This document shows, in pieces, positions 1-64,000 of a stretch of 64,000 bases of DNA. This DNA is from Muricea muricata. Its lineage: Eukaryota; Cnidaria; Anthozoa; Malacalcyonacea; Plexauridae. Every line of letters starts with the position of its first letter. The first letter of the stretch is position 1. A program made the translations under genes and the position numbers. The DNA is taken from assembly GCA_963855995.1 (NCBI GenBank), contig OY979724.1, forward strand, positions 6,611,772-6,675,771. Direction: 5' to 3'. The notes under the pieces were generated by a model. It was not told the DNA's origin. It saw nothing but the letters and a program-made list of their open reading frames with translations, and made no database searches.

Positions 1-1
1 C

Positions 2-3000
2 GAGACGAACTCGTCTCACGTTGGTGGAACCGAACAGAGTAGAAGCGTTGCAATAGACACCGCATCTAAGGAATTTGTCCCCGAGGACCGTATTCAGACC
101 ACAGAAAACGTAGCCATTCAATCTATGCAAAATTCATTAGAGCAAGAAAACTATAATCAGATGGATGTGTGGAACTCCATAGCACAAATAATTAAGGAAG
201 GACCCTCCTTACCAAAGGTGGAATTAATGAAGTTTGAGGGTGATCCTTTAGAGTATGTAGAATTCATGACAAACTTTAAGGACAACATAGAGTCGCAAGT
301 AAAGGACGAATCACAGAGATTCACTCGGTTATTAGCACAGTGCACCGGGAAGGCGAGAGATGCTATTAGGAGCTGCGTTAACTTAGATGCGAATCAGAGG
401 TATAAGGAAGCAATGAAAGTACTTCTTGACAACTTTGGCCAACCACACATGATAGTAGAGGCTCATACGAAGAAGCTTAGAGAACTGCACATAAAAAAGT
501 CTGATGCAACGGCCTTAATGGAATTCGTACGGCAACTAGAAGATTCAGAAAGAGCTCTTAAAAGAATGGGAACAAGTTACTCGAATAGACTGGACAACGA
601 GGATGTCATAGTAATGTTGATGAAGAAGCTCCCCGAAGATAGTTTGAAGAGAAAGTGGGCGGACAAAGCTGGAGATATTATTAAGAACAAGGGACTGGTA
701 ACCTTTAACGATTTTGTAAGTTTTGTGAAACGTATCGCCGGACGACTTAACAACCGGTACGGCAGAGAGCTCAAACTGGCAAACGAGTCCACGAAGTCGC
801 AGATGTATAAGTCTGGATCCGATCGAGCAAGAGGAATTTATGCAGGCGCTACGCAGAATAGAGTTGAGGACGAACGAAAAACACCGAAGCTCCGCAAATG
901 TCCACAGTGCTCTGGCCCGCATGGCATCTGGAGATGTCAAGCGTTTAAATCAGCCGAACTTGAAGATCGTTTGAAAACTGTAAAAGAACACAAACTCTGT
1001 AATATATGCTTGGATGAAGGTCATTTCGCAAGGTTTTGCAGAAGCGGGTTCACCTGTCGCGTAAGTGGATGCGGAATGAATCATCATTACCTCATTCACA
1101 GAGAACAAAGTCCGACGAAAGACGATCTAATGGGCAAAGATGACTATAACAAGCTTGAAGAGCAGATTCCAAGTAAAAATGATGAAGTCACACGAGGAAA
1201 CACTTCTGAAGGGGAACAGAAGCTAATTAACGCACATCTGTCAGCATCTGTGCTCGAACGCCCTCCGCATGAGCTGATCAACGTTAATGCCGTTCGAGCT
1301 AGTCGTCCGCGTGTTTGTTTCAAGGTCGTCCCAGTCAGAGTGAGCGTTCCCACCAGTCAGAAAGAATTTATCACGAATGCATTTCTGGACAGCGGATCTG
1401 ACGCAACTCTTTGCTTAGAGAGCCTTGTTCAAGAATTCTCAATAGACGATGCTAAACCAGTGAAGTATACGATGACCACGGTCAATCGCAAACAAGAGAA
1501 AGTCGGTTATGAAGTACATCTGAACATAGGATCGATATCAGGCAGTGAGAAGTTCGTGTTGGAGAACGTACTGACTACGGATAATCTGCCGGTGACTCCA
1601 AAGCATGTGGCAGAAAATGACGAACTTCATGAATGGCAACATTTACGGAACTTGGTTTTGCCCAAAATCGAAGATAAGCATGTTACGATGTTAATTGGTA
1701 ACGACCGTCCAGACATAATCGATAGCTGTCTCGATAGGCGAGTTGGAAAGAAAGGAGAACCCTGTGCTGTCAAGACATCTTTGGGATGGACAGTTTACGG
1801 CCCGATGGGAAACGCCGACGATGGAAAGGTCTCAGTCAGTTTCACTCGTTCAGAATATGACGTGTTGGACCGCAAGATGGAGCGTATGTTTAACGCTGAG
1901 TTCGACGACATTAAAGACTTGGAAGAAAGTATGTCTATTGAAGATCGGATAGCAAAGCAAATAATGGTTGAAACGACAACACTAAAGGACGGCCACTACC
2001 AGATTGGATTGCCATTCAAACACGACCCACCACACCTTCCAGATAGCTTACCCACCGCAAGGAAGAGACTAGAATATCTGAAGTCGAAAATGGTAAAGGA
2101 TCCCGTGTTTCACGAAAGGTACAGTACGGTGATGAAAAAGTATGAAGAGGAAGGAGCGGCTCGAGAAGTTCCCGAAGAGGAGCTGGCAACACTCAAACCA
2201 CTGTGGTACCTACCTCACCACGCTGTTTGGCATCCCAGAAAACCTGAAGAGCCAAGAGTCGTTTTTGATTGCGCGTCCAAAGCTGAAGGAGTTTCATTGA
2301 ACGACGAGCTATTGAGAGGTCCTGAAAACACAAGCACATTGTTGGGTGTAATTTTAAGATTCAGAGTAGACAACCTGGCAGTTACCGCTGATGTGAAGAG
2401 AATGTTCCATCAAGTTTACGTCATACCGGAACACAGGAGCGCACTTTGCTATCTCTGGTGGCCAGATGGTGACTTGACGAAAGAGGCGAAGACCTACCAG
2501 ATGCTCGTTCACATATTCGGCGCTAAATCTTCTCCGAGCGTAGCCGGTTATGCACTCAGAAAAACAGCAACAGATAACAGTCATGATTACTCCCAAGAAA
2601 CTTTGGACGCCGTCCTTCGTGATTTTTATGTGGATGATTTACTGAAGTCATTTTCTGAACCCGAACAAGCAAAAAGAGTGAGCAAGGAGTTGGAAAGTAT
2701 GCTCGCCAAAGCTGGATTCCAACTGACAAAATGGTGCTCAAATTCACGCGAGCTCTTACAAGAATTTCCAGTGGAGGGAAGGGCACCGACAGTCAAGAAT
2801 TTAGATTTGCAATCGGAAACATTACCCATGGACCGCGCGCTTGGCGTCCGTTGGAATGTCGAAAAGGATACGATTGTGCTAATCGTGGAAGACAAGAAAG
2901 AGCAGAATAACCGCAAAGGCGTGCTGTCATCGATAGCAACAGTCTACGATCCTCTTGGATTTGCAAGCCCGCTGATGTTACCAGCTCGAGAGATTAACCA

Positions 3001-3049
3001 AGAGCTATGTCGTCTGAAAGTGGATTGGGACAGCGAGTTGCCTTGTTAA
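2..3049 (+). CDS. BEL/Pao Gag-protease-reverse transcriptase (upstream part of polyprotein)
   Basis: The frame is open from base 2 to a TAA at 3047-3049; the first Met is at 125 but the frame continues upstream to the window edge, so the true start may be outside. Numbered from that Met: a DUF1759-type Gag region (about 30-190), Cys-rich zinc motifs near 259-310 (CPQC, CNIC...H...C), an aspartic protease with DSGSDATL near 422, and a reverse transcriptase with the catalytic YVDD near 835 followed by the start of the Pao A17-peptidase region. It makes particle proteins and copies element RNA to DNA. The same frame continues after the stop into the next entry, so the stop is a single nonsense change in one long ORF rather than a natural gene boundary. 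Confidence 0.92.
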   Translation, partial: ETNSSHVGGTEQSRSVAIDTASKEFVPEDRIQTTENVAIQSMQNSLEQENYNQMDVWNSIAQIIKEGPSLPKVELMKFEGDPLEYVEFMTNFKDNIESQVKDESQRFTRLLAQCTGKARDAIRSCVNLDANQRYKEAMKVLLDNFGQPHMIVEAHTKKLRELHIKKSDATALMEFVRQLEDSERALKRMGTSYSNRLDNEDVIVMLMKKLPEDSLKRKWADKAGDIIKNKGLVTFNDFVSFVKRIAGRLNNRYGRELKLANESTKSQMYKSGSDRARGIYAGATQNRVEDERKTPKLRKCPQCSGPHGIWRCQAFKSAELEDRLKTVKEHKLCNICLDEGHFARFCRSGFTCRVSGCGMNHHYLIHREQSPTKDDLMGKDDYNKLEEQIPSKNDEVTRGNTSEGEQKLINAHLSASVLERPPHELINVNAVRASRPRVCFKVVPVRVSVPTSQKEFITNAFLDSGSDATLCLESLVQEFSIDDAKPVKYTMTTVNRKQEKVGYEVHLNIGSISGSEKFVLENVLTTDNLPVTPKHVAENDELHEWQHLRNLVLPKIEDKHVTMLIGNDRPDIIDSCLDRRVGKKGEPCAVKTSLGWTVYGPMGNADDGKVSVSFTRSEYDVLDRKMERMFNAEFDDIKDLEESMSIEDRIAKQIMVETTTLKDGHYQIGLPFKHDPPHLPDSLPTARKRLEYLKSKMVKDPVFHERYSTVMKKYEEEGAAREVPEEELATLKPLWYLPHHAVWHPRKPEEPRVVFDCASKAEGVSLNDELLRGPENTSTLLGVILRFRVDNLAVTADVKRMFHQVYVIPEHRSALCYLWWPDGDLTKEAKTYQMLVHIFGAKSSPSVAGYALRKTATDNSHDYSQETLDAVLRDFYVDDLLKSFSEPEQAKRVSKELESMLAKAGFQLTKWCSNSRELLQEFPVEGRAPTVKNLDLQSETLPMDRALGVRWNVEKDTIVLIVEDKKEQNNRKGVLSSIATVYDPLGFASPLMLPAREINQELCRLKVDWDSELPC

Positions 3050-5278
3050 CTGTCCACGCAATGGAAGAAGTGGAAAGAAGATTTAGTCGACCTACGCTCA
3101 TACGAAATGCCCAGATGTTTTAAACCGGAAGGCTTCGGACGAATCCGACAGATAGAATTGCATCATTTCGCCGACGCATCGCAAGAACACGGTTACGGAA
3201 CCGTATCGTACTTACGCTTTATGAACGAGAAGGGAGAATTCCACGTAAGTTTCGTGATGGGGAAGCCCAAAGTCAAGCCTCTCAACAAAGCAGTCACCGT
3301 CCCCAAGTTGGAATTGACGGCAGCAACACTGGCTACGCGTGTGAACAAGACTATTGTAAAAGAACTGAAAGGAAGACTCGAGATAAACAGAATCGTGTAT
3401 TGGACCGACTCTATGATCGTTTTAAAGTACATCATGAACGAAACAAGAAGATTCGTCACTTTCGTGGCAAATCGTGTCGCTGCTATCAGACAAGAGTCGA
3501 CGCCAAGTCAGTGGCGATATGTTCGATCAGACCTAAACCCTGCAGACTACGCGTCAAGAGGAATCAAAGCCTCTGAGACGAATAAGTTGGAACGTTGGAA
3601 AAAGAATCCTGAATTTCTTTGGCAGCCGACTGAAGACTGGCCTGCTCAACCTTTAGATCTGACAGAAAGCTTGAATGAGAATGAAGAAGGAGTAAAAAGA
3701 GAAAAAGTCGTAGTCGGTGGAACAAGCGTAAAGGATGAATTCTGGAGCGATCTATTGAAACGGTTCTCCACGTGGGAGAGGCTACGAAGAGTCGTTGCCT
3801 GGCTTGTTAGAGTATTTCGAGGACGAAGACCTAAGAAACAACGCGATGAGAAGGAACGATCATGGGGCGTCACGAATGAAATAGAGCAATTAACCGTATC
3901 GGAATTGGAAGAAGCCGAAAGAAAGATCGTCAGACAAGTCCAGGAAGAATCGTTTCCAGGGAATTTGGAGAAAGTGAAGAAAGGACGTTTAGCGAGACTT
4001 AAACCTTTTCGTGAAGACGGACTATTACGTTTAGGAGGAAGATTGAATCGGTCGAGCTTGGATCACGATTCAAAACACCCATTCATCCTCCCAAAAGACA
4101 ACATTGTATCTGAGTTGATCACCCTTCACTACCACGGCCTCAATGGTCACGCTGGAAGTTACCAAACGCTGTCAGAAACCAGGAGACGTTTTTGGATTAC
4201 GAACGGAATATCTTATGTTAAACGAGTTCTCAAGAAATGTCAGATCTGTAAACGAGAGAATGCGAAGTCGGGTGAGCAAGTGATGGCCCCGTTGCCGGCT
4301 GTGAGGACATCATCAGACGAAGACGGTGTGGTGTATCCATTTGCAGCTGTTGGCATAGACTACTTTGGATCACTTTTCGTGAAGTTGGGTCCAAGGACGA
4401 GGTCAAAGAATCCTGCGTTAGCGAAACGATATGGATGTATCTTCACGTGTTTAAGATACAGAGCTGTGCACATCGAGGTATCCGAAGATTTATCGACGGA
4501 CAGTTTCATCAGTGCGATCCTGCGTTTCGTGGGCCGAAAAGGGCCACCTCGGGTTATCTATAGCGATAACGGCACTAACTTCAAGGGCGCTGAACTGGAA
4601 GTTATTCAAGCCCTAAAATCGTGGAACCTCGAAAAGATCCAGGGATCGCTCTCTCGCAGAGGTGTAGAGTGGATCTTTAATCTTCCATGCGCTAGTCATC
4701 AGGGCGGTGTTTGGGAACGTCTGATACGGTCAACCAAAAGGATTCTGCGATCTCTAGTCGGTAACAGGGAGCTCAATGATGAGAGTTTACGAACATTTTT
4801 GGTGGAAGTAGAAAAGATCATGAACGATCGACCCATAACTCCCATCTCCAGTGACCCACGAGACTTAGAGGCACTTACACCAAACCATATACTCCTGATG
4901 CGCCAGAATCCGTCAACATCTGCAAAGGCGTCCGATCAAGTAAATAACTACAAAGCAAGATGGAAACATGTCCAATCATTGGCAAGTATCTTTTGGGAAA
5001 GATGGATGCGCGAGTACTTACCAACCTTACAAGCAACACAGAAGTGGTTGAAAAAGAAACCCAATTTCAGTGTCGGAGATCTAGTGTTAGTGGTAGACGA
5101 AGACGTACAACGAGGTCGATGGCCAAAGGGACTTATAGAAGAGGTATTCCCAGACACCGAAGGAATCGTCCGCAGAGTAACCGTCCGAACGGCGAACGGA
5201 ATTTATCAGCGGGATGTACGCAAGATATGTTTGTTAGAAGAAAACCTTTTGGGACAAAGGTCGGTTGAACAAACCTAA
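3050..5278 (+). CDS. BEL/Pao A17/RNase H-like, integrase and DUF5641 part of polyprotein
   Basis: Same frame as the upstream part; the first Met after the stop is at 3107. An RNase H-like stretch begins near 3167 (FADASQEHGYG). An HHCC zinc-binding domain spans about 4126-4250 (two His, then CQIC). The integrase core shows the D,D,E residues: Asp in GIDYFGSL (about 4355), Asp in YSDNGTNF (about 4565) and Glu in VWERLIRSTKR (about 4715). The C-terminal about 90 residues match the DUF5641-type tail of Pao elements. Integrase inserts the cDNA. The catalytic residues look intact, so decay seems limited to the nonsense codon. Confidence 0.92.
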   Translation: MSTQWKKWKEDLVDLRSYEMPRCFKPEGFGRIRQIELHHFADASQEHGYGTVSYLRFMNEKGEFHVSFVMGKPKVKPLNKAVTVPKLELTAATLATRVNKTIVKELKGRLEINRIVYWTDSMIVLKYIMNETRRFVTFVANRVAAIRQESTPSQWRYVRSDLNPADYASRGIKASETNKLERWKKNPEFLWQPTEDWPAQPLDLTESLNENEEGVKREKVVVGGTSVKDEFWSDLLKRFSTWERLRRVVAWLVRVFRGRRPKKQRDEKERSWGVTNEIEQLTVSELEEAERKIVRQVQEESFPGNLEKVKKGRLARLKPFREDGLLRLGGRLNRSSLDHDSKHPFILPKDNIVSELITLHYHGLNGHAGSYQTLSETRRRFWITNGISYVKRVLKKCQICKRENAKSGEQVMAPLPAVRTSSDEDGVVYPFAAVGIDYFGSLFVKLGPRTRSKNPALAKRYGCIFTCLRYRAVHIEVSEDLSTDSFISAILRFVGRKGPPRVIYSDNGTNFKGAELEVIQALKSWNLEKIQGSLSRRGVEWIFNLPCASHQGGVWERLIRSTKRILRSLVGNRELNDESLRTFLVEVEKIMNDRPITPISSDPRDLEALTPNHILLMRQNPSTSAKASDQVNNYKARWKHVQSLASIFWERWMREYLPTLQATQKWLKKKPNFSVGDLVLVVDEDVQRGRWPKGLIEEVFPDTEGIVRRVTVRTANGIYQRDVRKICLLEENLLGQRSVEQT

Positions 5279-5364
5279 CTCAGAACTGTTAGAGACTAAG
5301 TACTGAGTAAATAATTGATATTAGTTAAATTTAAGTTGGTAGAAAGGCTCCTTTCTCGTCTTTC

Positions 5365-5376
5365 AAGGGGGGAGCG
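5365..5376 (+). other. Polypurine tract of the BEL element
   Basis: The run AAGGGGGGAGCG lies immediately before the 3' LTR. In LTR retrotransposons this position primes plus-strand DNA synthesis. Confidence 0.7.
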
Positions 5377-5685
5377 TGTAGAATTTGTTACATGAAGTAT
5401 GAGCATAGTGATCGCGGGCGTGAGAGTTTTGGCGCGAAGAAGGAACAAAACAAAACATCGGTTATAAACGTGAACTAAAATTGTCGTAATAATTTGATTA
5501 ATTCATGAACAAAGGTGTCACAATAACTTGTAAGTACTGAACAGTGTTCTAGTTGTTATATTTAATGTATACTTGAGTAGGTCTAACGCCTTCTACTGTA
5601 ATAATTTGTACTTTAGCGAATCTCTCGTATACGCTGAAATATGAGCGAATAAAGTTTGTGACAACGTAGGCATTTGAAGATAACA
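5377..5685 (+). repeat. 3' LTR of the BEL element (309 bp)
   Basis: It begins TGTAGAATTTG after the purine tract and ends TTGAAGATAACA, giving the usual TGT...ACA ends. An AATAAA at about 5648 fits a polyadenylation signal near the R/U5 border. The right boundary is fixed by the reappearance of host sequence (CCCTGCCTTCC) that is duplicated at 7115-7130. The matching 5' LTR is outside the window, so the target duplication cannot be read. Confidence 0.85.
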
Positions 5686-6000
5686 CCCTGCCTTCCTGCA
5701 CTGACATCTGTTCGTTCCACATCCCTTGGTGCAACGGCACTTGATGAGATGAAGAACAGCATCCGGGTCGGGTCGCTGCTGGTCATCACTGGATACCATT
5801 TATCTGAATCAAAAGAAAAACCTCATAATTTGATATTATTTGGTCACTTTCACGATGATATGACTTAGATGAATTGCCTTTCTCCAGGGTCCATCCAAAG
5901 CCTGCCGGTGAGGGAAGCCTTGGGTTTGGGATTATATCGTTCTTCTATACCATTGCTAGGTAATGGGCACGTAATATCGCCTGTTTCAGGGCTGACTTAG
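5686..6000 (-). pseudogene. Inverted duplicate of the 3' exons of the PIN-like/CXC gene
   Basis: Read on the minus strand, this stretch matches 6815-7130 nearly base for base, including the end of one exon, the short intron and the start of the Cys-rich exon. The match breaks at about 5998-6000 on one side and at the BEL LTR on the other, so the BEL element inserted into this copy. Both copies share the same small frameshift just before the Cys-rich region, so that lesion is older than the duplication. Confidence 0.75.
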
Positions 6001-6186
6001 TCGGCCGCTCTCCCTCAAAACAGCTACTAGAGTCTTGCGACAAGGAGGTCAAGATCCTGTTTGTTACAGAATTACAGACAGTACACAAATCTCCAAGGTA
6101 GGAGAACGTTTAAACTAAATTCTTTATACTGAATCCCAGTTTTAGACTTCAGATTAACTGATTGTAAACTGCTTCTTATTTTATAG

Positions 6187-7248
6187 GTACCAATGAAAAG
6201 ACTTCTGGCACATGTTAACACCAAGAAAGAACTGACAGAGTACCTTGCCATTAAGACGCTAGAGAAAGGCCGTGAAGAGGGTTTACGGGTGACGGTGGCG
6301 TGGGATAGTAAATGTAAAGGAACGCACAGAGACATGCAATACCTTGACAGCAACCAGGAGGAGGCCGACACGAAACTGCTGCTGCACGCTGTAGATGCCA
6401 CAGTGTCAGGCGCCACGAGAATTGACATCGTCTCGCCAGACACTGATGTGTTTGTATTGGCACTGAGACGGCACGCAGACCTATGTGAAGACACGCGATT
6501 CGTGACCGGCAGAGGACAGTGGCATCGAAAAATCCCCCTCTGTTTCATAGTCCGTGCCCTTGGTTTAGCTAGAATAGCAGCTCTTCCAGGTTTTCATGCG
6601 TAGAGCGAAGCCGATGTGACCGGCTGACAGTGTCTGAGTGCATGCGCTAGCAGACCATGGGGGAATTTCACAGCCTCTACCCTCAACCTTGGCTGCCATG
6701 AAGAAGCTTGTGTGCTTGCTGTACTTCCCTGGTACCCAGATCAGTAGTGTCAAGGAACATAGATGGTTTTTATTCCGAAGGAAACAGGCAGAGTCTGAGA
6801 GATTGCCACCTACCAAGGCAGCCCTGAAACAGGCGATATTACGTGACCATTACCTAGGAATGGTATAGGAGGACGATATAATCCCAAACCCAAGGCTTCC
6901 CTCACCGTCAGGCTTTGGAAGGACCCTGGAGAAAGGTAATTCATTTAAGGCATATCATCGTGAAAGTGACCAAAATAATATCAAGTTATGAGGTTTTTCT
7001 TTTGATTCAGATAAATGGTATCCAGTGATGATCAGCAGCGACCCGCCCCGGATGCTGTTCTTCATCTCATCAAGTGCCGTTGCACCAAGGGATGTGGAAC
7101 GAACAGAAGTCAGTGCAGGAAGGCATGGCTCAACTGCACTGATCTTTGCGCATGCGGTGATGATGATGAGCCTTGTGTAAACTGCCCATCTGACCCATCG
7201 TCTGACCAGGAAGACGACGATGAAAACGACGAGGAAGATACTTCGTGA
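6187..7248 (+). pseudogene. Degenerate PIN-like/CXC-domain gene copy
   Basis: A splice acceptor (TTTTATAG) precedes an open stretch to a TAG at 6601. It holds the motifs QEEADTKLLLHA and VSPDTDVFVLAL seen in a repeated invertebrate family with a PIN/FEN-like fold. The frame can be followed past that stop (LVCLLYFPGT, then ESERLPPTKAALKQAILRDHY to a TAG near 6866), across an intron of about 70 bp (donor near 6936, acceptor before 7007), into a Cys-rich CXC region (CRCTKGCGTNRSQCRKAW...CACGDD) and an acidic tail ending at 7248. Several stops and a frameshift make it a pseudogene. Such genes are often multicopy and may be mobile; molecular function is not established. Family naming is from memory of motif order, not a search. 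Confidence 0.6.
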
Positions 7249-8359
7249 AGATAATCATTCTTCAGTAGCAACCTCAGAACCTCGGCGTTTGTAGAGTAAC
7301 GTGCTTCTTGGGTTGCATAACCCCTTGATCATTGGCTTGTAAATGATTAGTATTTATTTCATCATATCCAATGTTTAAAGAATCACGGAACCCTTTTAAG
7401 GCATTTTCTGAGAAGATAAGGTTCTGGAGATTACTGACAGTTGATGTCTGCCTTCAACTAATTTCCTATTCACCCACAAAATAACATGATAAAGTGATTT
7501 ATTTAGCATTATCATCCTAATCGACCACATAATTGGGGAGGTAGAAACCGTCATTTTTGATCTTGGTCCAATTTGCATTGAGCCAGAGTGAAAAATACGA
7601 TTTTCGTTAATGGCGGACCTAATTAGCATGCATTTTGGTCCAGCAAATACATCGCTGCCCCGAATATAGCTTCTTTGTGCTCATTGGCCCTTAGTATAAC
7701 GAGGCAGGAACTTTCAAAATGAATGACTTCCTTAGAATCGAAAAGTTATGGAGAAAAATCGATTTTTCAGTAATGGCGAAAATGTCCTCCCACCCCACCC
7801 CCTGTGACAGCCGTCGGAGCAGGCCGCAAAATTGCCGACAAAATTTTTCATGCTCATTGGGGCCCAATTAACATTCCTAGATAGGTGGCTTGCTTTTTTC
7901 ACGAAAATCCCATTGGACTACTTATGCTCCCTGACTAGTACGTAAACGCGCCTAAAAGTTTGAATTAATATCAATGTTATCTTTGAAATGAATAAATGTT
8001 TTGATGGAGAGAACTCAGCATTCCCTACGAGTTAGCATACTTTATTGATTCTACTCGTTAAATAAAAAGTACTTAGAGTTTGAGAAGAGTTTAAACTTTT
8101 ACGTGCGTGCACGTACGTGTAAAAAACGGGTAACTGGATAGCAGACTTAACTCTTTTTGAGTTATGTCTGGGAACAGGCTAGCTGAGGTCAGCTACCCTC
8201 CGTATTTTAGTGATTAAAGCAGTGCATCAGCATCAGTGTGGATGATAAAGATATCGCTTTGATCTGATCTGATAAATTTATGTCCTGGTCGGATACATGT
8301 GCTCGGACATTGGCAAAGAGTGCTCGGCCAATATCTTCACAATATTGTCTTGCGTGCAG
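7249..8359. other. Non-coding stretch
   Basis: I see no convincing ORF or RNA gene. The only structure noted is a near-perfect palindrome of about 28 bp around 8097-8124 built from ACGTGCGTGCACGTACGTG. Confidence 0.5.
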
Positions 8360-8488
8360 GGTGGAAAATTGGGGCGCACAGACGTACGATTCTCAGTAGG
8401 ACATAAGTGTAACACAAGAATACAAGTAAACAGCCAAGCTCGTTTGGAATTGTTTCCGGAAACATTTGGAAAAGAGTTACCGACAATA
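8360..8488 (+). CDS. Candidate internal exon (43 codons), unknown gene
   Basis: An acceptor (TTGCGTGCAG) and a donor (ATA/GTAAGT) enclose exactly 43 open codons, phase 0 to 0. The peptide is mixed in composition (starts GGKLGRTDVRFSVGHK, ends FGKELPTI), unlike repeat-derived ORFs. No domain is recognised. The first 30 bases recur at about 13206-13237 in altered form. It could instead be part of an old element. Confidence 0.35.
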
Positions 8489-9043
8489 GTAAGTAATTTT
8501 TCATGACTACGATAGGTGAAAGTTTCGCTTGACCCTGCTGGTACGTGATAATGCATGTTGCAACAAATACGCGATAGCAGACACTTTGCTAGTTTATGGT
8601 GATTTGAATTAAAATATCAGGAGAACCAAAGCAACGTTAGAAGGAAGCGGAAAATAGTTTTCTAAATGATTATAAAAAGTTCTTTCAAACCAAAACAAAT
8701 TAAAAGTGTATTGCTACATTCCACGAGGCAGCAGGCCCAGTACTTTTTATTCTATTTGATCGGTCACAATGTCCGCGGTAGCATCACAATGGCGTGTATA
8801 GGTATGGATGTCAAGGTACATTTGCCCATTAATGATCAATAGTTTGTTTCCATAGAGAACAGGAGTAAATAATTATGAAGAACATTACTAAACACTATGA
8901 AGATAAAAATCCTTGAAGATATACGTGTCTTTAGGAGAAAATCACCGTTGCGAAAAACGTCGTGGAGAAAGCCTAGTTCTGATGATTTAGCCACCGAACC
9001 CCGCGTGCAATTTTACAATAATTCGACTGGCTGCTAAACTTAC
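8489..9043. other. Non-coding stretch
   Basis: AT-rich sequence in which I recognise no gene, RNA or repeat structure. Confidence 0.4.
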
Positions 9044-9284
9044 GTTTATGGTCCAGCTTTGGATCACTTTTTTTCCGTTTCTTTTTCTTCATGGTTTCAA
9101 CAAGAGGAATGCTAACTTCGAGTGTCAAGATGAACGAACGCACATTTCTGTTGGTTTTCGGATTGAATACTGATCGTGGTATCGAAACACTGCAGGACTC
9201 GAGCAGTGGATCGTGATCAGTGCAAGGATTGTGAGGTACGAGACAACGACCCACACGTTCCTGCACAATTGGTGGACTGTGATC
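9044..9284 (-). CDS. Candidate internal exon (80 codons), unknown gene
   Basis: On the minus strand an acceptor (CTTTGTTTCAG) leads into 80 open codons ending at a consensus donor (AAAC/GTAAGT), phase 0 to 1. The peptide contains VGRCLVPHNPCTDHDPLL, then a basic KKKKRKK cluster. No family is recognised. The plus strand is also open over 9176-9415 (79 codons, ending SCHENTVT), so strand choice rests on the splice sites. Confidence 0.33.
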
Positions 9285-9721
9285 CTGAAACAAAGATTAT
9301 GAATATACGGTTAGGGCCTGTTCATGTACATGGGGAATGTTCTCGGTTAGCGAGAAATCATATTGTCAAGTTTATAAGCGAGATCCCCTCTTGTCATGAA
9401 AATACTGTAACTTGAAAATTTACATTGTTCGTATCAGACAAACGTTTTTCCATGTACTGACAAATAGAACATTGAGCATGTGAGATTATATTTTGAGATT
9501 ATGGTATCCGACATTATAGAATCTGAGACTATAGTAACCGCTAATACAAGTCTCTAATAAAAATTGAAGCCGGAAGTAAGTCATGCTTTGCGACCGGCGG
9601 CCATGTTGAAAGGCCCCACTTGAAGAGTGAGGACGACAAAAAATTGACATTTTTGCGTGTTTTTGGATTGGCAACGCTATTCAATACTATACACGATCTT
9701 CTGTTCAGTTATTTTGAATAA

Positions 9722-9826
9722 ACCGGAAACAAACATTGCACAACTCGCTATGGTAATTATGCGCATAAACAAAATTGAGTTCATGAGCATAATTACCATA
9801 CAAGTTGGGCAATGTTTGCTTCCGGT
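9722..9826. repeat. Small hairpin MITE
   Basis: CCGGAAACAAACATTGC at the left returns as GCAATGTTTGCTTCCGG at the right, and the inner part (TATGGTAATTATG / CATAATTACCATA) pairs as well, leaving a loop of about 16 bases. A related sequence occurs near 35730-35790. Confidence 0.6.
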
Positions 9827-9930
9827 GTGCTCAACTGAAGATAAAATATAGATAACAAAAGAGTAGCCAATCCATCCCTTTTTTCTAATATCTATGATAA
9901 TAATAAGACTAATTTAAGTTCACACGTCCC

Positions 9931-10505
9931 TTAAATAGCTAAAATGTCGTGATTTGTATGCTCGCGTGATTTGAATGTTAATTCAACGGTTAAATCAACT
10001 ACGTCAAATCTAACAAGCAAAAAAAGGTTGTAATTAATTCACGCGCACGCAAAGAAGAGAAATCGATTTGCCACAGTAAAGATAGCACGCCACGTACTAT
10101 CAGAGGCTTACCCTCCTGATCTATCGTACTGTGCTTCTCAACTTTAATTGATTCTCTCATTTTGCGAGAGAAATTACGATTATCAATCGCTAAAATAACA
10201 CTAATAGCGAGAAAGCCGAACTTGAAAAAATCAGCCGTGGCTAAACACTCATGGACTAATGACCATCGCATACAATGGAATGAAGCGATAATTTTAAGCA
10301 CAGTACGATAGATCAGGAGGTAAGCTACTGGATAGTACGTGGCGCGCTATCTTTACTGTGGCAAATTGATTTCTCTTTCTTCTTTGCGCGCGCGTGAATT
10401 AGTTACAACTTTTTTGCTTGTTAGATTTGACGTAGTTGATTTAACCGTTTAATTAACATTCAAATCACGCGAGCATACAAATCACGACATTTTACCTATT
10501 CAAGG
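9931..10505. mobile_element. Foldback MITE with about 205-bp arms
   Basis: Left arm 9931-10136 and right arm 10297-10505 are reverse complements (for example TAAAATGTCGTGATTTGTAT versus its complement at the right end) with a 160-bp centre. It interrupts the terminal repeat of the surrounding element, since the right copy near 11500 lacks it. The minus ORF over 9999-10301 is a by-product of the fold. Confidence 0.75.
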
Positions 10506-10672
10506 CACTGATTACTATTATACCAGATGTCTATCTTCGCCAAATATCTGTTACAAATTTTTGACATGCTTACGCGAGCTGACGCATAGCTGACGAAAGA
10601 TTTCCGCCATGTTCTTAGTAAGCGCAATCCACGCCATACAACGTAAGCAACAGTCTAACACCTATGTATGTC

Positions 10673-11321
10673 CAGTGAACTCAAATAAGACTGGAACGCT
10701 ACGTGGAGCTGAAATTTTGAAGCCAAGATGGCGGAAATTGAAGCTCGTCTTGTAGGTATGATCCAGGCCCCTGCGCGGAAATATTACTGAATTCCGTATG
10801 AAAAATCGGCATCATCTGATATGAAAATTTCATATTTTCGGCCGACTATTTTTTTTAGGACGGCTTTCCCATGGCTCTAGAAATTATAGCAAGTGGTCTT
10901 ACAGAATAACCATATTTTAGAAACAGTTCATCATAAAAAGCAAAGTTATTTGGCAAATGAAATTCAAGTTCAGAAAAAAACCCGAGGAGAAACACAAGCA
11001 AACTTTTGTTTTTCTCGACCACCTATGAGGGATTTAAACAAAACACAGAATAATATGGACTGCAGTTAGATTAATCTTACCTTTTCGTTTAGTTTTTAGC
11101 TTTTAGGTAGGGTATTTACCGTTAAAATCAGCATTTAGGAGCAAAAATTGAAAAACATCGATCGGAAAACTTTAGTCATTTTTCAGCTCCCGCGAAGCCC
11201 ATGCAGAAAACACGCGTGTTTTATACCTACAAGACGGCCTTCAATTTCCGCCATCTTGGCTTCACCCAAAGCTCAGGCTATTTACCTGAAGGTATCGTTC
11301 CAGTCTTATTTGAGTTCACTG
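10673..11321. mobile_element. hAT-type MITE with 8-bp target duplication
   Basis: The ends are CAGTGAACTCAAATAAGACT and its inverted copy ...GAGTTCACTG, and the flanks carry the perfect 8-bp direct repeat TGTATGTC at 10665-10672 and 11322-11329. CAGTG-type ends with 8-bp duplications are the signature of hAT transposons. Inner repeats (CTTCAATTTCCGCCATCTTG) extend the arms to about 90 bp. There is no transposase, so it is non-autonomous. Confidence 0.9.
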
Positions 11322-11514
11322 TGTATGTCTGACACAGGCCTGGCCTGGACGTGAGTCTGACGCAAGTGTCCACCATGTTCTTAGTAAGCACAACATACGT
11401 GATATTGCGAAAAATCACGAGTGCAATTCGTGATCAGAGTGAAAATCGCTAACACAAATTTACCTTGCGAAAGCACGAAGATAGACATCTGGTACAATAG
11501 TAATCTGTGTTTAA

Positions 11515-12844
11515 GGTGGCTCCCTACAGTTGCAGGGCAGATCTATAGAGATCAGTGTGGACACAGATCAGGTATAGAACCAGATGTCTCACTAAGCAAA
11601 ATTTATGTCCGCGATTTTGAAGAGCTCGCGTCAGCTTTCGTCAGATTTGCTCGCGTCAGATTTGCTCGCGTCAGATCGCTCGCGTCAGATTTGCTCGCGT
11701 CAGACTTTCTCGCGTCAGATTTGCTCGCGTCAGATTTGCTCGCGTGGCGTGAATCTTTCTTGCTAAAAAGAAGCAGCGTATCATTTATCAGTAAAATTCG
11801 TCAAGAAAATAAAGATCAATAGGTAGTTGCGCCTAAAATCGCCGTTTAACTGCCAAAATTCTGTACTTCCCTATCTTTTTTCTGATAAAAAATGTGCATT
11901 ACACTTGCCAGATGTGTTGCGTGTCCAATTCGTGCTCTCACGTAAGCAGTACACGTCAGCGTGGCAAGTGCCATTGCGTGAGCAATTCGTGCTCTCTGGT
12001 TGCGTCATCTCGCGTGTGCAATTCGTGATCAGCCGAAAAATCGCGGACACGAAAACATAAGGAATAGATAGGAAGTGAGACATCTGGTTCTATACCTTAT
12101 CTGTGGTGTGGAGCTTCGCCGACCGGCAAATGTTTTGAAATGAACGACATATGAAAAGTTGTGTTTTGAGGTTTTTCTGCGGCGAAATCACCAAGTGTTC
12201 TGTACATGATAAAAAGTTTGTGAAACCTAAACAGTATGTACGTTTTCAACTGTTTTTTTCTGTTTTCCGACCGCGTTTTCGTAAGCTTTTACGTTTGCTC
12301 ATTCTGAAATGTTTTTCGTATGTCGAGTCGAAATTTTATCACGTCAGCAATGATTTTATGGATTTTAGCCTCGATTATCCGCTGTTTCCTTCGGTGAATT
12401 TTTTTTAAAACTACGTCCAGTTGTTATACCATATCTAAGGTAAGACATATTCGAATTTAAAAAAAATCTACAAATACGTTTCCCCGCAGTCGAAATCCAC
12501 GAATATATCAAAATCTGAATTATAAACCTGTCTTCAAATTTTGATATCTTTGTCCTTTATACATCAATAAACAACTAAAAAAATTTCAGAAAATTTGACC
12601 GAAGAGAAAGAAAGTTATTGTTCATTCATTGTGAAATTAAGCATTAAAACTGCAAAAAATAGAACCATATAGTTACCATAGCAGTTATTTTGTTTCTATT
12701 TTTCTATATATGCACACCAAACACTTTCATATCTTTCCTAATAGCACTCAAATTGCCCTGTTTCAAGTGTAGTCGGTACAAATTTCGTTGCAAGCTGATG
12801 TGTCGTGAAAAGCCTGACATTTTATGCTACTGTAGGGAGCCACC
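11515..12844. mobile_element. TTAA-flanked non-autonomous transposon
   Basis: Inverted ends GGTGGCTCCCTACAGT / ACTGTAGGGAGCCACC are flanked on both sides by TTAA (11511-11514 and 12845-12848). TTAA targets are used by piggyBac and Kolobok elements; I cannot tell which. A second inverted pair lies inside (GGTATAGAACCAGATGTCTC near 11570 and its complement near 12080), so it contains or derives from a further element. No intact transposase was seen. Confidence 0.8.
11624..11747. repeat. 15-bp minisatellite
   Basis: About eight imperfect copies of TTGCTCGCGTCAGAT stand head to tail. They create the repetitive part of the 11421-11822 ORF, which is therefore not a gene. Confidence 0.85.
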
Positions 12845-12888
12845 TTAAGGGACGTGTGAATTTAAATTAGTCTCATTACTATTAACAG

Positions 12889-12965
12889 TGATGAAGATTC
12901 GAGCTTACGGATCGAAAGCTCTGCGATAATAACTTACGTGGTGTTTCCACAAAAATATAAGCTGT
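12889..12965 (+). repeat. Interspersed repeat unit
   Basis: The unit AGCTTACGGATCGAAAGC...TTACGTGGTGTTTCCACA recurs inverted at 20745-20815 and partly at 18156-18240. It appears to be a shared end of a dispersed repeat, probably SINE- or MITE-related. Confidence 0.55.
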
Positions 12966-15900
12966 ATCGCTGACATTATCTGATGTAACCTGCAGTACTC
13001 AATACTGTAGTTTACACTGTAAACATTCATACAAGAACTGAGTTTGAGTCAGCTATGGTTGCTAAATAACAGCTAGGGCCTAACGCTGTTGAATATTGTA
13101 TTTGCATTCATATAATTAACATAATTGTTCAATTCTATTCAGTTGAGCAACAATCGCAGCAGGGCACCGCATATATTAGTACCGTGTATGGTTATTTGAG
13201 ATTATGCGAGCAGGGTGGAAAATTTGGGCACACAGACGTATTTTTGCCGTTTTTAACACCACGTAATACAATTTGCCGTTCGTAGCACCACGTAATACGT
13301 AATAGTATGCACAAGGTCGTCTTCGCTTTCTTTGAAAGGTTCCAGGGAGGGAGAGGGTTTGAATGCTCCTGTTTAGTCCATTGAGGAATCTATGATGAAT
13401 GGCGCTTATGCGGAAGACACTGAATATGACCTTCTCTGTGTCATTCCATGTTATGTAGCACGCTGCTTACAATACCTTTCTTCTTTTGTGACAAACTTTA
13501 ACAATAAAAACGTCAGCAGGAACAAGATTTTGATCAGCAAGATCCTCGCTGGAGGGTGTAGGAAGCTCACCATGCACTAAACAACATACCATCACACTTA
13601 AATGTTGTTGTTCGCAATACTGGAATATTATTTCGTTACAAGAAGTTGAAGGTCATGGGTTTACCTAAAGCAGGTATCATGGCCATGCACATAACCATCA
13701 ACAAATATATTATGCCCACATCCGTTATAGTCAATTTTAGCTGATTTTACACGAGAAGCTTCGCAAGTTTGAGTACGTTTGGAAAAATTGCGGGGGGTGG
13801 AATTCGAAACAAACTTTGTAATAAACTTTGTTGACGAAATTGTGACCGCGGCGAATTCAATGAATGAAATTTATTTTTACAAAGCAGTGGAGAGTTTGAA
13901 AAAACGAAGAATACAAGAAAACAGATGCAAATATAAGTTAGAGCATTCTTGAGTATCCTACTGTGCTTAGTTAAAAGTTAAAAGAAAGTTTTTGTAAGTT
14001 TACCCCTCGTAATTTTATTCACCCTTTTTTCTAAGCTTCATAAACTACAGTATGCGCTCCTCCTTAAATTGCCTACAGTTTGTCGTCACAGCCAAACGTA
14101 GGAAATGTGCATTAGAACCGAGAACTAGAGCAGGAAAACATGAAAAATAGCAGCACTGACAGCCTCACAAGGCAAATGTCACACAAAGTAGATGAAGACC
14201 TGGCAAGATCCGAAAAGCAACAAAATAGATCTAACATTTTTCTTTTTGGCATGACTGTTCAAATAAAAACCGCACACATGCACAAACGTTTAACATCGGT
14301 CAAAGATTTGCAATTACCGCGGCAAAAATCGAACTCATCACGACCTTGATGTTGCTAGCGTCATGCCCTACCGCCTGAGCAACGCGGGCTAAGTCGGAAT
14401 TGCGCCGATGAATTATGATATTAAAGTACGGACTAAGTATTGTTCAGGGCTGGATTCATGGCACGCAGCAGATTGAAACATGTCTTGTAAGAGAATAATG
14501 TCCTGAGGCACACAAATAAGGAAACCTTGACAAGAAGCTGAATGTTTTGGCAGCAAATTTCTAAGTGCTTAGGTCCAGGTAAAACTAAAATGACAGTAAC
14601 TGTGTCATCTTTACCTGGTCCACGAAAGAAGCCATTGAATGTCAAATTGAGGTATCCACTTTTTTCGGAGCTAAAATTTAAAACAACATGTGATTCATAT
14701 ACAATAGAAAAATGATGATACAGTCATTAGGTTTAGAAATTTATGTGCAACTCTGCTTAATCATGAAGAAGGTATTGAGCTTATCAGATTTGCCTTCACA
14801 GTGTTTGGCCTGAAGGTTTGAAACACAGTATCACAGTAAAAATACCTGAGTGGTGAATTTTCTGCATTCTTCCTTTCGCACTTTTCTAGCAAATCGTCAA
14901 CTCTGAATTTCTCACTGAATGATCAGTAACAGAGCAGTTATGCAGTTTGTTTATCCTGCTTCAGGTGAGCACTAGTGATTGACTGACTGTTGGTCACATG
15001 TTTGTCTGTTTTTTTTCAAATCGAAAAGTCGATCGTTTCCGCGCTAAGGGATTTTCTTACTCAATATACACCAATGTTGATTTATTAATGATTTCGGAAT
15101 CATGATGGTGCCAAAAAGGTGCCATCATAATTTTGATCATCTCTAAAGGTCTGTATGCAAGGATTTTAAGTAGAGATACATCCGATTTCAGAATTTTAGC
15201 ATTAGTAGCTAACTAGTGTACAACTATTTGACTACTACCCACCATGTACATTGCACATGTCAGATACATGTTATTTCAAGTGATCTCTCAAAAGTAAGAA
15301 AAAAATTTCATTCATACAGTAGTTTCAAGTGGTTGTGTAACATTCTGTTCAGTGTACTGATATCAATAAAATACCATTTGAAAAAGTATAGTCATTATTT
15401 TGACTACCAGTGACATGAAATTATCCCCAATTTTGATTCGCCCTGATATAATCTAAATGAAATTCCAATAAGAAATTTTGCCTAAATCCAGTTATGTTGG
15501 TTTGGCCCATATTTACTAATTCCAAATTTTGTTCAATCTAGAAATAACCATGTGCACATGACAATGATAAGGCAGGTTTTCTACCAATAAGGGGGAGATG
15601 GTTCCGTGGCTGATTATCAGTTGATCCATAGAGCACACAACACCCAATGTAACAAGCACTACACAGCCTACCTCCATATTATAAACCTAATCTGATACAG
15701 GATTGTTTCTCTTCAACAGTTACCTTTGTTCCTTGGTATTGTTTCTTGTTCTACGATGTCTCATGTACGATAAATTTCTGTGCAAAAATATGGGCTACAG
15801 AGCAAGTGAAACACTAAGTATTAGCTTTTACAAATTTTGTAACTTTTTCAAATTCATTGCAGCTAGTATGGTTACAGGTAATGGAAGTTTTATACCAACA

Positions 15901-16969
15901 TGATGCATGGTGCTAATAGGGGGGGGACTTGTGGAAACAGCCTGCAGCAAGCCTGTGGATACCAAACTTTTGTCAATCAACTTGGAACAAGTCTATTGGT
16001 AGCTTGCAAATTGTGGTCAACAAGCCATTGAAAGTCACGAAAACAGAAACCTCACATCAACACATTTGTGGTAACTTGTGCACTTTTGGCTGTGTATTGA
16101 TGTTCTTCACAATCTCTTTTCAAATCGATTGTTTTTATTGCGTAGTTTCTCCAGCTTTATGCTATGTGATGCGTACTTAGCACCATCAATCAGATTGCCA
16201 ATGGCAAATTGGTATTCGAATAAAATTATGTACATTTATTAGACTCACCGTTATTATATTCCTAGTCCTTAAAAAGCGATATATCTGGGTCGGCTCTGTT
16301 AAAAAAACATATACAATTTAATGCAATGTCAAAATGTCATTACTATGAAACAAAACAAGATAGAAAGACACGTAAAATACAATATATTTTTTACTAACTT
16401 TCGAATGTACGAAGAAACGTTTCATGGTCACTTCTTAACTGTTCAAACTTTGGATTCCTAGCGGCCGTATAAGATGCTTCTCCTTTATCAGACATTATTC
16501 ACAATCTCAGATATCAGTAGACAAAATGAGTACTAGTTACTAAAATTTGTATGCATATAAACGTATTTACGACAAAACAAGCGCCATTACTAGACTACCA
16601 CCTCCTCATGGCTGCATGTATGGACATTGCGAGGATAAACGTTCATCCCCCCCCCCGAAATTTAAATTTCCGCGCGCTTCTTTTCCCCTCCATGGCCAGC
16701 GCCAGCGTCCAAACTGAACACATTTAAAAACTTTGTTTTTTTATGAAAATGGCCATTCGCATGCCTTGCTCGTTATAAGACTTACAAGGAGCAACGTTTT
16801 AAATAATAACAATAATAGAGTCCTGACAGTATTGCCTTTGCAATTGAAGAGGGTGGTAAGGGGGGGGGGGGATAGCGGTTTCACAACAATTCACGTGTCT
16901 TTAACCAAAAGCTTCGTGTTTCATTTACAATTACAATTTGTTTGCAGATTTATAACTCGTTATTTTCAC
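12966..16969. other. AT-rich intergenic DNA
   Basis: Apart from the tRNA-like stretch listed separately, no gene is supported; ORFs here are short, with stops in every frame and no recognised motif. A poly-C run at about 16648 and a poly-G run at about 16860 are simple sequence. Confidence 0.5.
14316..14389 (-). pseudogene. tRNA-Ala(AGC)-like sequence, degenerate
   Basis: On the minus strand the 5' part reads GCCCGCGTTGCTC...GGGC, with an anticodon loop CTAGCAA (anticodon AGC) closed by four of five pairs and a GTTCGAT loop downstream. The T stem and acceptor stem are poorly paired, so it is a pseudogene or the head of a SINE rather than a working tRNA. Confidence 0.35.
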
Positions 16970-17157
16970 CCGATCCGAACGTTGTATCCCAATAAAATTA
17001 TTGTCTCCAATAAATTACTGGGATTGTTAGGGTTAGGGTCAGGGTTGGAGTCTGGGTAAGGGTTCATTTTATATGCATGAAATGACAATTCCAGTAACTA
17101 CTGGAATTATCAAACGTTGTAACCAGTAATTTTATTGGAATACAACGTTCGGATCGG
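16970..17157. mobile_element. Small MITE with telomere-like core
   Basis: Inverted ends CCGATCCGAACGTTGTA / TACAACGTTCGGATCGG are about 30 bp long with internal mismatches. Between them lies GTTAGGGTTAGGGTCAGGG and further degenerate TTAGGG-like units at about 17028-17065. It lies just downstream of the last exon of the carrier gene. Confidence 0.7.
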
Positions 17158-17319
17158 TTGTTATTTTAGATAAAAATCTTATTATTTCAATATGTAAATA
17201 GCGTCCTCCAACTTGTATCGGGGTAGAGTCCAGGCGTCTTGCAATAGATTTTGCTACTCCAGATTATAGAGCTCATGCATTAGGCTGTTTCCGTTTTCAC
17301 TGACTGTTGTAATTTTCCG

Positions 17320-17461
17320 TCACTTTCGATTCTCCATGCCCAGTAGCGTGAAAGCAAACGCGAGTATTTTTTCGTACGTGAGAAACATAAACGCAGCAGT
17401 TAATACAGTTTGTGTAAGCTTTGCTTCTAATCCTTTGTATAGACCTTTTAAGCCATTTTGT
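17320..17461 (-). CDS. SLC25A17: SLC25A17-like last exon
   Basis: Acceptor CCTTTTTTTAG, then [20 protein letters not shown] and [20 protein letters not shown], ending GMENRK and TGA at 17320-17322. This is the last transmembrane helix of the carrier and its short C-terminus. It begins in phase 2, which no placed exon supplies, so one exon upstream is missing from my model. Confidence 0.9.
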
Positions 17462-20400
17462 CTAAAAAAAGGCACAAAATTCAGGGTAAATATAATAGGG
17501 TAGTTCGGCGTGTAACATGCCCTAAGGCCTTCAGTGTTTGATCAAAAGATATTTTTATATAGTACGAGTACGAGATACCAGAATAAATGTCATGTAAACC
17601 ACCTAGATCAGTAATCAAACAGCAAAGTGTATCGTCGTGTAGTAGAATTTTACTGTATAATATAGATATGTATTCCAGGACCTCCCTGAAAAACACTTGG
17701 GCGAGCGAAGCTTCGTGAATAATGCATGAGTCAAATCCAAGCGTGCCCATCCCCCCCCCCACCCCCGGGCCACCCCGGGGCATTTGCTTGTCTAGTACGT
17801 CCCAGGGGTGGGGCATTTGCGTGCGAACCTTTGCCCGGGGGTGGGGCATTTGAAATGATGATTCTATTATTTTAGAACAAATAATAATACAAAACAACAC
17901 GATCAAACCAGTTTCAAACAATATCAAAATATATGTTAATATGTTATGATATAAAAGAAGGTTTCAAATAATGTCCCTATTTATTGTTTGTAGTACTGGT
18001 AATTAGACTGTATTGAATATTGTATTGAATATTAAAATAACACGTTAGTGTTTAGTATTCAAACCCTAAATCCAAATTGTTTTCGAAATATGCGTAATAT
18101 AATTTCTGTTTAGTAATAAATTCCCTGTATGTTTGCGTAGTGATTTTCAAGTTAAAATATAATTTTGTGGAAACACCACGTAAGTTTATTATTATCATGT
18201 AATAAACTTACGTGGTGTTTCCACAAAATTATATTTCAATGAATTCTGTTTATTTCATGCTTCGTATAAATCATATATATTAATTCAATAGTCGTATATA
18301 TGATTTATACGAAGCATAAAATGAACAGAATTATTACGCCTATTTAAAAAACAATTTGGATTTAGGGTTTCAGATTTCAGGTGTCCCCGGGGAGGGGAAT
18401 TTGCCGACTACTTTTTGCCCCACTGCGGGGCATTTTCACATGTATTTTATCCCCGCCCCCGGGGATTAACCACGTATTTTAAAAATTTGTCAAAAGCCCG
18501 GGGGTTGGCCCGGGGGGGAAGGGGGATGGGCACGCTTGGATTTGACTCATCCATAAATACTATTAATTCATTTTTGAGTCGGTTTTCTCTGATGTACCGC
18601 GGGTTGTGTATAGGTTATTTACCTTGAATAAATAATTAGATCAAAGTCGTGAAAAAATCTCAACGAATCTCGACTTAAATTGTTTAAAGTCAAAAGACTC
18701 GGTTAGAAAACCTCCTCAAAAATAAATTAAGTTAGTTAAATACGTCGGGATGTATGTCATACAAAACCCTCGGACGCTGCGCGTCCTCGGGGGCTGTATA
18801 TGACATACATCTCTCCTTCTCGGTATTTAACTCTAACTTATTATTTTACAAGCTTTGATCTCATCACAAATTTGGGACCAGTATCAAAGATCGGAACACT
18901 AAATTATTTTTAATGCATCAGATTATTTTAAAGAAAAACATAAAATGATAGGATGACTACGTTGTTTCTTGGTCTTTCTATCAACTCATTTATAAGTGGG
19001 ATTCACTTTATTAAAATTGAGGGAGATCGACTTATTTTTTCTAGAAAGGGGGCAGAAAGGAAGCAATTGCATGATTTGTATGCTTTTGGTGTTAGAATTG
19101 TGGAGGAAGGAAGGGCTGTTGAGACTTTTTAAAAGAAACGGGACATCAGAAAGGGGGTGATTTCTAGCAAACAGCGGGGTTTTAACACCTCTGCTACATA
19201 TATGACATTTGTTGTCAGAACCACATCACTCTCGTGCAACTTAAAAGCTTAATTAACTGTATTGTTCCATTTACCTTAGTATCTGCGCAATTATTTTCAT
19301 AAAATTTGGTCGCTTTGATTCATCTTTCCAGTAGCCAGTCTAAAAATATGTAATGTAATACATTGAAATGAAAACAGTTTTATCATAATCTTGTAACTTG
19401 ATTTTGGCAATGAGTCGAAATATCACCAAAATAAGCAAAATTGCTTACAAACTATGAAACCAGCATTTCCTTGCATAGAGCTGTTCAAGAATGTTATCTG
19501 AATTTTTCATGCAAATGCACGTACAATTTTGTTTCGTATTTTCTACTTGTGAAATACTGTGCATGATTGTAGATTTTTCACATTAAATCACATATATACG
19601 CCTGTAAAGTGTGAAGCCGATACAAATGAATATAAATCAGTCACCAACACTCGTGGTTGTAACAGAATGATACAACCACGAGAGTTTGTAACTTCAAACC
19701 TGAGTTAGTGTTGATTCATGTTAAAGTTTAACCCCCTGTATTATTTTTTTGCATTTGTGCATGTTTACTTTAAAACTTATCCTCTCAAATTTTAAACCAG
19801 GGCTAACGCTAAACGCCTAAACCAGCTTTGAACAACACGGCCATGATGCATACTAACTTTGCACTGTACATACCCGTTGTTTACATTGAGCAACTTGACA
19901 GGGATATGTGAGGATTGTAGCGACGGTTTTTGCAATCGCACCGATTACAAAGTACATCCACGATGGAAGCTAAACGAAAAAGAAACACGGAGGAAATGAA
20001 CTGCAGTCAAACAAGGATAAATATTGGTGAGTGTTTAGAAGTACTGTATTTTCTTGCAATTTCGAAATGATCTCGATGTTCCGCCTTGTTTTTTACAGGT
20101 TTTGGAAAATATGACTGAGCATAGGAAGCCAATGCCGGCGGGAGGGGGGGGGGGGGATCGTAAGCTGTTATGATTGAGCTGGTAACTAGCTTAGCGTAGA
20201 TTCTTGTGGCGATTTCTTACTTTTACCGAAGAGAAGAGACCGTCGCCATATCGGGAGACTTGAATTAAAACTATACATGTTTTGATTGGCTTATTTTTTG
20301 ATACTGAACATACCCACGACCTTCAGATTTGCTTCACGAGTAGAAAAATATCAATCATGATAGATTTCCTTGAGGCCTCGCGAGCTTCATGGAAATAAAC

Positions 20401-23400
20401 CGCGCATGAGCGCCAGTAGCTAGGCCAGCAGCTCTGGTGTACCGCGAGCTCAAATTATATATAGCAAGCGTTAGGTATCATATACCGAGTGTTCAAGAGA
20501 AAAACAACAACAAAAATTCTCGAATCTGTGTTTATGGTTGACCGGTCAAAGCACTGGTCTGTGTTAGGATTAGATCTAGGCTTGAAGCAGATTATTCAAA
20601 TCCTATTCAAATCACAACCATACAGCAACGCAGCAGACACGACGTTTTGTCGACTGGTACGTGGTATAGCTTAATAGCTTTGTGAAAATAGAAAAAGGAA
20701 TCTTTAAAAATTGGTATATATCAATCTACTGCATTACAATCAAAGTATAATTTTTCAGAAACACCACGTAAATTTATTATCGCAAAGCTTTCGATCCGTA
20801 AGCTCGTATCTTCATCAGAAGCTGAAAATGACGAAGATCGAAAGCTTTGCTGGCTCGCTACCAATCCCAGTTGGCTCGATAGCTCAATTGGTAGAGCGGC
20901 GGTCTAGAAACCTGAAGATGCGAGTTCGAATCCCGCTCGAGACAATGAATTTTTCGTTGTTCTCTGCACTGTCAGATTAATATGAATCTAGTTTTTCATA
21001 TCTCTGAGGTTGTTCTGAAATTTGATGACAAAGATCAGATGATAAAGGTCGGATGACAAAGATGTCTCCACAAAATTGTATTTAGATTAATAATCGCTAT
21101 TCAGACATACAATACTTAATCTATAATAATCTTTTTTATCCACCGTGTTGGTCTCATTTCTAGCATCCTCTCGTACCGTACCTCCTTGTTAGCGCCCCTC
21201 ATATATCTCTTAAAAGTTTCATAAACTGTGAACTGTATTGCAGGATTAGTGGCGAGTACGAGTGAAGCTCTTGTTCCACTCCATAAACCTCTGAAGCCTT
21301 CTTCACGAAATATCTGTTGAACAGCGTCTACGCAAAACAGAACAATATCCTAAACTGAAGAGGAAAAAATTCGACTTTTGCAACACATAAAAGGCACGGT
21401 CCCTGCAACTTACACGAGCTTTTACTATAAATATGCAATTACACCACTGTGTATGCAGAACTACGAGGGCACTACAGTAATATCGGGAAGTTCTTAAAAA
21501 TAAGTGAGCCGCTACAGGCAATGTTGTAAAATATTTTACCCAAAAGCGTGCAAAGGGCGCGACAGCTTTTTAGTTTCTCCCACTGCAATAGTAGATGTAT
21601 ACATTTTAAGGGTAATCATTAATTAACAATAATGGATCAAGATTACACTGAAAATCCGTGACAGAAAAGTCGTCCTACTGCTAAAATCGCTGGGTATTCT
21701 AGTACTGTATAGTGTTTTAAGTTAGGTTTGGTTAGGAACTTTATTTTACCAGATTAACACGTGACAGTAATATGAATACTGATAAACCAATAGTACTGAG
21801 TTGTTCAATATTTGTCGATTTTAGGAAGGCAGGGAAACCGGAGTACCCAGAGAAAACCCTCGAAGCACAGGAGAGATCAACCGCGGGAATTCAAGTCACA
21901 TGCAAAACCAAATGTACGCCTGACATGGTTTTGCAGTGGTGAGAGGCACAATGCACTAACCTCTTAAGCCACCCGTGCTCCCCCTTTAAATAATCTGTGA
22001 TGGGGTAGGTGATTTACGCACCGGGGGGGGGCTTAACAAACTGCCCTATGCATTCAAATTATAATAATAAAACTTAAAAGCTCGTCCTTTTTATGCACCC
22101 AGTGGGAGCTATATCTACTTTACTATTAGATCAGAGGGCGCATACCTATGCACCGATTAATTTTTCAGAGTGAACGGTCGAGTCATATAAGCCTACCTAG
22201 TAATCCACTGTACTTGTATTGTACTTTCTTGTTCATTTCTTCTGACTTCAGATTAACACCTTGAAGTTTCATTCTTGTGTTAGCCACCCACAGCGGTGTC
22301 GTAATCAGAACGTTGATTACACCTTAAGGAAGTCATTAATGAATCAGGCCTGTCTACGACGTCGAACGTTTTACATGTGGAGAACCTGATGTCAACAAGA
22401 CACCTCGGCAAGACACCAGGCATTCACTGAGAAGAAAATGGCGACGGAAATGGGACGTCTAAAACAGGTCTCAGTAAAACATGGGTTAATTGAGTGATAC
22501 GAAGAAATGTGTAAGTGGAAACACAACGTGAATGACGGCAACACGATCTATTGCATGCATATTTCTTCACCGCACGCGAACAGAAAGAAAAAAAGTAGGA
22601 ACCGTTGCTACTTGTTCGCGGCGAATTTATAAACCTATATTTTAACCAATCACGTTGCCGAATTTTTTTTCGCGTGGAAGATAGGCCTCAGTCGAGATAT
22701 TCGGCAGGAAATGCATGTCACAGCATGTCATGCATGTCACAGCAATGTCAGCGGTAGGTTATGTGAGTGGCACCAAACTCTTCAGTCTATTTTTGCGTTT
22801 CAGTGTTTTTAAGGACATTTGATCAAAGTTGGATTAGCACTAAAACTGGGTTAAACTTTGACCCACTGTTTTAGTTTCCTTTAAAGCTGTTAAGAGATTT
22901 TCTTTGAATTTCACGTTAACCCAGGGTTAACGGCTTTTGAAAAATTGGCCCATGAGCTGTAATGTCGCCCTTACCCGCAAAAAATCCAAATAGTAAATCC
23001 ACCATAGCAGTTTCGGGTGAATTCTTAGAGATGTAGGCAGCTTTGAGTCCATTAAATGTATAAAAGTAGACAAAATTTGAACAGTATAGGCTGGAAAGGA
23101 CAGGTAGCAGACCACGATACAACGAGGATCTGTTAAAATACAAACAAACATGTATTGATGTAGAAATTTACCGGTATCCCGACGTTTCGATAATTTCATA
23201 TGGAAAGTTAGTAGCCATATTGTAATTATAGCCAGGATGCTGTGCGGCGCAGATTGGGTTCTTCTTAACTCGTCGATTGATTGTGTAACTCGAATCCTTG
23301 GTTTCTGTTAGTAACCTACAGGTTTGGATTATTTAAACTTCTAGATTGTTCTTTGACAAATTCAGCGGTGAAGTTACTGTACTTACTGTCTCCCATATAT

Positions 23401-26400
23401 GCCTACGATCCTATCACCTTCGCTACGAACGACTTACTGTACAGTATAACTTGTAATGTCCGAACTCGCATCTTCGGGTTTCTAGACCGCTGCTCAACCA
23501 ATTGAGCTGTCCAGCCAACTGGGGTTGGTGGCGATTCTTATCCAGCTTAAGCGCAAAAAATATTTTCGTGACGACTTAAGCCCCGTACAGACGAGCAAGT
23601 TTTCCTTGACGAGTTTTATATGCTCGTGTGTGCGCGAAAAAAAAATTTTCCCTGACAAGGGGCCTGGTTTAAAAGGACACTTGCTCGTATGTACGTGCAA
23701 CAAGGAGCACTTGACAAGGGAATTTTTGTTTACGTACTTAATTCATGCGGCCTCGTAAAAGTTGTCAAGAAATATTGTCAAATTTCGCGTACAGAGGAAC
23801 ACACAAAACCCGTCAAGGAAAAACTGTTCGTCGTACACACGCGTAAGTAAACTAGTCGAGAAACCTGTCAAGGAAAACTTGTTCGTCTGTACGGGACTTT
23901 GATGCTTGTCTTTGAGGACGCGCAGTGTTTCAAGCAATCCCGACCTTGCAGGTAACTCAGTGTAAGAATTAGAGCATATATCAAAATAGAGAAATGTAAT
24001 GTTTGACACAACAACTACAAAGGAATTTCTGGTTTGTTGTATTAACTTTCTTTGTATGTCAATATACTGTATCTTAAGAACCAAGCGAATTGTGAAAAAA
24101 CTGTAAGAAGCCCTAATTTGTTGTTTACACAATCACCTAGAGAACTTACAAACCCTCCTCCTGAAAAATTTCATATATAACTTTCCAAGAGGTCTTAGCT
24201 TTTCTTAGGTCATCAACTAAAACGAAGAAAAAATACATCACATACAGTAGAAAACCATCTTTCAGCGCCGATACTTTAATAAGTCCTTCTGGTTTTTGTG
24301 CCAGATGCTATGCTATCGACTTGTTCACTCATTTCCGTTCACTGTTCACTTTCTTTGTTTACTTGTAGCCAAGCAGCGACTTGCAGCTATAATGCACAGA
24401 ATAGTCCAAGATGGCGTCGTAACATGAAACGCTTATGTGCATTAATTTATTTAGCGCCAATATAAAATGTTTTGTTTTTGAATGGACCAGCGATTGCTCG
24501 AATAGCGCAGGAACGAAGACATGTGGGTTGTAGGTTTGAAACGCCTATTGTCAACTGTTTTAGAATGATAGTTCATTATGTTGTTAGTTAATAGTCAGCT
24601 AGTTTAATTGTATAGCGTGACGGAAGTAGCCGCGGTATATTTCCAATTAGATTAGATAGCGTTAGTCAGTATAGTCGTGACTGTGCATGTTAGAGAGAGG
24701 ACGTTGTTAATAAAAGGGACATTACTACATTTAAATTCACCCATCGCTACTCGTTTGGTGCAGGTGTAAACCAAAGTACGTAAGTTCTATAGTTTTGATT
24801 GTTATATTTGTCATTGTTTAACTAGTTTTGTTGGTCATTGATACTGTTATTACTTAGTTAGTTAAATAGTTTTATTCACTGTCGTGTTTCAGTTCGAACA
24901 TACAATCCTTGTACCAACAATCCTTGTACCTACAATCATTGTATCTACGATTCTACAATTCATTCATCTAAAGTCATCCAGTCTACGCCTAACCTACAAG
25001 TCCCACATCGTGCCTTTCAACTGCAACCTATTATATTTGGCTACCATACCACGTTGCGTGACTTGTACAAAGGCCTCCTTTGTATTGAAATAAATTTGTT
25101 TGAAATATTTGTACATTGACTATTGCTGATTGTTGAGTTCGAATAATCATCTGTACCAATACCAACTGCAACCCCTGTGACTCTTGTATTTGGCAACCAG
25201 GAGTTACATGGGTGTTGATTCAAGCTTTATGTTGCGGGTTCGAATCTTGCCTTGACTTTTTCTTTTTTTTATTAACTTATTTTTTTCTCGACTTCTAGGG
25301 TTAGGGTTGGCTTTTAAGGTTAGAGTTAGGATTTGGGTTAGGGTAGGGGTTATTTCATCACTTAAGAAAATTCACGGACAAGTCCTGGTAACTAGGTGCT
25401 CTAGCGGATCTGAAATAGCCCTGACCACATAAAACATTAGGAACAGCATACAAATAACAAGTTTTTGGTAGTTGATTCGAATCCCATTCAACTGGCCTTT
25501 TTGAAAGTAGAACACTATTGCAGAGGGTAGTTTGGTCGGTTTGCGTGATGAATATTGCACTTTTAACGCATCGAATCAAGATCGGTCGCATATATTTAGG
25601 AAATTTGTTTATTATGGATGTTTTGGGCCTCGTCCACACGTATGCGGATATTTTTCGTAACGGAGAATTTTCCTGTTTTGCTCTTGCGTCAACACGTAAA
25701 CGGCGTTTTCGGCTGGACGGACGAAAACGAAGGTTTTCGAAAACGATGAAGTGCAATTGGGTCAAGTCTATAGCAATGGTCTTTAGCGACGCGGGTACTG
25801 TCTATGTTTCAAGATGATGGACCAGAAGTGTATGGCCAATTTACTTGGGTGGATTTAAAGTCTAATAGCATGCATTCAACTGCATGCTGCATGTGTTCAA
25901 CGTGCACGAAGAATATTTGAGAAAGCGAATAAATGTTAGTAAGTTGCTTTTCGTCTCAACGTTGCAAAAAAATCATTTTAAGACGTTTACAGTGCGTCTA
26001 CTATAAGTGGGGCTTAGACAACACTGACCAATCACAATCAACGAAAATAGAAAATCGCACAAAAACAATGTCAATTTTACAATAAGCATTCTAGTAATAA
26101 GCGTGAAATTTTAAAAAGTCAACGAGTGAACTAAAATCGTAAACTTTATTCGTCATACACTGATACACTACCTTTACACGACCTGCTTCTGGATCTATAT
26201 AAACCTCGTTATGTCAACAAGTGTGGTGGATTATATGCGAGTGTTATAGCAGAACTGTAAAGAAAAAGCCAGCTAGTCCACGGAGATTCTGGGTGATTTC
26301 AATTGATATCTATATACTTTATAAGTGATATCAATACAATTCTTATAAATCTGAGTAGCTATGAGCTCAGTTTTAGACTTACAGTATTATTAAAGTGTAG

Positions 26401-29400
26401 AGGTACATGTTAATAGCATTCTGATTTTACTCAAAATCATTGAAAATATTGAAATCTACACATGGGAATCCCACAATTTGTTTATAACAAGTTGTGCCTG
26501 TGCCAAATGTGTTGAAATATGAAAACAAGTTGTGAGCTGCCGTGAGTTTATAAAACTATTACAAGCTGGTCAAAAATTATGCCATATACAATATGCTATA
26601 ATATGATCATATAATTTTATTTTTCACAATAACATCTATAACATCATTGTGGTTTTAATGATATTTACAAACAAGCATATTCCTTAGGTTTATATATTGT
26701 GTCCTGTGTTTGCCGTGGAATTGAAAAGCGTAGATACATGTACGCCTAGCAAGCCTATTTTTTAGTACTTTTGTCGTATTGTTTTGGTAACGGTATCAGC
26801 AATAACAGCGTAAAAGCTGGAAAACCAAAGTTTAAAACAGGAGAACAAACAATTTCCTGTAATGATTTGTGGAGCATGTAGTGCAGACTAATAGGTTATT
26901 CTACCAAATCACAACACACATCCGGGTTATCATGAGATGCGCACGCACCGCCGCGGATCAGTGCATTGTTTATCGCTGTTGGATCCAGTGCTTCCATTTT
27001 CAAGGAAATTTCCTTTTCTAAGGAAATTCTACTGTCGAAAAGGAAAGTCTAAGGAAGAGAAAAAATCTGAGGAAATCTAAGGAAATCTAAATTTTTTTTT
27101 GAAAAACATAAATATTCATTAAAAGTACATTAAAACAAAAGAAGTTTTCGCTATTTTCTCAAATTTTGAATAAATTTACTAAATTATTTACTGATTATGT
27201 CATTATGTTGACTGTGTTTAGTTAAAAATCTGTTTTGAACTTTTTCCTTCCGTTTTCGAAAACTTCCGAAAGATTTTTGAGCGATGGAATTTAGTAGCTT
27301 TGGGCGCCAAAGTGAGCAAAACGCTGTGAATAGTTTTTTTAAAAAAACAGTCACTGTAAAAAGTTGATGAAGTTTGCGCACACAGTCATGTCAGATTTCG
27401 AGGGGCCATCGTTGGCAAATGGCAATGGCAGATGATCTTAAATAAATGTTGTAACAAGTATTTCATTTTAAACTGTAAAAAAGCTTGCGGTTTTTAGCAA
27501 ACCCACTTCTTGCTATTTTTGAGGCAATTTTGTGCCTTTGGAATTAATTAAATCCTTTGTTTTGGCTCGTGTTTTGCCTCAAAATCACCGAAAAGGCTGA
27601 AAGCGGCATAACGAATTTCCAGGAAACTTCCAGGAAATTTGAAGGACATTTTAAGGATTTAAAGGAAATCTTGAGGGCAAAAATGAGAAATTTTGGTTTT
27701 CAAAAATGGAAGCACTGGTTGGATCAACATGTGACTTGCTTTCAGGAGCATTTCTGTCGTTAATTTGTATCCCTAGTTTACGAAATTTATTGTATATTTC
27801 AGGTAGGTACATGTGTTCGTTTCTGATTTCCTTATTTTATCGATGTAGTAGACGAGTTCTGCTATATTGTCCTTTACAACGTTGAATTGCCGGTTTTGTG
27901 ACGTGTCACATTGCCAAGCTCGGTTGCTTGCAGGACGTGTCCTGTATCTACCGCTTAAACTCAGACGAGTGTAAGACGTGTCTTCGCTCCTTCTTATTGG
28001 GCTTGTACACATAAGTGCCCACTTAGCCTTCACACCTATCTGTTTAGGTCATGGAGCAAACGAGAGCTGTCAGAGTTGAATCTGAAGCTAATGCCGACCT
28101 CGAAAGCGGTCCTTCTACGAGCCAGTTAAAAAATATGTTTAAAGAATTGCTCGATGAGACTAAGCAGGATATCTTGACACAGGTCCAGGATAATATTAAT
28201 CAAATTTATTCAGATTTTGAAATGGTTACACTTGATAATGAAGTGGCAGGCTCCCTTGCAGGAGTTTCTGACCCTGGCCTCACGGATAAAATTGAAAGCT
28301 TTGTGCAACCGGTACAGGCTGATACGTTGCCTGACGATTAGGGCAGTTCAAGTGTAGATGCGTCCTTTCAGAACTTTGGCAAACGAACTTTGGCAGACGA
28401 GTTTTCTGTGTCTGAACGAACATCTGCCCCTATTTCTATAGGCTTAACTGAGATTGGTAATGGTCTTTTAAAGGATAAACTGCCCAAAGAAAAATTACAG
28501 GAGGTGCAACCCAAATATGTCAGACCAGAAAATTGCCCCAATTTGGTTCCTCCTAAAGTGAACAAACAGATTTGGCAGCAAATGCGTCAAGACACTAGAA
28601 ATACTGACTCTGCTCTACAGAAAGCTCAAGGGCTAATGATTGCAGGCCTTTGTGCTGTTCTCGAAGTATGTAATAAATCCGTTGGGGACCAGAAACGCAT
28701 CCTTACTCATTCTGCTGTCTTACTTCTTGCGGCAAATAGAGAATTTAACCTAAAACGTAGAGACTTAATTCGGCCCGATTTAAACAAGCATTATGGCTCA
28801 TTGCGTAATCCCTCTGTGGCTATATCAACCCAGTTGTTTGGGGATGATCTTAACAAGGAAGTGGAAGAGGTTACAAAATCTAATAAACTTAGAGGTAAAG
28901 TTACCTCTAAACCACATTCCAATGATCGATTCGAGCCCTATAAGTTATCCTGTGGCAGGGGCACTCGTGGGCGTGGCCGTTTTCATCAGCCCACTGGCCG
29001 AGGCCGAGCACGTTCTTTTTTAGGCGCAGGCCGGGGTCAAACCCGGCCACCATCCAATCCACCCAAGACCCCATACACCAAAAGTCAGTAGGATCACCAA
29101 ATACGGTAAGTAATGATCTTGCCTCTATTATTGATAATCAACCTCCATTTTCAGCGGGGAGTTTAAAACATTGTGTGCATGCATGGGCAGAAATTACATC
29201 AGACCCATTTATCCTGGATGCTGTTACCCACTGTCACATTGAGTTTGATGCTCTGCCTGGTTCCAATATTAATAAGACTAAGCCCTATTTCACTTTTAAT
29301 AAGTCTGAGCAATTGATCATTGATGCTGAGATTGCAAAATTTCTTCAAAAAGGAATAATTAAGCTGTCAGCCTCAGAACCTGGTGAAGTTATCTCACCAA

Positions 29401-32400
29401 TTTTCATTACTCCCAAAAAAGATGGGTCTAGTAGAGCAATATTTAACCTTAAAGGTTTGAATGAATTTGTGTCCTATCACCATTTTAAGATGGATACTCA
29501 AGAAACGGCTATTAAGCTCATGAGGCCAGGATGTTTTATGACATCCATTGACCTTAAAGATGCATATTATTCCATTCCAGTTGCACCTGAGTGCCAAAGT
29601 ATCTTAAATTCGTCTGGAAAGAAACATTATATTGTTTCACTTGTTTACCTATGGGCTTGACTAGTAGTCCTCGTATATTTACTAAGGTGCTGAAGCCCGT
29701 TTTTGCGTCATTACGAACTAAATTTGGCCACACCTGCTTAGGATATATAGATGATTCTCTTTATATGGAAGACACACAGGAAGATTGCCTGTGGGCCACA
29801 TTGCATGCTGTTCAGCTCATCAGTAAATTAGGGTTTCAGATTCATCCAGAAAAGTCTGTTCTTATGCCCACTCAGTGTATTGAATTCCTGGGTTTTCTAC
29901 TAGATTCTACTTCCATGACGGTAAGACTTACCTCCCCTAAAAGGGATAAACTTGTGCAGATGTGTCAAAAATTTCTACAGCCCAACAAATTATACACCAT
30001 TCGTCAAGTGGCATCATTAATTGGGTCATTAGTTTCTTCGTTTCCTGGGGTTGAGTTTGGTCCCCTGCATTATCGTGCTTTGGAGGCAGACAAAGATTCT
30101 CACCTCCGAATGCATCAAGGTCATTTTGATGCATTAATGTCTCTTTCGGCTGGGAGTTTAGAAGACTTAAATTGGTGGGTATTCCACTTCCCATCTGCCA
30201 GTAAGAATATTTACCATTCCCCACCCAATCTAATATTACACACTGATGCATCAGGCATTGGCTGGGGTGCTACGCCAAGTAATGGGAGTACTACACGCGG
30301 TATTTGGTCCCAAACTGAGGCTTCTCGGCATATCAATTACCTTGAGTTACAGTCTGTTTATTTGGCCCTCTCATCATTGTTAAATAATGAAACGAATGTT
30401 CATGTTCGTGTTATGTGCGATAATGCTACTGCAGTGACTTATATCAACGAGATGGGTGGATGTAAGTCTGAGCAGTGTAATTCTGTTGCTAAATTGATTT
30501 GGAATTGGGCCATTGCCCGACGTATTTGGGTGTCAGCAGCTCACGTTGCTGGATCGGCCAACATTAATGCTGACCATTTGTCCCGCAATGTTAATTTAAA
30601 TTTAGAATGGATGTTGTCGACTGCTACGTTTCAAGCTATTGTTAACATGTTTGGTCAGCCTGACATCGACCTTTTCGCTAGCAGACTGAATGCCCAACTT
30701 GAGACGTATGTCTCATGGCAACCAGACCCAAAGGCGAAATATATAGATGCCTTCTCGATTGTATGGTCAGGTTTCTTTTACGCTTTTCCACCATTTTGCC
30801 TTGCCTCTAGATGTGTACAGAAAATTATACAAGACAAAGCAACAGGAATTCTAGTAATTCCGTTATGGCCAACACAACGGTTTTTCTCCGTGGTGCTCAG
30901 CCTGCTGATGGAAGTGCCACGTATGCTCAACGTGACTCGTCACAACTAGGTTCATTCTACCTTGGCGGGTCCTCATCCACTTCAGGATCAACTGAAGCTC
31001 CTGGTATGCAAATTATCCGGCGATCCTTGGAGGACGCAGACATTCCACCAGACGTTACTGACGTCATCATGCATTCCTGGCGACGCAGTACTCACAAACA
31101 GTATGATCACTACATCGCAAAATGGGTGCAGTTTTGTAGTCAAGGGACGGGTGATCCCCTGCGTCCCACTGTGAAAGGTCTATTGATGTTTCTACATTCA
31201 TCATACCGGAAAGGTATGACCTATTCGTCTCTTAATACAGCTCGGTCTGCAGTTTCGAATCTTGATTCTATCGGTAAACATTTTTTGGTTTCCAAATACC
31301 TCAAGGGCGTATTTCATGAAATTAAACCAGTTCCGAAATATCGTTCTATTTGGTCGGTCGATCCTGTGCTACATTATTTGTTTTCTTTATGGCCGTTAGA
31401 CAAGTTACCGCTCAAGGAACTTTCGCTCAAATTAGTATTACTGGTTGCTTTAACGACTGGACAGCGGTGTCAGACGTTGACATTTTTGGACGTCTCGGCG
31501 GAGTATATGGCTAAATCAGTGGATTGTTATCGTTTTTCTCTTACTGAACACATTAAGCAGGACAGACCGGGCAGGGTTTATGGAAGCCTATGTCTGTACA
31601 AATATACGGTTAAAGAACTATGTGTGTATGAAACTTTAGAATGTTATTTAAATGTCACTGCTAAGCTGAGATCTTCTACGAAGTTATTTGTGTCCTATAT
31701 TAAACCTTATGGTGCTGTGACAGCATCGACTATTGGACGATGGATTAAGACTTTGTTAGAGAAAGCTGGTGTTGATACAAAACAGTTTTCTGCTCACAGC
31801 ACTCGAAGTGCTTCGACTAGCAAAGGGCGGCTTCAATCCCAGTGGACATAATCTTAGCCACTGCGGGCTGGAAAGAAGAGTCTACATTTCGACGTTTTTA
31901 CAACAAGCCAGTGGCAGTTACAAATCAAATGAGTTTAGCTGTGTTAGACCGATAATTTTGATCGTAGTGTATGTTGTCTGTCAACTTATTAATATACAAA
32001 TTTCTCTTTTTACATTTGAGTGTTTCTATTCAATTTTGTGCTCACAGCTTTGAAATCTCATGATAACCCGGATGTGTGTAGTGTTTTGGTAGAATTAAAA
32101 ATTAAACGAGACTTACCTGAAGTTGAAGTTTGATTAAAATTCTGACAAATCACTACAGCACAGAAGGGTTAACATGCCCTTTTCTGTCCCATCTACGTTT
32201 TTCCGTCCCATGCAATTTAGTTGCTAGTTTGTGCTTTTAAGTGACCACAAAATCGTTGACTTCGAAAGCTGATCCGCGGCGGTGCGTGCGCATCTCATGT
32301 TAACCCTTCTGTGCTGTAGTGATTTGTCAGAATTTTAATCAAACTTCAACATCAGGTAAGTCTCGTTTAATTTTTAATTATATATAGGTTAAAGCCGAGG

Positions 32401-35400
32401 GGAGGTCTTTACAGTTAAAAAAAAACCGATACCCGAGGGCTTTAACTTGTTTATATGCTCATCAGACCATATTCTTTTGTTTTTCGGAGGCTTTCTCTAT
32501 ATTTTTTCTACAGGGTGTTCCAAAAAAACCCAAAAACTATTGAAATCACCTATTGTTAACATTTGAATGCCCTAGCACTTGTTAAAAAATTAAAATATCG
32601 TTGTAAAGTACTTTTGTTTTGCTGATGGGAATATTGATAAAAACCAGATTGAATAGGCTAAAATAACCCATGCATAAAATTTGATTGCATTTTTAACATG
32701 CTTTCGTAGGTTTAGTTTTTTTGTATAACACTGAGTATTAATATTAATTATGACGGTTATGTCAACAGTCTATCCACTCGTGGGTTCAATTTAGTGTTTT
32801 TGGGGGTTTTTTGGGACACCCTGTGCAGTGCGTTTCGTTGATTGTTTATGCATAAATCTTTTATGAATTGTGGAACTATTCAACTATATATTGAATAGGT
32901 TTAATTTCAATGGCTTGCCTTTTATGAGACATTCTGTATTGTTGTATTTGTAAAGGAAAGTTAATTCTGTTGTTGCAATTGTCAAGCCAACGCATCATGA
33001 ATTCATGTAAAATAGGCGTTCATGCAAAGCTAGATCGCGTAAATCTTGTCCTAATATCGTGCGGCCGGTCATGGACGACAGTGACAAAGAACTTTATCTG
33101 ATAACTCAGAAATAGCAGAAAGTGATGTAATATCAGGTGACGATATTAATATTAAATTTGAGTACAGATTTGATTGACTTATATTGATAAACGAATTTAT
33201 TATACAGTCTGTTTCTTTAGCAACTCGGTACAAAGACGAATGGGCGTTAAGGACTTCGAAGCTTGGCGTTCAAATAGAACGACTATGGGCATGGCTACGA
33301 TGACTTTACAGTATGTGTCGCCAGCCCAGCTCAATGATTCGATATCACTTTTTGAAGTTAGAACTCACTACATGGCTTGGTTTGCTTTACATAACGATAT
33401 AGTCTATGTACTGGATACTCTGTTCATTTGAAGATGTGTATAATACGTGGGCAATTAAGATTTGAAAGAGTTGAAGTATACGTTGAGCGAGTTTTGTTGT
33501 AATAAGCTGATTTTGAACTTAAAGTTTTCTGAGGTTATTATTTTCCGTAATAATCCAGTAGCCGGTTATTATTTTCCGTAATAACCCAGTAACCGGTTAT
33601 TATTTTCCGTAATAACACAGTAGCCGGTTATTATTTTTCGTAATAACCTTCAACCACGCATTTCCCCCGGAGAATTCAAATACCACCGCCTGCTTTTAGA
33701 ATCATGAAAGTCATTAAGAAGAAACTAAAAACCGAGGAAAAACAAAAGAATATGGTCTGATGAGTCTATAAAATGAAACACTCACCTTGGAGTCGTGTTC
33801 TTGCAGTGTCCAACGGAAAAAAGACTGATAATGATGTTATGCCACCCTGAAAAGTTTCCAAAAAGGTAAAAAGAAAATATTTAATTATTTTTATTCTGTT
33901 TAATCATAGTTAATAGAGTTGATAGATGAGTTGATTAGAATAACAATATATCTCATTATCTATGTTGGTCAACGTTTATGCAAAATATGGTTCTTCATCG
34001 TCACGTGTGTATTGTGTTTTTGCCAAATGCACCAATAGCAATTATCGAATTGCCCTACTGTTCAAGTCGCGGATGGCCAACTTTCCTAAAACGTTGTTAT
34101 TGGTCGGTTAGGTAAAAATACAATACGCACGTGACGATGAAGGACCTTATTTCTGCATAAACCAGAACAATAACATAGATAATGACTTATGTTGAAGTTC
34201 TAATGAATTTCCAAACCATCTAGTTCTATTAACTATGGTTTAATTCACCTGATATGAGCTGTGTGTTATTATATTTAGTACAGATGACGTCATCTGACGG
34301 CATCATATACAGGTTGTACAAAAAACACCCGCAAACTATTGAAAATGACCTATTGCCAGAATTTTAATGCCTAGCACTAATCAGACCAACGAGATCTTAA
34401 ATTATTGACAAACCCTTAAAGCAAGCAAAGTATTGTAATCTAGTTTAAAATGAACAAAAGAACATCAGGATAGATTGTTAATTGTTACTTACGCAATACC
34501 AGCATGCGCACGCTAATTTCAATTCCTGTTTTAACGTATGTACTGTACGCTACTGCGGAGGATGTATCAAATCGATTCCGAATAGACAGTTTAAACTTAA
34601 ATTGTGTACTACAACTATGCACACCTTATTCGGGGTATTTCTAGTTTTATATTTGCTGAAACTATCGGCTGGCAGAGGATACAATCGACATTTGCTCGGC
34701 TAAATGTGCGAAGTTTGCACAAGGATATTGCTATTTACAAGAATTACAAGACATGACGTTTGCTCGCCTAAACGTAACGCAAACAAACATAAAACAAAAC
34801 GTTCGATTGGTCACGGCTCATGACCGTGTTCATGAAATAGTAATACATGAGCCTTCGCATTATTTTGCACACTTCACGTTCAATTAGTGTTAGGCCATTG
34901 AAACTCCAACAGTAGAATGATAATTTTCCATACTTTGCGGGCATTTTGGTACACCCTGTACTTCCGCAACATCTTTCCACGTGGGACATGAAGTGCAAAG
35001 ACTCGACCCTCTTGTCATACTTTTTATCCTTCCCGCGCGATTGCGTTATTTGGCCCTTTAGCACCGTGATTGATTAACTAACACAGGGTATAAAAAAGGA
35101 GCCGTTAGAAATAAACTATTGTTTAATTTGAATACACGGAGCACTTTGCTAACAGTGCATAAATCTGTACTGGGCTTAATTTGCAATCTATAAATAAGAA
35201 GAGGGGGACGGGGCTTAGCAAAGTGCATTCAAATTATAACAATTATATGGTTGATTTTCAAAGCTTCTTTTTTATACACCGGCCCGTATTGGTTAATCCA
35301 TCATGGTGCTAAAGGACCAAGTGACGTAATGGACCAAATGATCTCTACAAAAAAGTTTTGTAGACCCTGTAGAAAGAGGCTGCACTAAATAAATTACACA

Positions 35401-38400
35401 TTCTAAATTACACATTTCAAGGTGAAGGTTCTCCCGACCTTTTTCACCACCCGTTTTATGTTGATTATTGATTATGTTTCTAGTCTTTATACTGGCAACA
35501 AAATTCCTAAAAGGATGGAAGTACTAGAAACAGGGAGTGTGGAGGTAGGGGGGTGGTGTTGAAAAAAAGAACTGTAGGTAAATCAATTGGAAATTTCTGA
35601 TAAATTTACATTTGTTATGCAGTAATTAACAGAATGGTTTTAACATATCCTGCGATTTCTGATCAAAATAATTCAGTAGAAACTGACTTGTGTGAACTGG
35701 CAACCCTCTTTTATTTCTGTTTCATTTCCAGTTGAGCAAACCAGGCACACAAATTGCACAACTTGCTTTCTAGTTATGCTCAATTACTTGTATGATTTCA
35801 AATAGATATGATATTTCTTGTCAAGTTTGAGAAATTAATAATTACAAGCCTGATCTTGAGAGCCAATCATCCATGAAAAAAATATTGCAGATGGTTTTTC
35901 CCGCTAAGTGGAGTTTTGCACCTTTATACCTTTAATTAATTTGCTTCACATACTCCGGGCGGAAATCTCAGCTTAGTTAGAAATCTTAAAGCCCAGACAT
36001 AGAACCATAACATAACTATAAACAGAACAAATTTTTAAAAAAATATTCAATGAAGCTAAGGTTTCGTTGCTATACTTGCAACATCCTCACAACAATGAAG
36101 GTATTATAATATGTGCAAAAGCTTTATACAAAGCGAAATACTCGAATAAGCAAATCATAGTGATTTAACAACAACAACGCCAAGGACATATAACATTACA
36201 AGATATAATACAAATATATACAAAGGTTTTGCAAGGTTAATAGTAGGAATAATTATACAAGGTGAAAGGTACAGAAGTTAGATTGAGGGCTTAAGTGAGG
36301 GCTTAAGATTGGAGATAAGTTCATTTATTCTTATGAAATAAAATGGCTCAAAGATTGTCCTGTGCATTTCAAACCATTGCACTATTGTCGTTATGTTGAT
36401 AATGTGAAATTGAAACAGATTATGATTCTAAATAGTTATCTCAAAAAATTTTTTGACAGAATTGTGAGATCGTTTTTTAAAATTTTGAAAAACCGTCATC
36501 CACTTCTGAGCCTAATGAACCCAAAAGGATTGTTCTGGTGTACATTCCGTTCAAATTCGAAATCAAATTAACAAACTAGTTTCTTCGGCATATCTACATA
36601 TCCAAAGTCGTTGTATTTTTCGACTTATACAAAGACTTTCGGCTTTTTTCGCTTTAAAGACCGTATTCTTTTGTCTAAGATCGCGCATTATTTATAAATA
36701 CTATACAAGTGTGAATGCTGTAATGAACTGTGTGTTGGTGAAACCGTTCGCCATTTTCATAAGCGCATTTCTGAACACATGGGTATTTCGGCCTTTACTG
36801 GTAAACCTCCCTCAAAACCTCCTTTCTCTAATATTCGTGATCATCATCATCAGGCTTCTGGCCACCCCATCACTCCTGATGATTTCTCCGTTCTCTCCAC
36901 TTATTCCTCATCCATAATGAAAGAAGTTTACTCATCTCCAAACTTAAGCCCTCACTTAATACCAATCTTACTTCTGTATCTTTAACCTTGTATAATTAAT
37001 CCTACTATTAAGCTTGCATAACCTTTGTATATATCTTGCATTATATCTTGTAATGTTATATGTCCTTAGCATTGTTATATCTAAATCACTATGATTTTTC
37101 TTATTTTAAATCACTAACTGTTTTTTAAAAAAATTGTTCTGTTTATATGTAATTAAATATTTTACAAAGTATCATACTAATATAGTAATATGACATGGCT
37201 TCCTTCTACAGATGTACCTCAGAAAATTTACAGTACAGGTACAATCTCATCTCAAAATTTATACTCTCATCCACAATATGCTATTGCGGCAAGCATCTGA
37301 GAGAGAGATGTACAACCTAGCTCTTTAATGAGACAGAATTACACCTCTCGAACATAACCACTTGACAGCAATACTAATCTTGTGAAAATAAAGGCCTTGA
37401 CAATGACATATTTGCAGAAGCTTTCAAATCAAAGGTCATTCTTGTGGAAACAAGTTCTACTGATTAGAGCAGTCAATACCAGAGCTTCCAAAACAGTCAA
37501 TACTAGTTATGAAGTGTTCAAGCCATGTCATGTGTTCAGATGTGATAATTCTATTTTGCACAAATGTATAGGCTATAAAGATGCCAACAGGAAAAAGTTA
37601 TTTAATTTTTTACCATGATCAGTTTTTATAGTTTTCCCACCCCTATGCATGATTTGGTTCAGAAATTTTGCTTTAAAAATGTTTACTAGCTATCAAGATT
37701 TTAATAATGTACATTCTAAAGTAATATGTGCTTTGTCTTTCCAAACATATTGCTCATTGTCAATGTTATAACCAAGTTGGTAACTATGATCAGATAATAA
37801 GACCTGGATAATGTACTGCTGACTAGTTTATGTAAAATACTGCCCCCCCCCCTCCTTGTGTGAATCAGGTCAATGTTGACAAGTGGGAATTCCCTAAGTG
37901 GGAATCATGTAAATGTTGGAAAGTTTGAACACAGATGGCCCAAAAATCAGTGGCTTTCAACTTAAATGAGTCAATCTTGTAAATAAGTATTCTTTTTACA
38001 GCCGTCAGAAACTTTTCTCATTGTTAATTTTAAAACCTTTTTGTCATGCCATTGCCGAATAATCTTGGTCAACATTCGTGTAGTGTTATTGGCCTAATGT
38101 ATTCCCATAGTTTGCAAATAGATGTACATAAAAAGAGTATTTATTTGAAAGATTGACTTATTTAAGGTAACAGGCAACAAATGCTTTGAGCAGAAGGTTA
38201 CTGGAGGCTGTTCCCAGAGGACTGTATATTCCTACATGTTTATAGCTTTTGCATTATTTTGATTTTCTCATTCACTGCAAAGGCTCCAAATAGGGGAGAA
38301 ATTCACATCACTGGGACTAGGGTATAATTTGATTTGGGTCTACTAATCACCAGCTGCTGGTTGTACGAATGGTGGACACTGCTAACTGCCACAAAAGGGC

Positions 38401-39469
38401 ATAAAAAGCGGTGATACTAAAAATATTGACCTCACAAGAGATATAAAGTGACTTTAACTTGAAAATGATGAACTTTGATATAATGTTTACAAGTTATATA
38501 CTGAAAATATTTAGAAAGTTGCAAAAAAGTCACTGTATATCCGGTGGATTGTGCTGTTCACCTTTCGTACAACCAACCCCAGATAGACCTTGGGTTGGGA
38601 GAAATAGGAGTTTACATAGACTAGAGCATAAATTGACTGGTGTGATGGCAATAGACCATACCCATAATGACGTCATTTAGTAGTTAAGCATGTAAAACTA
38701 TTTAAATATGCCAATATAATTGAATGTTTTAACTAACAAAAAGATTATTTGTGAAATAAATATGTTAAATTATTTGTTTCATTTAATGTCCTGGACAAAT
38801 AAGGACCTAAAAAAATATTAACAATATTGCCATATTTAAATAGCTTTACTTGCTTAATTAACTACTAAATGATGTCATTATGGGTAAGATCTATTGGTTA
38901 ACTGTTAATTAGACCATTTCTTGCCCCCTAAAAGTGTTCTACACATGAGAGCTTACGGCTGAGCAAAATCTACTTGAATGTGCCAGTTAGCTGAGTCAAT
39001 AGCTCACTTATGTGCAAGTGGATTTTACTGAGTTTTATCTCATGCAACTTTTTTGTCTCATCAAACATGCTTGATATGCTTGGAAAGGTTGCATGAGACA
39101 AGGCTAAGATTAAAAATATGTTTTTAGTAGGTTTATACTGCATAATTATAAAGAATCACATGTATGTATATTGCTTCAAAACAAATAATTTCACAAACGA
39201 TTATACTGTGCATCGAGAAGATAATCAAGCCTATTTTTTTGGTTAAAATATTGTTATTCGCCGTCACACATTTTTATACACAAAACCTTACGCCACAAAG
39301 TATCGAAGAAAAATAAACCATCTATAATTTAGTATTATATTTTTCAACTATAGTCACTCACCAAAGCCCCAGCGAATGCATGAACCAAGTTCTTCTGAGT
39401 CAAAACTTGACGTAAAAATTCAGGGACCTCTCCAAAATGTAGCAGCGTTGCTAACGCTCCCAAATTCAT
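17320..39469 (-). CDS. SLC25A17: SLC25A17/PMP34-like peroxisomal carrier (multi-exon gene)
   Basis: Eight exons on the minus strand, in order: 39469-39362, 33846-33786, 24216-24150, 23129-22975, 22322-22197, 21327-21182, 19969-19874 and 17461-17320. All junctions from the first through the seventh agree in phase and have GT-AG sites. The protein shows the three carrier repeats: [12 protein letters not shown] (exon 2), [15 protein letters not shown] (exon 5) and TYPCQVAQ (exon 7), plus [14 protein letters not shown] (exon 4), NPAIQF (exon 6) and [18 protein letters not shown] (last exon). These are hallmarks of the peroxisomal membrane carrier of the SLC25 family, which exchanges CoA, FAD, NAD and related nucleotides. 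One short exon between repeats 3a and 3b (phase before the last exon is 2) was not found. The exact start codon is uncertain. The introns total about 21 kb and are filled with transposons. Confidence 0.9.
17726..18550. mobile_element. Inverted-repeat element with C/G-rich ends and nested palindromes
   Basis: ATGAGTCAAATCCAAGCGTG and its complement bound the element, followed by CCCATCCCCC runs and CCCCGGGGCATTTG-type tandem units on both sides. Inside, a second inverted pair (AACCCTAAATCCAAATTG, 18063-18082, and its complement near 18350) encloses two perfect hairpins at 18150-18240 and 18241-18336. It lies within the last intron of the carrier gene. Confidence 0.75.
18150..18336. repeat. Two back-to-back hairpins
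   Basis: ATAATTTTGTGGAAACACCA pairs with its complement across 16 bases, and TATAAATCATATATA pairs with its complement across about 18 bases; together about 185 bp of almost pure dyad symmetry. The first shares the GTGGTGTTTCCACA end seen at 12940 and 20757. Confidence 0.7.
18725..18836. repeat. Short hairpin MITE
   Basis: TTAGTTAAATACGTCGGGATGTATGTCATACA folds back on TGTATATGACATACATCTC...GGTATTTAACTCTAA, with a GC-rich loop. Confidence 0.55.
18965..19252 (+). pseudogene. Unrecognised ORF remnant with one internal stop
   Basis: A plus-strand frame of 95 codons reads as ordinary protein ([20 protein letters not shown] ... [20 protein letters not shown]) with a single TAA at 19130 and an end at 19250. 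No family is recognised. It lies inside an intron of the minus-strand carrier gene, so it is probably a transposon coding remnant. Confidence 0.3.
19874..19969 (-). CDS. SLC25A17: SLC25A17-like exon 7
   Basis: A 96-bp exon after a long pyrimidine tract and TTTAG. It encodes [20 protein letters not shown] and [12 protein letters not shown], helix 5 with the third signature. The donor GTATGT at the end is in phase 0; an alternative GTAAAC 12 bases earlier would end in phase 1 after VAQ and fits the family's following Ser better. Confidence 0.85.
20745..20820 (-). repeat. Inverted copy of the 12889-12965 repeat unit
   Basis: Contains AGAAACACCACGTAAATTTATTATCGC and GCTTTCGATCCGTAAGCTC in reverse to the 12.9-kb copy. 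It stands directly before the tRNA-like stretch at 20873, so it may be part of the same SINE. Confidence 0.5.
20873..20943 (+). repeat. tRNA-derived SINE head
   Basis: The stretch has a tRNA-like A box (TAGCTCAATTGGTAGAGCG), an anticodon-like loop CTAGAAA and a well-paired T arm around GAGTTCGAATCCCGC. Six of seven acceptor pairs form. The anticodon stem is poor, so it is a SINE promoter rather than a tRNA gene. A second copy lies on the minus strand at 23456-23516. Confidence 0.55.
21182..21327 (-). CDS. SLC25A17: SLC25A17-like exon 6
   Basis: A 146-bp exon after acceptor TTTTGCGTAG, ending at donor GTACGG. It encodes [20 protein letters not shown] and then [17 protein letters not shown], helix 4 of the carrier. 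Confidence 0.9.
21822..21985 (+). repeat. Interspersed repeat with GGAGTACCCAGAGAAAACCC core
   Basis: The core AACCGGAGTACCCAGAGAAA followed by a GCACTAACCTCTTAAGCCAC block is a dispersed repeat motif known in many invertebrate genomes. It occupies part of a carrier-gene intron. Confidence 0.4.
22197..22322 (-). CDS. SLC25A17: SLC25A17-like exon 5
   Basis: A 126-bp exon encoding the second carrier signature, [20 protein letters not shown], then a matrix loop ending YKYSGLL. Phase 1 at both ends; donor GTAGGC. Confidence 0.9.
22975..23129 (-). CDS. SLC25A17: SLC25A17-like exon 4
   Basis: A 155-bp exon from acceptor TATTTTAACAG to donor GTAAGG. It encodes [20 protein letters not shown] followed by [10 protein letters not shown] and DLLFGFFAG, the second helix and the start of the third. 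Confidence 0.9.
23456..23516 (-). repeat. tRNA-derived SINE head, second copy
   Basis: On the minus strand it repeats AGCTCAATTGGTTGAGC, GGTCTAGAAACC and GATGCGAGTTCG of the 20873 copy with a few changes. Confidence 0.5.
23581..23897. mobile_element. MITE with CCCGTACAGACGA termini
   Basis: The ends CCCCGTACAGACGAGCAAGT and its near-complement (CTTGTTCGTCTGTACGGG) bound 317 bp; inner copies of TTTTCCTTGACGAGTTT repeat within each half. It is in the intron between carrier exons 3 and 4. Confidence 0.75.
24150..24216 (-). CDS. SLC25A17: SLC25A17-like exon 3
   Basis: A 67-bp exon after a strong acceptor (TTTTTTCTTCGTTTTAG) ending at GTAAGT. It encodes [19 protein letters not shown] plus EEG, the first matrix loop. 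It joins exon 2 in phase 1 and exon 4 in phase 2 to give [13 protein letters not shown]. Confidence 0.85.
25296..25352 (+). repeat. Degenerate interstitial telomere-like repeats
   Basis: Several units related to TTAGGG (TAGGGTTAGGGTTGG, GGTTAGAGTTAGG, GGGTTAGGGTAGGGG) stand in tandem. TTAGGG is the usual animal telomere repeat. Confidence 0.55.
25628..25760. mobile_element. GTCCACACG-type MITE remnant
   Basis: CTCGTCCACACGTATGCGGAT, CACGTAAACGGCGTTTTCGG and TTTTCGAAAACG match the style of a widespread short MITE with repeated CGTTTTCG motifs. The ends are eroded, so the borders are approximate. Confidence 0.5.
26979..27728. mobile_element. MITE nested in the DIRS leader
   Basis: TGTTGGATCCAGTGCTTCCA at the left and TGGAAGCACTGGTTGGATCA plus ACA at the right are inverted; GGAAATTT-rich sequences follow inside each end. 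No clear target duplication and no intact transposase (the minus ORF at 27184-27381 is unrecognised). Confidence 0.65.
28051..29091 (+). pseudogene. DIRS ORF1, Gag-like protein, one in-frame stop
   Basis: ATG at 28051; a TAG at 28339-28341 interrupts the frame, which then continues without shift to a TAG at 29089. The N-terminal part is acidic and helical ([20 protein letters not shown]). The C-terminal part is Gly/Arg-rich ([20 protein letters not shown]), as in DIRS/Ngaro ORF1 proteins that are thought to bind nucleic acid. Confidence 0.8.
29175..30949 (+). pseudogene. DIRS reverse transcriptase/RNase H, one frameshift
   Basis: Reverse transcriptase begins in the frame of 29175-29660 ([27 protein letters not shown]) and continues in the frame of 29591-30949 ([23 protein letters not shown] with the catalytic YIDD). 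One missing base near 29596 explains the shift. RNase H follows with its acidic residues in [21 protein letters not shown] and NADHLSRN. The end overlaps the recombinase ORF by about 140 bases in another frame, a usual DIRS arrangement. Confidence 0.9.
30811..31920 (+). pseudogene. DIRS tyrosine recombinase, frameshifted before the catalytic Tyr
   Basis: An N-terminal SAM-like domain ([20 protein letters not shown]) and a catalytic domain with Arg in TTGQRCQTL and H-x-x-R in [10 protein letters not shown]. After SKG at about 31825 the intact frame ends at 31851. The rest of the domain ([20 protein letters not shown] with the nucleophile Tyr) is in the next frame, so a 2-base insertion or 1-base loss in the AAAGGGCGG run inactivates it. 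The enzyme would integrate the circular cDNA. Confidence 0.88.
32053..32175 (+). repeat. DIRS internal complementary region
   Basis: CTCATGATAACCCGGATGTG...GGTAGAAT is complementary to the first bases of the left terminus and TAAAAATTAAACGAG... is complementary to the last bases of the right terminus, joined directly. Confidence 0.88.
32268..32376 (+). repeat. DIRS right inverted terminal repeat
   Basis: GCTGATCCGCGGCGGTGCGT... is the inverse of 26898-26968 and ends CGTTTAATTTTTA. The outermost part differs from the left repeat, which is normal for DIRS because the internal complementary region restores the ends. Confidence 0.85.
32511..32823. mobile_element. MITE with CAGGGTGTTCCAAAA ends
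   Basis: CAGGGTGTTCCAAAAAAACC and GGTTTTTTGGGACACCCTG are inverted; TA precedes the left end and TG follows the right end. CAGGGTGT(C/T)CCAAAA-type ends with TA targets are typical of mariner-derived MITEs. Confidence 0.65.
33534..33652. repeat. Minisatellite of self-complementary units
   Basis: About four copies of a roughly 33-bp unit, each containing GGTTATTA-TTTTCCG-TAATAACC, so every unit can fold on itself. It lies 130 bp from carrier exon 2. Confidence 0.8.
33786..33846 (-). CDS. SLC25A17: SLC25A17-like exon 2
   Basis: A 61-bp exon in phase 0 to 1 between an acceptor (AACTTTTCAG) and donor GTGAGT. It encodes the first carrier signature, [20 protein letters not shown]. It is too short to stand out as an ORF; its size was predicted from the neighbouring exon phases before it was found. 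Confidence 0.88.
33895..34250. mobile_element. MITE in carrier intron 1
   Basis: Outer pair TTTAATCATAGTTAATAGA / TCTATTAACTATGGTTTAA and inner pair around ATCGTCACGTG...CAATA / TACGCACGTGACGATGAAGG give arms of about 130 bp. Confidence 0.65.
34310..34958. mobile_element. TA-flanked MITE
   Basis: CAGGTTGTACAAAAAACACC and the inverted end ...ATTTTGGTACACCCTG share GCAAA(C/G)TATTG and TAGCACTAAT internally. TA lies on both sides (34308-34309, 34959-34960), the mariner/Tc1 target. Confidence 0.65.
35085..35285. mobile_element. MITE with AGCAAAGTGCATTCAAATT arm
   Basis: GGTATAAAAAAGGAGC...GAGCACTTTGCTAA is inverted relative to TTAGCAAAGTGC...GCTTCTTTTTTATACACC. A related sequence (GCATTCAAATTATAATAA...CCTTTTTATGCACC) is at about 22045-22100. 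Confidence 0.6.
36010..36335 (-). mobile_element. Penelope-like element 3' end, minus-strand copy
   Basis: In reverse it matches 36925-37160: the last coding bases (CTTAAGCCCTCACTTAA), CCTTGTATAATTA, TGTATATAT and ATGTTATATGTCCTT. It is a 5'-truncated copy facing the plus copy. Confidence 0.7.
36336..37160 (+). pseudogene. Penelope-like element, GIY-YIG endonuclease end
   Basis: Fragments match the C-terminal part of Penelope polyproteins: [25 protein letters not shown], then [20 protein letters not shown] and [14 protein letters not shown], and a tail ending at a TAA at about 37003. The GIY-YIG pattern is altered (ELCVGET where YIG is usual) and stops occur near 36570 and 36693. A UTR follows that is shared with the minus copy. 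Reverse transcriptase itself is missing, so it is 5'-truncated. Confidence 0.7.
37161..38340. other. Intron sequence
   Basis: Within carrier intron 1. I see no gene; a poly-C run at about 37843 is simple sequence. Confidence 0.4.
38345..38585. repeat. Inverted-repeat element
   Basis: CTGGTTGTACGAATGGTGG at 38357 returns inverted as CACCTTTCGTACAACCA near 38558. Confidence 0.45.
38648..38896. mobile_element. MITE with 65-bp arms
   Basis: ATACCCATAATGACGTCATT...ACTATTTAAATATG pairs with CATATTTAAATAG...AATGATGTCATTATGGGTA. The centre is about 105 bp. Confidence 0.65.
39362..39469 (-). CDS. SLC25A17: SLC25A17-like exon 1
   Basis: The frame reads ...[14 protein letters not shown] and ends at donor GTGAGT in phase 0; NLVHAFAGA is the first-helix start of this carrier. 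I chose the ATG at 39467-39469; another is at 39490 and the frame stays open to about 39610. The peptide before NLVHA is longer than in vertebrate PMP34, so translation could also begin through an upstream exon. Confidence 0.75.
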
Positions 39470-39790
39470 CGGTTTTGAAATGATAGTCATGATTAATGTG
39501 ATAAAAATTGGTGCCGATATCGGCCCAGTGAAGAAGGCAACAAAGGAGGGAAATAACTCAATTATGGCGCTGAACAACAGAACCGCGTGATGGCAATCAG
39601 TCCGAAGTTCACTGGTTCGGGGTTATTTGATACGATTTGGCAGTCAACATCATTGTTTGTTCAAACATCTTATAAACAAATTGTGATAAGTATGTCAAAG
39701 TTCAATAACAAGAAGTCAGCATTAAGTACAGGTTCACTATGAATGAATTTAAAATTATTGAATCAGTGTTGCCAGAAGAAATCTCAAAAT

Positions 39791-40293
39791 CAGGGTTGGT
39801 AGGTCCTGCGCATGCTTGGAGCCAAATAGCTATGCAAAAAGAGGCCAAAATCTACCAAAAGAGGCCAAACTACAATTTTTCAAGCGTGGCCAAATAAATG
39901 CTAAAAAGCCCAATTTTATCGCAAACTCATTCCTAATAGTTTTGGGTATTGACACTGTTCAGCTTTTCTTTTACAACCAGTGCGATGTCTAGTGTACTGC
40001 GTAGCACAACTGATTTATCCATGAATACTAAATAATCCTCATATACTAAAAGTCCTTGATCATGAATACTAAATGCCTTTAATATCACAATTAGTATACC
40101 TGCATTATTATGACAATTTTAAAACATATATAATCAAACTAAGATCGAAACATTTTCCAAGCATTACTTTGAAATAGAAAGAGGCCAAAAAGTAGCCAAA
40201 AGGCCAAACTTTTTTTTTGAGGCCAAGCAAGAAAAAAAGAAGCCAAAATCGAGTTATTTGGCCTCTAATAGGCCAAACTACCAACCCTGTTCA
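39791..40293. mobile_element. hAT-like MITE with CAGGGTTGGTAG ends
   Basis: CAGGGTTGGTAG and CTACCAACCCTG are inverted ends, and AGAGGCCAAA/TTTGGCCTCT motifs recur through the element. The CAGGGTTGG start is typical of hAT MITEs, but no 8-bp duplication is seen (CTCAAAAT against TTCATGTC). Confidence 0.6.
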
Positions 40294-40669
40294 TGTCCCT
40301 AAATTTCAAGATCGGAACTCGTCGGAATTTACCGGAGATCGTCTGAAAATGCCGGAACTTATCAACATGTCCGAAAATCCTTCACAGACTATGTTTAAAT
40401 GCGAAATAAATTGCTGAAAGAATTCTTTTTTAAAATTGTATTTAAAAAACAGGAGTGTCATTAGACTATATTTTTATGCGAGCAAATCCATAATCATCGC
40501 TACTATTGCTTTCCGACCAATCCGACATTTTGATTTTTTAAAAACACAGCGAACGGCACAAAAAAGGCGGGAAATTTAATTTAACATAAATTATACAAAT
40601 TGTGTTCTATACTTCTATTATGTACGGAGCCCCTGAAGTGCCACAATATACACAAGTAAACGTTTCCCA

Positions 40670-40870
40670 GGAAAAAAACATAAAGTTTTTTATGAAGAAA
40701 ACCGTACATTTTTTTTCCAAAAAAACGCAAACTTTTTTCTGTAAAAAACACAAACTTTTTTTAGAAAAAAAACACAAACTTTTTTTAGGAAAAAAAACAC
40801 AAACTTTTTTCTGGAAAAAAAACACAAACTTTTTTTCTGAAAAAAACACAAACTTTTTTCAGGAAAAAAA
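40670..40870 (+). repeat. Tandem array of about 21-23 bp units
   Basis: About eight copies of AAAAAACACAAACTTTTTTC-type units. It produces ORFs on both strands (rich in F/K) that are not genes. A further unit reappears at 41061-41078 after a MITE, so the MITE inserted in the array. Confidence 0.85.
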
Positions 40871-40871
40871 A

Positions 40872-41060
40872 TAGACTTGCTACAAGTCGACTCTTAAAGG
40901 CCCTATGATAAAACACACACGAACGCAGTGCGCGAACACACACGAACGCAGCGCGCGAGCTTGAGCGACTGAGCGCAGCGAGGGAGCGAAAGCGAGGGAG
41001 CGCGCAAATAGTCGACTTGTCCAACTTGTACGATAAGAGTCGACTTGTAGCAAGTCTAGA
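40872..41060. mobile_element. Hairpin MITE inserted in the tandem array
   Basis: TAGACTTGCTACAAGTCGAC...TCTTA and TAAGAGTCGACTTGTAGC...AAGTCTA are perfect inverted ends of about 25 bp around a GC-richer core with GAACGCAGCGCGCGAG motifs. The array resumes on both sides. Confidence 0.8.
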
Positions 41061-41131
41061 AAAAAAAACACAAACTTTTTGAATCGTGAGCTCAAGCCTT
41101 GACTGCCATCAGTGCTTGCCGCTCATAGCAA

Positions 41132-41344
41132 CATGGCCGCGGAGACGAGTAGCTCGAGCGAGACAGAAAAGGTAAAACATTGTTTTATAAAACCGTCACA
41201 TTCGAGACCTGATGTGAATGAATTAATCAATGTTAATCAATGCTTTTCTTTCCTTCCTCACCTCAGGTATGTAATTATTTAAAACAACGTTGGCACACTT
41301 GGCCGGATTTAGAAGATGTGACAAATTGTATTCGTGAACAAAAG
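41132..41344 (+). CDS. Candidate host gene, first two exons
   Basis: Exon 1 (41132-41170) is ATG plus 12 codons, MAAETSSSSETEK, ending at GTAAAA. Exon 2 (41268-41344; acceptor CTTCCTCACCTCAG) reads VCNYLKQRWHTWPDLEDVTN then CIREQK, ending at GTAAAT. Both junctions are phase 0. The splice sites, phases and composition support a real gene, but I do not recognise the protein. Later exons are not found: the 11.7-kb foldback element begins 290 bp downstream, so it sits in the next intron or has cut the gene. Confidence 0.5.
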
Positions 41345-41849
41345 GTAAATAATATACAAGATAGCACATAAGTAACAGACATCAGATTCAATAGCCGATT
41401 GCTAGTACTGACATTTTGCGCACTGAAAGGAATTTGTTTGTTTACTTCTATTACTGATATTTTATACTGGATATTTTGTGTAATCAACTAACAGTACCCA
41501 TTTTATGTTTGAATTTTGAATAAAAAATAATATTCACAAAGGAAGGATCATCGTCAGATGATAGTTTATCGCTTTATTTACCTATTTCAGATTTATATCA
41601 TACTACATGCCGGTTATAAACATGCATGTTCAATTCACTTCTGTGAAACTACCACAGGATTCACCACAGGATTCGTTCTTTCTAAAATTAACCAATGCGA
41701 AGTTACCACAGGACTCAGCGTCATTCGTTCATCCCCAAATTAGACGAACGCGAGCTTAGCACAGGATTCAGATCTGGCCACAGCGTGATTAAATATGACG
41801 AACTGAACCATGAGTAAACCAGGCAATGTTTTTTGAAATTAAGGGGCGC

Positions 41850-44800
41850 GGGAACATCCTATTTACTCGAATAACATATCAAACGAAAGCCCATTCTTCG
41901 TACTTCACAAATATATCATTTTTAACGTGGCACAAATTAGTGGCTTCACTATACGGGACGGCAAACGAGATGAACGCTCCCTGCACCAGAAACTGCATAT
42001 TAATTTATATTGCAATATTATTTCACGCAATCGGAAAACGACTGATTTTTGTCGAGAGAAACGGTTCTCATTTGCTTGAATAACATATCGATCGAAAGCC
42101 CATATTGCATAGATTACAAGGATGTATTTTTTAGCCTGGCACAAATTCGTGTCTTCATTCTACGGGCCGAGAAACGAGAGGGAACGCACGCTTGATACTT
42201 GTAGCTGCATAATAATTATTTTTGCTCAATCGGAAATACAACTGACTTTTGTCAAGAGAAACGGTTCTTATTTGCTTGAATAACATATCTATCGAAAGCC
42301 CATATCGCATAGATTACAAATACGTAATTTCTGGCCTGGCACAAATTCGCTGTTTTAATCTACGGGCAGCCAAAGGAGACGGAAGGCATGTTTGACATGT
42401 TAATTATTTTCCAGCAATGCTAAATATACGCGATTTTTGCCAAGAGAAACGGTTCGTATCTCCTTGAATAACATATCGATAGAAAGCCCGTGGCCTGTAT
42501 ATTACAAAGATGTAACTTTTAGCCTGGCACAAATTCGTGCCTACATTCTACGAGATGCGAAACCGCAAACAATACACGCATAACAATGTTCGATACTATT
42601 GTACGCACTTCGAACATCAGCAATTTTCGTCCCGAGAAACGGCTTCTTTCCGCTTGAATAAGCTATCAACAGAAAGCTAATACATAGTAGATTACGATTA
42701 TGCGATATTTAAACTGGCACAAATTCATCGATACATTTTACAGCACGGGGAACGCAATAAAACGCCCGCCGCCGATTCGGAATTCCATAACATGCCTTCC
42801 GTCCCTCGAAAACTGGCCCGGATTTTAGTCCGAAAAACGTCTCCAATCCACTTGAAAACATATCAGTAGACACCCCATGCTCCGTAGATTAGAAATATGT
42901 TAAATTCAAGCTGGCACAAATTCGTCGCTCCACTCTATAGACGAGAAAACGATTTTGTGAAGCTACCACAGGATTCGAACGCTCGAAGACGCATACTAAT
43001 TAACTCTGACAACGTAAACAACAAACGATGATGTCATTGAGGAATACGACATGAAAATGTAGTATTCTATAATAATTGACGCGCACGCGAAAACGTGCGA
43101 TTTTTGAAAGAGAATCATCCCGAATATAGTCGAATAGCATATCATTAAAAAGCCCACAGCCTATAGATTACAAATATGTAATTTCTAGCCTGGCACAAAT
43201 TCGCTGTTTTAATCTACGGAAGGTGAAACAAGTAGAACGCTAGCTCGACACGTCAAACTGCATATTAATTGTTTTTGCGCAATCAAAAATATACGCGATT
43301 TTTGTCAAGACAAACGGCTTGTATCTGCTTGAATAACATATCGATCGAAAGCCCATATTGCCTAGATTACAAGGATATATTTTTTAGCCTGGCACAAATT
43401 CGTGTCTTCATTCTACGGGCCGACAAACGAGAGGGAACGCACGCTTGAGACTTGTAGCTGCATAATAATTATTTTTGCTCAATCGGAAAAACAAGTGATT
43501 TTTGACAAGAGAAACGGTTCTTATTTGCTTGAATAACATATCTATCGAAAGCCCATATCGCATAGATTACAAGAATATATTTTTTAGCCTGGCACAAATT
43601 CGTGTCTTCATTCTACGGGCCGACAAACGAGAGGGAACGCACGCTTGAGACTTGTAGCTGCATAATAATTATTTTTGCTCAATCGGAAAAACAAGTGATT
43701 TTTGACAAGAGAAACGGTTCTTATTTGCTTGAATAATATATCTATCGAAAGCCCATAATGCATAGATTACAAATACGTAATTTCTAGCCTGGCACAAATT
43801 CGCCGTTTTAATCTACGGGCAGCCAAAGGAGACGGAAGGCATGTTTGACATGTTAATTATTTTCCAGCAATGCTAAATACACGCGATTTTTGCCAAGAGA
43901 AACGGTGCGTATGTCCTTGAGTAACATATCGATAGAAAGCCCGTGGCCTGTATATTACAAAGATGTAATTTTTAGCCTGGCACAAATTCGTGCCTACATT
44001 CTACGAGACGCGAAACCACAAACAATACACGCATAACAATGTTCGATACTATTGTACGCACTTCGAACATCAGCAATTTTCGTCCCGAGAAACGGCTTCT
44101 TTCCGCTTGAATAAGCTATCAACAGAAAGCTAATACATAGTAGATTACGATTATGCGATATTTAAACTGGCACAAATTCATCGATACATTTTACAGCACG
44201 GGGAACGCAATAAAACGCCCGCCGCCGATTCGGAATTCCATAACATGCCTTCCGTCCCTCGAAAACTGGCCCGGATTTTAGTCCGAAAAACGTCTCCAAT
44301 CCACTTGAAAACATATCAGTAGACACCCCATGCTCCGTAGATTAGAAATATGTTAAATTCAAGCTGGCACAAATTCGTCGCTCCACTCTATAGACGAGAA
44401 AACGATTTTGTGAAGCTACCACAGGATTCGAACGCTCGAAGACGCATACTAATTAACTCTGACAACGTAAACAACAAACGATGATGTCATTGAGGAATAC
44501 GACATGAAAATGTAGTATTCTATAATAATTGACGCGCACGCGAAAACGTGCGATTTTTGAAAGAGAATCATCCCGAATATAGTCGAATAGCATATCATTA
44601 AAAAGCCCACAGCCTATAGATTACAAATATGTAATTTCTAGCCTGGCACAAATTCGCTGTTTTAATCTACGGAAGGTGAAACAAGTAGAACGCTAGCTCG
44701 ACTATTCAAGCTGCATGTTACTTATTTTTACGCAAGCAAGAATATACGCGATTTTTGTCAAGAGAAACGGCTTGTATCTGCTTGAATAACATATCGATCG

Positions 44801-45020
44801 AAGGCCCATATTGCACAGATTACAAGGATATATTTTTTAGCCTGGCACAAATTCGTGCCTACATTCTACGAGGCGCGAAACTAGAGACATGTATTGGTTG
44901 ACCGGATTTTGTCTCCTCGAAAACATACAGTATCAATCAAATGCTCATAGTCAATGTATTACAAATATAAAATAGTTATACCGGTACAAATTGGTGGTTT
45001 CGATCTACGGGATGTAAAAT
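41850..45020 (+). repeat. Tandem-repeat part of the left foldback arm
   Basis: About fifteen units of near 190 bp, each with a TGGCACAAATTCG-type core followed by a CTACGGG-type block and a GAGAAACGG-type block. A higher-order block of about 950 bp (around 42290-43245) is repeated about 1453 bp further on (around 43742-44698), which the right arm shows only once. Confidence 0.85.
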
Positions 45021-45265
45021 CAAAGTGCGATTTAATCTTACTTGGGCAGGCGTAAATGAAAGTAATAAATAGAAGGAATTTTTAAATTTCAGGTGGAAAT
45101 ATGGGTGACGTCATGTTGTAACTAAATTTGAACGCTGTTGTCTGATTGGCGTCTTTTGAGACTGACCGTTGACTTCAACGGTTTGAATTTTTCGTGAGCG
45201 AAAAATATCGTATATATCTTAAATATTTGTTGTTGTTTTTTTGTGGAAGATTCCTATTTTTCATA

Positions 45266-45550
45266 ATGAAACGAACTGTTGGTAGACGTTTGAAATTGGC
45301 TTTCAACGTTGATGACATATTGGCTGCTATGACAAGAATATGTGGCGATCCAAAGGAGACGTGGAGAGCAGTAAATGGATTTTGGGGAAAACTTGCCACG
45401 GAACTTGGTTTAAAGAATAAGATTCTGGTGAGGAAAAATTTAAATACGCGATGGATTAAAGACAGGAGAGGCCTTAGAAGCGAGTATGCGAAAATGTTAA
45501 AGGGAGAAGACAGTAGTCTATCCCGTCCGTATGGGATGGGAAGTATTTAG
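45266..45550 (+). CDS. Foldback left-arm ORF, 94-residue basic protein
   Basis: ATG at 45266 (the open frame begins 72 bases earlier at a GTG). The peptide is basic and probably helical: MKRTVGRRLKLAFNVDDILA, a RICGDPKETWRAVNGFWG stretch and a C-terminal KNLNTRWIKDRRGLRSEYAK. It might be a DNA-binding or regulatory protein, but no family is recognised. The copy in the right arm differs by one residue (Lys to Glu in WIKDRR). Confidence 0.5.
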   Translation: MKRTVGRRLKLAFNVDDILAAMTRICGDPKETWRAVNGFWGKLATELGLKNKILVRKNLNTRWIKDRRGLRSEYAKMLKGEDSSLSRPYGMGSI

Positions 45551-45592
45551 TATGCAAGGCTGTATGTAGAGAAATGACGTCATTGCAAGGAT

Positions 45593-45762
45593 GTGCGCAC
45601 GCTAGGATGTGCGCACTATCCCGATACACGCGAGGGTGTGTGCACTATCCCGATGCACGCGAGGATGTGTGCACTATCCGATACACGCGAGAATGTTCGC
45701 ACTATCCGGATGCACGCGAGGATGTGCGCATTATTCGATCCACACGAGGATGTGCGCACGGC
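45593..45762. repeat. Minisatellite in the left inner arm
   Basis: Five to six copies of a roughly 29-bp unit based on GATGCACGCGAGGATGTG-CGCACTATCC. It creates ORFs in several frames that are not genes. The mirror copy is at 50073-50242. Confidence 0.8.
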
Positions 45763-46030
45763 GGTATTCGGAAAAAACACGTTTTTAGAAAGATGTATTG
45801 ACAAAATGAAAATTTTACGTTACCTTAAGTATAAGTATACATATATAGGTTTAGATACTGTTTGTTTTAGATATTAGATACTGTTTGTCCTGCTGGTTTT
45901 ATGATGTTCACACATCAGTCCCAAGACACCCACAGTATGTAACTTGTCCGCATTCCAGGACGACGTCAAAGCACTGATCGGACTAGCATTATACATTCTG
46001 CGTGCACTGTTGTGTGTCAACAATTAGTTA

Positions 46031-46350
46031 TCATAAGCTGTTCGTTGTCGCTCTTTTTTCCAAACATAAAAAACATGGTTGATTGTCCGGGAATAATGTC
46101 CAGCAATAGCCACAACGTACTGTCCCGTCGACCACGGACGATGCTGCCCAATGTCTAAAACACTCACAGTGAGCACCTTGGTGACAACACGGTGTATTCA
46201 TAGCGAGTACCTCTTCGGCCTAGACATAGCTTCAAAACAGAAATGGCATTGCTTTTCTTCTATACCGTTTTCCGATAGTATACCAAATAGATGGATTATG
46301 GCTGTTGGCAAAATAACGCCTGGTGAAGGTAAAGCTCCAACTGTTCCCAT
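46031..46350 (-). CDS. Foldback left-arm RING-like zinc protein in two overlapping frames
   Basis: Mirror image of 49485-49804; see that entry for the analysis. One residue differs (Pro for Leu after DNQ). Confidence 0.45.
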
Positions 46351-46565
46351 TTTCGGATGTTGATGTCTTCAAGCGTATTATAAGTAAAGACTGGACAGGT
46401 GGCTCATGTGTGCTGCGAAGTATGAAAAGGGAGATAAAGGGGGTATGACGAATACGAAATCGTACTGATTTTGGAGAAAAATATTAGAGCGTTTCTTGGT
46501 TTGCATAAATTAACACACGGATTAACGTTTGGAATAATTTAATTTTGTAAGTATTACAGACAGTA

Positions 46566-46670
46566 GAGCTATATTTTGTTAGTCTCGTACAAGTTTATGC
46601 GATGAGCAGATGAGCATCTGCTCATAACTGCTCATGAGCACATGCTCATACGCTCATAAGGCCCTATGTG
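46566..46670. repeat. GAGCAGATGAGC / GCTCAT dyad cluster, left arm
   Basis: TATTTTGTTAGTCTCGTACA leads into clustered ATGAGCA and TGCTCAT words (ATCTGCTCATAACTGCTCAT). Related clusters are at 47370-47425 and 47451-47543, and mirrored in the right arm at 48292-48384, 48410-48465 and 49165-49269. Confidence 0.75.
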
Positions 46671-46821
46671 GCCCGATGGCCGAGCACATATGAAACATAC
46701 CATATTAAAATCTGATTGGTTTTTAGTTATCCTGCTAATATTATAAAATGATAATTTTGAGTCGGTAAGAGCATACCGCTTGCAACGTTCACAGAGATAA
46801 GACTTTTAGATTGCCAATTTA

Positions 46822-47037
46822 ATGGAGGAGAACTTATCGCGGTTACATGACCTGAACTTATCGCGGTTACATGACCTGAACAAGCGTGTGGCAGAGGCAA
46901 GAAAAAGAGTTGAATATTGGAAGAAAAAGAGAAATGCTTTATACCTTCGCAAAAGGACGGTTGACGTACAAACCTGGATGTTAAACAATTTTGTAGACGA
47001 TGCATGCCGTGGCCTCAAAGAAATAATTAAGACTTAG
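46822..47037 (+). CDS. Foldback left-arm ORF, 71-residue coiled-coil protein
   Basis: ATG start; begins MEENLSRLHDLNLSRLHDLN with a repeated 8-residue unit, then a KRVAEARKRVEYWKKKR heptad-like stretch. Identical in the right arm. No family recognised; it could be a dimerising accessory protein or a chance ORF kept by the arm identity. Confidence 0.4.
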   Translation: MEENLSRLHDLNLSRLHDLNKRVAEARKRVEYWKKKRNALYLRKRTVDVQTWMLNNFVDDACRGLKEIIKT

Positions 47038-47597
47038 AAACAACCAGGGAACGCTGTGCTTATATTTGTTATGTAGGATAGATCAAATAGAAATTCATCA
47101 TCTAATGAAAAGCTGTAGTACAGTTTCTAATGAAAAGCTGTAGTAAATAAAGGATACAAACCTGTTGAGTTTGTAGACGTTGTTTTATTTGCTTGTCCTT
47201 AATACATTCACCCCACACCGGTCTTACACTGACCCAACATAGACCTTTTGTCGGCCCCACACCACCCTCTAATCAACCTCGTATAAGCAGATGGTCATCT
47301 GCATATACCAATAGTTGGGATCTACACAATGGTTATAGCTGTCAATACCTAACAGTTAGGGCCTTATCAGCTTTTGAGCACCTGCTCATAACTGCTCATG
47401 AGCACATGCTCATACGCTCATAGGTCCCGATGTGGCTAGCCAAGTTAGTATAGCTATATTTTGTTAGTCTTGTACAAGTTTATGCGATGAGCAGATGAGC
47501 GGGTGCTCATAACTGCTCATGAGCACATGCTCATACGCTCATAAAAATACAGTGTTGCTCAGTGACAAGGCATTTCTACACAGTCAGTTCTAGCGGA

Positions 47598-48182
47598 ATG
47601 AGCTGTAAATTTTGCGGGAAAGCATTTAATCGTGATTTCAATCTCCGTCGACACGAAAACGAGCATTGTCCGCTGAAAAGCGAGGAGAGAGATATGTCAG
47701 AAACAGAAATTCAGAGCTCAGAAGATGATGCTTCGAGCATTGCAACTGACGGGTCTCAGAGTTCGATAACAGGAGACTCGGAAACTGAGGAGGAAGAAGT
47801 GGATCCTTGGATGCCCATGGTAGAAGAAGCGATACAAAAGCATAAGGCGGCTTTTCAGGAGATGAAGATGAATTTGACTCAAAGTGGTCTGGATGAGGAA
47901 ACCGCTGAGGAAACAGCTTACTCTAATATTCTGCCTGAGCTCCAAAAGGAATTGGAAAGTATCTATTTGCAGCGTCTCCAATGAATACAACAACTAAAGA
48001 AAGATCCAGTGCATAAGAAAATAATGGAAACAAAGGATGCGCTCGTGAACGATGATCATTTTGATCAAGAAGAGGCTATGGAAGCAGCTGTCAATAAGAG
48101 AAAATTTCTAATTAAAAGACATTTAAAAGACTACAGTTTTACTAGTTTTACTGAGGACAGTGATGATGAAGAAGATTATTAA
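47598..48182 (+). pseudogene. C2H2 zinc-finger acidic protein in the unique centre, one in-frame stop
   Basis: From ATG at 47598 the peptide starts MSCKFCGKAFNRDFNLRRHE with a classic C-x2-C-x12-H-x3-H finger. An acidic Ser/Glu-rich linker and a helical part (PWMPMVEEAIQKHKAAFQE, LQKELESIYLQRLQ) follow. A TGA at 47982-47984 stops it, but the same frame stays open for 65 more codons of similar style (KKDPVHKKIMETKDALVNDD ... DSDDEEDY) to a TAA at 48180-48182. An AATAAA follows at about 48210. The stop could be one base change from a Trp codon, or could be read through. It is the only single-copy gene of the element. The open frame begins upstream at a GTG (47562), but the ATG is the likely start. 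Confidence 0.6.
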
Positions 48183-48797
48183 CTACATTAATATTTGTCA
48201 TATTGTTCTCAATAAAATTATATATACATATCCGAGTTTGATATTATTTTAATATGTGGGAGGGTTATAACTGTCGGGCCACATAGGGACGTATGAGCGT
48301 ATGAGCATGTGCTCATGAGCAGTTATGAGCACCCGCTCATCTGCTCATCGCATAAACTTGTACAAGACTAACAAAATATAGCTATACTAACTTGGCTAGC
48401 CACATCGGGACCTATGAGCGTATGAGCATGTGCTCATGAGCAGTTATGAGCAGGTGCTCAAAAGCTGATAAGGCCCTAACTGTTAGGTATTGACAGCTAT
48501 AACCATTGTGTAGATCCCAACTATTGGTATATGCAGATGACCATCTGCTTATACGAGGTTGATTAGAGGGTGGTGTGGGGCCGACAAAAGGTCTATGTTG
48601 GGTCAGTGTAAGACCGGTGTGGGGTGAATGTATTAAGGACAAGCAAATAAAACAACGTCTACAAACTCAACAGGTTTGTATCCTTTATTTACTACAGCTT
48701 TTCATTAGAAACTGTACTACAGCTTTTCATTAGATGATGAATTTCTATTTGATCTATCCTACATAACAAATATAAGCACAGCGTTCCCTGGTTGTTT

Positions 48798-49013
48798 CTA
48801 AGTCTTAATTATTTCTTTGAGGCCACGGCATGCATCGTCTACAAAATTGTTTAACATCCAGGTTTGTACGTCAACCGTCCTTTTGCGAAGGTATAAAGCA
48901 TTTCTCTTTTTCTTCCAATATTCAACTCTTTTTCTTGCCTCTGCCACACGCTTGTTCAGGTCATGTAACCGCGATAAGTTCAGGTCATGTAACCGCGATA
49001 AGTTCTCCTCCAT
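48798..49013 (-). CDS. Foldback right-arm coiled-coil ORF (71 residues)
   Basis: Identical to the left-arm protein at 46822-47037. Confidence 0.4.
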   Translation of the reverse strand: MEENLSRLHDLNLSRLHDLNKRVAEARKRVEYWKKKRNALYLRKRTVDVQTWMLNNFVDDACRGLKEIIKT

Positions 49014-49484
49014 TAAATTGGCAATCTAAAAGTCTTATCTCTGTGAACGTTGCAAGCGGTATGCTCTTACCGACTCAAAATTATCATTTTATAATATTAG
49101 CAGGATAACTAAAAACCAATCAGATTTTAATATGGTATGTTTCATATGTGCTCGGCCATCGGGCCACATAGGGCCTTATGAGCGTATGAGCATGTGCTCA
49201 TGAGCAGTTATGAGCAGATGCTCATCTGCTCATCGCATAAACTTGTACGAGACTAACAAAATATAGCTCTACTGTCTGTAATACTTACAAAATTAAATTA
49301 TTCCAAACGTTAATCCGTGTGTTAATTTATGCAAACCAAGAAACGCTCTAATATTTTTCTCCAAAATCAGTACGATTTCGTATTCGTCATACCCCCTTTA
49401 TCTCCCTTTTCATACTTCGCAGCACACATGAGCCACCTGTCCAGTCTTTACTTATAATACGCTTGAAGACATCAACATCCGAAA

Positions 49485-49804
49485 ATGGGAACAGTTGGAG
49501 CTTTACCTTCACCAGGCGTTATTTTGCCAACAGCCATAATCCATCTATTTGGTATACTATCGGAAAACGGTATAGAAGAAAAGCAATGCCATTTCTGTTT
49601 TGAAGCTATGTCTAGGCCGAAGAGGTACTCGCTATGAATACACCGTGTTGTCACCAAGGTGCTCACTGTGAGTGTTTTAGACATTGGGCAGCATCGTCCG
49701 TGGTCGACGGGACAGTACGTTGTGGCTATTGCTGGACATTATTCCCGGACAATCAACTATGTTTTTTATGTTTGGAAAAAAGAGCGACAACGAACAGCTT
49801 ATGA
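49485..49804 (+). CDS. Foldback right-arm RING-like zinc protein in two overlapping frames
   Basis: Frame 1 (49485-49637, 50 residues) starts MGTVGALPSPGVILPTAIIH and ends with EEKQCHFCFEAMSRPKR. Frame 2 (49634-49804, 56 residues) starts in the same ATGA and reads MNTPCCHQGAHCECFRHWAA, then VRCGYCWTLF and NQLCFLCLEK. Taken together the cysteines and histidines fit a RING-type layout: C-x2-C, then CC-x4-H-x2-C-F-x2-W, then C-x2-C, with a further C-x2-C. Either a frameshift happened before the arms were duplicated, or the 4-base start-stop overlap is used for coupled or shifted translation. RING-like fingers bind zinc and often act in ubiquitin transfer; that role here is inference. Confidence 0.5.
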
Positions 49805-50284
49805 TAACTAATTGTTGACACACAACAGTGCACGCAGAATGTATAATGCTAGTCCGATCAGTGCTTTGACGTCGTCCTGGAATGCGGACAAGTTACATAC
49901 TGTGGGTGTCTTGGGACTGATGTGTGAACATCATAAAACCAGCAGGACAAACAGTATCTAATATCTAAAACAAACAGTATCTAAACCTATATATGTATAC
50001 TTATACTTAAGGTAACGTAAAATTTTCATTTTGTCAATACATCTTTCTAAAAACGTGTTTTTTCCGAATACCGCCGTGCGCACATCCTCGTGTGGATCGA
50101 ATAATGCGCACATCCTCGCGTGCATCCGGATAGTGCGAACATTCTCGCGTGTATCGGATAGTGCACACATCCTCGCGTGCATCGGGATAGTGCACACACC
50201 CTCGCGTGTATCGGGATAGTGCGCACATCCTAGCGTGCGCACATCCTTGCAATGACGTCATTTCTCTACATACAGCCTTGCATA

Positions 50285-50569
50285 CTAAATACTTCCCATC
50301 CCATACGGACGGGATAGACTACTGTCTTCTCCCTTTAACATTTTCGCATACTCGCTTCTAAGGCCTCTCCTGTCTTCAATCCATCGCGTATTTAAATTTT
50401 TCCTCACCAGAATCTTATTCTTTAAACCAAGTTCCGTGGCAAGTTTTCCCCAAAATCCATTTACTGCTCTCCACGTCTCCTTTGGATCGCCACATATTCT
50501 TGTCATAGCAGCCAATATGTCATCAACGTTGAAAGCCAATTTCAAACGTCTACCAACAGTTCGTTTCAT
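50285..50569 (-). CDS. Foldback right-arm basic ORF (94 residues)
   Basis: Mirror copy of 45266-45550 with a single residue change (Glu in WIEDRR). Confidence 0.5.
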   Translation of the reverse strand: MKRTVGRRLKLAFNVDDILAAMTRICGDPKETWRAVNGFWGKLATELGLKNKILVRKNLNTRWIEDRRGLRSEYAKMLKGEDSSLSRPYGMGSI

Positions 50570-53345
50570 TATGAAAAATAGGAATCTTCCACAAAAAAAC
50601 AACAACAAATATTTAAGATATATACGATATTTTTCGCTCACGAAAAATTCAAACCGTTGAAGTCAACGGTCAGTCTCAAAAGACGCCAATCAGACAACAG
50701 CGTTCAAATTTAGTTACAACATGACGTCACCCATATTTCCACCTGAAATTTAAAAATTCCTTCTATTTATTACTTTCATTTACGCCTGCCCAAGTAAGAT
50801 TAAATCGCACTTTGATTTTACATCCCGTAGATCGAAACCACCAATTTGTACCGGTATAACTATTTTATATTTGTAATACATTGACTATGAGCATTTGATT
50901 GATACTGTATGTTTTCGAGGAGACAAAATCCGGTCAACCAATACATGTCTCTAGTTTCGCGCCTCGTAGAATGTAGGCACGAATTTGTGCCAGGCTAAAA
51001 ATTACATCTTTGTAATATACAGGCCATGGGCTTTCTATCGATATGTTACTCAAGGAGATACGCACCGTTTCTCTTGGCAAAAATCGCGTGTATTTAGCAT
51101 TGCTGGAAAATAATTAACATGTCAAACATGCCTTCCGTCTCCTTTGGCTGCCCGTAGATTAAAACGGCGAATTTGTGCCAGGCTAGAAATTACGTATTTG
51201 TAATCTATGCATTATGGGCTTTCGATAGATATATTATTCAAGCAAATAAGAACCGTTCCTCTTGTCAAAAATCACTTGATTTTCCGATTGAGCAAAAATA
51301 ATTATTATGCAGCTACAAGTCTCAAGCGTGCGTTCCCTCTCGTTTGTCGGCCCGTAGAATGAAGACACGAATTTGTGCCAGGCTAAAAAATATATCCTTG
51401 TAATCTATGCAATATGGGCTTTCGATCGATATGTTATTCAAGCAGATACAAGCCGTTTGTCTTGACAAAAATCGCGTATATTTTTGATTGCGCAAAAACA
51501 ATTAATATGCAGTTTGACGTGTCGAGCTAGCGTTCTACTTGTTTCACCTTCCGTAGATTAAAACAGCGAATTTGTGCCAGGCTAGAAATTACATATTTGT
51601 AATCTATAGGCTGTGGGCTTTTTAATGATATGCTATTCGACTATATTCGGGATGATTCTCTTTCAAAAATCGCACGTTTTCGCGTGCGCGTCAATTATTA
51701 TAGAATACTACATTTTCATGTCGTATTCCTCAATGACATCATCGTTTGTTGTTTACGTTGTCAGAGTGTCAGAGTTAATTAGTATGCGTCTTCGAGCGTT
51801 CGAATCCTGTGGTAGCTTCACAAAATCGTTTTCTCGTCTATAGAGTGGAGCGACGAATTTGTGCCAGCTTGAATTTTAAATATTTCTAATCTACGGAGCA
51901 TGGGGTGTCTACTGATATGTTTTCAAGTGGATTGGAGACGTTTTTCGGACTAAAATCCGGGCCAGTTTTCGAGGGACGGAAGGCATGTTATGGAATTCCG
52001 AATCGGCGGCGGGCGTTTTATTGCGTTCCCCGTGCTGTAAAATGTATCGATGAATTTGTGCCAGTTTAAATGTCGCATAATCGTAATCTACTATGTATTA
52101 GCTTTCTGCTGATAGCTCATTCAAGCGGAAAGAAGCCGTTTCTGAGGACGAAAATTGCTGATTTTGGAAGTGCGTACAATAGTATCGAACATTGTTACGC
52201 GTGTATTGTTTGTGGTTTCGCGTCTCGTAGAATGTAGGCACGAATTTGTGCCAGGCTAAAAATTACATCTTTGTAATATACAGGCCATGGGCTTTCTATC
52301 GATATGTTACTCAAGGAGATACGCACCGTTTCTCTTGGCAAAAATCGCGTGTATTTAGCATTGCTGGAAAATAATTAACATGTCAAACATGCCTTCCGTC
52401 TCCTTTGGCTGCCCGTAGATTAAAACGGCGAATTTGTGCCAGGCTAGAAATTACGTATTTGTAATCTATGCATTATGGGCTTTCGATAGATATATTATTC
52501 AAGCAAATAAGAACCGTTACTCTTGTCAAAAATCACTTGATTTTCCGATTGAGCAAAAATAATTATTATGCAGCTACAAGTCTCAAGCGTGCGTTCCCTC
52601 TCGTTTGTCGGCCCGTAGAATGAAGACACGAATTTGTGCCAGGCTAAAAAATATATTCTTGTAATCTATGCGATATGGGCTTTCGATAGATATGTTATTC
52701 AAGCAAATAAGAACCGTTTCTCTTGACAAAAGTCAGTTGTATTTCCGATTGAGCAAAAATAATTATTATGCAGCTACAAGTATCAAGCGTGCGTTCCCTC
52801 TCGTTTCTCGGCCCGTAGAATGAAGACACGAATTTGTGCCAGGCTAAAAAATACATCTTTGTAATCTATGCATAACAAGCAAATGAGAACCGTTTCTCTC
52901 GACAAAAATCAGTCGTTTTCCGATTGCGTGAAATAATATTGCAATATAAATTAATATGCAGTTTCTGGTGCAGGGAGCGTTCATCTCGTTTGCCGTCCCG
53001 TATAGTGAAGCCACTAATTTGTGCCATGTTAAAAATGATATATTTGTGAAGTACGAAGAATGGGCTTTCGTTTGATATGTTATTCGAGTAAATAGGATGT
53101 TCCCGCGCCCCTTAATTTCAAAAAACATTGCCTGGTTTACTCATGGTTCAGTTCGTCATAATTAATCACGCTGTGACCGGATCTGAATCCTGTGCTAAGT
53201 TCGCGTTCGTCTAATTTGGGGATGAACGAATGACGCTGAGTCCTGTGGTAACTTCGCATTGGTTAATTTTAGAAAGAACGAATCCTGTGGTGAATCCTGT
53301 GGTAGTTTCACAGAAGTGTTCAATTCAGATATACATATAATATGC

Positions 53346-56188
53346 TACTACTGTGAAACTGTCCCCACATTGGTCCCCACATTCGTCCTCACATTCCTCC
53401 CCACATTCTCCCCACATTTGCCCCACATTCATTATGAGATTATATAAACAGATTAAGACCACCTGCGATACCCTTACTATTTCCAATCATTCGAAAAGCC
53501 TTTAACTTTACATATATCAAGCTTTTAGCATTCAAAATACTTTCAATTTTAGTCTCTGAAGCAATAATAATTACAGCTGTTGCGACTTATACTTTAAAGG
53601 TTAAAATAAAAAAATTACCATTTCTGGGGAACAAATTTTCTCCATGTTTCTCTGCAACTTAAATGTCAGTCATTGTAATATATATGATATTAACTGCACA
53701 ATCAATGAGCCATCTGCCTACGAGTGCTACCAACTTAATTTTGTAGTTACTTCTTCTACAGAATTTTTTTATTTTCACATAAATGATACAGATTTTTATG
53801 CTCATTCCAGCCATATATCACAAGTTCTGAGGAATAACTTTTGTCTATGTGTTTTTGCATCTTAAATATCAGTAAATTTGAAACAATATCAGCATTAAAT
53901 GTGCCAGACGAGTTGGGCATGAGTAACATCAACTTTATTTTCTAATTACCTATTCTATAGATTTTTTTTATTTTCACATACATGGTAAAAATTTTCATGG
54001 TGTTTCTAATAACATATCACTATTTCTGCGGAATAACTTCTCTGTATCTGTTTATGCATCCTAAATATCAGTCTTTCTAATATGATATTTAGTGTAAAAT
54101 CAATGAGCCAACTGCGTATCAGTGATACCAATCTAATTTTCTAGTTACCTATTCTATAAATTTTCTTTATTTTTGCATATATGATATAGATTTTATGCTT
54201 TTTCCAACAATATATCCCAAGTTCTGGGGAATAACTTTTCTGTATACGTTTTTGCAACATAAATATCAGCAATCGTAATATGATATTTACAATGATTGAG
54301 CCAAATACCAACTTAATTTTTTAGTTACCTATTCTATAAAGTTTTTTTGTTTTCACATATATGGTATAGATTTTCATGCTCTTTCTAACGATATATCACA
54401 TGTTCTGGAAAATAACTTTTCTGTATGCGTTTTTTCAACTTAAATATCAGCAATCGTAATATGATATTTACAATCATTGAGCCAAATACCAACTTAATTT
54501 TCTAGTTACCTATTCCATAAATTTTTTTTGTTTTCACATATATGATATAGATTTTCATGCTCTTTCTAACGATATATCACAAGTTCTGGGGAATAACTTT
54601 TCTGTATACGTTTTTGCAACTTAAATATCAGCCATCGTAATTTGATATTTACAATCATTGAGCCAAATACCAACTTAATTTTCTAGTTACCTATTCTATA
54701 AATTTTTTTTGTTTTCACATATATGGTATAGATTTTCATGCTCTTTCTAACGATATGTCACAAATTCTAAGGAATAACTTTTCTGTATGCGTTTTTGCAA
54801 CTTAAATGTCAGTCATAGTAATATGATATTTAGAATCATTGAGCCAAATGCGTACCAGCGTTACCTACTTAATTTTCTAGTTACCTATTCTATAATTATT
54901 TTTTGTTTTCACATATATTATATAGATTTCATGCTCTTTCTAACGATGTACCACAAGTTCTGTGGAATCAATGTTCTATATAATATACGTGAAAATAAAA
55001 AATTATAGAGTAGGTAACTAGAAAATTAAGTTGGTATTTGGCTCAATGATTGTAAATATCATATTACGATGACTGACATTTAAGTTGCGAAAACGCATAC
55101 AGAAAAGTTATTCCCCAGAATTTGTGATACATCGTTAGAAAGAGCATGAAAATCTATATCATATATGTGAAAATTAAAAAAATGCATAGAATAGGTGAGT
55201 AGAAAATTAGATTGGTAGCAATGATACGCAGTTGGCTCATTGATTGTACACTAAACATCATATTACAATGACTGATATTTACGATGCATAAACACATACA
55301 GAAAAGTTATTCCCCAGAACTTGGGATATATTGTTAGAAAAAGCATAAAATCTATATCATATATTCAAAAATAAAGAAAATTTATAGAATAGGTAACTAG
55401 AAAATTAGATTGGTATCACTGATACGCAGTTGGCTCATTGATTTTACACTAAATATCATATTAGAAAGACTTATATTTAGGAGGGATAAACAGATACAGA
55501 AAAGTTATTCCACAGAAATTGTGATATATGATTAGAAAGACCATGAAAATTTTTACCAAGTATGTGAAAATAAAAAAGACCTATAGAATAGGTAATTAGA
55601 AAATAAAGTTGATGTTACTCATGCTGAACTCGTCTTGCACATTTAATGCTGATATTGTTTCAAATTTACTGATATTTAAGAAGCAAAAACACATAGACAA
55701 AAGTTATTCCCCAGAACTTGTGATATATTGCTGGAATGAGCATAAAAATCTGTATCATTTATGTGAAAATAAAAAAATTCTATGGTAAAAGTAACTAGAA
55801 AATTAAGTTGGTAGCACTCGTAGGCAGATGGCTCATTGATTGTACAGTAAATATCATATTACAATGACTGACATTTAAGTTGCAGAGAAACATGGAGAAA
55901 ATTTTTTCCCCAGAAATGGTAATTTTGTCATTTTAACCTTTATAGTATAAGTCGCAAGAGCTGTAATTATTATTGCTTCAGAGAGGAAAATTGAAAGTAT
56001 TTGGAATGCTTAAAGCTTGATGTACAGGTAACGGCTGTTCAAATGATTGGAAATAGTAAGCATACCACAGGTGGTCTTAATCTGTTTATATAATCTCATA
56101 ATGAATGAGGGGCGAATGTGCGGAGAATGTGGGGAGGAATGTGATGACGAATGTGGGGACCAATGTGGGGGACAGTTTCACAATAGTA
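53346..56188. mobile_element. Second foldback element, 2.8 kb, non-coding
   Basis: TACTACTGTGAAACTGTCCC at the left and its near-perfect inverse at the right bound two arms that meet near 54980 with almost no spacer. The terminal 80 bp is a run of CCCCACATT-type words. The inner arms are tandem units of about 180 bp containing TTGAGCCAAATACCAACTTA and TCTAGTTACCTATTCTATAA. The CTGTGAAACT end is shared with the larger element 28 bp away. No target duplication and no coding capacity. Confidence 0.85.
53640..55910. repeat. Mirrored tandem units of the second foldback
   Basis: Left copies run forward to about 54970 and right copies run in reverse from about 54985. Each unit includes TTCTGGGGAATAACTTTTCT and CATATATG(A/G)TATAGATTTTCA. 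ORFs here come from the repeats. Confidence 0.85.
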
Positions 56189-56498
56189 TTTTTTTCCATG
56201 TCGCGTAATACGCGCTCAAAACCCATGACGTCGTTATCAATGAATTTTTCCAACATGGCGGCTGTCAAAGAGCGGTGTTCGTTTTGCTCTACTATGAATG
56301 TTTAAAAATAAAGACGTATATAATAATTTATATGGAAAAAAATTGAATTCATTGATAAATGTGTTATATTAGGATACTGATTTATTATCGACAGAGAAAG
56401 GGAAATAAAAAATTGCGTGAAATTGACTCGATATTCGACGACGCGATTTAAGTTCTGTCATTCAGTTCACAACACGCGCGAAGATTTTAATACCTACA

Positions 56499-58021
56499 AT
56501 GGACTTACCTCGGGGCTTTGGAGATGATCGAGGTAAGATATACAGTTAATTTTTACTTGTATGTTGTTCTTTAATTTAAAACTTTATTTCTACCGCTGTG
56601 TCAACTACTGACAATCTATACATTGAGAGCCAGAGGCAAGCTTTTGTTTTATCTTATTGCCCTACTACACTAGTTTTTTCAACAATCATCTAAGCTTATA
56701 TTTGTAATATTATGAGGAAAAAGTCCTATTATGCAAATGTGTATTGGAAATAAATATCTATTGTCCTGCACACTTGGCAGTTGGTCTACTTGACACTTGT
56801 TAATTGAGATTGAGGTATATGCCCTCAATCCTCATTATTCCCTTTTTTATGTGTTTGCTCTTATTTCTCAATCTTAAAATGTCTTTAAAAATTAAAATGA
56901 CTTCACAAACTACATCCAGCTTAAATCTAAAGTCATTCGGAAGTGGACACCGAAAAGAAAATTTACTTTGAATCCAAGCATTGTTCAACTCATAATATAA
57001 TGCAATATTTGCAAATAACCTTCCATCATTTCAATTTTTGTGTGCCTGAATGTTTTTCTCAGTCCTAAAATGCATTTCAAAATCAAAATGACTTTGCAAA
57101 CTACATCCAGTTCAAATTTGAAGTCATTTGGAAGTGGACGCCGAAAAGAAAATTGACATTGAATGCAAGCCATGTTACTGTTATGATGCAATATTTGCAA
57201 ATAACCTTCCATTATTTCAATTTTTTGTGCCTGGATGTCTTTCTCAATCCTAAAATGCATTTCAAAATCAAAATGACTTTAAAAACCACATCCAGTTCAA
57301 ATTTGAGGTCATTTGGAAGTGGACGCCGAAAAGAAAATTGACATTGAATGCAAGCCATGTTACTGCTATGATGTAATATTTGCAAATAACCCTCCTTTAT
57401 AAATTATCTATTTTTTGTGCCTGGATGTCTTTCTCAATGCTAAAATGCATTTTAAAATCAAAACGACTTTACAAACCACATCCAGTTCAAATTTGAAGTC
57501 ATTCGGAAGTGGACGCCGAAAAGAAAATTGACATTAAATGCAAGCCATGATACTGTTATGATGTAATATTTACCATTTGTGTTACATTGTATTCAATTTG
57601 TATTATTACTTTCACAGTGACATTTTACAAGTGCCATAAAGTCCAGCAGTCTTGGAAGAGAATTGGAACTAAGCATGAACTAGAAAAGGTATTTTCAATT
57701 TAAACCATTATTCATTGATTAGGCCATTTTTTATGATTTTTAAAACCAACCAAATTATGTCTGAGTGCTACCATTAACAGGTACTCTCCACACCAACAAT
57801 CATGACTCATGTTCCTTTCAAATTAATTTGGTCATTGTATTTTAAATGATAAAAACACATGAAAATAAACACATGGGTGGGTGGGACCTAATTATTGGGA
57901 TTCTGCCTGGCCATGCATAATTTAAATCATGCATATACAGTGTATCATAATAAATGTGCAAAAATATCAGAATTTCTAAGAAGATCTTTTCTTGCAGGCT
58001 ATTAAAGAAAACAAAAAATGA
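56499..58021 (+). CDS. Candidate three-exon gene for a 42-residue protein
   Basis: Exon 1 (56499-56532) reads MDLPRGFGDDR plus one base, donor GTAAGA. Exon 2 (57618-57688), after acceptor CTTTCACAG, reads VTFYKCHKVQQSWKRIGTKH and ELEK, donor GTATTT. Exon 3 (57998-58021), after TTTTCTTGCAG, reads AIKENKK and TGA. Phases agree (1 then 0). The product is basic with a helical C-terminus. I do not recognise it; it may be a genuine small protein or the start of a longer, alternatively spliced gene. Intron 1 is filled by the tandem array below. Confidence 0.45.
56821..57560. repeat. Tandem array, about 180-bp units
   Basis: Three close copies and one diverged copy of a unit containing CATCCAGTTCAAATTTGAAG and AGTGGACGCCGAAAAGAAAA. 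It lies in intron 1 of the small candidate gene and creates the minus-strand ORFs 56800-57260. Confidence 0.85.
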
Positions 58022-59249
<1,228 letters not shown>

Positions 59250-59515
59250 TCTATTCAGTCTGACCAATGCCTTTTCGGTACGTTTAGGTCCGACCAATGC
59301 CTCTTCAGTACGTTCAGGTCCGACCAAAGCCCCTTCAATACGACTGCTGCCCCTTCAGTACGACTATTGCCCCTTCAATACGACTATTGCCCCTTCAGTA
59401 CGACTTTCCCCCTTCAATACGACTATTGCCCTTCAATACGACTATTGCTTCTTCAGTACGACTGCTGCCAGATACGACCAATATCTTCCCAGTACGACTT
59501 ACGACCTTGCTATAC
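59250..59515 (+). repeat. Minisatellite of about 20-bp units
   Basis: About twelve copies of CCCCTTCAATACGACTATTG, looser at the left end (GTACGTTTAGGTCCGACCAA). The ORFs at 59297-59575 come from it. Confidence 0.85.
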
Positions 59516-60610
59516 GGCAATTTTGTCCCTTATCCCCCTCCATACGCGGCTGACGTAACGTGCACACCAAGTTAAACCGCTAAGAAGAACATAAAAGAGC
59601 ATACACAGGGGGAAAGTATCACAAAGTTTACAAACGATGGCAAACAAAGACCAAGTTACAAACATTATTTCCATTAATAATACAGTAAATAAGCATAAAA
59701 AGTATAAAATATAGCATAAAAAGGCATACATGGTGATAATATGTTTTTGTTTCTTGAAAAACACACATTCAACACATACAAGATATGGGAATATAGCATT
59801 CAAAACATATGCCTTTCCACAAACCAAATATACATAATTTTTATTGTGCTTATCCCATCTGTTACTTGCAAATGCCTATTGTTTACAGTGCTAATATTGC
59901 CTTCATATTTAAGGATGTTGCTGGTGCAATAGTTTTATAAATTGGTTTAACATAATTGAACTCATACAAAAATATTGTGTCACATAACCAAGGAAATTGA
60001 ATGCTATATTTTAGAATTTTTTGACATCATATATTGGTAATATAAGTTAATATATGCGTCTTTTGGATACATTCAACACCGTTTTTAATTAATGCGGAAT
60101 TCAAGTCCTTGCACAAAGGTTATAACGGGTTCACAGACCATCAAAACAACTGATTTGAAAAGACATTAATTGTGCTGAACCCGAATATATGTACCTCCCC
60201 AGTTATTGAACTTGCTATGTCACTACCCAACGTGTAAGCCCACTATATTCACTAACGCTTAAGCCATTCCGAATATGTTTCCACGTATAATTATAAGCAT
60301 CCGATCTGTATATAAGCCCATAGTCCATTTATGGCAACTGAGGCAGCAACGTTATTTGCAAGTTTCCGACAGCTCCGAAGAGCAACAAATGTTACTTTAT
60401 TGTATTAATATATATGTAAGTTGTTTATTTTTACATTCTGCTGATTCAAATTGGTGTTTAGTACATGAAATAAGTCATTTATTTACCTTTACTTTTTATA
60501 ACTATTACATCACTGGAAATTTAGGTTAAGATGGCGGCGCGCTGCTGCATATTTAATTGAGGGTCCTGAAGGGGTAAAATGGCAACTGGGATTGACCTAT
60601 TTTTTGGCTG
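59516..60610. other. Non-coding stretch
   Basis: AT-rich sequence; short ORFs only, no recognised motif. Confidence 0.4.
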
Positions 60611-60614
60611 GGAA

Positions 60615-60735
60615 AATGGGGTTATCAATTTATGTTTCGCGCCCGAATGTACCGTTCTTTGATCCCAGTCTTCGACTCGGTCAAAGATCAAAGGAAGGCA
60701 CATTCGTGCGCGAAACATAAATTGATAACCGAAAA
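60615..60735. repeat. Palindromic hairpin
   Basis: GGTTATCAATTTATGTTTCG at the left pairs with CGAAACATAAATTGATAACC at the right, with further pairing inside (CTTTGATC...GATCAAAG). Confidence 0.7.
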
Positions 60736-61039
60736 TGGGATTGGGGTTGCTGGCACCAGAATTTGGCCGCTGGGAATGGGAAATGAAGTCCTCAAAAATG
60801 GGAATTGGATTCAGGTCATGCGAGTTGATTTCTAATTTCTTCCATCTTTTGAAATGCAATGTTGATGGTTTTTCGTAATTTTTGTTGCTTTACTATAATC
60901 ACAGCGAACCTGCAAACAGGATATATTGACGCTCGAAATTTTGGGTTTCTGAGTATACTTGTCCCCAACTAGCCAGTCTCTACCGGAGATGAAAAATCAA
61001 GGAAAGTGAAACACTTTCTTTAATTTTCCCTCCCCCGTA

Positions 61040-61840
61040 GTCATCACCCTTATTAACGAAGTAACTACGTGTCGGTATCTTGGAGTTTCCCTTGACAATC
61101 ACTTAACTCTTCAAAAGTATGCTCGTGATTTATACAAAAAGGCAGCAGCACGTGTTAAAATGTTGTCCCGCATACGCAAAAGCACTGGTCCATATGTTGC
61201 TTAAACAATTTATTCGACAATGATACGACCGATCTTGCTTTATTGCTCTGCAACCCAGTTTGCCTAAAGCAGCGAGGGATAAACTTCAATCCGTTCAGGA
61301 CAAAGCAAGTCGAGTAATAGCAATGGACTCGGGGATAATAGTAAACTGGGACAGTGTTGAGATGACCTGTAAACAAAGAATTACATTGATGTTTTTAAAA
61401 TTCTTAATGATCTTGCACCAAAAATATTTGAAAATCAATTTCAAGTAATGGACCACGAAAAGAACACTAGAGGAAATCAATCTCTATTGAAATTACCTAA
61501 GTCTAGGACAGAGACTGGCAGAAAACGCTTTGCTACACAAGGGGCCTTAATTTTTAATAGCTTAGCCAAAGATACAAGGGACGAGAAAAGTTTTGCTAAG
61601 GCTCAAAACTAAATTGAGGGCTGTTAATATACAGTAAACTCTTATGGACTGTGGATATTGAACGAACCTTTTAACTTCTTAATATTTACATTTTTAATAT
61701 TTATATAAAAATTAGTAATAACATAGGGATTTTATAATATTATCTTAAGTACAGGTCTTCGATTGATACCAGAATATTCCAATTCTGAACGAACTAACCT
61801 GTATAAATATCAGTAATTATTAATTATTATTATTTAAGAG
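61040..61840 (+). pseudogene. LINE (CR1/L2/Jockey-type) 3' remnant
   Basis: Frame pieces match the region after the reverse transcriptase of many LINEs: TCRYLGVSLDNHLTLQKYA, KKAAARVKMLSRIRKSTG, MIRPILLYCSATQFA, LQSVQDKASRVIA and LPKSRTETGRKRFATQG. A stop, frameshifts and the absence of the catalytic domain make it a dead 5'-truncated copy. It ends in an ATTATTATT-type tail near 61830. Confidence 0.75.
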
Positions 61841-62480
61841 TAAAAAAAACCAAAATTTTTTTGTGTAATTGCAAATTTTTATCCCGATCACAGCTCGATT
61901 TGTGCATCGCATAAGTAAAGGTACTTTTTAAACCAAAAAATTTACGCCTTACCGCTAGATCTAGATGGTCTCCATATCATTTATAGCAGCCTAGCTAAAT
62001 AGTTCGATTTGGCTGACAACTTTTTGGGACTGGTCCATAATTATAGGGGAGAGAGGGCTGGTTGAAAGAGGGGGTGGGTCATGTCTTTTTTAAATTCGTA
62101 CATTAAAAGGGAGCAGGGTACAATTTTTTATCCTCTTTTATTGGTATCCTTGGCTAAAAGTAGCCTTGATTTGAGCATAAAAACATTTTACCGTCCTCCC
62201 TTTCAATGCACAAAAAGACATGACCCCCTCTTTCAAACAACCACCCCCTCTCCTGTAATTGATGACCAGTCCCTTTGCACGATGCGCGGTTCGTAGCCTT
62301 CGCTGCTTTCTGTAATGTTTAGGCTTTTCATAAGAATGGTAGAAACTTACATATGTTCTGAGGAAACCGGTCCCAAAAGCCTCTCAAAATTCATCGTACA
62401 CGGTGCCCAGATCTTGTCGCCATGTTCAAATCATAATTATAGTTGGTTGCACGCGGTTGCTAGTATTTATGAATCATTAG

Positions 62481-63018
62481 CAGTGATGAGGATGACCTAA
62501 TAGCTCCTTGGTCAGAAACACTGGCTGGTGAAACATCTACCACTTCAAGTCTTATGGGTACCACCCAGGAAAGATCGAAAGTTCAAGAAGAACAGGATAA
62601 AGTTTACTTTGATAGCCTAGCTACGGATTCAAGAAAAGTTGAAGAAAGGAGAGAAGCGCTGGAGAAAGAAGTGCTGGATGTCACAAGACAAGAATGCTTG
62701 AGATATGAGAGGGCTAAGCGTGTTCAGGCAGAACCAAACATTGAAGAAGAACACGTGATTGTTTTAGTTCGCCATCTTACTCTTGGAACTATAAGCCGGA
62801 TGTTTCTGAAGAATTCAACAATGAACTAAGTGTATGATTGGGTTGGGTCTTTGAGTCTACTTCCCGAATATTTTAGACTCGTTTATCCTGTGTCAGGCGA
62901 GATTGTGTTACCAGAAAAGCCCGTCGTCGAAGCTCGAGATGCGGATCTATCTGTAGAAAATATGTCAGAATTTCTTCCAGACCAGTTTATGGAAGAGGAT
63001 GAAAGTGAAACTGGTGCA
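62481..63018 (+). CDS. HECT-like gene, exon with one in-frame stop
   Basis: After an acceptor (ATTAG or ATTAGCAG) the frame reads SDEDDLIAPWSETLAGETST, then a basic and acidic helical part (RSKVQEEQDKVYFDSLATDS, VTRQECLRYERAKRVQAEPN). A VRHLTLGTISRMF stretch and VYDWVGSLSLLPEYFRLVYP follow, typical of the ubiquitin-like region that precedes the HECT domain in a multicopy invertebrate family. The exon ends at donor GTAAGT in phase 0. A TAA at 62827-62829 interrupts the frame just before VYDWVGS, so this copy may be a pseudogene or the stop may be a sequence error. Confidence 0.65.
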
Positions 63019-63656
63019 GTAAGTACAAATTTCTTATTGCCATGCACATTAAGTATTGCTAATAATTATGCTTTTCTCATACAGTATGCCAGGATAATTA
63101 TGAAATATACTGAAATAATTAATTATGGCGGATCTATACGCTATTGTAGCTGTATTACCAGCTAATGGTAATAGAGATCTGCACTAAGCGGCCAAATGTT
63201 CGCTTAACCCATATATATTGGCAATAACCAGAACTTAGCAAATCGCAACGTATAAACCTTTAGAACTTTCTTATAAAAATAATCTGGCACGAACTGCATA
63301 TTTGACTCTTTAAGAAAAAACCAAGCTTCAACATCCAGACTTTCATGATTCCTTGATTAAAATGTATAGCTTCCCTATAGTACCGTGCAGGTTTCGTTAG
63401 CGAAATAGGTCCAGTAAAATGTGTCATGTGTAATAAAGTTTTGCCCAGCCGTTTACAGTGAAATATTTGCGTAATTCGGTATTTTTTATTTTGTTTGAAA
63501 ACGTCTTATTGTACTATAGATAGATTACAGTCTCTGGCTAAATACGACAGCCAGAGACAGTCTAGCAAACAAGCAATGAGGAGAAATGCAACAGGGCGTA
63601 CCCTATTAAACTAATGTTAAGGTACATTTAACACGACCTAAAATTTTCCATTACAG
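63019..63656 (+). other. Intron of the HECT-like gene
   Basis: Bounded by GTAAGT and TTTTCCATTACAG; no separate feature seen. Confidence 0.55.
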
Positions 63657-64000
63657 GAGTTTCTTGATATCCGTCACCAAGAACTTGAGAAGCTACGTAG
63701 AGACGGGAGATCACAAATGGTTACAGTTCATCGCTCAAACATTGTAGAAGATATGATGTCGGCATACGTAGATCAGGACATCGTAAAAAGTTTTATAACA
63801 ATACAGTTTAAAGACGAGTGTGGCCTTGATTTTGATGGAATAAAACGAGAAGCATATTCTCTGTTTTGGGAAAATGCCATCCCGCGTTATTTTGAAGGTA
63901 CGTGCACTTTTGTTCCACGAATTTGCCCGGGTATCGAAGAGAATGTGTATACCATACTTGGAAGAATATTATGGCATGGTTACATCTTATCTGGCGTTTT
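63657..64000 (+). CDS. HECT-like gene, next exon (runs off the window)
   Basis: Phase 0 start after TTTTCCATTACAG, open to the window end (114 codons). It reads EFLDIRHQELEKLRRDGRSQ, then VHRSNIVEDMMSAYVDQDIV, IQFKDECGLDFDGIKREAYS and LFWENAIPRYFEG, then LGRILWHGYILSGVF. The GLDFDGIKREAYSLFWE block is the start of a HECT-type ubiquitin ligase domain; the catalytic Cys would be beyond the window. Confidence 0.75.

What the first reader, a model, noticed from the sequence alone, without database searches (positions are those of the whole stretch)
41636..53318. Large coding foldback element without a recognised transposase
A complete insertion: perfect inverted ends, a 7-9 bp target duplication, 5.9- and 5.0-kb arms and a 748-bp single-copy centre. 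Known foldback elements are mostly non-coding or carry a P-like transposase in the centre. This one carries a C2H2 zinc-finger acidic protein in the centre and three ORFs in each arm (basic helical, RING-like, coiled coil). It could be a mobile element with a novel replication or transposition protein set, or a derivative of a larger DNA virus-like or transposon parent.
Basis: partly seen in the sequence, partly recalled or inferred. Interest (0 to 1): 0.9.

Follow-up and report, generated by a model that had tools for sequence, protein, structure and literature searches.

The report
Palindromic Polinton relic inside foldback transposon
The large mirror-image insert is two nested mobile elements: a foldback transposon that carries, at its centre, a mirror-image remnant of a virus-like Polinton (Maverick) element, and other mirror-image Polinton remnants have spread in the same genome.

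Summary
In detail: a complete inverted-repeat insertion (41637-53317) with a perfect 9-bp target duplication. It is two nested elements, not one new protein system. (1) Outer arms: a foldback transposon; 15 of 16 end pairs found have perfect 9-bp duplications, and two core-less copies read in full are non-coding. (2) The core (45512-50323: 2.0-kb mirrored arms, 748-bp centre) stands alone elsewhere, with 6-bp duplications in 8 of 11 copies. Two 17-kb Polintons with polymerase genes share its (AGT)2 tips and carry one RING gene, without stops, 435-500 bp from one tip. The core has that RING end on both sides, so it is a non-autonomous, symmetrical Polinton derivative. In 12 foldback copies the core appears to cut the 94-residue ORF, and that flank is mirrored. 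RING and C2H2 frames carry stops in 12 of 12 of these copies; the 94-residue frame has none. The foldback transposase was not found, and C2H2 genes showed no link to polymerase genes. Formation by snap-back replication of the Polinton, and later outward mirroring, is inferred. The component kinds are known; I found no description of germline-fixed snap-back Polintons in nine literature searches.

The parts
41628..41636 (.). left 9-bp target-site duplication GTTCAATTC
41637..44886 (+). outer foldback arm (left): tip ACTTCTGTGAAACTACCACAGG, then ~200-bp tandem repeats
   Evidence: two core-less copies (L092, L093) consist only of this sequence in inverted arms
44887..45511 (+). foldback central flank, left copy, ending at the core tip
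   Evidence: mirrored on the right
45266..45550 (+). 94-residue basic helical ORF (left copy); last residues read into the core tip
45512..50323 (.). core: symmetrical non-autonomous Polinton derivative, 4812 bp, tips AGTAGTCTATCCC... (variant of AGTAGTATTACC...)
46031..46368 (-). RING gene, left copy, broken (stop and frameshift)
46822..47037 (+). 71-residue coiled-coil ORF, left copy
47544..48291 (+). single-copy centre of the core
47598..47984 (+). C2H2 zinc-finger acidic ORF (128 codons, then TGA; frame open again to 48182)
48798..49013 (-). 71-residue coiled-coil ORF, right copy
49467..49804 (+). RING gene, right copy, broken (coordinates by mirror arithmetic)
50285..50569 (-). 94-residue ORF, right copy
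50324..50948 (-). foldback central flank, right copy (limits by mirror arithmetic)
50949..53317 (-). outer foldback arm (right), shorter repeat array
53318..53326 (.). right 9-bp target-site duplication GTTCAATTC

Best explanation
Two nested mobile elements. Shown: (a) the outer element is a foldback transposon with internally repetitive arms and 9-bp duplications that also exists without any gene in the two core-less copies read; (b) the core is a separate mobile element with mirrored 2-kb arms, (AGT)2 tips and 6-bp duplications; (c) its tips and sub-tip sequence, and its RING gene in the same place and direction, are those of 17-kb Polintons in the same genome that carry a polymerase gene; (d) the core has the RING end of the Polinton on both sides; (e) in 12 foldback copies the core sits between mirrored copies of the flank holding the 94-residue ORF, with no 6-bp duplication at the window copy. 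Inferred: during protein-primed Polinton replication a strand folds back or switches template, giving an asymmetric snap-back molecule (RING end, loop, RING end); keeping both tips, it is integrated by a Polinton integrase in trans and spreads. One such core went into the central gene of a foldback element; a repair event (for example break-induced copying primed from one core arm into the other) then copied one flank onto the other side, and the enlarged foldback was spread by a foldback transposase acting in trans.
For: 9-bp duplications in 15 of 16 foldback end pairs. Core alone with exact 6-bp duplications in 8 of 11 copies examined; further mirrored elements with the same tips and 6-bp duplications: 4 of 5 pairs examined. 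Two full-length Polintons (C1:104649983-104667087, C5:11834504-11851783) with polymerase hits inside, 6-bp duplications, one RING match without stops at 435 and 500 bp from one tip. Polinton RING-end sequence beyond the shared TIR aligns with the core arm, score 99 against a maximum of 27 in 200 shuffles. RING within 25 kb of a polymerase hit: 13 of 137 rows against 1.2 expected, 11 of 82 polymerase loci. 10 of 22 tip pairs hold two RING copies in mirror orientation; in 9 of these both lie 425-560 bp from their tip. Arms of one copy differ by 0-0.21% in 9 of 11 copies; the window arms differ at 1 of 1988 sites while its arm differs from those of nine other foldback copies by 0.40-1.24%. A core elsewhere (C4:2.84M) also has mirrored outer flanks and no 6-bp duplication. 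(AGT)2 end motif and 6-bp duplications are reported for vertebrate Mavericks (PMC8097293, passages). Snap-back genomes with a single-stranded loop are reported for AAV (PMC8235507, passages).
Against: The process was not observed. C2H2 genes were within 40 kb of a polymerase hit in only 3 of 150 rows (2.2 expected), and no C2H2 match was listed inside the two full-length Polintons (150 of 759 candidates scored), so the centre may not be original Polinton sequence. The core tip's minisatellite is closer to the polymerase-side Polinton end than to the RING end, so the tip is a mixture. No transposase was found for the foldback. Polymerase and RING lists were capped. Mirror arms could also be kept alike by ordinary gene conversion; three foldback copies (C15, C2:53, C8) differ from each other no more than their own arms do. 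3 of 11 lone cores have no 6-bp duplication.
Confidence: 0.72

Rival explanations
1. Same parts, but the mirrored Polintons arose on the chromosome by host repair (hairpin or break-induced copying between inverted sequences), not by snap-back during Polinton replication.
For: Outward mirroring of chromosomal flanks is seen at a lone core (C4:2.84M) and around the core in the foldback, which must be a chromosomal event; many long mirrored loci exist.
Against: Lone mirrored cores carry intact tips on both sides and 6-bp duplications (8 of 11), so they were integrated as ready-made symmetrical molecules; independent families are symmetrical to the tip.
Confidence: 0.3
2. One coding foldback element whose six arm ORFs and C2H2 protein form a new transposition or replication system.
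For: 12 near-identical copies carry all parts; the 94-residue frame is open in 24 of 24 copies and was not found without the core in this genome.
Against: RING and C2H2 frames contain stops in 12 of 12 of these copies; core and foldback each exist alone.
Confidence: 0.05
3. Assembly or long-read foldback artefact.
For: Foldback artefacts in long reads are described (PMC12870357, seen in a search listing).
Against: Perfect 9-bp duplications with different sequence at 15 loci and 6-bp duplications at lone cores; unequal outer arms; a single-copy centre.
Confidence: 0.02
4. The core is a cut-and-paste transposon of another superfamily that merely resembles a Polinton at its tips.
For: It carries no polymerase, integrase or capsid gene.
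Against: Shared 85-bp TIR, shared sub-tip sequence and RING gene with polymerase-bearing 17-kb elements.
Confidence: 0.03

Closest known systems
Polinton/Maverick self-synthesising transposons
   Same: (AGT)2 tips, 6-bp duplications, shared TIR and RING gene with 17-kb polymerase-bearing elements of this genome; reported features read in passages of PMC8097293 and PMC10045372
   Different: 4.8 kb instead of 17 kb, symmetrical (same end twice), no polymerase, integrase or capsid gene seen
Foldback elements: Galileo (P superfamily), Tm1 (Mutator/Phantom), Drosophila FB-NOF (recalled)
   Same: Long internally repetitive arms; for Tm1 also 9-bp duplications (PMC3169594, passages); arm expansion by recruitment of inner sequence is reported for Galileo (PMC3573991, passages)
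   Different: No transposase found; the centre is a mirrored Polinton derivative; Galileo makes 7-bp duplications
Snap-back subgenomes of AAV (PMC8235507, passages); symmetrical defective adenovirus genomes (recalled)
   Same: One end of a linear genome with terminal repeats present twice around a loop
   Different: Those are extrachromosomal and use another replication mode (AAV); here the form is fixed and multiplied in the germline
Coral CMITEs (PMC2872659, abstract)
   Same: A novel element created by insertion of one mobile element into another is reported there
   Different: Short piggyBac-related elements, unrelated ends

Membership tests
Polinton/Maverick (core) | 6-bp target-site duplication | tested here: met
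   8 of 11 lone cores; not at the core junctions inside the window foldback (GAAGAC / GTCTTC)
Polinton/Maverick (core) | AG- or AGT-repeat tips and TIR shared with polymerase-bearing elements | tested here: met
   window core bears a tip variant AGTAGTCTATCCC
Polinton/Maverick (core) | protein-primed polymerase B, integrase, packaging and capsid genes | tested here: not met
   no such ORF or Pfam match in the core; it is a non-autonomous derivative, not an autonomous Polinton
Polinton/Maverick (core) | gene content shared with full-length elements (RING) | tested here: met
Polinton/Maverick (core) | C2H2 gene shared with full-length elements | tested here: inconclusive
   3 of 150 near a polymerase hit, 2.2 expected; lists capped
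Foldback (outer element) | long, internally repetitive inverted arms | tested here: met
Foldback (outer element) | constant-length target duplication | tested here: met
   9 bp in 15 of 16 pairs
Mutator/MULE superfamily (outer element) | MULE transposase (PF10551) inside the element or a copy | tested here: not met
   103 matches listed (150 of 269 candidates scored), none inside the 16 end-pair intervals by reading the list; 9-bp duplication alone fits
P superfamily (as Galileo) | 7- to 8-bp duplication and P/THAP transposase | tested here: not met
   duplications are 9 bp; a transposase search for this superfamily was not run

The most novel reading that the evidence does not exclude
Polintons in this animal recurrently shed snap-back (defective-interfering-like) genomes that integrate in the germline, multiply as a stable class of symmetrical elements using Polinton enzymes in trans, mirror neighbouring DNA outward and so generate new palindromic transposons such as the window's foldback; their head-to-head arms could also give double-stranded RNA against the parent Polinton.
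Probability: 0.25. Interest if true: 0.88.

Novelty: new variant of a known kind. Interest (0 to 1): 0.68.

Why it matters
Whether Polintons replicate as free linear molecules is hard to test directly. Symmetrical, tip-complete derivatives with 6-bp duplications are a genomic trace of such molecules, and they are recent here (foldback copies differ by about 0.05-1.2%). The window also shows how one element's palindrome can be built into another: a foldback with a mirrored Polinton core that spread to 12 loci. Mirrored elements of this size matter for genome stability and for small-RNA silencing.

Tried and rejected
Rejected or left open. (1) A single coding foldback system: see rivals. (2) THAP/P-element reading of the + strand ORF at 46151: dropped, because the opposite strand holds the RING gene and Pfam gave nothing for that ORF. 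(3) MULE transposase inside the foldback: none in 16 intervals. (4) C2H2 as a Polinton gene: not supported by position. (5) Structure prediction: 94-residue protein mean pLDDT 53.8, four helices, too weak for a fold search; C2H2 protein mean 65.1, a helical C-terminal part; no fold search was run. (6) viral-contig scan with the C2H2 protein: 5 pattern matches, no relative confirmed. (7) A first idea that the core's arms are the polymerase-side end of the Polinton (note) was corrected after the RING search: RING and inner sequence match the opposite end, although the tip minisatellite is closer to the polymerase-side end. (8) The 17,105-bp tip pair at C1:3519725-3536829 has a 6-bp duplication (AATGTA) and a core at its right side; read as a core with a ~12.4-kb nested insertion, not proven. 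(9) The coiled-coil protein search of the genome did not complete, so its presence in Polintons is untested.

Counts dropped: 13 N-terminal RING fragments (rows matching residues 1-44 or 1-45) were left out (137 of 150 rows used). One polymerase position per locus was used (82). The window printed an 8-bp duplication because of an off-by-one slice; one search shows 9.
Full report
OBSERVATION. The inverted repeat is present with a 748-bp centre; outer arms hold ~200-bp tandem repeats. The element runs from 41637 to 53317 with a 9-bp duplication GTTCAATTC. The window lies on contig C9 of an unnamed 453-Mb genome in 74 contigs; the host was not identified.

OUTER ELEMENT. The 22-base tip, with up to 2 mismatches, occurs at 40 places; the backwards control gives none. 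These make 16 facing pairs and 8 single ends. Perfect 9-bp duplications flank 15 of 16 pairs; the exception, C3:27.75M, has flanks that are reverse complements of each other over the 20 bp read. Twelve pairs enclose the core; four do not. Two core-less copies (C11:5.33M, 6.0 kb; C4:5.13M, 9.1 kb) were read in full: they are covered by outer-arm sequence and have no stop-to-stop frame of 90 codons or more. The other two (C2:51.8M, C3:27.75M) were not read inside. MULE transposase matches exist in the genome (103 listed, 150 of 269 candidates scored), none inside the 16 intervals (by reading the list).

94-RESIDUE ORF. It occurs 24 times at 12 loci, two mirrored copies at each, without stops in 24 of 24; two other matches have 33% identity. 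Database relatives number 8; of 6 fetched, 5 differ after the residue where the core tip begins here, so the core seems to have cut a longer gene. One distant relative lies upstream of a cysteine-rich frame, with no Pfam match above cut-off. No transposase identity could be shown.

CORE. Copies of the centre (41 matches, 40 of 356 candidates scored) and of the inner arm (166 matches, 30 of 753 candidates scored) showed two classes: arms matching throughout, or only from about 45512 inward. One copy of the second class lies within a Penelope-like element (called so from a GIY-YIG-like frame seen by eye and the TA-repeat ends). Its ends, and those of ten more, read AGTAGTATTACC(C)n or variants; 8 of 11 have exact 6-bp duplications, 2 have none, and 1 (C4:2.84M) has none but mirrored outer flanks of about 250 bp (local score 463; the other ten score 18-45). 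So the core is a mobile element in its own right.

POLINTON LINK. The exact 14-base tip occurs at 69 places (control 0). Of 22 facing pairs under 20 kb, two (17.1 and 17.3 kb) contain polymerase B hits. Both have 6-bp duplications (TACTTC, CCCGTG). Their polymerase-side end is collinear with a core end for the ~145-175 bp compared; their other end shares about 85 bp of TIR and, after a stretch with a different minisatellite, aligns with the core arm further in (score 99; shuffles at most 27). A RING match without stops lies 435 and 500 bp from that other tip, in the place and direction it has in the core (519 bp). A second, more distant RING group (51-54% identity) lies about 2.8-5.1 kb from polymerase hits in eight loci. 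RING is therefore a Polinton gene here, and the core has the RING end on both sides. End motif (AGT)2 with 6-bp duplications is reported for vertebrate Mavericks (PMC8097293, passages). RING identity rests on zf-RING_2, E 8.8e-5, 23.1 bits, below the 27.3 cut-off, in one database relative (P0130).

OTHER SYMMETRICAL POLINTONS. Families of 6.8-7.6 kb have RING pairs without stops (C1:34.29M, C1:39.66M, C1:110.72M, C2:26.86M); the first three have 6-bp duplications, the last has none. A 7.8-kb stretch around a C2H2 pair is 98.9% palindromic.

COMPOSITE. At the window the six bases flanking the core are GAAGAC and GTCTTC: mirrored, not duplicated. The same junction is seen in 14 of 16 arms read from 9 of the 12 loci; the two arms of C1:9.68M differ by one base. 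One founding event is the simplest reading. Arms within a copy differ by 0-0.21% in 9 of 11 copies (C9:7.33M 1.13%, lone core C3:32.65M 0.50%), while left arms of different foldback copies differ by 0.05-1.24%; copies C15, C2:53 and C8 are as alike to each other as their own arms are. So arms are kept alike, and spread was recent. RING frames carry stops in 24 of 24 arms and C2H2 frames in 12 of 12 copies, so these copies are very probably moved by proteins from elsewhere.

AGAINST. C2H2 genes are not enriched near polymerase hits (3 of 150, 2.2 expected). The C2H2 gene has far more copies (759 candidates) than the core and also sits in an unlike multi-gene region (L072), so it may be a passenger. 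The foldback transposase and the integrase step are not shown.

LITERATURE. Nine searches listed no description of snap-back or palindromic Polintons, for non-autonomous Polintons by name, returned no paper. The library holds only openly licensed papers. Analogues: asymmetric snap-back genomes with a loop in AAV (PMC8235507, passages); arm expansion in Galileo (PMC3573991, passages); 9-bp duplications in Tm1 foldbacks with a MULE-type transposase (PMC3169594, passages).

VERDICT. Two known kinds of element, nested, with a new variant: germline-fixed symmetrical Polinton derivatives, one of which became the centre of a spreading foldback transposon.

Noticed in passing
L072 (C2:67761300-67769300): An intact C2H2 gene and coiled-coil gene lie beside frames with GRF zinc fingers (PF06839, E 9.9e-20), a possible N-myristoylation start and other unknown frames: perhaps another multi-gene element.
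   Followed up: partly
C3:27752127-27776824: A foldback tip pair whose outer flanks are reverse complements over the 20 bp read, with no 9-bp duplication: mirroring may continue outward.
   Followed up: no
C4:2840974-2845598: A lone core with about 250 bp of mirrored outer flank and no 6-bp duplication: a second case of outward mirroring.
   Followed up: partly
C1:9673560-9701451: A 27.9-kb foldback copy with a polymerase-bearing Polinton in its right arm.
   Followed up: partly
46603-46657, 47375-47421, 47487-47543 and mirror places: A short palindromic motif cluster (GCTCATGAGC-like) repeated around the coiled-coil and C2H2 genes; the C2H2 gene has the opposite orientation in L071, as if the cassette could invert.
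   Followed up: partly
C1:67259733-67259906 (L070): A distant relative (33%) of the 94-residue ORF, followed by a frame with a cysteine-rich PHD-like stretch (seen by eye); could be a transposon or host gene.
   Followed up: partly
window 3050-5278 and 28342-31851: Large frames that look like BEL/Pao and DIRS-type retrotransposon genes (by eye; no family search run).
   Followed up: no
window 53930-54982: A 181-bp tandem repeat array just outside the element.
   Followed up: no
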